A stretch of 32,366 bases of DNA from an uncultured Silvanigrella sp. (lineage in GTDB: Bacteria; Bdellovibrionota_B; Oligoflexia; Silvanigrellales; Silvanigrellaceae): the NCBI GenBank assembly GCA_903933385.1, contig CAIZJW010000178.1, positions 1 to 32,366 of the forward strand, given 5' to 3'. The stretch's first letter is position 1. Every line of letters begins with the position of its first letter. The notes below the pieces were generated by a model. That model was not told the DNA's origin, did no database searches, and saw only the letters and a program-made list of their open reading frames with translations. This document shows, in pieces, positions 1 to 32,366 of this stretch. The position numbers were made by a program, and so were the translations under genes.

Positions 1-44
1 AAAACCTTTGCTTCCTCCAAAAAGATTTGTCATGAATCACAATT

Positions 45-584
45 TTACTGAAACATGACTCCGGCTTTGAGAAGATCACTTTCCAAAGATTCAGGGGACA
101 AACTGGTTGCCGACTTTTTCTTTCCCCCCGGAAACTCAAGCGCCATGCGCCTGATGCGTTGAACATCCAACGATCCGTCGCATATGAGAACATCTGATTC
201 AATGGCGTTGTCGAGAAGAGAGACATCACTCGAAGAGCATCCGGTGCGCAAATGAAGGAGGGGAAAATCCTCAGCTCTAATTTCGTAAAAAGGATCTTCA
301 GCTTCAAAAGACGAATAAAACTTTATCACTCCACCAGAATTCGGATAAACCTGCTGCCCACCACTCGAAAAACTCAAGAGCAGCTTTTTTGGGGGTTGTG
401 CAGGGAGCTCTGAAAGAGAATATTCAAGAGGAATAGGCGTAACAATAATAGTTTCTCCCACTCTCATCTTAACTGTATCGGGGGTTCTCCTGCCACAGGA
501 TGCGGGCACAACAACACTCGCAGCGAATGCAGAAAGTGTCAGCAAGCCAAGAAGCGTTACCTTAATTTTTTTCATTGACTTCAT
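45..584 (-). CDS. Small putative lipoprotein, function unknown
   Basis: Encodes 179 residues that I cannot assign to a family. The N-terminus is basic (MKSMKKIK) and followed by a hydrophobic stretch at about residues 9-26, then VPASC with Cys30. This looks like a secreted lipoprotein, although Pro at the -3 position is unusual for a lipobox. The rest is soluble, polar and without visible repeats. The start codon overlaps the stop codon of the preceding lipoprotein gene (ATGA at 581-584), so the two are probably translationally coupled and act together in the cell envelope. A second in-frame ATG at 575-573 would give nearly the same protein. Only 44 bases lie beyond the stop in this window and no terminator is visible there. 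Confidence is good that it is a gene; its function is not inferable. Confidence 0.75.
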   Translation of the reverse strand: MKSMKKIKVTLLGLLTLSAFAASVVVPASCGRRTPDTVKMRVGETIIVTPIPLEYSLSELPAQPPKKLLLSFSSGGQQVYPNSGGVIKFYSSFEAEDPFYEIRAEDFPLLHLRTGCSSSDVSLLDNAIESDVLICDGSLDVQRIRRMALEFPGGKKKSATSLSPESLESDLLKAGVMFQ

Positions 585-2302
585 TGCGCACCTCGAATCT
601 CAAATGTGGAAAGTCGGGTGAAATTATTTGTTGTGCCATCTGAACTCATTTTCACTTCCATAGCGTCCACATCGCCAGAACAATCTTTTTCTGCAACTGT
701 GAACAGCGAGACTGATGATTTCAATTGTGCGCTATAATCAACATATGGCGGCTTCGGTTTGCCCGTTTTGAAACATGTTAATTCTAGCTTTAAGCCACGC
801 AAATCTTCAATTTGCTTGGATTGGGCAGTCCAGCCTGCCGCCACTTTGCGCACTCCCTTCTTCGGATCGAAGCCTTTGAGGGACTTGAAATCGATAATCT
901 TTACTTGGTCAGGCGAATAAAGTGTGATGCCGGTGAAATCGTTGTACATGTAAGCATTACCGTCAATATCAGCTATTTTCGTGATAGAAATCCCTTTTGA
1001 AAGATCGTTTTTATCAATCACTGCGAGCAAAAAAACCTGACTCGTTGAGCCGCGCTGAATTCCCACCACACGTCCATCGCCCACAGCACTCATTGGCCCA
1101 ATCGCTCCTCCCTGTGCAGTGGTAAGACGTTGGCAAGTTTTGGCTGCTACTGTGCAATCGGCTCCCGTACTTTCAACGCACTCCTGCTTGGCCAATGTGA
1201 GGTCACCGCCGCCATAACTATTTCCAAAAATCACATTGTTCACTGGATCGTGGGCAAACGTATACGAACCCGCCGCGGAAACCACGTTCCCTTTTAAGTC
1301 GCCAGCGAGCGCATATCCAAGACTGCGTCCGGTGCTCATGGTAAAGTTACAAATCTTTCTCGCTGCGGCAGCTGCCGGATTCAAAGGGTCACCGCCAATA
1401 CGCCAGTTGGGGATGCTCGTAAGAGACAGTTCGGTCATTGTTTCAACATTGACTCCCCATCCGCCTCCGCCGGTTGCTCCCAAATAAAATGCCTTTCGCG
1501 ATTGATCCATGAATGAACCATACGCTGCAAGGTCTCCAACTGCAGCAAAGCCTCCAGAGCCGGCGCTGAGTGCGGATAATTCTCGTTCTTCTTTGCGCGC
1601 TAAATCGATGCCATCAGGCTTGCTTTTATCGAGAGGAATGCGGACAAATTTTTTATTTCCACCCGCGGTTCCGTAGGCAAAACCAATATAGGGCTGGGCG
1701 CCAATTTTGAAAGACGTGACCGACAGTCGACTTCCACTGCCCATATCTGTTGGTTCAAATATTTGCTTTGCTTGGCCGGGCTGATCGCGCTTAGCCAACC
1801 AAACCCCTCGCGTGTTGGGCGACCCTCGGTTTGTACGACCCACCAGCAACCCGAGTTCGGAAACATAGGTTCGGTTACCATCGTTTTTTGCATCTTGTCC
1901 TGCTTTGTCGACCATTTTCCATGTGGTTTTAGGCCAGCCTGCCGCTGCATCGAGCTTAATGCGCGTGATGGTGGTGTTGGTCACAACCCATGCTTCAGAA
2001 TCTGCGGCCACTGACTGAAAGGGAGTTTCGCCTTGAAAACTGATTGCTGGCTTCTCGGCGCTTGGAAATGTTGTTGCGGTGCGGCTCACTGACTCGCCCT
2101 TCGCATCCACTTTTCCAGCCGCGGCAGCCGCTTCTCCTCCACTCGCTGACTTTTTGGTGGGGGCTGTACCCGGCGAACCGGAGAACCCTCCCTTTGAGCA
2201 GGAGAGATTCAAGCCAGCGCATATCAAGAGCCCAAGTGACAGATTGAGACTCAAAGACCCATTTCCTGCGGGACCTGAACTCTTTAACTTTCTCTTCCCC
2301 AT
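581..2302 (-). CDS. Large putative lipoprotein, function unknown
   Basis: Encodes 573 residues starting MGKRKLKSSG. I chose this ATG and not the upstream in-frame start at 2389 because AGAGGGG lies about 8 bases before it and because it places a basic, then hydrophobic (residues 17-33) leader in front of Cys35 (LNLSC). That lipobox is loose, with Asn at -3. After the leader comes a low-complexity Gly/Ser/Ala/Lys segment to about residue 85, typical of a linker tethering a lipoprotein. The remainder is rich in Gly, Ser and aromatic residues with regularly spaced short hydrophobic strands (for example WVVTNTTITRI), suggestive of a beta-propeller-like fold, but I recognise no family. It is the first gene of a two-gene unit with the 179-residue lipoprotein, which it overlaps by 4 bases. 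Confidence 0.78.
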   Translation of the reverse strand: MGKRKLKSSGPAGNGSLSLNLSLGLLICAGLNLSCSKGGFSGSPGTAPTKKSASGGEAAAAAGKVDAKGESVSRTATTFPSAEKPAISFQGETPFQSVAADSEAWVVTNTTITRIKLDAAAGWPKTTWKMVDKAGQDAKNDGNRTYVSELGLLVGRTNRGSPNTRGVWLAKRDQPGQAKQIFEPTDMGSGSRLSVTSFKIGAQPYIGFAYGTAGGNKKFVRIPLDKSKPDGIDLARKEERELSALSAGSGGFAAVGDLAAYGSFMDQSRKAFYLGATGGGGWGVNVETMTELSLTSIPNWRIGGDPLNPAAAAARKICNFTMSTGRSLGYALAGDLKGNVVSAAGSYTFAHDPVNNVIFGNSYGGGDLTLAKQECVESTGADCTVAAKTCQRLTTAQGGAIGPMSAVGDGRVVGIQRGSTSQVFLLAVIDKNDLSKGISITKIADIDGNAYMYNDFTGITLYSPDQVKIIDFKSLKGFDPKKGVRKVAAGWTAQSKQIEDLRGLKLELTCFKTGKPKPPYVDYSAQLKSSVSLFTVAEKDCSGDVDAMEVKMSSDGTTNNFTRLSTFEIRGAQ

Positions 2303-2428
2303 TGTGATCGCCCCTCTGCCATACGAGACATGAGAGTTTTCGGAATAAAGAGAATAAAAAATGAACAATAAACTCCGAAGAGCACGCAATTATCCAATTT
2401 TATGAGAAAATAATGCATCTTTAGTGCT

Positions 2429-2459
2429 AAAAAAAACTAAACACAGAGACTATGTTTAG
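2429..2459 (-). terminator. Rho-independent terminator after nrdAB
   Basis: On the minus strand CTAAACA, a 9-base loop and TGTTTAG form a 7 bp stem, followed immediately by eight T. It lies about 85 bases beyond the nrdB stop codon and before the next gene on the same strand, so it most likely ends the nrdA-nrdB transcript. The stem is AT-rich and of moderate strength. Confidence 0.7.
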
Positions 2460-2525
2460 GGCCGCCGCGATCTGAATCAGGGTGATCCCAGAAACAATCG
2501 CAAGCGGCGGCCACAACCTCGTGGC
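2460..2525 (-). other. Overlapping GC-rich inverted repeats in the nrdAB 3' region
   Basis: GGCCGCCGC at 2460-2468 pairs exactly with GCGGCGGCC at 2504-2512 (9 bp, 35-base loop). GCCAC at 2510-2514 pairs with GTGGC at 2521-2525 (5 bp, 6-base loop). The two stems share bases 2510-2512, so they cannot both form. The block lies between the nrdB stop and the U-tract terminator, in the transcribed 3' region. It may stabilise the mRNA end or give a small 3'-derived RNA; this role is inference. Confidence 0.45.
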
Positions 2526-2543
2526 TGATGGGCGGGCGGGAGT

Positions 2544-3530
2544 TTAGTTCCAGTCGAGCGAAACGGACGCCTGATATTCTGTCACGCGACTTTCAAAGAA
2601 ATTCTTTTCCTTCGGAAGATCCATGATCTCGTTCATCCAGGGAAAGGGCGTATCTTCAACACCATAGAGAGGCTCAAGCCCAATCGACTCCAAACGACGG
2701 TCCGCAATATAGCGGATGTAGCTTGAGAACTGCTCTTTATTCATTCCAACGATATCGCGCGGCAAGCAATCGGCAACGAAGGCATCTTCAAGCTCAACCA
2801 CACGTGACACATTGCTCCGGACCGCTTCCTTAACCTCGCTTGTCCACGCTTCAGGATACTCAACAATGTACTGATTGATGAGCTTCGTGCCAAAGCGGCA
2901 GTGCAACGATTCATCGCGCACAATGTACTCTAGCTGCTCGGCAGCACCCACCATCAAATTGCGTCGCTTGAAGTTCAGCAACAGAACGAAGGCACTGTAG
3001 AATTGCATACCTTCCATGCCGATATAATACGCGCAGAGATTCTCCAGGAAGGTTTTCTTGCCCTCAAGTGTTTCAGTGCTGAAATCAGAGTGCATGACAC
3101 CGTTGAGGAATGCAGACTGAAAATCGTGCTTATCTTTGATGGTGCCAAAGCGTTTGAACTCCGAAAACACTTCTTTTTGATCCATCGAAAGCGACTCAAC
3201 AATGTGAGCATATGACCAAGAGTGAATGCTCTCTTGAAAGGCCTGACCACAGAGGTACTGACGAACTTCTGGGTTTGTGAGGTGGCGATAGATAGCCATC
3301 ACAATATTGTCGCCGACAAGAACGTCTGTGTTGGCGAAGAAACTCAGGATTTTTTTAATCAGGTGTTTTTCATCGGCCGAGAGAGTCGTGTTGCTTTTCC
3401 AATGTTGAATATCGGACGCCATGGAAATTTCTTGCGGCAGCCAGTGATTCTTGCAAAGATTTTTAAATTCATCCCAAGCCCAAGGATATTCAAATGGCAT
3501 GAGCTGAGTTTGGTTCGCGTTCAACAACAT
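2544..3530 (-). CDS. nrdB: Class I ribonucleoside-diphosphate reductase, beta (small, radical) subunit
   Basis: This protein of 328 residues houses the di-iron-tyrosyl cofactor of aerobic ribonucleotide reductase and passes the radical to NrdA to make deoxyribonucleotides in the cytoplasm. The metal ligands can be placed by motif and spacing against the E. coli enzyme: Asp69, Glu100 and His103 (QESIHSWSY), Glu173 (GMEGMQFY), Glu207 and His210 (RDESLH). The radical tyrosine is present as Tyr107, seven residues after Glu100, so this is a Tyr-radical enzyme and not a radical-lacking variant. Length is slightly below the 340-376 common in the family. The start at 3530 has AGGAG about 11 bases upstream; ATG11 has no such site. 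It follows nrdA on the same strand with an 84-base gap containing a hairpin and U-tract, and is followed by a terminator. Confidence 0.96.
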   Translation of the reverse strand: MLLNANQTQLMPFEYPWAWDEFKNLCKNHWLPQEISMASDIQHWKSNTTLSADEKHLIKKILSFFANTDVLVGDNIVMAIYRHLTNPEVRQYLCGQAFQESIHSWSYAHIVESLSMDQKEVFSEFKRFGTIKDKHDFQSAFLNGVMHSDFSTETLEGKKTFLENLCAYYIGMEGMQFYSAFVLLLNFKRRNLMVGAAEQLEYIVRDESLHCRFGTKLINQYIVEYPEAWTSEVKEAVRSNVSRVVELEDAFVADCLPRDIVGMNKEQFSSYIRYIADRRLESIGLEPLYGVEDTPFPWMNEIMDLPKEKNFFESRVTEYQASVSLDWN

Positions 3531-3568
3531 ATATCTGTTGCTCCTATGATTTGGCCAAATGATCGGAA

Positions 3569-3604
3569 AAAAGGTCTCTGCAGTTGCTCAAGGCAGCTGC
3601 AGAG
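3569..3604 (-). promoter_or_regulatory. Hairpin plus U-tract between nrdA and nrdB (possible attenuator)
   Basis: CTCTGCAG (3576-3583) and CTGCAGAG (3597-3604) are exact inverted repeats, and the stem extends inward to 12 positions with one imperfect pair around a 5-base loop (3588-3592). Read on the minus strand, the direction of nrdA to nrdB transcription, the stem is followed by ACC and then six T. This is terminator-like, yet it sits inside the two-gene unit. A partial terminator that lowers nrdB relative to nrdA, or an mRNA processing barrier, would fit; that is inference. Confidence 0.55.
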
Positions 3605-3614
3605 TGCTCATGTT

Positions 3615-6035
3615 TTATTGACAACTTTCACATTCGGGATTCTCAATCGAACATGCTTTCGGACCAGCTTGCTCAGCATTTGCAGTTGAGCCTGCAAGTG
3701 TCCCGCTGGTTGTTCCTGAACCAGCCGCATTGATACTCGACTTTTCGACGCCCGTCGCAGCTTTTGTGCGTAGATAATAAGTTGTTTTGAGGCCCGAGTG
3801 CCAAGCGTAGCGGTACATTTCATCGAGGCGGCGTCCCGAGGGTGCGCCGAGATAGAGGTTTAAGCTCTGCGCCTGATCGATATAAACCTGACGCGCCGCT
3901 GCGCAACGGATGAGCTGCTCGGGTTCGATATCAAACGCTGTTTGATAAAGTTCCTTAATTTCATGCGGCAGGTCGAAGTTCTGGATTGAGCCGTCAGCGC
4001 GTTTCATTTCGCGTGCCAGCTGGCCGTTCCAAAGATTCAGCGCCTTGAGATCGTCAATCAGAGAGTCGTTGATGACCGTATAGTCGCCACCGAGGTTCGT
4101 TTTCACGAACAGATTTTTGTAGCTTGGCTCAATTGACTGCGTACAACCGGCAATGTTTGAGATTGTCGCCGTGGGGGCGATGGCCATACACAAGCTATTG
4201 CGCATTCCACCCTTCACCTTTTCACGCAAGGAATCCCAAGAAAGCCTTGCAGGAAAACCATCGGTTGAAAGCAAGTCGGCTGCGAACACAGTTTCGTTTT
4301 TGCTGTTCGTGTAGAACGCAGGAACCTCTGGAATACGCACATGCGCGCCAAGTTCTTTCGTCGTGTCGAGTGGAACCTTGCCTTGCGCCCAGCTTGAACC
4401 CTCAAAGGAACTATAAGAACCACGTTCCCGAGCTAAATCAGCCGAAGCTTCCACTGAGTGATAACTAATGTGTTCCATGATCTGCGACGAAAGCATCACA
4501 GCCCCAGGTGAGCTGTAAGGAATGCGTTTCATGTAAAGCACATCTTGGAAGCCCATGAGTCCCAAACCAACCGGGCGGTGGCGCTCATTTGCACGACGCG
4601 CTGATTCGATTGGGTAGAAGTTCTCGGTGATAACATTGTCGAGCATACGCATCGCTGCGCGCACAGTTGTGCGTAGCGATTCATAGGGCTGAGGCTGTTG
4701 AAAAATTGCCTTTAAATTAACTGAACCAATGTTGCAAACAGCTGTTTCATCGCTGCTCGTGTTGAGCGTGATTTCGGTACACAGGTTGCTTGAGTGAACG
4801 ACTCCCGTGTGGCGTTGCGAGCTCCGGATGTTGCAAGGATCTTTGAATGTAATCCATGGATGTCCTGTTTCGAACAGCATTGTGAGCATCTTGCGCCACA
4901 ATGTCACGGCCTGAACTTTCTTAAAGTTCTTCACTTCGCCACGCTCGGCAGCAGCTTCAAAGGCTTCGTAGCGAGCCTTAAATTCTGCACCGAAGGTGTC
5001 GTGCAAGTCAGGGGTTTCGCTCGGGCAGAAGAGTGTCCAATCGGCATTTTTCTCGACACGCTCCAAAAAGAGGTCTGGAACCCAGTTGGCCGTATTCATG
5101 TCGTGTGTACGCCGGCGTTCATCGCCTGTGTTTTTGCGAAGCTCAAGGAAGTCTTCGATATCAAGGTGCCATGTTTCCAAATAAGCACACACCGCACCCT
5201 TGCGCTTCCCACCTTGGTTCACAGCAATGGTTGAGGAGTCTTGGACTTTAATGAAGGGAATAACTCCCTGCGACCGACCATTTGTTCCCTTGATCCAAGA
5301 GCCGCTCGCACGAATAGAAGACCAATCGTTACCCAAACCACCGGCAAATTTAGAAAGAAGTGCGTTGTCGGAGTACTGGCGATAGATGTCGACCAGATCA
5401 TCTTGAGTCGTTGTCAGGAAGCAGCTCGACATTTGTGAACGATTGGTTCCAGCATTGAACAATGTCGGTGTGCTTGGGACGTAGAACATTTGCGAAATGA
5501 CGTTGTAGAATTCTGCTGCTCGCTTCGATGCTTCCTTGTTGTCCTTCTCTGCCATGGACATTCCCATAGCAACACGCATCCAGAAGTGCTGAATATCTTC
5601 GTAGCGGCTCCCTTCCTTGTGGAGAAGGTAGCGGTCATACAGGGTGTGTGCACCCAGGTAATCGAAAAGATAGGTTCTGTCGGGCTTGATCTCTTTTTGC
5701 AGCGTTTCCAGATCGAGTTCTGCCAAACGCGCACTGATGTGGCCCTGCTCAATTCCGAAATTGACATAATTGCGCAAGGTGGGCCGAAGCTTTTCACTTT
5801 CAGGCTTGCTCGAAGGTGTCGTATCAGAGCTCATGCCGAGAGTGTTCAAAGTTTCCAAGCGAAGCTTCTCTGCAAGAACGGCTGCTGCGAGGAAGGAATA
5901 CTCCTTACCCATTTCAATTTTGGGACGCAACTCGAGGACAATGTTCTCGAGTGAGGCATTCAAATTGATATTTGAGAGATCGAGTCCTTGCATTTGGACA
6001 CGAGGATGAAAGAGCCGGTATGCAGCGTTCGCCAT
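3615..6035 (-). CDS. nrdA: Class I ribonucleoside-diphosphate reductase, alpha (large, catalytic) subunit
   Basis: This protein of 806 residues reduces ribonucleoside diphosphates using the radical delivered by NrdB. Numbered from the chosen ATG, the active site shows Asn417-Leu-Cys419-Thr-Glu421 (NLCTE, the radical cysteine triad), the redox cysteines Cys205 (QMSSC) and Cys434 (AVCNIGS), and a late Tyr-Tyr pair (TTYYLRT) for radical transfer. The protein ends with the thioredoxin-interacting pair ECESCQ. I chose ATG 6035 because AAGGAG lies 6 bases before it. A GTG at 6083 in the same frame would add 16 residues, but GGGGAGG abuts it directly, leaving no spacing. With either start the protein begins just before the helix that follows the ATP cone in E. 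coli NrdA, so the usual N-terminal ATP cone appears absent and overall dATP inhibition may be lost. nrdB follows on the same strand. Confidence 0.95.
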   Translation of the reverse strand: MANAAYRLFHPRVQMQGLDLSNINLNASLENIVLELRPKIEMGKEYSFLAAAVLAEKLRLETLNTLGMSSDTTPSSKPESEKLRPTLRNYVNFGIEQGHISARLAELDLETLQKEIKPDRTYLFDYLGAHTLYDRYLLHKEGSRYEDIQHFWMRVAMGMSMAEKDNKEASKRAAEFYNVISQMFYVPSTPTLFNAGTNRSQMSSCFLTTTQDDLVDIYRQYSDNALLSKFAGGLGNDWSSIRASGSWIKGTNGRSQGVIPFIKVQDSSTIAVNQGGKRKGAVCAYLETWHLDIEDFLELRKNTGDERRRTHDMNTANWVPDLFLERVEKNADWTLFCPSETPDLHDTFGAEFKARYEAFEAAAERGEVKNFKKVQAVTLWRKMLTMLFETGHPWITFKDPCNIRSSQRHTGVVHSSNLCTEITLNTSSDETAVCNIGSVNLKAIFQQPQPYESLRTTVRAAMRMLDNVITENFYPIESARRANERHRPVGLGLMGFQDVLYMKRIPYSSPGAVMLSSQIMEHISYHSVEASADLARERGSYSSFEGSSWAQGKVPLDTTKELGAHVRIPEVPAFYTNSKNETVFAADLLSTDGFPARLSWDSLREKVKGGMRNSLCMAIAPTATISNIAGCTQSIEPSYKNLFVKTNLGGDYTVINDSLIDDLKALNLWNGQLAREMKRADGSIQNFDLPHEIKELYQTAFDIEPEQLIRCAAARQVYIDQAQSLNLYLGAPSGRRLDEMYRYAWHSGLKTTYYLRTKAATGVEKSSINAAGSGTTSGTLAGSTANAEQAGPKACSIENPECESCQ

Positions 6036-6428
6036 AAATTGCTCCTTGCAGGCGGTTGGGTCTTCCCATGACTCAGACGACACCCTCCCCTGGAGTTCCG
6101 GTACAACAGCCTTGTACCTTACATCTGTTCAGGGTCAGAAGATTGTCTTGTCACATATAGTGGTACCGTAGCCTAAAAAACACTGTCAATAGCGTGGGTA
6201 GACTTTTCTCGGTGCGTTTTTTTTAATTGGCTGATTGGACAGGAAATTTTGCGATTCGTAATAACTTTCAAAAAATCACACAAAGTTGCTCACAATACAG
6301 GCGAAAAACTTCATGCATAATCAACGAGCACGGTTTGCCTCATGGACAACCACCTTCGACCTGCTGTAGTAGTGCACGAGGTCAAGCAATGCTTCACGAT
6401 TCAGCTAATCGAAACAGGACCGACTACT
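6036..6428. promoter_or_regulatory. Non-coding divergent region upstream of nrdA and the small plus-strand gene
   Basis: These 393 bases hold no convincing gene. Toward nrdA on the minus strand I see an A-tract (6218-6225), TTGACA at 6189-6184 without a good -10 at 16-18 bases, then CCACTATATGTG at 6163-6152. The latter resembles the left half of an NrdR box (consensus ACACWATATATWGTGT) but lacks the right half. A perfect 7 bp inverted repeat follows at 6100-6118. On the plus strand no promoter stands out for the small gene at 6429. Nothing here is precise enough to call a transcription start. Confidence 0.4.
6100..6118 (-). promoter_or_regulatory. Perfect inverted repeat in the nrdA leader
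   Basis: GGTACAA at 6100-6106 and TTGTACC at 6112-6118 pair exactly over 7 bp with a 5-base spacer. It sits 65 bases before the preferred nrdA start and 17 before the alternative GTG. It could be a dimeric repressor operator or an RNA hairpin in the leader; the sequence alone does not separate the two. There is no U-tract, so it is not a terminator. Confidence 0.45.
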
Positions 6429-6713
6429 ATGATTCACCACTGGGATTTTTTCGGACCAGACGCCGCCAAAACTGCGGAACACTTCAGAAAACATCTTTTC
6501 GAATTCGTCAGTCAAAATCGTTTCACGATTGCGAACCAGGGATTTTTCAATGCAGATATCAACCATACATGTTTTTGGGTTGAAATTATAAGCTCGGAAG
6601 AATCGCTTGAAACGCAAAAAAGACTGCGCCCAAGGCGCAGTCTCTCTGAGAACGATCACCAAAAACTTCTCGCTGATGTTATTGCTGCTCAGAACAACGA
6701 ACAACTTCCCTAA
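6429..6713 (+). CDS. Small conserved-looking protein, function unknown
   Basis: Encodes 94 residues beginning MIHHWDFFGPDAA. I prefer this ATG to the in-frame one at 6342 because AGGA lies 9 bases upstream and the protein-like character begins here. The sequence is mixed alpha/beta in appearance, with a His/Phe-rich first half (TAEHFRKHL, then a helix and ADINHTCFWVEI) and a basic RLRPRR segment before a helical tail. It has no signal peptide or membrane segment, so it is probably cytoplasmic. I have a vague memory of similar short proteins in myxobacteria-like genomes but cannot name a family. The gene is convergent with the lipoprotein gene at 6718, their stops being 4 bases apart, and that gene's terminator lies inside this coding region. 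It may be a chance frame, though the composition argues for a real gene. Confidence 0.55.
   Translation: MIHHWDFFGPDAAKTAEHFRKHLFEFVSQNRFTIANQGFFNADINHTCFWVEIISSEESLETQKRLRPRRSLSENDHQKLLADVIAAQNNEQLP
6616..6643 (-). terminator. Strong rho-independent terminator for the lipoprotein gene at 6718-8097
   Basis: AGACTGCGCC (6621-6630) and GGCGCAGTCT (6634-6643) form a perfect 10 bp GC-rich stem with a 3-base loop. On the minus strand the stem runs into six T (6621-6616). It lies 75 bases past the stop of the minus-strand lipoprotein gene and is contained within the opposing 94-residue gene. On the plus strand the stem is followed by TCTCTGAG, a poor U-tract, so termination should be directional. 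Confidence 0.88.
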
Positions 6714-6717
6714 GGCT

Positions 6718-8097
6718 TCAACGCCCAGCCGGCACAGAAGGTGAGCGCACAGCACTCCCACTCGTGCTAGCAAACTCGCTCGCTGGCTTAAATTGAGCTA
6801 CGAAGGCTCTTTCATCTGCATGTTCAAACACTGCTCTCAGCAATCCAAGCGGAACATATTTGAGCGCGTCAATCAGGAGCGCCTTGCTCTGGCTTTCGAG
6901 GGGTTGTCCATTCTCGAAGGCCGCATCCAGCTGTGAAACCAGATCGCGCTCCGAATTCTGTACACGGCAGTCGGAGCCAGGAGCAGAGCAGAGCTGCTTA
7001 ATTGCATCAAGCCCCATACCAACCAAGACAAGCGATGAAGTCACCACGGAGCGTCCTTGGCGCAAGCTTCTGACTGCCATGCGCATCATTTCAACCTGAG
7101 CTTTTGCCTTCACAAGCGATTGTGTGCGGGTGGACTCAGTGAGAAATGGTTCAACAACGGTATTTAGATAACTTGCGATACCGAATCCATTTGCTTTGAA
7201 AACCAGCCCCCTGTTGACGGTCACATTCACGTTGCTGGTTTTGAAAATGCCACTATAAGTAGCGGTATCGAAAAAATTCCACCCCCCACGCACTGGTTCC
7301 CAATCGGTTGACTGCGAATCGGAGGGAACGCGCACTGAAACATCATGAAAGCTCGTCGCCATTTTACTTTCTTTAAATTCAAATTTGCCAATCACAGGAT
7401 TGGTTGAAATAGCCGCTCCCTGAAGATTGAAGTCAACCAAACGGACTTTTAAACCTGTTTCGTTACTTGCGAGCCTGGGAGGCAACTGTGATTCGTCGGT
7501 CAAAACTTGATAGAGACAACGGGTTTTCTTGAAAGGTGAAAAAAGAGATTTAGCAACTCCATTCCGCCGTAAAAGTGGAAGACCAGCCTCAATCACCGGC
7601 AACCCAACTTTGAGCCCTTCTGAACAGGTCCGGTGCATAAGGTCGCTGTAACTCTTCGATGCCAATGTCAAACCGAGAACGCCCAATCCAAGACTCGATT
7701 GCAGCACCGAACCTGGAACTTGAATCACGAGAGTCAAACACTCTCCTGCCTTAAGGCCAGCACAAAATTCCGGTTCGCTCTTCAGCTGAAAAAGAGTCGC
7801 ATCTGATTTCACGAGAACCGGATCTTCACCACTGACCGTTGTTTCACGACTCGATGCTATCTGTTCGATTTTAGGTTCTACCTCGAGCCGTTCTTCTTCC
7901 AAGGGAGCAGTGCTCGAACTGATGTCGTTTTCGCCGGTTCGTGCCAATGGCTCACGACTGATGCGCACGCTCCCTGCGTTACAGGCAGTTGGTGTGCTCA
8001 CGAGCGTTATGCCGGTCAACATCCCGAGACCAACCAAAGTTGCTTGAGTTGATCTGTGTTTGCTTTGGCTCTTTTCGAGTGTTTGTTTTCCAGCCAT
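6718..8097 (-). CDS. Putative lipoprotein, function unknown
   Basis: Encodes 459 residues starting MAGKQTLEKS. GAGGAG lies 7 bases upstream of this ATG; a longer in-frame start at 8199 would add a second, improbable hydrophobic leader. The N-terminus is basic, followed by a hydrophobic segment (about residues 19-34) and TPTAC with Cys39, a lipoprotein-like cleavage site with Pro at -3. After an acidic/Ser-rich linker (to about residue 95) the protein is a globular, mixed-strand domain with several cysteines. Its C-terminal third is helical (residues about 345-435) and it ends in a Ser/Pro-rich tail. I recognise no family. It has its own terminator and is divergent from the EEP lipoprotein gene, with which it shares a 290-base upstream region. 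Confidence 0.78.
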   Translation of the reverse strand: MAGKQTLEKSQSKHRSTQATLVGLGMLTGITLVSTPTACNAGSVRISREPLARTGENDISSSTAPLEEERLEVEPKIEQIASSRETTVSGEDPVLVKSDATLFQLKSEPEFCAGLKAGECLTLVIQVPGSVLQSSLGLGVLGLTLASKSYSDLMHRTCSEGLKVGLPVIEAGLPLLRRNGVAKSLFSPFKKTRCLYQVLTDESQLPPRLASNETGLKVRLVDFNLQGAAISTNPVIGKFEFKESKMATSFHDVSVRVPSDSQSTDWEPVRGGWNFFDTATYSGIFKTSNVNVTVNRGLVFKANGFGIASYLNTVVEPFLTESTRTQSLVKAKAQVEMMRMAVRSLRQGRSVVTSSLVLVGMGLDAIKQLCSAPGSDCRVQNSERDLVSQLDAAFENGQPLESQSKALLIDALKYVPLGLLRAVFEHADERAFVAQFKPASEFASTSGSAVRSPSVPAGR

Positions 8098-8387
8098 TGA
8101 CGTTCTCCTCACATCTGAGACCAACAGGCCTCGGCAAAGACGCAACAGCAATAAGCATGCCAAGCTCACTGAACAAAAAACACAAACCTTCACTCTCATT
8201 GAAGTGCTTCTAATTCATAAACGGTGTTCAAGGATTTTACAGTGCATTTAAGTTTTACAACATCGCAATAAATAAACACTTTATCGAATTTAATTATCGA
8301 CGCATGGAAAGTAACGTGGTAGCGACGCGATGCGTTGTTGCGGCGCAAAACCGCTGCCGCAAACTCCCCTTTACGAGGAATTCACCT
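8098..8387. promoter_or_regulatory. Shared upstream region of two divergent lipoprotein genes
   Basis: This region holds no gene. For the minus-strand lipoprotein, TAAAAT (8239-8234) with TTGTAA 15 bases upstream (8260-8255) is a weak promoter candidate with short spacing. For the plus-strand EEP lipoprotein, an AT-rich stretch at about 8262-8300 probably holds the promoter but no hexamer pair is convincing. TTGCGGC (8338-8344) and GCCGCAA (8356-8362) form a 7 bp hairpin ending about 14 bases before the GAGGA ribosome binding site of the EEP gene, so it could influence translation. Confidence 0.35.
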
Positions 8388-10667
8388 ATGAATCTTAACG
8401 TAATCCGAAAAGCAACTTCGCTTCTTGCTGTGCTTTTGACCGGGAGCTTTATCGCATGCCAGGCTCAATCTAAATCTGCTCCCAAAAACGATCTCGCATC
8501 ACAAAAACTACCACGAATAGAGAGAATTCAACTTCTCACAGCCCGGGTTATTTCATCATCATCTGTGCTTCAATCACTCCTCATTTCCTTCCCACAACAT
8601 TCATCTCCCGCTGAAATCAGCAATTCTTTTTATCTCAATGCGAATTCAAGTTTGGATCAGGTTCTCGGAGCTACAAGTCATTCAACAATTTTGCCACTCC
8701 GAGTACAAGCGAGAACTCGCCAAGGTGAAATCATTGAGTGCAATTCGATTGTCGGCGAAGAATATAAAAACAGTCAAACAAACATACCAATGAAAATCAG
8801 CTGCTCTGGAGCAAAAATTAACATTCTGATTTCATCGCAAATCGCTTCACCAGAGCGAATTGCTAACTCATTGATGATTAAAGCTCTTGAAGCGGGAGCA
8901 AGCCTGACACTTTCTTCCGGAAATGAAAATGCCGAATTAACTTTGCAGACGAATGATCTAATTCTCCACAAAGATCGAATACTCCACAGAATTAAAATAT
9001 CCGAACAACAAAAAACAGACTTCATTTCCAATAAGCAAAACTTAACCTTCAATATTCAAAATCAAACATGCCAGGCACAACCCTGCAATCACTCCTCTGA
9101 CTTTTTCGAACTGACACATGGAGTGAATGGCGAGCTGATACTTTCGCAGGGCAGTGTTTCTGCAAATAATCGAAAAACATTTATTTTTAATCCAACACGC
9201 GCGTTCAAGGTGTCGAGTTATAATGTTGAGAATTTTTGGGATGACGAGCCGCACAACAGTGACGCCTACGAAGACTATTCACAATCGTCTTCGAATTGGC
9301 ACAGCGACAAGCTCGCATTTAAAAAAGCAGCTCGAATCAAAACAGCACTTCTGAGTGCTGGTTTGCCTGATGTTGTAGGAATGCAGGAAATTGAGAGTGC
9401 AGGAAATAAAAGCCGAACACTTGAAATCCTGAAGCCAGTGCTCAGTGACCTCGGGTACAGTTACTATGCTCTAGGACGACAAAATGAGGAAAATCCAACT
9501 GCCGTAACCACAGCTATGATCAGTAAGTATCCAATCATCGAAAACTCCCGCCTCGATTTTATCTTCACAGCCGATGAACTACCTGAAGCGGAACAAAAAG
9601 ACTTCTCTGGAGCGTCGCGTGACCCACAACGTGTCACTGTTGCTCTGCCAGAAGGAACTGTCTTTTCAATTCTAAACAGCCACTGGAAAAGTAAGCGCGA
9701 CAAGTCGCCTGTGGGCGACGTCATGCGAAAGAGAATTGCATCACTGATGCGCAGCCATGTTGAAGAACTTTCCAATGCAGATGGAACACCTGCCGCAGCG
9801 ATCATCATGGGAGACTTCAACGCAGATTACAGAGAGGCTCCCGTGCAGGAGGGATTAGAGCTTTCCCCTTCGCTCGCCCAAGCGCGACAAAACAACAACC
9901 CAAAAGCACTTGTCCCACTCTGGCTCACGCTTCCAGCGTCGCTACAGGGTGACTACCCGCACGACTCTCATCTCCAAGCGCTCGACAATATCATTGTGAC
10001 AGCTTCGCTTCTCAAGGCTGGTCCTCTCTCTCTTGCAGCCCCATTGCAGATCATTGGACGAGAAGGCTATGGCGCAGAAATTCTCAGCAACGGAGACGGT
10101 TTGCCGTTCCGTTCACAGTTGCGAAAATTCAAAGACAACTCAGGAACTATGAAAACGACTCATTTCGACTTGGGATTTTCCGATCATCTTCCCATTGTGG
10201 CGCAATTCAGGCGTGTGCTCCAGGGAGAAACGATCCCTGCTGAAATCCGCTTTGACCCAAGCATTGAAACACAAACAATTGCGCAATTGCCCCTGGTAGA
10301 GATCTCAGGAGCTCCTTGCTCAGAAAAGGACAACATCAAAACGGGAACAGCTGCTTTAGAAACAGCGCGTCGTGGAGAATGCATACTCCTCGATTCGATG
10401 TCGCTGCCCCTTCAAAAAACAGGTTTGTATAATATTTTTTTCCAACTGAGTGAAAGCCAGTCGAAAACGGACACCCCTGATTCCACGCCAACTAAAATCC
10501 TCATCAGCGCCGATAGAGCCTTCGGCGAGAATAAAAACTGGCTGCGTGGCACCTTACAGAACTCTGCAGGCAAAACCCTAAAACGCATTCTAGGCCGCAT
10601 GGGTGTGGTGGAAGGGCACAAAGCACTGTTCATTCACGCACCGCAATCCGATATTCTTATTCAATAA
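8388..10667 (+). CDS. Lipoprotein with endonuclease/exonuclease/phosphatase (EEP) domain
   Basis: Encodes 759 residues. The start ATG at 8388 has GAGGA 8-9 bases upstream and begins a classic lipoprotein leader: MNLNVIRK, a hydrophobic core, then FIAC with Cys24. Residues 25 to about 270 are a Ser/Asn/Gln-rich, strand-rich region I cannot name. From about residue 272 to 605 lies an EEP (DNase I-like) domain: SYNVENFW, VVGMQEIE (metal-binding Glu), NSHWKS (His near residue 428), MGDFNAD near 474, LDNII and the terminal SDHLP motif near 595. The catalytic residues look intact, so a secreted, membrane-anchored nuclease or phosphodiesterase is likely; the substrate could be nucleic acid, nucleotide or phospholipid. 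A further 150 residues follow, probably another beta domain. It stands alone on the plus strand and is convergent with spoVR. Confidence 0.88.
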   Translation: MNLNVIRKATSLLAVLLTGSFIACQAQSKSAPKNDLASQKLPRIERIQLLTARVISSSSVLQSLLISFPQHSSPAEISNSFYLNANSSLDQVLGATSHSTILPLRVQARTRQGEIIECNSIVGEEYKNSQTNIPMKISCSGAKINILISSQIASPERIANSLMIKALEAGASLTLSSGNENAELTLQTNDLILHKDRILHRIKISEQQKTDFISNKQNLTFNIQNQTCQAQPCNHSSDFFELTHGVNGELILSQGSVSANNRKTFIFNPTRAFKVSSYNVENFWDDEPHNSDAYEDYSQSSSNWHSDKLAFKKAARIKTALLSAGLPDVVGMQEIESAGNKSRTLEILKPVLSDLGYSYYALGRQNEENPTAVTTAMISKYPIIENSRLDFIFTADELPEAEQKDFSGASRDPQRVTVALPEGTVFSILNSHWKSKRDKSPVGDVMRKRIASLMRSHVEELSNADGTPAAAIIMGDFNADYREAPVQEGLELSPSLAQARQNNNPKALVPLWLTLPASLQGDYPHDSHLQALDNIIVTASLLKAGPLSLAAPLQIIGREGYGAEILSNGDGLPFRSQLRKFKDNSGTMKTTHFDLGFSDHLPIVAQFRRVLQGETIPAEIRFDPSIETQTIAQLPLVEISGAPCSEKDNIKTGTAALETARRGECILLDSMSLPLQKTGLYNIFFQLSESQSKTDTPDSTPTKILISADRAFGENKNWLRGTLQNSAGKTLKRILGRMGVVEGHKALFIHAPQSDILIQ

Positions 10668-10672
10668 GAACA

Positions 10673-10697
10673 AGGCGAGCTGAAACTCAACTCGCCT
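10673..10697. terminator. Hairpin between convergent EEP and spoVR genes
   Basis: AGGCGAG (10673-10679) and CTCGCCT (10691-10697) form a 7 bp GC-rich stem, extendable inward by a few more pairs to a 3-base loop on the minus strand. It overlaps the spoVR stop codon region and starts 6 bases after the EEP stop. On the minus strand it is followed by TTGTTCTTATT, a U-rich tail, so it probably ends the prkA operon transcript. On the plus strand the tail (CTTCAG) is poor. Confidence 0.6.
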
Positions 10698-12219
10698 CTT
10701 CAGTGCCTGCAGGCTTTTCAATGCGGGGTTCTCCCCCGTCATACACGAGCAGTCTCGCCTCACCCTCGAGAACCGTTGAGAGATTCACGGGCCGGTTCCA
10801 AATCTTGAACAAACTGCGCATGGTTTCCATGGCCCAATCTACCTTGAGATCTTTGCCCTGGTGCTTGTGAGAGAGCAGAAGTTCACCACGATTGCGAAAG
10901 TTGCCATCAACAACCTCAATCACAGGCTGTCCAAAGTTTGTGAGTGCATCAAGTAATTCTTTTTTGATCGCTGGAAACTCACGATCGTTGATAACAGCCT
11001 GCCCCGAACGACGGTCGGCTGCCCAAGTAAAGAGTTTAGCCTCTTCACAGAAATCCTCGTCGAGAAATTCATCAATGAAAGTGATGTCGTTGTGATACTT
11101 GCGTACTTCGAAAATCTTATCTCGACCGCGATTCACATTAGTATCCCACGCTTTGCGCTGCGCAGGGTCGTCACAGAGCATGTAGTCGAGGCCGTATCGA
11201 CCCTTGTTCCAACGCGTCTCGATATGACGCATTAACTCAACGCCGACTTTGTAGGGATTCAGTCGCATACCTGAGGTTGCAGTGACACCAGCATAGTGAT
11301 CGCAATAATCGATCACCTCAGAGTCGTTGAGCACAAATTGCGTCATCAACTTTGAATGCCAGTAAACTGCCCAGCCTTCATTCATGATCTTTGTTTGACC
11401 TTGCGGAGCAAAATAATACGCCTCTTCACGAACAATGGAGAGGACATCGCGCTGCCAAGCGCTGAGAGGAGCGTGCTCAATCAAAAACTGAAGAATATCT
11501 CGACGCGGCGACTCAGGGAAACGTTTCTCACGCTCCGCTTCACGAATGATCTTTTCCTGTTGCTCTTTGAGATAGCTTTCCGGATTGATATACCCATCCA
11601 TATAGCTGCGCTGGGTTGGCAATTTGGGAATAGGACGCTTCTCTGGAGGAAGTGAATCTTCAAGATCCCGAGAGACCTTGGGCTCCCGACGAATATGCGG
11701 GGCGTGTTGATCGATGAGGTTTTCGATAGTGAGACATGTGTCGATGAATGATTCAACCTCGTCATGCCCAATTTCTTCGATATACCGCCGCATCCGACTT
11801 CCATGGTTGGCCATTTCGTCGAGCATTTTTCGATTTGTGTGCGCGAAACAGTAGTTATTTTTAAAGAAATCACAATGCCCATAAACGTGAGCGATCACTG
11901 TTTTCTGATCGACAAGTGAATTGCTTTTCAGCAAGTAGGCATAGCAAGGGTCGTTGTTGATAACCATCTCATAAATGAGACTCAACCCATATTCATAACT
12001 CTTAGAAAGGTGTTCGTATTCCATCCCAAATCGCCAGTGCGGATATCGCGTTGGGAAGCCACCATACGAAGCGATTTCGCTCATCTGCTGGTAATTTACC
12101 ATTTCAAATATAACCGGAAAAAAATCGAGACCCAGATTCCGGCTCTGCGATTCGATTTCCATAACGATATTTCTCAGCTCAGGAGTCAATTCGCTTGTCA
12201 GGCGTGGGTCCATCACCAT
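10687..12219 (-). CDS. SpoVR family protein
   Basis: A full-length SpoVR-like protein of 510 residues, a family named for a Bacillus spore cortex gene but widespread in non-sporulating bacteria, where E. coli YcgB is a member. Recognisable features are the N-terminal block DFFPVIFEMVNYQQM, PHWRFGMEYE, the YGHCDFFKNN motif, NEGWAVYWHSK (a His/Glu-rich region resembling a metal site) and the C-terminal domain with TVLEGEARLLVYDG. It starts 2 bases after the DUF444 stop, with AAGGA 8 bases before the ATG, and is the last gene of the prkA-DUF444-spoVR cassette. Its molecular activity is not established. An involvement in stress or stationary-phase adaptation together with PrkA is known of the cassette in other bacteria, and assumed here. 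Confidence 0.95.
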   Translation of the reverse strand: MVMDPRLTSELTPELRNIVMEIESQSRNLGLDFFPVIFEMVNYQQMSEIASYGGFPTRYPHWRFGMEYEHLSKSYEYGLSLIYEMVINNDPCYAYLLKSNSLVDQKTVIAHVYGHCDFFKNNYCFAHTNRKMLDEMANHGSRMRRYIEEIGHDEVESFIDTCLTIENLIDQHAPHIRREPKVSRDLEDSLPPEKRPIPKLPTQRSYMDGYINPESYLKEQQEKIIREAEREKRFPESPRRDILQFLIEHAPLSAWQRDVLSIVREEAYYFAPQGQTKIMNEGWAVYWHSKLMTQFVLNDSEVIDYCDHYAGVTATSGMRLNPYKVGVELMRHIETRWNKGRYGLDYMLCDDPAQRKAWDTNVNRGRDKIFEVRKYHNDITFIDEFLDEDFCEEAKLFTWAADRRSGQAVINDREFPAIKKELLDALTNFGQPVIEVVDGNFRNRGELLLSHKHQGKDLKVDWAMETMRSLFKIWNRPVNLSTVLEGEARLLVYDGGEPRIEKPAGTEEAS

Positions 12220-12221
12220 CG

Positions 12222-13325
12222 TTATTTTCCTTTACCAAGAAAAACCTTGAGGGCAGTCATGATACCATCACGATCTTTGATTTGGTGCGTAACAACTTTT
12301 TCCTGGTTTTCGCCAAAATGCTTTTCGAGATCTTTCAAAAACTGACCACTCCCGTATCGGCTTTCAACCTGTCCATAACAGAACAAGTTGGATGTAGGCA
12401 GTAGGACATTATCGAGCAGAACCATGCACTCGTTGGTGTCGTTGCCGCTCCAGTTATCGCCATCGGAAAAATGAAACATATAGATATTCCATTCATCGAG
12501 CGGATAATCTTCTTTTATAATTTTTTCACAAAGCTTGTATGCACTGGAAATAAGTGTCCCACCGCTTTCTTTCGTGTGGTAGAAGGTTTGCTCATCCACT
12601 TCCCGCGCAACAGCATCGTGTATAACGAAACGAGTTTCGATATTATCATAATTGCGTTTCAGCCAGGTATCCAACCAAAACGCCGTCAGCCGAACAATTT
12701 CTTTTTGTTCATCACCCATGGAGCCCGACACATCCATCATATAAATGATGCACGCACTGGCTTCAGGATTTTCCTCAATTTTGAAACTCCGGTAGCGTTT
12801 GTCTTCCTTAATGGGAATAACCTTGGGGTGCTCCGGTATGTAATCACCAGAAGATATCTGTCTTTTAAGGGCTTCTTTGTAGGTGCGTTTGAAGTTCCGC
12901 AAACCCTCGGGGCCGTTTCTAAGAACACCGTGATAACGTAGCTTCCGTGATTTGACGTTCTTTTTGCCTTTGTCCTCAATACGAGGAAGCTGCAATTCCT
13001 CACCTAGGATATCTGCCAGCTCTTCCAGAGAAACATCGACCTCAAGTCCATGATCTCCTGGATTCTGACCAGCCTCACCCTCACCTGGCTGAGGCTGTCC
13101 TTGATTCAGCGGATCGCCTGGCTGACCATCCCCCTGCCCCACACCTTTCTGCTGGTTTCCACCAAACTGAAAGCGCGGGAGATCAATTCGTGGCAAAGGG
13201 ATAGTAACCTGTTTATTTCCCTGCCGACCGATGAGTTCGCCAGAGGAGATGAAACGCTTGAGGTTCTCCTTGATCCGCCCGCGAACAATGCGTCGAAAGC
13301 GGTTTACATCGGTTTCCATCTTCAT
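12222..13325 (-). CDS. DUF444 / YeaH-YhbH family protein with von Willebrand A-like domain
   Basis: Encodes 367 residues. The N-terminal part ([19 protein letters not shown]) is typical of the UPF0229/DUF444 family, of which E. coli YeaH and Bacillus YhbH are members. It is followed by a Gly/Gln/Pro-rich low-complexity linker at about residues 55-95. The C-terminal half carries a MIDAS-like motif, [11 protein letters not shown], near residue 195, and a later [11 protein letters not shown], consistent with a VWA fold binding a divalent metal. The start has GAGGAG 8 bases upstream. It lies 56 bases after prkA and 2 bases before spoVR, the normal order of this cassette. In other bacteria it is thought to act with PrkA as part of one signalling module; no enzymatic role is proven. 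Confidence 0.93.
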
Positions 13326-13381
13326 TCAAAACTCTCCTCAAGCGCAGTTCTCGAATTCGGAGAACTAGCCAGCTACGCGCA

Positions 13382-15445
13382 TCAGTTTGAAGAACGCTTC
13401 ACGTCACCGCGCGCAAAAATGCTTGCGACAAAGTGAAGAGCGTCGTTCGAACAGATATCGCAATAACCATAGTTTTTGATCAGACGGTTCTTAACGACAT
13501 CAATTTTGGCTTGAGTCTCTTTATCGACCACATTGGATACCAAACTTGTCAGTTTAATGGTGTCCTTTTGATCTTCAAAAAGCTTCAGCTCAAGTGCTTT
13601 GTGCAATCGCTCATTTGTTTTGTAGTCGAAGGTTTTGCCTTCGAGAGCAAGCGCACCGATGTAGTTCATAATTTCCCGACGGAAATCGTCTTTGCGACTC
13701 TCGGGAATGTCTATTTTCTCTTCAATACTACGCATCAGACGTTCATCAGGCTCTTCACTTTGGCCTGTGTATTTATTGCGCACTCGTTCTTTCTGAGTAT
13801 AAGCCTTCACGTTGTCGATATAATTTCCGCAAAGCTTAGCAATCGCTTCTTCATCTGCAGAAATTGCACGTTGAACTTCATTCTTTACAATATCTTCATA
13901 CTCTTGTTTCACAACCGCAAGAAGCTCACGGTAGCGTTTTTTGGTTTCTTCATCACGAATCAAGGAGTGATTTTTCAAACCACCCTCGAGCTCGTTGAGA
14001 ACAATAAACGGGTTGATACAGCCATTGCCGCGATCGTCGACAAGCGCATTTGAAATTTTGTCTTGAATGTATCGAGGTGAAATACCGTCGAGACCTTCAC
14101 GCACAGCTTCCTTGCGCAATTCCTTGATGTTGTCTTCAGTGTAACCGGGCAGTGTTTTGCCATCATACAATTTAAGCTTCTGCATCACCGTCAGATTAGC
14201 CTTCTTTGGCTCTTCAAGACGGGTGAGAATCGCCCACATAGCGGCCGTTTCAATTGTGTGCGGAGCAACGTGAATATGCGGCACGCTCTCAGGGTTAAAA
14301 TCTTTACGGTAGATTTTAGTTTCTTCTTTGAGCTTGGTGATATAGGGAACGTCGATTTTCACAGTACGATCGCGCAACGCTTCCATGAATTCATTATTTT
14401 GAAGTTTTCTATACTCGGGCTCATTGGTGTGACCGACAATCACTTCATCGATGTCCGTTTGCGCAAATTTCTTTGGCTTGATGCGATGCTCTTGAGACGC
14501 ACCGAGGAGATCATAGAGGAATGCCACATCGAGCTTGAGCATTTCAACGAATTCAACCATCCCACGGTTGGCAATGTTAAATTCACCATCGAAGTTGAAC
14601 GCACGCGGATCGGAATCAGAACCATACTCAGCAATTTTACGGTAGTTAAGATCGCCCGTAAGTTCTGTGGAGTCCTGATTTTTCTCATCCTTTGGCTGGA
14701 ACGTTCCAATCCCGACGCGATTCTTTTCAGACAAAAGCAACCGACGCACACGAATGTGATTCTTAACGACTTTTTCCCAATCCCCGCCATATTGTTTCAT
14801 CAATTCATTGAAAACAAAACGACACGCCGGATCGATATCACCTTCAACATAAATCTTTTGATCAAAAGCCTTGCCTTTGTTGAGATAACTGAGAACCTTC
14901 GCTCTCCCTTCTTCAGGGATTAAACGCAGTGGCTCTTCATGCATGGGACACGCCATTGTGTCTTCCATGTTGAGTCGCTCTTTGAGATGAATCCAGTCGT
15001 AGGTGTAGAGAGCTCCTTCAGGCTGGTAGGAATACCATTCCACGCCTTTTTTGAGCATACGAGCAACCGTTGATTTTGCCGAACCAACCGGACCATGCAG
15101 CAACAAAACGCGTTTTTCAGGGCCGTAGCGCAAGCTTGCTGCTTTGAAGAAATTGACCAATTTAATGAGATTCACATCCAAGCCAAAAACCGCATCTTTA
15201 CCATTGTTCAGAGGGTCATCGAAGAATTTATAGTGAACAAGTTTCTTTTTGTGTTCAACATATTCATATGTTCCGAAGTGCATAATCATGTCGTATACAC
15301 GCTGAAAAGCCGTGCGACAGATCTTTGGGTTCTTCTCAACAATTTCGAGATAGTCAGCGAAACTTCCCTGCCAGTTGAGCTCGTTGTAGTGAGTTGGACT
15401 GTAAGCGTCGCGCACTATGTCGTAGATCTTGTGAGTCTGTTGCAT
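13382..15445 (-). CDS. prkA: PrkA family serine protein kinase / AAA-type ATPase
   Basis: Encodes 687 residues. The N-terminal PrkA AAA domain shows Walker [10 protein letters not shown] at residues 118-126, the conserved [17 protein letters not shown] block before it, and [12 protein letters not shown] and HTNEPEYRK further on, as in E. coli YeaG and Bacillus PrkA. The C-terminus ends with [12 protein letters not shown], a CxxC motif I associate with the Bacillus-type branch and not YeaG. Activity described for the family is Ser/Thr protein kinase; a protease-like role has also been proposed. The ATG at 15445 (GGAGG 4 bases upstream) is chosen; a GTG at 15478 with AAGAAGG at 8 bases would add 11 residues and cannot be excluded. 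It is the first gene of the cassette with DUF444 and spoVR. Confidence 0.95.
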
Positions 15446-15596
15446 GGCCCCTCCAGCAGCGCGAAACCACCCCGGCACAGCACCGACCTTCTTGGCACGT
15501 GTGACATCGAGTTCGCTTGACTTGAGAGTAAACCATGAAAATCAATGAGGTCAAACTGTTAAGGAAACACCGACAGAAACACCACGCAGAATATTT
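15446..15596 (-). promoter_or_regulatory. Upstream region of the prkA cassette with a tandem 8-mer
   Basis: These 151 bases separate the AMP-binding-like gene from prkA. On the minus strand GGTGTTTC occurs twice (15583-15576 and 15571-15564), 12 bases apart start to start, about 120 bases before prkA. This is a possible binding site for an activator. TTGACC lies further down at about 15554, but no -10 fits at standard spacing. No terminator for the preceding gene is visible. Confidence 0.3.
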
Positions 15597-17429
15597 TCAC
15601 TGCACTGTTGTTTGATAGAGCGTTTCAATTTCACCCTTACGGGTTTCGTTGATCTTGATTCGATTCAAACTCCCGCTCGGCAGCTTTTCACCAAGTGATT
15701 CCTGAAAAGGTTTTTCAAGAACCAAAAACTTTTTGATAGTTGCATGACGTGGAAGAGTTTCATTGACAGTTCCAATGCGTTGCTGAACCATCTCGCGAAT
15801 TTTTTCGGGTGACGTGCGGAACTCCGCTTGAGCGTCTGGTGATAAAACGACCAACGCTGACAGATACGGCATCTTATCCCCAACAATACAAACATCCTGA
15901 ATTTCTTCCGATTCACGCAGAAGTTGCTCGAGTCGTAAAGGAGAAATTGTCACCCCACCCGTCGTCACGAACAAATGCCGCCGACGTCCAGTGATCTTAA
16001 ATCCGAACGGGGTCATCTGAGCTACATCACCTGTATCTTGCCAATGGCCAGAACCACTGAAAGCTGGATGGTTCAATCGGTATTCCAATGAAGAATTTTG
16101 CCCGAGTCGAAACGAAACGTGCGACACCGGATTTCCAATGAGATTCAAATGAGGTGCATCGTAAGTATTTGCAGACAGCAAGCCAGCAGCAGCAGTCACC
16201 CCATAGGTTTCAACCACAGGAACTCCCATTTGCCCCAAAACCTCCACGTGAGCTTCACGCGCGGAAGCAAGGCCATGAACAATAATCTGCAAGTCAGCAA
16301 GCGTGTGTCTTACGAATTCCTTTCCAATCGCGTTCCGACTTGCCCAAAGCAAAGAGCGAGAGGCGGCGTCGAAAACTGCCTCTGGTAATTTCAAAGCTCG
16401 CCCTGTTTTTAAATACCCACGCGCTTTATCGAGTCGCGAACCAACTGCCAATCGAGGACTGAATCCTGGTGCATTCAATTGCTCATTCACGTGGTTTGCA
16501 ATTTTCTCAAGTTCTGGTGGGCTCGCAAATACGACCGTGGGTCGGAGAATCCGGAGATGCGAATAAAACTCGCCTCCCAATTGCGGGAAACCAATCACGC
16601 CGTTCTTCAACAAAGCACATATTCTTGATAAATGAGAAAAAGGATTGGCAAGAGGCAAAACTTCAAGGGTTTTCCAAAACAAATCAGATGGCGTGTTGAG
16701 ATGCAAAAGCAAGTGATTCGCGGTCACAACAAGAGCATCTAACGACAACGATTCCGGTTTTTGAAAACCATCATGACCAAAGGAAATAAAATCAAATCGC
16801 CCAACGCGCCTTGGCATCTCACCTACAAATTCAGGCAGCGAATTTGTCTGTCGCTTGGCCTCTCGAAGCTCTGGCGCAGATTTATACCAACGAAACAAAC
16901 CCAAAAGCGCAGGTTCAGGCGATTTATCCCTCACGCTCCAATGCTGCGTGGAAAGATCGAAAACTGCAACCCCAATTTCCTTGAGCTGCTGCGCATAACC
17001 TTGAATATCAGTCGCAACCGCAACGCAACCAAAATATTCCAAACACCAGCGAATGTCGGCTTCAGAGGCATGCAGAGGCATGAACATAACATCGTAACCA
17101 GCAAGCACTGCAGCAAGCGAAGCAGCAAACGCTGTGTAGCTATTGCGATTCATAAAAAGAATCGCTGGCCCACGGCCTCCCTCCTTAGGTTCGACGGGAG
17201 TGAGTCCAGACAAAGCAACCTGCCAATTACGACATGCTCTGCCTAGATGCGACAGAAAATCACGTCCCGAAAACTGATTCCAAGTTCCCTCAGCATAAGC
17301 CCGAGCAATAACCTGCTCGGTGCGCACCGACTGGCGCAACAGCAGATTGAAGAACTGCTCATTCCCTTGGAAAATTTGAGTCAGGTCTGCATCACTGGGA
17401 AAGTGCTTGGCAACGGGATTTTTTTGCAT
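15597..17429 (-). CDS. Divergent AMP-binding (acyl-CoA synthetase-like) protein, possibly inactive
   Basis: Encodes 610 residues with the overall layout of the adenylate-forming (ANL) superfamily: an N-terminal LFMNRNSYTAF region, VETYGVTAAAG at residues 407-416, DTGD at 465-468, and ITGRRRHLFVTTGGVTISP at 479-497 leading into the C-terminal domain. Key motifs are eroded. The phosphate loop, normally TSGTTGxPKG, reads FISFGHDGFQKP (214-225). The catalytic Glu after YGxT is Ala413. The usual C-terminal lysine motif is replaced by LPSGSLNRIK (583-592). The DTGD and GR motifs are intact, so the fold is probably kept while adenylation may be lost. Start at 17429; upstream GAGAG is a weak ribosome site. 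It lies 21 bases after the phosphatase gene. Closest function by fold is long-chain acyl-CoA ligase, but I would not assert activity. Confidence 0.72.
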   Translation of the reverse strand: MQKNPVAKHFPSDADLTQIFQGNEQFFNLLLRQSVRTEQVIARAYAEGTWNQFSGRDFLSHLGRACRNWQVALSGLTPVEPKEGGRGPAILFMNRNSYTAFAASLAAVLAGYDVMFMPLHASEADIRWCLEYFGCVAVATDIQGYAQQLKEIGVAVFDLSTQHWSVRDKSPEPALLGLFRWYKSAPELREAKRQTNSLPEFVGEMPRRVGRFDFISFGHDGFQKPESLSLDALVVTANHLLLHLNTPSDLFWKTLEVLPLANPFSHLSRICALLKNGVIGFPQLGGEFYSHLRILRPTVVFASPPELEKIANHVNEQLNAPGFSPRLAVGSRLDKARGYLKTGRALKLPEAVFDAASRSLLWASRNAIGKEFVRHTLADLQIIVHGLASAREAHVEVLGQMGVPVVETYGVTAAAGLLSANTYDAPHLNLIGNPVSHVSFRLGQNSSLEYRLNHPAFSGSGHWQDTGDVAQMTPFGFKITGRRRHLFVTTGGVTISPLRLEQLLRESEEIQDVCIVGDKMPYLSALVVLSPDAQAEFRTSPEKIREMVQQRIGTVNETLPRHATIKKFLVLEKPFQESLGEKLPSGSLNRIKINETRKGEIETLYQTTVQ

Positions 17430-17450
17430 GGGTATTCTCTCAGGAGATTA

Positions 17451-18422
17451 TCAGACAGCCATTCTCGGCGACGGTCCCTTGAGAACTATTACATTCTTCG
17501 TAAGGTCAAAGTAACTGCGCTTCGCATCAACTTGAATAGCGTCATCCAGTTCAGGAAAGTAACCCGTCAACTGCCGACCGTAGGTACAACCAGTGTCGAG
17601 CCCAACACAGATAGGACGGCCCGAAGATAGAGTTTTACGGAACAAACCCTGCTTAGCATCATGACCAAAAACAATCAGATCTGGTCCTGTGTGCAATTCG
17701 TGCCAGCGAAACTTATCAGCAACCTCAGGGCGAACACGCGGAGTGACATGTGGCGGAGGCATTTCGGGCGCGGAACCCTTGGGCAGCGGACGACCGAGTT
17801 GCTGCTTTTGCTCAGCCTCTGCCAACATTTCTGCTCGATACCCAGAGGGCACGAGAAGAAGCTTACCACGCGTGTTTGGGTCGTCCCAGCGCACATAGCG
17901 CGCCGTAAGAAGCATACGCTCAGGTGTTGCCATGACACCCGCCACAGGATCAATTCCAGCATGCACCACAATCATCGGGTACTCCTGCTCCCAACCCTTG
18001 CGCTCTCGCGCCGGTTTCACAGAAGTTTTCAGTGCATGAGGAAGCCCATTTACAAAATCAAATAAAGCTCGTTTATGGTGACGGACAAGATGAAGAGTTT
18101 GCTGAGTGTGTTCTGGCAATGATTGCAATCCGCGCCGTTGAGCTTGAACCATCGCAGCCCAAAGCGCCCAATCATGGTTGCCTTTTATACAAATAGCATC
18201 GAATTCGTGAATTAAATCAAAGACGCCTACAGGATCAGGGCCTTTAGTGAAAAGATCGCCCACGAGAACCAATTGGAATTGGCTCACCCTTTGACGAGCC
18301 TTCAAAACCAATTCTCTCAGCTCGCGTGCACAGCCATGAACATCCCCCACAATGAACAACGGGAGGCGGTCTGCCGAAGTGGGCAGTTCCTTTATGACTA
18401 TGTTTCGAGCTGTATCTTGCAC
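17451..18422 (-). CDS. Calcineurin-like metallophosphatase (PPP/ApaH-like)
   Basis: Encodes 323 residues with the full set of metallophosphoesterase motifs: GDVHG at 26-30, GDLFTKGPD at 55-63, GNHDW at 81-85, then VVHAGIDP and VFGHDA, and GLDTGCTYGRQLTG near the C-terminus. This arrangement matches the PPP family that includes bis(5'-nucleosyl)-tetraphosphatases (ApaH, PrpE) and bacterial serine/threonine phosphatases; which substrate it uses cannot be read from the sequence. I chose the GTG at 18422 (AGG 6 bases upstream). A TTG at 18443 would add 7 residues but has no ribosome site. There is no signal peptide, so it is cytoplasmic. It precedes the AMP-binding-like gene by 21 bases and is probably cotranscribed with it. 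Confidence 0.9.
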   Translation of the reverse strand: MQDTARNIVIKELPTSADRLPLFIVGDVHGCARELRELVLKARQRVSQFQLVLVGDLFTKGPDPVGVFDLIHEFDAICIKGNHDWALWAAMVQAQRRGLQSLPEHTQQTLHLVRHHKRALFDFVNGLPHALKTSVKPARERKGWEQEYPMIVVHAGIDPVAGVMATPERMLLTARYVRWDDPNTRGKLLLVPSGYRAEMLAEAEQKQQLGRPLPKGSAPEMPPPHVTPRVRPEVADKFRWHELHTGPDLIVFGHDAKQGLFRKTLSSGRPICVGLDTGCTYGRQLTGYFPELDDAIQVDAKRSYFDLTKNVIVLKGPSPRMAV

Positions 18423-18497
18423 GGCACACCTGCTCCAACCCAATCAGTGGGTCTGATTCATGGTAACAGGTGAAAACAGCATCGGCAACGCACAGAA

Positions 18498-18538
18498 AGT
18501 GCAAGTGTCAGAACGAATGCGCCAACAACACTTGCACT
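18498..18538. repeat. 11 bp perfect inverted repeat between NlpC-like and phosphatase genes
   Basis: AGTGCAAGTGT (18498-18508) and ACACTTGCACT (18528-18538) are exact reverse complements separated by 19 bases. The repeat lies in the 145-base gap between the NlpC-like stop and the phosphatase start. On the minus strand the stem is followed only by TTTCTG, a weak U-tract. It may be a poor terminator for the NlpC-like gene or a dimer-binding operator for the phosphatase gene. Confidence 0.6.
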
Positions 18539-18567
18539 CAACAATCGTGTTCAAAAGCAACGACAGA

Positions 18568-19344
18568 TTACTCAACAACTCGTCTTGGCTCGGCTGATGG
18601 CATCCGAGTCAGCGGCTCGCTTTGCTGCTCGAGATTCTGCTCAGGGTTCTGCTCAGTCGTTGGAACTTTGCTTGATGGTATCGCCTCTGCCTCTTTACGG
18701 GATTCTTCCTCAAGCTGAACTGCAAGTTGTTTCCAATCTTTTTCAAACGCGCGGTGTCGTCTACAGGCATAAACCTGCCTGGCGAGTAGATTTCGACGGC
18801 GGCTCAATTCACCACGATAGTAAGGTCTTCCGTCGACGTAATCGGAAGAAACATCCATGATAATGTTACTTCCCGAATGAAATTTCCCCTGGGGATCTTT
18901 CACATCAGCCATCACAATCCAGTGGTCTGGTTGACGACCGGGATAAGCCAACAAAACAACATCTCCAGCTTTCAAACCGCCCGTGCAACTTGTGAAATTC
19001 AACCTATCGTAATCAAATTGATACAGAAGCACGCCATATCCGGCGCCCCGGTGGGCTTGTCCGATAAAGCCACTGCAGTCTGTGACCGTTCGCTGGTAAC
19101 TTCCCAAACTATATCTACGCACGCTTTCGCCAAAGGAATGTGCAGAGTGTAGAAATCTCGAGACCCGCTCCGGAATCACTTTTCCCGTCTCAGACTTTGA
19201 ATACAAGATTCTCTCTTTGTTTTGAAAAAATGGCAGACCCTGTGTTTCACCCTGTGGCACTTGTGCACCACATGAGACAATGACGCTGCTCAGAAGAACA
19301 CCGGCCAACTCGAAAGTTCGGCGCAACAGACGGCTTGTCATCAT
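18568..19344 (-). CDS. NlpC/P60-like lipoprotein
   Basis: Encodes 258 residues starting MMTSRLLRRT. The leader is hydrophobic (AGVLLSSVIV) and ends at Cys25 (IVSC), a good lipobox. The core resembles an NlpC/P60 cysteine peptidase or amidase domain: Cys90 in TDCSGFIGQA is the expected nucleophile, GLKAGDVVLLAY precedes the histidine strand, and His141 (PDHWIVMADV) is the likely catalytic base. If active it would cut peptidoglycan peptides or a related amide bond in the periplasm. The C-terminal 70 residues are charged, Glu/Gln-rich and probably disordered or coiled. ATG 19344 was preferred over 19359 because GGAGG lies 6 bases before it; the ribosome site forms part of the palindrome GGAGGCCTCC. 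Cys and His are seen; the third polar catalytic residue is not identifiable. Confidence 0.82.
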   Translation of the reverse strand: MMTSRLLRRTFELAGVLLSSVIVSCGAQVPQGETQGLPFFQNKERILYSKSETGKVIPERVSRFLHSAHSFGESVRRYSLGSYQRTVTDCSGFIGQAHRGAGYGVLLYQFDYDRLNFTSCTGGLKAGDVVLLAYPGRQPDHWIVMADVKDPQGKFHSGSNIIMDVSSDYVDGRPYYRGELSRRRNLLARQVYACRRHRAFEKDWKQLAVQLEEESRKEAEAIPSSKVPTTEQNPEQNLEQQSEPLTRMPSAEPRRVVE

Positions 19345-19441
19345 TGGAGGCCTCCACACACACTGATTGAATTCTGCAAGTGCGCAGTACCCAGCAGAAC
19401 ATGTGCCAATAATAAAAAAGCTCTTATTTCCAATATTTAAT

Positions 19442-19493
19442 AAAAAAAAGCAGCCTTGATGGCCGCTTTTTGGGTGTCCAAGGGTTAGACACC
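19442..19493 (-). terminator. Terminator region after the acyl-CoA dehydrogenase operon
   Basis: Two hairpins lie in tandem. Nearest the dehydrogenase stop, GGTGTC (19473-19478) pairs with GACACC (19488-19493). Beyond it AAAAAGC (19445-19451) pairs with GCTTTTT (19465-19471), with an inner GCC/GGC pairing around a 5-base loop and one mismatch. On the minus strand the second stem ends in eight T (19449-19442), a good rho-independent terminator for the five-gene operon. Confidence 0.8.
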
Positions 19494-19524
19494 TGATATT
19501 TTTTGGTGAGCTATCTCGAAAAAT

Positions 19525-20667
19525 TTATCGTGTTTTCCTAACAAATTCCTTAATGATGACGCTTCGTAAAATTTCACTCGTACCGCCACCAATTTCAAGA
19601 AGCTTAGCGTCGCGCATTAAACGCTCCACTGGAAATTCGCGAATGTATCCATAGCCGCCCAGAACTTGAATCGCGTCGAGAGCTACTTTCGTTGCCATCT
19701 CCGATGCAAATACCTTCGCCGCCGCTGCTTCTTGGTTTGCTCGCCGACCTTCATCGACAACGTGCGCCGCTTCATAAACAAGCGCTCTTGCAGCGCGATA
19801 ACCAATGTACATATTAGAGATTTTTTCGCTGATCGCTTGGAAATTCACGATCGATTCACCAAACTGATTGCGTTCTTGTGCATATTTGAGTGAGTGATCA
19901 AGGCATGCACGAGCAATACCCAAACTCATGGCAGCCAAGCCAACGCGCTCAATGTCAAGGTTTTTCATCATATGCTTAACCGTGGATCCCTCTTCACCCA
20001 CACGATTTTGAACTGGAATTCGGCAATTGCGGAAAACAAGCTCTCCGGTTGGGCTTGAGCGCATTCCCATTTTTGAGAGCTTTTTGCTCACGCTAAAGCC
20101 CGGAAAACCACTTTCGACAATGAAGGTCGTGAGGTCTTGACGCCCTTCACCTGTGCGGGCGTACACGAGGAAAACATCGCCAATGGGACCATTTGTGATG
20201 AACATTTTTGTTCCGTTGAGAACATAATAATCACCCTCACGCACAGCGCGAGTCGCCATTCCTACAGCATCAGAACCAGCTCCTGGCTCGGTCATCGCCA
20301 TTCCAGAAACAAGCTCACCTGTGACACATCGAGGAAGATATCGATCACATTGTTCCTTGGAGCCATTTTGGGCGAGGTTGTGAACAAACAGAAGGCTATG
20401 AGCCAAGTATGACAAGCACGTTCCAGGCTCTGCATAACTGAGCTCTTCCATCACGGAGACCATCGCTTTGGCGCCAAGATTCGCTCCGCCAAACTCCTCG
20501 GGAATGGTGATTCCCAAAATTCCGAGGTCGCCGAGCTTTTTAAAAATACCCGGTGCAAGTCGCTCTTCGCGATCGAGCTCATCAGCATGGGGAGCAAGCT
20601 CCTTGGCAGCAAAGGCTCTCACGGTTTCTGTCAATTCTTTCATCTCAGCCGAAAAATAGTGCTTCAT
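19525..20667 (-). CDS. Acyl-CoA dehydrogenase, isovaleryl-CoA type
   Basis: Encodes 380 residues, a full-length flavin acyl-CoA dehydrogenase that oxidises an acyl-CoA to its 2,3-enoyl form and passes electrons to electron-transfer flavoprotein. Conserved blocks are AMTEPGAGSDA (124-134), FITNG (156-160), KMGMRSSPTGEL (199-210) and ERNQFGESI (265-273). The catalytic base is informative: LDIER places Glu240 where isovaleryl-CoA dehydrogenase has its glutamate, and the position used by straight-chain enzymes reads IGGGTSE with Gly in place of Glu. This supports a branched substrate such as isovaleryl-CoA. GGGAGA lies 6 bases before the ATG. It is the last gene of the operon, 28 bases after the carboxylase alpha gene, with a terminator behind. 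LiuA/AtuD-like names are possible, but the substrate is not proven. Confidence 0.93.
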   Translation of the reverse strand: MKHYFSAEMKELTETVRAFAAKELAPHADELDREERLAPGIFKKLGDLGILGITIPEEFGGANLGAKAMVSVMEELSYAEPGTCLSYLAHSLLFVHNLAQNGSKEQCDRYLPRCVTGELVSGMAMTEPGAGSDAVGMATRAVREGDYYVLNGTKMFITNGPIGDVFLVYARTGEGRQDLTTFIVESGFPGFSVSKKLSKMGMRSSPTGELVFRNCRIPVQNRVGEEGSTVKHMMKNLDIERVGLAAMSLGIARACLDHSLKYAQERNQFGESIVNFQAISEKISNMYIGYRAARALVYEAAHVVDEGRRANQEAAAAKVFASEMATKVALDAIQVLGGYGYIREFPVERLMRDAKLLEIGGGTSEILRSVIIKEFVRKTR

Positions 20668-20678
20668 GGTCTTCTCCC

Positions 20679-20695
20679 GTGACTTTCAAGGTCAC
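20679..20695 (-). other. Short hairpin before the acyl-CoA dehydrogenase gene
   Basis: GTGAC (20679-20683) and GTCAC (20691-20695) pair, with one further wobble-containing extension, in the 28-base gap between the carboxylase alpha stop and the dehydrogenase start. It could protect or separate the mRNA segments. There is no U-tract, so a terminator is unlikely. Confidence 0.3.
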
Positions 20696-22786
20696 TTAAT
20701 TTTCATCTCTGATTTCTGCCAAAACATCCGGACCTGCAAGTGTGAGTCCTGGTTTCACCCGAACACCCGTCACAATCCCAGCGCGAGGGGCCCTCAGTTC
20801 AAGCTGCATCTTCATCGACTCCAGAACAAACAGCAGATCTCCCTCATTGACCCTATCGCCATCTGCAACGCGAACCTCAAGAACCTTGCCAGCCATAGGT
20901 GCTTTGAGGAACGCCTCGGCCTCTCGGCCCTGTCCGGACACTTCAAGAAGAGCCCTTGAATCATCAGGCCAATCTAGAACAAGAGTCTCACCAAAGAGAG
21001 TGATTTGAATGTGTTGCCCTCTCGGGCGCGAAAGGAAACAGGTCACTTCACAAGGCGTACCAGCTCCTGAACGAGCCCGGAAAACCTTTGACTGCAAAGC
21101 AAATGTGCTTCGGCCTAAAGAATCATTCGTGAGTCCCGCCAAAACCTCGGTGAGTCCCCTGCCCGCAATTGTATATTCGTGAGGCATCGAACCTGGCTGA
21201 ACGTCAAGCCCACCATTTTCCGCAAACGAGCCAACATTCAATCCAGAAACAGACAGCGGAACATCAAACGGAATAAGTGCAGCAAAGCGGTCACCCACTG
21301 CTTTTGAAGGCGAGGGAACGGGTGCAAAGTGAGACCACCTGGCCCTTCGCAACAGTATGGCATCAGCTAATGCGCGACGAACATCGAGTCGCTGGAAAAA
21401 CTCTAAGAGAGCATCCGGAATCAAAGATTGGTTCAGCTCATCGACATGGGAGCCAATCCAGGCAGTCGAAACCCGACCCTCGATATAGTCGGGGTGCTGC
21501 GCAACAGCAGTCAGAAAAGGAAGATTTGTAGTGCAACCATGCACGACGGTGCTCTCCAAAGCACGAGCGAGCAAGTCGCATGCAGCTGCACGACTCGAAG
21601 CATGAGCAATGACTTTCGCTATCATCGAATCGAAGCGATCGTTGACTCGCCCTCCCTCGACAACACCAGAATCTACTCGCACGCCGTCAAGATCCGATTC
21701 GCGATAAACGACAAGAGGCCCTGGAGTGGGTAAAAATCCGGAACGAGGATCTTCGGCAAGCAGTCGTGCCTCGATGGCGACACCCTGGGGAATGGGAACC
21801 TGAAATACATCGGGTGAGGGAAATGCCATAGGCCAATTTCCCAAAGCTAACTCAAATTGAGCCCGCACAAGGTCAACACCATAAACCAATTCAGTGACAG
21901 GATGTTCAACCTGCAAACGCGTGTTCATTTCGAGAAAGAAAAAATCGCCGCTGTCGGTGAGCAGAAACTCAACGGTTCCCGCTCCTCGATATTTAGTTTC
22001 GCGCACAAGCGACATCGCAGCACGGCCCATCTTTTCACGCAGAGCAGCATCAACAACTGGGCTTGGAGCTTCTTCGAGTACTTTCTGATGACGTCGCTGG
22101 AGCGAGCATTCACGCTCCCCCCAAAACACGCCACCACCCTGGCCATCCCCAAAGACCTGAATTTCCACATGCCTTGGAGCCACGAGATATCGTTCTACAA
22201 AAACAGTTGGATCATTGAAGCTCGCCTCAGCTTCCTGCGACGCACGAGTGATGGCATCTGGCAGATCTTTTATATTTTCAACAATCCTCATGCCGCGGCC
22301 GCCCCCACCGCCACTTGCCTTCACTAAGAAAGGAGCGATGATGCCACGGTCGCCGAGCACAGAGGCCCATTTATCCACCGAAAGATCTCTCAGTTCATGG
22401 CTCAAGAGCGCTTCGAGTGTCGGAACAGCGCAACGGCGAGCGAAACTTTTAGCAGACTCTTTTCCGCCCATCGCTCGCATGTTTAGGGATGTCGGGCCAA
22501 CAAAAGCAATATTTGCGTCTTCTACTAACTGCGCGAAGTCAGCATTTTCCGAAAGAAACCCATAGCCAGGATGCACAAGATCTGCACGCCATTGCCGCGC
22601 AGAATGAACAATAGCTGACGCATTGAGAAAACTATCAACTTCAAGAACTTCATCAGCTTCGAATCGCACAGGCGCGTCGCTATCTTCTGGAGTCGAAATA
22701 ACTGCAACTTTCCAACCGAATTCACGCCCAGCACGCATTATGCGCCGCGCAATCTCTCCTCGGTTGGCAACAACAAGACGTTTCAT
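20696..22786 (-). CDS. Acyl-CoA carboxylase alpha subunit (biotin carboxylase plus biotin carrier), methylcrotonyl-CoA carboxylase-like
   Basis: Encodes 696 residues. The biotin carboxylase part begins at the extreme N-terminus (RLVVANRGEIARRI), with HPGYGFLSENADFA, the ATP-grasp glycine loop KASGGGGGRGM, ECSLQRRHQKVLEEAPS, EMNTRLQVEHPVTE and DSMIAKVI, all intact. The C-terminal carrier domain carries the biotinylation site ESMKM with Lys659. A central domain between about 460 and 610 bridges the two and is the least conserved, as in MCC and PCC alpha subunits. It carboxylates biotin using ATP and bicarbonate, then hands the group to the beta subunit encoded at 25590. The start codon overlaps the hydratase stop (ATGA, 22783-22786). 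Size, architecture and neighbours favour methylcrotonyl-CoA carboxylase (LiuD-like); geranyl-CoA carboxylase (AtuF) is an alternative. Confidence 0.94.
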   Translation of the reverse strand: MKRLVVANRGEIARRIMRAGREFGWKVAVISTPEDSDAPVRFEADEVLEVDSFLNASAIVHSARQWRADLVHPGYGFLSENADFAQLVEDANIAFVGPTSLNMRAMGGKESAKSFARRCAVPTLEALLSHELRDLSVDKWASVLGDRGIIAPFLVKASGGGGGRGMRIVENIKDLPDAITRASQEAEASFNDPTVFVERYLVAPRHVEIQVFGDGQGGGVFWGERECSLQRRHQKVLEEAPSPVVDAALREKMGRAAMSLVRETKYRGAGTVEFLLTDSGDFFFLEMNTRLQVEHPVTELVYGVDLVRAQFELALGNWPMAFPSPDVFQVPIPQGVAIEARLLAEDPRSGFLPTPGPLVVYRESDLDGVRVDSGVVEGGRVNDRFDSMIAKVIAHASSRAAACDLLARALESTVVHGCTTNLPFLTAVAQHPDYIEGRVSTAWIGSHVDELNQSLIPDALLEFFQRLDVRRALADAILLRRARWSHFAPVPSPSKAVGDRFAALIPFDVPLSVSGLNVGSFAENGGLDVQPGSMPHEYTIAGRGLTEVLAGLTNDSLGRSTFALQSKVFRARSGAGTPCEVTCFLSRPRGQHIQITLFGETLVLDWPDDSRALLEVSGQGREAEAFLKAPMAGKVLEVRVADGDRVNEGDLLFVLESMKMQLELRAPRAGIVTGVRVKPGLTLAGPDVLAEIRDEN

Positions 22787-23664
22787 TTTTCAACTCCGAA
22801 CTCTGAGCTATCAAGCGTCACTGTCCAGTTTGGCTGTTTTTTCTCGAAGAACTTTCCAAGCCCATGCTGCCCCTCTTCAGAGCAGCGAGCGACTGCAATA
22901 GCTTGCGCTGTGAATTCGAAAATTCCTGGATCGGGAAGCGGATGGAGGCGGCGCAGCAATTCTTTTGTTCTCCGCACAGCGTTTGGCGCAGCTGCCAGAT
23001 GTTCGTTGATGATTCCTAGAAGTGCCTCTGTGAAGGCACCTTCGTCTGTGGAGGAGTCAACAACTTGATTCACAAGTCCCATTTCAAAAGCGCTGCGAGC
23101 GGTCATGCGCATACCTGAGAGCATTGGAGAGGCTGCACGACCGCAGCCAATTTTACGAACAATGTATGGACTAATGACGCCAGGAACAATACCCAAGCGA
23201 ACTTCGCTGGTGGCAAAGACTGCTTTTGAGTCAGCCAAAACAACATCAGAGCAACACACAAGTCCAAAACCTCCGCCAACAGCAGCACCGCGAACTGCGG
23301 AGATCACTGTCGTTGGGAAGCTTGCAAGGCGAAAAAACAACGTTCCCAAAACCCTTGCATCACTCAAGCTCTGAGCCTCATTGCCGCGAGCTTGTTCCTG
23401 CATGTAGGCCAAATCTGCACCCGCACAAAAAGTAGAACCCTCCCCTTCCAGAAGAAGTATTCTCATTTTTTCTGCTTCACGAGTCGCCGCAAGTTCAGCC
23501 AAAACATCATTGAGTTCGCCAATCATTTCTGCGTTAAATGCATTGCGAACTTCGGGTCGGTTGAGAATCACTCGCACTACACCACACCCAGCATGTTTCA
23601 CTCTCAACGTTAGGCCGCTGTAATCAGACGTGAGATCAATTTTGCGGGTTTTACTCATGGTCAT
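22783..23664 (-). CDS. Enoyl-CoA hydratase/isomerase family, methylglutaconyl-CoA hydratase-like
   Basis: Encodes 293 residues of the crotonase family: ILNRPEVRNAFNAEM near the N-terminus, the oxyanion-forming STFCAGADLAYM and RGAAVGGGFGLVCCSD, and SEVRLGIVPGVISPYIVRKIG, the last resembling methylglutaconyl-CoA hydratases (LiuC type). In leucine breakdown this enzyme would hydrate 3-methylglutaconyl-CoA to HMG-CoA. The ATG at 23664 is chosen because it overlaps the AtuA stop as ATGA, the same coupling seen at the other end of this gene, and AAGG precedes it. ATG 23658 is equally possible and an in-frame ATG at 23703 would overlap AtuA by 43 bases. Catalytic glutamates were not individually assigned. 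Confidence 0.9.
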   Translation of the reverse strand: MTMSKTRKIDLTSDYSGLTLRVKHAGCGVVRVILNRPEVRNAFNAEMIGELNDVLAELAATREAEKMRILLLEGEGSTFCAGADLAYMQEQARGNEAQSLSDARVLGTLFFRLASFPTTVISAVRGAAVGGGFGLVCCSDVVLADSKAVFATSEVRLGIVPGVISPYIVRKIGCGRAASPMLSGMRMTARSAFEMGLVNQVVDSSTDEGAFTEALLGIINEHLAAAPNAVRRTKELLRRLHPLPDPGIFEFTAQAIAVARCSEEGQHGLGKFFEKKQPNWTVTLDSSEFGVEK

Positions 23665-25574
23665 TGAGCCTTCAGATGGTTCGCGTGAGAATATATTTCG
23701 CAATCGGGAGCCGCATGCAGCGCATCAATTGTAGAAATCAAATCGAGCGGAATTTCCATTTCACAACGTAACAAAGCCTGACTTAATGTTTTACCCTGAG
23801 CGTCAATGCACAAACTCATTGTCCCGCCACCATCGAGCGACTCTTCAAGAAGAAAGTTCAAAGACCAGAGATTAGGCACATTGTAACGCGTGACTTGCCC
23901 CTGACAAATGGTTGCAAACCACCCTTTGACAAGTTCGGCCGAAACATTTTCCCGCAGCCACGCGTAACATTCGGGAGAGCGCGCAATGAGCCCAATATTT
24001 GCGGTGTCCCCTTTGTCGCCACTGCGCGCATGCGCGATGCTCCAAAGTGGCAAACGTTTGGTTTTGGAAAGATCAATTCTCTTGCAGGAATGCCCATCCT
24101 GCGGAGCTATTGAAATATCAGCGGTCCCGCCTGTTTGAGGCCAATTAAGTTCTTTAGATTGGGCGAGCACAGCAACGTCTTTTTTCGTTTGAGTGACTTC
24201 TCCCACCCATACTCGTCCGAGAGCAACATCTTGAGGAATAAGTGCTGGCCAATAGCTAACGACATCACTAATTATTGGAGCGCCGCCAGTGACTGCAACT
24301 CCCGAAGGACCACTGAGAATGAGACTTGGAAGTATTTTTCGGAAGACCTGCAGGGTTGCCTTTTCATCAGCGAGAGCACCAAAGCGAACAAGGACTTCCT
24401 TAGCAGACGAATGCGGAGAAAGACCACGGTGAGTTGAATCGTCGCCGATAAACTCAGTCATTGTTTTTCGACACTGTGGCAATCCCGCACGGCTGAGCTC
24501 AGCACTGAGCTTCTGCCACATAATTTCAGCAAAGACTTCTGCTTTGGCTCTTGCATCTGGACCAGAGACAATGAGTGTTCCACTTGCCTTGAAGCCATCA
24601 GAATAAGCGACACTGACCTTCAGAAGATCGGTGGGCAGACGACCGGTGACCCCCGATATTCGCACGCGATCTTCACCCTCTTGATTCAATTGGATGGAGG
24701 TGAAGTCGGCAATGACGTCGGGAGTAATATAGCTTTGTGGGTGTCCCATTTCATAGAGAAGTTGTTCTCTCACTGTTTGCACAGAAACCAATCCGCCGCT
24801 GCCGGGATGCTTAGTCACTACAAACGAACCGTCGGCTTCGCATTCAAGAATTGGAAAACCGACATCAACAAAATTCTTTACTTTCTTCCAATCAGTGAAG
24901 TTACCACCCGTTGCTTGCGCACCGCATTCGATAATATGTCCGGCCACAATTCCGTGCGACAATTTTTCATAGTCACTTTGCTGCCAACCAAATTCGTGAA
25001 TCATTGCAGCCAGTGTGATTCCTGTGTCAGTCACTCGACCACAAATGATGATGTCCGGGTTGTTTTTAAGAGCTTCAACCACAGGCATTGCACCAAAATA
25101 AACATTGGCGCTGAGAACTTTTGAGACCACATCATCGAATTTCTCACCGGTTTCCATATTTTTCATGGCACAACCAGGTTGCTTTACAATTTCGGGCAGT
25201 CGCGCAGCGATGTCATCACCCTCAACAAGAGCGACACGAAGATCAACTCCCACCTTGCGGGCCAACTCAAACAATGCTTCAGCGCATGCCTGAGGATTCA
25301 CACCACCTGCGTTTGTGATGATCTTGATACCGCGCTCTTTGCAGGTTTTCAGGAGCGGAGCAAGCTGGCTTATAAAATCGCCCGCATATCCCATTTTTGG
25401 ATCTTTTTGCTTCTGCTTTTGCAGAATACTCATGGTAATTTCAGCAAGGAAATCAATTGAGACATAATCCAACTTGAGAGGGCCACACACCTGCCGACGC
25501 AGTGCAAAAGGATCATCGCCCCAATACCCTCCGGCATTGGCAATTCGAATCATGGTTTTTTCTGTTCCACTCAT
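23661..25574 (-). CDS. AtuA family protein (acyclic terpene utilisation; DUF1446) with C-terminal AtuA-like domain
   Basis: Encodes 637 residues. The N-terminal two thirds match the DUF1446/AtuA family: RIANAGGYWGDDPFA, GYAGDF, KIITNAGGVNPQACAEA, IICGRVTDTGITLAAMIHEFGW, HIIECGAQATGGNFTDW and VTKHPGSGGLVSV. The C-terminal 120 residues begin near residue 505 with IAHARSGDKGDTANIGLIARSPE, the small AtuA-associated domain, fused here in one chain. The family was named from citronellol/geraniol degradation in Pseudomonas, but its reaction is not established. It sits between the carboxyltransferase beta gene (15 bases upstream) and the hydratase (4-base overlap), so it belongs to the acyl-CoA carboxylation pathway. 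AGGA lies about 10 bases before the first ATG; ATG8 (25553) is an alternative. Confidence 0.92.
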   Translation of the reverse strand: MSGTEKTMIRIANAGGYWGDDPFALRRQVCGPLKLDYVSIDFLAEITMSILQKQKQKDPKMGYAGDFISQLAPLLKTCKERGIKIITNAGGVNPQACAEALFELARKVGVDLRVALVEGDDIAARLPEIVKQPGCAMKNMETGEKFDDVVSKVLSANVYFGAMPVVEALKNNPDIIICGRVTDTGITLAAMIHEFGWQQSDYEKLSHGIVAGHIIECGAQATGGNFTDWKKVKNFVDVGFPILECEADGSFVVTKHPGSGGLVSVQTVREQLLYEMGHPQSYITPDVIADFTSIQLNQEGEDRVRISGVTGRLPTDLLKVSVAYSDGFKASGTLIVSGPDARAKAEVFAEIMWQKLSAELSRAGLPQCRKTMTEFIGDDSTHRGLSPHSSAKEVLVRFGALADEKATLQVFRKILPSLILSGPSGVAVTGGAPIISDVVSYWPALIPQDVALGRVWVGEVTQTKKDVAVLAQSKELNWPQTGGTADISIAPQDGHSCKRIDLSKTKRLPLWSIAHARSGDKGDTANIGLIARSPECYAWLRENVSAELVKGWFATICQGQVTRYNVPNLWSLNFLLEESLDGGGTMSLCIDAQGKTLSQALLRCEMEIPLDLISTIDALHAAPDCEIYSHANHLKAQ

Positions 25575-25589
25575 TGGCTTAAAGTCCTT

Positions 25590-27197
25590 TCACATTCGGA
25601 AGACGCCAACATTTGTTGGCTCTATGGGCGAGTGCAGTGATGCGGCAAGGCTCGCTGCTAAAATTTGCCGCGTGTGCCGCATGTCGATAATTCCATCATC
25701 CCACAAACGCGCCGACGCATAGTAGGGATGCCCCTCGCGTTCGTATTTAGCGCGAATCGGATCCGCGATTTCGTTGGCTTGTTCGTTTGTGAGTATTTTG
25801 CCATCGCGTGCAAGCTGATCGCGCTTCACAGTAACCATCACCTGCGCGGCTTGCTCTCCACCCATCACGCTGATGCGTGAACATGGCCAAGTCCAGAGAA
25901 AACGAGGACTATAAGCACGGCCACACATACCGTAATTACCAGCGCCAAAACTTCCACCCATCAATAACGATATCTTGGGGACTTTCGCTGTTGCTACGGC
26001 GTGAACCATTTTTGCGCCATCTTTTGCAATGCCACCGCGTTCATATTTTGCACCAACCATAAAACCAGTGATGTTCTGCAAAAACAGAAGTGGCACAGAT
26101 TCTTTGGTACAAAGCTCAATGAAGTGAGCGGCCTTGAGCGCACTCTCTGCAAAGAGAACTCCATTATTTGCAATAATCCCGCAGGGCATTCCTTCAATGT
26201 GGGCAAAACCTGTGACAAGCGTCGTGGCATAGCGCTGTTTGAACTCAAACAATCGACTGCCATCGACAACTCGTGCAATAACTTCGCGAATGTCTACTTG
26301 CCTGCGCAAATCACGCGGCCAGAGACCAAGAATTTCTTCGGGGTCGAAGCGTGGAGCTTCAGGGGTTTGCAATTTAACCGTTGCCCCTGGACGCACGCCT
26401 AAATGAGCAACCACATCTCTCAGAATAGCAAGCGCATGCTCATCGTTGTGTGCATAGTGATCGGCCACACCGCTCATTTCTGTGTGAACGCGTGCACCTC
26501 CCAAATCATCGGCCGAAACATCTTCACCGGTGGCTGCCTTCACTAGGGGCGGCCCCCCCAAAAAAATTGTGCCTGTTCCATTCACAATGATGGTTTGGTC
26601 TGACATGGCAGGCACGTAGGCCCCACCTGCGGTGCAACTTCCCATCACACATGCGATTTGCGGAACTCCGAGAGCGCTGAGATTGGCTTGATTGAAAAAA
26701 ATTCGTCCAAAATGTTCTTTGTCGGGAAAAACGTCCGACTGCATCGGAAGAAATGCTCCACCGCTGTCAACGAGATACAGACATGGTAAGCGATTTTCGA
26801 GGGCAATTTCCTGCGCACGCAAATGCTTTTTAACGGTAAGAGGATAGTACGTTCCCCCCTTTACGGTCGCATCGTTGGCGACAATCATACAGGTCACGCC
26901 ACTCACTCTGCCAATTCCGGCAACCACGCCCGCGGCAGGAACTGAATCTTCATAAACACCATCGGCTGCATAGGGAGCAACTTCGAGAAATGGAGTCCCA
27001 GGATCCAGCAGCAAAGCAATGCGATCGCGCACAAAAAGTTTGTTCTGCTCTTTCAGACGCGAACGCGCTTTATCACCACCACCGGTACGTATCTGCCTGA
27101 GTTTCTCCGACAGCTCATTGTTGAGTTGGCTGTGGTAATCAAAGTTGGCTCGATACTCATCTGAACGCGTGTCGATGTGACTGCGGATGAGGGTCAC
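25590..27197 (-). CDS. Acyl-CoA carboxylase beta subunit (carboxyltransferase), methylcrotonyl-CoA carboxylase-like
   Basis: Encodes 535 residues. The GTG at 27197 is chosen because AAGGAG lies 8 bases before it and because it gives the usual length for methylcrotonyl-CoA carboxylase beta; an in-frame ATG at 27224 has no ribosome site. Carboxyltransferase features are clear: [20 protein letters not shown], the CoA/oxyanion loop [35 protein letters not shown], and in the C-terminal half [20 protein letters not shown] followed by [10 protein letters not shown]. The last two are characteristic of MCC and related geranyl-CoA carboxylases and not of propionyl-CoA enzymes. It transfers the carboxyl group from biotin on the alpha subunit (20696-22786) to a 3-methyl-2-enoyl-CoA. 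It is the first gene of the five-gene operon, 115 bases after pdxJ. Confidence 0.94.
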
Positions 27198-27292
27198 TGC
27201 TGAGTCTCCTTGCCTCGGCCGCACTCCAAAAGGGCGCGGAATCGAAAGTCTCGTGAGAAAGTCTTACGAAGATGAGTTTCTTAGCTGTTTCA

Positions 27293-27312
27293 GAACATTT
27301 AGACAAATGCTC
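27293..27312 (-). other. Hairpin directly after pdxJ
   Basis: GAACATTT (27293-27300) and AAATGCTC (27305-27312) pair over 8 bp with one wobble around a 4-base loop, starting at the base after the pdxJ stop. The minus strand continues TGAAACAGC without a U-tract, so this is at best a weak terminator or a processing site between pdxJ and the carboxylase operon. I see no promoter hexamers in the rest of the 115-base gap. Confidence 0.4.
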
Positions 27313-28029
27313 TCAAGAGAGGCGAATGAGTTCCTTCATTTCTCGAACCGCTCTTTCGAGTCCGACAAGGACAGCTCGGGCGACAATGCTGTGACCGATG
27401 TTGAGGTCTTGCATGTGAGCAATAGCAGCAACTGGCGCCACGTTTCTGTAATTGAGCCCATGTCCCGCGTGCGGAGAAATGCCCTTTAGGTGAGCATATT
27501 CACATGCCAGCGAGATCCTCTTGAGCTCCTGAATTTGCTCGGCGGCGCTCACCTCACTGTAACGACCCGTATGAAATTCGACCATTTGAGCGCCAGATTT
27601 GAGTGTGGCGTCGACAGCACTGATTTCAGGTTCAATAAACAAACTGCATGGAATATGAGCAGCTTGAAGGACTGTCACCGCTTCGGTGAGTGCAGACAGT
27701 TGACCTAAAACATCGAGCCCACCTTCGGTTGTCCGCTCCTCTCTTTTTTCTGGAACGAGCGTCACCATGTCGGGTTTCACTTCGAGAGCAATTCGAATCA
27801 TCTCGGGTGTGCAGGCCATCTCGAGATTCATTGGAACTTGGAGGATGCTGCGCAGCAAGCGCACATCGCGGTCGATGATATGGCGTCTGTCTTCTCGCAG
27901 GTGAACAGTGATTTGATCGGCCCCGCCAAGTTGCGCCAGCACAGCTGCCTCAACCGGATCTGGATACTGAGTCCCGCGCGCCTGACGTATCGTTGCCACG
28001 TGATCAATATTCACTCCCAAATTGGCCAT
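27313..28029 (-). CDS. pdxJ: Pyridoxine 5'-phosphate synthase
   Basis: Encodes 238 residues, full length for PdxJ, which condenses 1-deoxyxylulose 5-phosphate with 3-amino-2-oxopropyl phosphate in the last committed step of DXP-dependent vitamin B6 synthesis. Diagnostic sequences are [15 protein letters not shown] at the N-terminus, [15 protein letters not shown] (catalytic His), [13 protein letters not shown] (catalytic Glu), [41 protein letters not shown] and the phosphate-binding [22 protein letters not shown] lies 7 bases before the ATG. It is 22 bases after the YdcF/ElyC-like gene and probably cotranscribed with it. Confidence 0.98.
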
Positions 28030-28051
28030 GCGCGAACTCCTTTCGACGGGA

Positions 28052-28861
28052 TTATTTCAACCAACCCATGAACCGGTATCCAATGAATCCGGCATACTCA
28101 TTGAGCACACGCACCGTGCGCTCACCATTACGAAAATTCAAGAACCCCTCGCTTGAATGTTCAATAGCAGGCGATGGCACCGGGCACGCGTTCACTCCGA
28201 GACCGCGAAAAACGCCTAGAGCGCGCGGCATATGCAGCCAACTTGTAACCAAAGCAACAGCTTGCCGAGAGGATTTCTCTCCAAGGAGAGCGACCACTTT
28301 AATGCCGTTGTCGTGTGTATTGAGAGAGGCAGTCTCGATGACGATATTCGATTCGGGCACTTCAGGACGCCACGCGCGAAATGCCTCCTTCATTAATTCA
28401 CTTTCAGCGCGAGAAACTCCAGGCAAAGACGGGCCGCCACTCAAAACAACCTGAATGACAGACCTTTGCTCGGGTGTCAGAACGCTCATCCAGCGCGCAG
28501 CGTGGCGCACCCGAGACACAGTCGATACCGCCAGATCTTCTGCGCCAGCCATCCCTCCGCCGAGAACAACCAGCGTGCTAGGCGCACCGCGACAGCCCTC
28601 CTGAGACAACTGTTCGGCCTTCCAAATGATAGGTTTTGCCCAGAATTCAGGCATCCCGTAAGCACCAGCTAGAACAATTATAATGACCGGTACAAGCAAT
28701 ACAAACCGTTGCCAGCGCAGCAAACCAGGCACAAACCACTGGACAATCAAACCCAGGACTGCGACACAGCCAAGATCGAAGGAAAAATCCTTCAGAAGTC
28801 GAACCCATTGCAGGGGCCAGCTGGAGGTACCACTGAGGGACTCGAGGAAGGGACTCGCCAT
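28052..28861 (-). CDS. YdcF/ElyC/SanA-type (DUF218) membrane protein
   Basis: Encodes 269 residues. Two membrane segments lie near the N-terminus (about residues 27-48 and 52-69), followed by a DUF218 domain: [10 protein letters not shown] opens the Rossmann-like fold, [20 protein letters not shown] carries the conserved SGG and the Ser/Glu region, ASLNTHDNG matches the position of the family's ENA-type motif, and [13 protein letters not shown] the Thr-Ser-x-x-His-x-x-Arg motif. E. coli members (ElyC, SanA, YdcF) are linked to envelope integrity and undecaprenyl-phosphate-dependent synthesis; the reaction is not settled. AGGAG lies 7 bases before the ATG. It is divergent from smc and 22 bases upstream of pdxJ. 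Confidence 0.9.
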
Positions 28862-28929
28862 TTTGTGTCTCCTGAGTTAGGGTGCCGGCCATACAACCAA
28901 TGTAAATCGAAGGGCCAGGATCACACCCT
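28862..28929. promoter_or_regulatory. Short divergent intergenic region between the YdcF-like gene and smc
   Basis: Only 68 bases separate the two start codons and must hold the ribosome sites of both genes, plus promoters unless these lie within the coding sequences. AGGGTG near 28879 and CACCCT at 28924-28929 form an inverted pair flanking the region. No convincing -10/-35 pair was found in either direction. Confidence 0.3.
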
Positions 28930-31900
28930 ATGAAGCTCAAATCCATTACGATGCATGGCTTCAAAAGTTTTGCCGACCGCGTCACCGTCCAGTACCACGA
29001 CGGCATCACCGGTGTCATTGGGCCAAACGGCTCCGGCAAATCAAACATTATTGATGCTGTGCGCTGGGTCATGGGTGAGCAAACTGCAAAAAGCCTGCGT
29101 GCAGATGATCCTACGGACATTATTTTTGCAGGTTCGCAAAGCCGCAAGCCGTTGAGCATGGCGGAAGTGACACTCACGTTCAGCAACAATGGCTCTCGCT
29201 GCCCGCCAGAGTTTCTTCATCTTCCAGAAGTTTCTATTGGTCGCCGCATCTATCGAAGCGGCGAGCGCGAATATTTTATCAACAAAGAACCATGTCGACT
29301 CAAAGATATCGTCGATTTCTTAATGGCAATCGGTCTTGGTTCAAAAAGTTATGCCATTATTCAACAGGACAAACGCGACCGTATTATCCAGGCATCGCCT
29401 GATGACCTTCGTGAAATTCTCGAAGAAACAGCCGGAATCAGTATTTTCAAAACGCGCCGCAAAGAGGCCGAAAAACGTCTTGAATCAACAGGAGAAAAAC
29501 TCCGCAACCTCGGCGAAATTGAAACTGAAATAACAAAACAAGTTGAAAACCTAAGTGAACAGGTCGTGAAGGCCCAACGCAAGCTCGAGCTTCAAGCAGA
29601 ACTGCGTGAAAAAGACATCACAGTTCTTTCGAACCGCATTGGATTCTTCCGTTCGAAGGCCAAAAAGCTCCGCGAAGAAATTGAGGCGAAGGCAAAAGAA
29701 ACTCACGTTCAAACAATGGAAGCGGCGCAGTGGGAAACAGAGGCCAACGAATTCAAAGCTGAACAAATCGAAATCACCACTCAAATTAAAGATCTCGAGA
29801 ACGCTTTCGATGAGAAACGCCTTGCGCTGACCAAGTTTAAAGAACGGTTGGGACACATTGCCAACCGAAAAGCCGAGCGAATTCAATTTAAAACTAATCT
29901 TTCTTCGGATATCACCCTCGAGCGTGAAAATCTGCAGCGCGAAGAAACACGCCACACCGAAATGCTTTCGAGTCTTGAATCTGCCGATCTTGAACTGCGT
30001 AAACTCGATGGTGAAACAGAACATCTGCAATTTCAGATGGAAGAGGCCGATGAATCGTTGCAGGTTGAACGCATTCGTGGTGAGGAGCTCCGCTCAGAAA
30101 TCCGCGCGCTCGAAGACAGCACAAAGCTCCTTCGCTCACGCAACGAAGTCGCTCTCGCAGCCATTGAAAAAGCAAATCAGGCTCTTTCGCGCGCAGAAGA
30201 GCAACTCCGCGAATTTGCGAATCAACGTGGTCAACTCGCTGCCGACAGGCGTTCTGTAGAGATTCAACTCGGAAATCTATCAAGCGGTTTGGAGTCTGTG
30301 GCGAGCGAACGCGCCGCGGTGGATGCTGAACTGAGCCTGATAAACGAGGGTGTTGAGAACGCAAAAGCTCAACGCGACGCCGCCAAAGAGCGCCTCCTCG
30401 AAGTGGCAACACGAGCCAGTGGTTTGCAAAAGATGGTGGGTGGAACCGACGGACTTTCCGACGGTGCCAAGCTTCTCCGCGAAAAACTTTCACACCTCGT
30501 ACAAGGTTTTGTTTTTGAGAAAGTATCGGTTCATCGCGACGATGAAGAAGCTCTTGAAAGAGCGCTACCAGAACTTCTTGAAGCAGCTGTAGTGAGCAGT
30601 GGCGATGTTCTTGTCGATGTTTTGGACAAGGTTGAGGAAGCCGGTGGAAGTCGTGTGGGACTCTTGCTCACCGAAGTTCTCTCCCCACTCACACCCTCTG
30701 AAACTGACGCCAAGAATAAAATTCTAGCCAACTCTAGCATCAGATGCGTAGGCGATCGTCTTTCGCGCTGTGATGTACCTGCTCTTCGCAGTTTGTTTGA
30801 TCGCACTTTTATAGCGCGTGACGAGTGGTTACTCTTCAAGGCTTATCGCCTTATCCCCGCAGAATTGCGCGGCCAGTTCATGTTTCTCACCGACCGCGGC
30901 ACTTTGGTTTCTGGATCCCGCGAAATTGGTTTTGGCGAGTCCTCCGAAGGAGCTGGCCAAGGACTCTTGCAGCGCAAACGAGAATTACAGGAGCTTGAAA
31001 GCGAACGAGATGCAGCACAAGCGACGCTTGCGACACTTGAGGGTGGATTGTTTGAAAAAGATGATCGCCGCAAGAAACTTTTTGCGCGCATCACGGAAAT
31101 CGACACACAACTTTCCAGAGAGAAAGTTGAGGCACTCCGATTAACTTCACAACTTGAGACTTTCGATCTCCAACTACGACACCTCGATGAAAACATTTCC
31201 CGAGTGGAGAACAATCGTTCTGAAACTCAAGGTGAAATTGAAGAAAATCGTCAGCATTATGCGCGTAATCAATCGGAAATCGATCGCCTTGAACTTGAGC
31301 GAGCTCATTTCCAACGAGATCTTCAGGATTACGAAGCGGAGCTCACTGATAAAAAAGAACGTCGCGACGAGATTTACAATGAAATCAACAGACGCCGCAC
31401 GCAGCGAGCCACAATTCTTGAGCGTCAATCAAACTTCCGTAAGAACTACGAAGAAGCAAAATATCATCTCCAACGCCTTCGCGATAAAGTCGACCGTGGC
31501 ATTGCGCAGCTGAGCGAAATTGATGCACAGATTGTGCAGACGACAGAAGAGTTGCAGGGTTCAGAGCGGGAAATTGTACATCTCGATTCAGAAACACGAC
31601 GACTTGAAGGCGAACTCGAACAGGCACAGTCAGCTGAAGCTGAATTCTCAGAGCGCCTGAGAGTTCTCGAATCAAGACTCAAAACTCAGCGTGATCATGA
31701 AAGTGCACGACAAAAGTTTGTATCGGAGCGACAAGTTGAACTTGGCCGCTTTGAAATGGTTCTTGAAACCTCACTCAAAGATGCCAAAGAGCGATTCAAC
31801 CTCGACATCACGGATTTCCCAGAAGAAGCAGAAGACAATCCGCAACTCATCTCAGAACTCGAGAAGAGAATGCGGCAAATCAATGCTGAACTTTCCGAAC

Positions 31901-32366
31901 TTGGAGCGGTCAACGAGCGTGCCGTTGACGAGTATAGAGAGGCCGAAGGACGCAGGCAGCTGCTTGTTCAACAGAAAGCGGATATCGAATCTTCAGTTCA
32001 GGAACTCTACAAAGCGATCGCTGAAATAGAGGAAACCACTAAAACGCGTTTTGCAGCTATCTATGAGCAGGTGAGCACCGAGTTCGTCAAAATCTTCCCT
32101 GTTTTGTTCCCTGGAGGAAGTGCAAAGCTTCAGTTACTGAACCCCGAGAATATGCTGACCACCGGCGTCGAAATCATGGTTCAATTGCCAGGAAAGCGCA
32201 TGCAAAACATGAGCCTTTTCAGCGGCGGAGAAAAAGCGCTCACGGCGATTTCCTTGATTTTCTCTTTGCTCAAAACCACACCGGCTCCATTTTGTTATCT
32301 CGATGAAGTCGATGCACCGCTCGATGAAGCCAACGTGGGACGCTTCAACTCGGTCTTGGAAGCACT
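28930..32366 (+). CDS. smc: Chromosome segregation protein SMC, 3' end beyond the window
   Basis: This open frame of 1145 codons runs off the window edge, so the last few dozen residues are missing. The N-terminal ATPase half has KLKSITMHGFKSFADRV and Walker A GPNGSGKSN at residues 31-39, with AIGLGSKSYAIIQQDK and EILEETAGISIFK further on. A long coiled coil follows from about 165 to 495, then a hinge domain (about 500-660, starting near VGGTDGLSDGAK) and a second coiled coil to about 1040. The C-terminal half has the ABC signature FSGGEKALTA (Ser1098-Gly-Gly-Glu-Lys1102) and Walker B YLDEVDAPLDEANV with Asp1125-Glu1126. SMC organises and segregates the chromosome as a dimer with ScpA/ScpB, which are not in the window. 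AGGA lies 9 bases before the ATG. Confidence 0.97.
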   Translation, partial: MKLKSITMHGFKSFADRVTVQYHDGITGVIGPNGSGKSNIIDAVRWVMGEQTAKSLRADDPTDIIFAGSQSRKPLSMAEVTLTFSNNGSRCPPEFLHLPEVSIGRRIYRSGEREYFINKEPCRLKDIVDFLMAIGLGSKSYAIIQQDKRDRIIQASPDDLREILEETAGISIFKTRRKEAEKRLESTGEKLRNLGEIETEITKQVENLSEQVVKAQRKLELQAELREKDITVLSNRIGFFRSKAKKLREEIEAKAKETHVQTMEAAQWETEANEFKAEQIEITTQIKDLENAFDEKRLALTKFKERLGHIANRKAERIQFKTNLSSDITLERENLQREETRHTEMLSSLESADLELRKLDGETEHLQFQMEEADESLQVERIRGEELRSEIRALEDSTKLLRSRNEVALAAIEKANQALSRAEEQLREFANQRGQLAADRRSVEIQLGNLSSGLESVASERAAVDAELSLINEGVENAKAQRDAAKERLLEVATRASGLQKMVGGTDGLSDGAKLLREKLSHLVQGFVFEKVSVHRDDEEALERALPELLEAAVVSSGDVLVDVLDKVEEAGGSRVGLLLTEVLSPLTPSETDAKNKILANSSIRCVGDRLSRCDVPALRSLFDRTFIARDEWLLFKAYRLIPAELRGQFMFLTDRGTLVSGSREIGFGESSEGAGQGLLQRKRELQELESERDAAQATLATLEGGLFEKDDRRKKLFARITEIDTQLSREKVEALRLTSQLETFDLQLRHLDENISRVENNRSETQGEIEENRQHYARNQSEIDRLELERAHFQRDLQDYEAELTDKKERRDEIYNEINRRRTQRATILERQSNFRKNYEEAKYHLQRLRDKVDRGIAQLSEIDAQIVQTTEELQGSEREIVHLDSETRRLEGELEQAQSAEAEFSERLRVLESRLKTQRDHESARQKFVSERQVELGRFEMVLETSLKDAKERFNLDITDFPEEAEDNPQLISELEKRMRQINAELSELGAVNERAVDEYREAEGRRQLLVQQKADIESSVQELYKAIAEIEETTKTRFAAIYEQVSTEFVKIFPVLFPGGSAKLQLLNPENMLTTGVEIMVQLPGKRMQNMSLFSGGEKALTAISLIFSLLKTTPAPFCYLDEVDAPLDEANVGRFNSVLEA

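Follow-up and report, generated by a model that had tools for sequence, protein, structure and literature searches.

ANL enzymes form a very large superfamily in which the roles of the active-site residues are established: the P-loop and a Glu contact the phosphates of ATP and Mg; an Asp and an Arg hold the ribose; and a Lys acts in the adenylation transition state. The motifs that carry these residues are conventionally named A3 to A10. Acyl-CoA synthetases of this superfamily have a known side product, Ap4A. We know of no earlier ANL pseudoenzyme with a signalling role, and searches of open-access literature brought up no relevant case of a non-catalytic ANL member.

Ap4A is also a substrate of ApaH enzymes, which hydrolyse it together with Np4 caps; PMC7705103 describes both this activity and the formation of Ap4A by acyl-CoA synthetases. 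For the ApaH-like (ALPH) phosphatases, motif definitions are taken from PMC8220851, in which the matrix was trained on eukaryotes.

Relatives of these two kinds of protein lie side by side in an uncultured Silvanigrella sp., a member of the Silvanigrellales (Oligoflexia, Bdellovibrionota). The window, meaning the whole 32,366-nucleotide stretch of DNA analysed, encodes a degenerate FadD15/ACSL-type acyl-CoA synthetase relative, pANL, and, 21 bases upstream on the same strand, an ALPH-type PPP phosphatase. The reading favoured here, at about even confidence, is that pANL is a selected pseudoenzyme that most likely binds a ligand and signals through a partner, for which the ALPH phosphatase is the best candidate.

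Identity of pANL

The pANL gene occupies positions 15597..17429 of the minus strand, exactly the bounds that an earlier note on this DNA had proposed, and encodes 610 aa. Its assignment draws on Pfam, on hhalign and on the predicted fold. PF23562 (AMP-binding_C_3) is matched at E 5e-13 (49.9 bits against a cut-off of 20.8). PF00501 is matched at 30.1 bits against a cut-off of 29.9, over residues 254-442 only, and in a six-frame genome scan the same gene falls below the cut-off, at 21.2 bits. None of the 25 NCBIfam models shown reaches its cut-off (best, 45.4 against 345). In profile-profile comparison, however, hhalign pairs pANL with 13 intact ACSLs from the same class at 99.93% probability (E 1.9e-35), aligning 533 columns from residue 26 to the end. 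A match of this extent marks pANL, to judge by the alignment, as a full-length, very divergent relative of the FadD15/ACSL-type acyl-CoA synthetases, and not as a fused fragment. In a tree with the ACSLs, the pANLs form one clade on a very long stem; at 3.3 changes per column, and with long-branch warnings, this stem means that the tree fixes no sister group.

An AlphaFold2 model, built from eight sequences (mean pLDDT 67.6; pTM 0.69), has the ANL fold. Thus the two features by which an acyl-CoA synthetase is recognised, this fold and a Pfam AMP-binding match, are both present. The pocket is the less certain part of the model, with segments 217-222, 259-266, 386-388 and 408-430 at pLDDT <50. 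Foldseek ranks an adenylation domain of a carboxylic acid reductase first (E 1.3e-21), loosely superposed (TM-score 0.40 by query length; rmsd 19.0). VIA-align places 5ie2, an oxalate--CoA ligase, in its top row (Z 23.9; 414 residues aligned; rmsd 12.5) and superposes 1v26 more closely (Z 23.2; rmsd 4.9 over 319 residues). The loose full-length superposition could mean that the two domains are oriented differently relative to each other, or that the model is poor.

Motif loss in the Silvanigrellaceae

Orthologues of pANL were found in 13 of 14 Silvanigrellaceae genomes (G000-G013), the exception being G004, which is 92% complete. At E 1e-40 there were none among 44 other genomes of the phylum; at E 1e-5, 19 of the 42 genomes that belong to the class but not to the family gave matches. 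Homologues from outside the family have the TSGTT P-loop and the A5 Glu at all 17 loci examined (L014-L030), these being the loci fetched, with nine further matching rows that came without a locus left out. The alignment, profile, tree and column counts rest on 13 of these 17 ACSLs. The other four (L015, L016, L019 and L024) are otherwise intact enzymes with SGD for TGD and a P-loop of the form TSGTTA[NH]PKAV; their P-loop, Glu and A10 Lys are intact. Among the 13, three loci (L027, L028 and L029) encode otherwise intact ACSL-type enzymes with LTPKLS replacing LTPTLK.

PF23562 lies above the Pfam cut-off in all 13 pANLs, and in 15 genomes of the order these 13 are its only matches. A search of the window's own genome for a close paralogue returned, at E 0.001, one match: the pANL gene itself. 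Among the genome's other ANL proteins, four were inspected; two are FadD-like, with TGGTTGVSK and an intact PxGKxxRK, and these other proteins can, by their motifs, serve fatty-acid activation. A wider genome scan used two family-specific peptide patterns, which matched 52 stretches, and seven of the loci encode a relative: Fluviispira multicolorata; Spirobacillus cienkowskii; two Silvanigrellales MAGs; and three further MAGs. More divergent relatives may exist elsewhere, beyond the reach of two patterns.

The earlier note had listed superfamily signatures that survive in this protein and catalytic motifs that are replaced, and the alignment agrees at each position. DTGD (residues 465-468), TGRRR (480-484) and TTGG (489-492) are all present. 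The phosphate loop reads ISFGHDGFQKP (residues 215-225; positions 16755..16787, minus strand, as for all motifs given here) instead of TSGTTGxPKG, with a one-residue insertion and with His-Asp for Thr-Thr; the A5 motif reads YGVTA (residues 409-413; 16191..16205) in place of YGxTE, with Ala for Glu; and the A10 region reads LPSGSLNR (residues 583-590; 15660..15683) in place of LTPTLKxKR. One refinement is needed: 11 of the 13 orthologues still have K224, the P-loop Lys, so the loop is lost in part only. Moreover, the joint alignment reveals a loss that the note had not listed, deletion of the A6 segment (GYxxNPxxT).

These losses are common to the family. Orthologues with intact motifs, whose existence would contradict the claim, were looked for; none of the 13, the window's copy included, has them, at identities to that copy down to 37%. 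The P-loop consensus across all 13 is [VI]S[FI]G[HN]DG[FI][QH][KQM][PK], with [HN]D at the Thr-Thr position every time. The A5 Glu column holds Ala in five, His in seven and Gln in one; the A10 catalytic-Lys column holds Ser in three, Ala in one, Glu in eight and Gln in one; and Lys occurs at neither 585 nor 587 in any pANL. Retained without exception are Y409, G410 and T412 of YGxT; TGD 466-468 of motif A7 (16026..16034); R482 of the A8 motif GRRRH (15975..15989), in which the Glu of GRKKE has become an invariant His485; His266 of A4; and R590. The hallmarks of an active ANL enzyme are thus divided: the TGD Asp (D468) and the GR Arg (R482) are present and invariant, and the phosphate loop TSGTTGxPKG, the Mg-binding Glu of YGxTE and the A10 catalytic Lys are gone.

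With the residues for the ATP beta and gamma phosphates, for Mg2+ and for the adenylation transition state lost, pANL should probably not adenylate fatty acids. A P-loop with [HN]D, and no Mg Glu or Lys, makes ATP/Mg binding and adenylate formation appear unlikely; binding of an AMP-type or acyl ligand would be possible.

Could pANL nonetheless be a normal acyl-CoA synthetase, active in spite of its unusual motifs and drawing its Lys from K592, K582 or K224? The A10 Lys position does vary in intact ACSLs, since in three of 17 (L027-L029) Ser fills the aligned column and the Lys comes two residues earlier. With K592 kept in 12 of 13 pANLs and K224 in 11 of 13, some of them could use another Lys. 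However, all 13 lack the P-loop Thr-Thr, the YGxTE Glu and the A10 Lys at once, the joint alignment has no A6 segment for them, and no one Lys close to A10 occurs in every member. Catalytic equivalents placed elsewhere in the chain would, by the earlier note, also have spoken against it; a relocated catalytic Lys was sought by sequence, the model pocket being at pLDDT <50, and no new invariant Lys was found in the pANLs. Their sole invariant Lys residues are K566 and K567; neither is new, because position 566 is Lys in 11 of the 13 ACSLs and position 567 is Arg or Lys in 10. We regard an ordinary synthetase as quite improbable.

An enzyme with altered chemistry is a less remote alternative, although still an unlikely one. 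Here the remodelled loop GHDG, the invariant His385, His437 and His485, and Glu256 would together build a new active site that might, for instance, act on an acyl-CoA or adenylate by hydrolysis or transfer. Column counts lend this idea some substance. The 13 aligned ACSLs share 69 invariant columns, of which pANL keeps the residue invariantly in 22 and in the majority of sequences in five; at 33 the ACSL residue is never found, and 11 of those 33 are fixed for another residue. The new polar residues fixed in all 13 pANLs include D220 (Thr in 13 of 13 ACSLs), E256 (Ser in 13), H485 (Glu in 12, Asn in one) and H385 (Thr, Ile or Val). Against this, the Glu column (A/H/Q) and the Lys column (S/A/E/Q) vary, as expected of positions without a catalytic role, and the sequence matches and listed fold matches are to ordinary ANL enzymes.

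Selection and gene neighbourhood

pANL is under purifying selection. Nei-Gojobori estimates were made for six pANL pairs, of which two have saturated dS; in the other four, dN/dS is 0.051, 0.026, 0.055 (a pair with very few changes) and 0.089. These values lie below those of the same-cluster biotin carboxylase in each of the four measurable pairs, and above those of PrkA wherever PrkA's is computable. No internal stop was found within the matched stretch in any of the 10 orthologues checked. Motif loss might otherwise have suggested a decaying pseudogene, as might the fast change of pANL relative to its neighbours: the window's copy is 47-50% identical to those of the seven genus-g5 genomes that have both genes, compared with 87-88% for PrkA. 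The low dN/dS and the unbroken reading frames lead us to reject decay, which is also hard to square with retention of the gene in 13 of 14 family genomes and is given almost no weight.

Loss of catalytic residues in every orthologue found, under purifying selection, is the pattern of a conserved pseudoenzyme. Judged from these sequences, the motif loss is not damage in one genome; it is a family-wide property, seen in 13 of 14 genomes, of a selected, non-canonical ANL protein.

Constraint is unevenly distributed. A set of 10 non-redundant pANLs is invariant at 50 of the 125 positions in 381-505; for 11 non-redundant intact ACSLs the count is 22 of 125, a gap of which part will be due to the higher similarity of the pANLs (mean identity 52%, against 44% for the ACSLs). 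The nucleotide side of the pocket is, on this comparison, the most constrained region of pANL.

The neighbours are those that the earlier note described, with a PPP-type phosphatase on one side and the PrkA cassette on the other. The phosphatase (17451..18443, minus strand) is directly upstream of pANL in 13 of 13 genomes, and the motif substitutions are kept beside it in all 13, which answers the note's proposed check. The gene for the PrkA serine protein kinase (13382..15478) follows 118 bases downstream, on the same strand, and continues into genes for a DUF444 (YeaH-type) protein (12222..13325) and a SpoVR-type protein (10687..12219), all on the minus strand. This prkA-DUF444-spoVR block comes directly after pANL in 11 of 13 genomes; in the remaining two (G005 and G013) other ORFs follow pANL and the phosphatase still adjoins. 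No full PrkA was found in G013, which is 72% complete.

The phosphatase is thus the most constant neighbour of pANL, in a small sample and within a largely syntenic block. The synteny itself weakens the link, as does G004, which has the phosphatase but no pANL, and in which the phosphatase and prkA lie on different contigs with other neighbours. At E 1e-15, all 15 genomes of the order have a phosphatase orthologue, and none of 41 others of the class has one. In G014, of the same order and another family, the contig stops 352 bases past the phosphatase.

The adjacency of prkA admits another explanation: pANL as a structural or scaffold protein of the PrkA-DUF444-SpoVR stress system, binding no ligand. 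That prkA comes straight after it in 11 of 13 genomes is in keeping with this, but G005 and G013 lack an adjacent PrkA and yet retain the adjoining phosphatase, and the nucleotide side of the pocket is the part that is best conserved. That conservation is the main reason why we favour a ligand-binding pseudoenzyme and consider a bare scaffold improbable.

Transcript boundaries were also sought. The interval from pANL to prkA showed no terminator-like site, and positions 15300-19700 no promoter-like one. Across the region, terminator-like sites number five, compared with 5.5 in shuffled sequence, so these data decide neither for shared nor for separate transcripts. An 11-pair terminator-like hairpin (19445-19471, minus strand) lies just after ACAD and may end a catabolic operon, with the proviso that such sites are not enriched over shuffles in the region.

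On a larger scale, positions 10687-27224 join a class-wide CT-AtuA-ECH-BC operon to ACAD-phosphatase-pANL-PrkA-DUF444-SpoVR, an arrangement of the window's family. Around AtuA in 15 other genomes of the class, no phosphatase, pANL or PrkA match was seen, and an ACAD match only in L094; CT adjoins AtuA in the other 14, its place being taken by the ACAD match in L094. Origin of pANL from an acyl-CoA synthetase of the AtuA operon was considered and is not supported by these surroundings, since ANL, phosphatase and PrkA queries at E 1e-6 matched nothing within 15-20 kb around AtuA in the same 15 genomes. In G003, no acyl-CoA dehydrogenase match was found upstream on the rest of the contig. An NlpC/P60-type ORF (18568-19359) lies between ACAD and the phosphatase in the window's genus only (three of 13 genomes). 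Elsewhere in the window, two long minus-strand ORFs (6718-8199 and 581-2389; 493 and 602 aa) have no Pfam match at E 0.01.

Proposed role and comparison with known systems

Together, these observations suggest the following model. pANL descends from a FadD15/ACSL-type synthetase and keeps the ANL fold, along with the groups expected to hold the AMP part of an adenylate: the YGxT Thr, the TGD Asp and the GR Arg. At the phosphate-binding place of the P-loop, [HN]D would present an acidic residue. The protein would then most likely bind an acyl, adenylate or nucleotide ligand and signal through a partner, the best candidate being the upstream ALPH phosphatase; the PrkA kinase cassette, being less constant, is the second candidate.

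The steps of this model differ in strength. The pseudoenzyme step is well supported by the sequences. We infer the lack of activity, the ligand binding and the partnership. A functional link to the ALPH phosphatase, suggested by synteny, is conceivable, but we hold it with less than even confidence. An Ap4A-based version of that link is chemically attractive; it carries over to a dead enzyme, by analogy, what is known for active ones. More specific still, and rather doubtful, is the proposal that pANL serves an ALPH-type Ap4A/RNA-cap phosphatase as its dedicated regulatory subunit, binding acyl-AMP, acyl-CoA or Ap4A and tuning the phosphatase. Were it true, fatty-acid or branched-chain acyl-CoA status would be coupled to nucleotide-cap or alarmone turnover and to the PrkA stress kinase. 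Of the earlier note's interpretation, then, the part that stands is an ANL protein kept as a functional gene with its catalytic motifs lost (13 of 13); the acyl- or nucleotide-sensing role is a proposal.

One bacterial family apparently has only a degenerate form of the FadD15/ACSL enzyme type, kept under selection beside an intact-looking phosphatase, and pANL offers a well-defined example, open to testing, of an acyl-CoA synthetase that has become something different. Moreover, an 'AMP-binding protein' annotation in the Silvanigrellaceae clade should not be taken to mean fatty-acid activation.

How does the locus compare with described systems? The window's phosphatase was the only one compared with the ALPH definitions. 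It has all six motifs (GDVHG, GDLFTKG, GNHD, HAG, IVFGH and LDTG), including the motif 2 Lys, and the ALPH spacing, the starts of motifs 1 and 2 being 29 residues apart and those of motifs 2 and 3 being 26 apart; the pattern used left positions 4-5 of motif 2 open. It differs in being bacterial, and in a Phe at motif 2 position 4 that lies outside the published, eukaryote-trained matrix.

For pANL itself, the best sequence match among solved structures, in the C-terminal part, is to the carboxylic acid reductase adenylation domains (PDB 6oz1 and 5msp), which are also its top Foldseek matches. Unlike those reductases, pANL has no carrier or reductase domain in its 610 aa, and the Lys of 6oz1 and 5msp in the matching stretch is absent from it. 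Also close are the FadD15/ACSL-type synthetases (PF00501 plus PF23562). The P-loop, the YGxTE Glu, the A6 segment and the A10 Lys of these enzymes are replaced or deleted in pANL, whereas full-length homology, the C-terminal domain, TGD, GR, YGxT and the A4 His are common to both. pANL would accordingly be placed, with its role as proposed above, as a pseudoenzyme within the known ANL superfamily.
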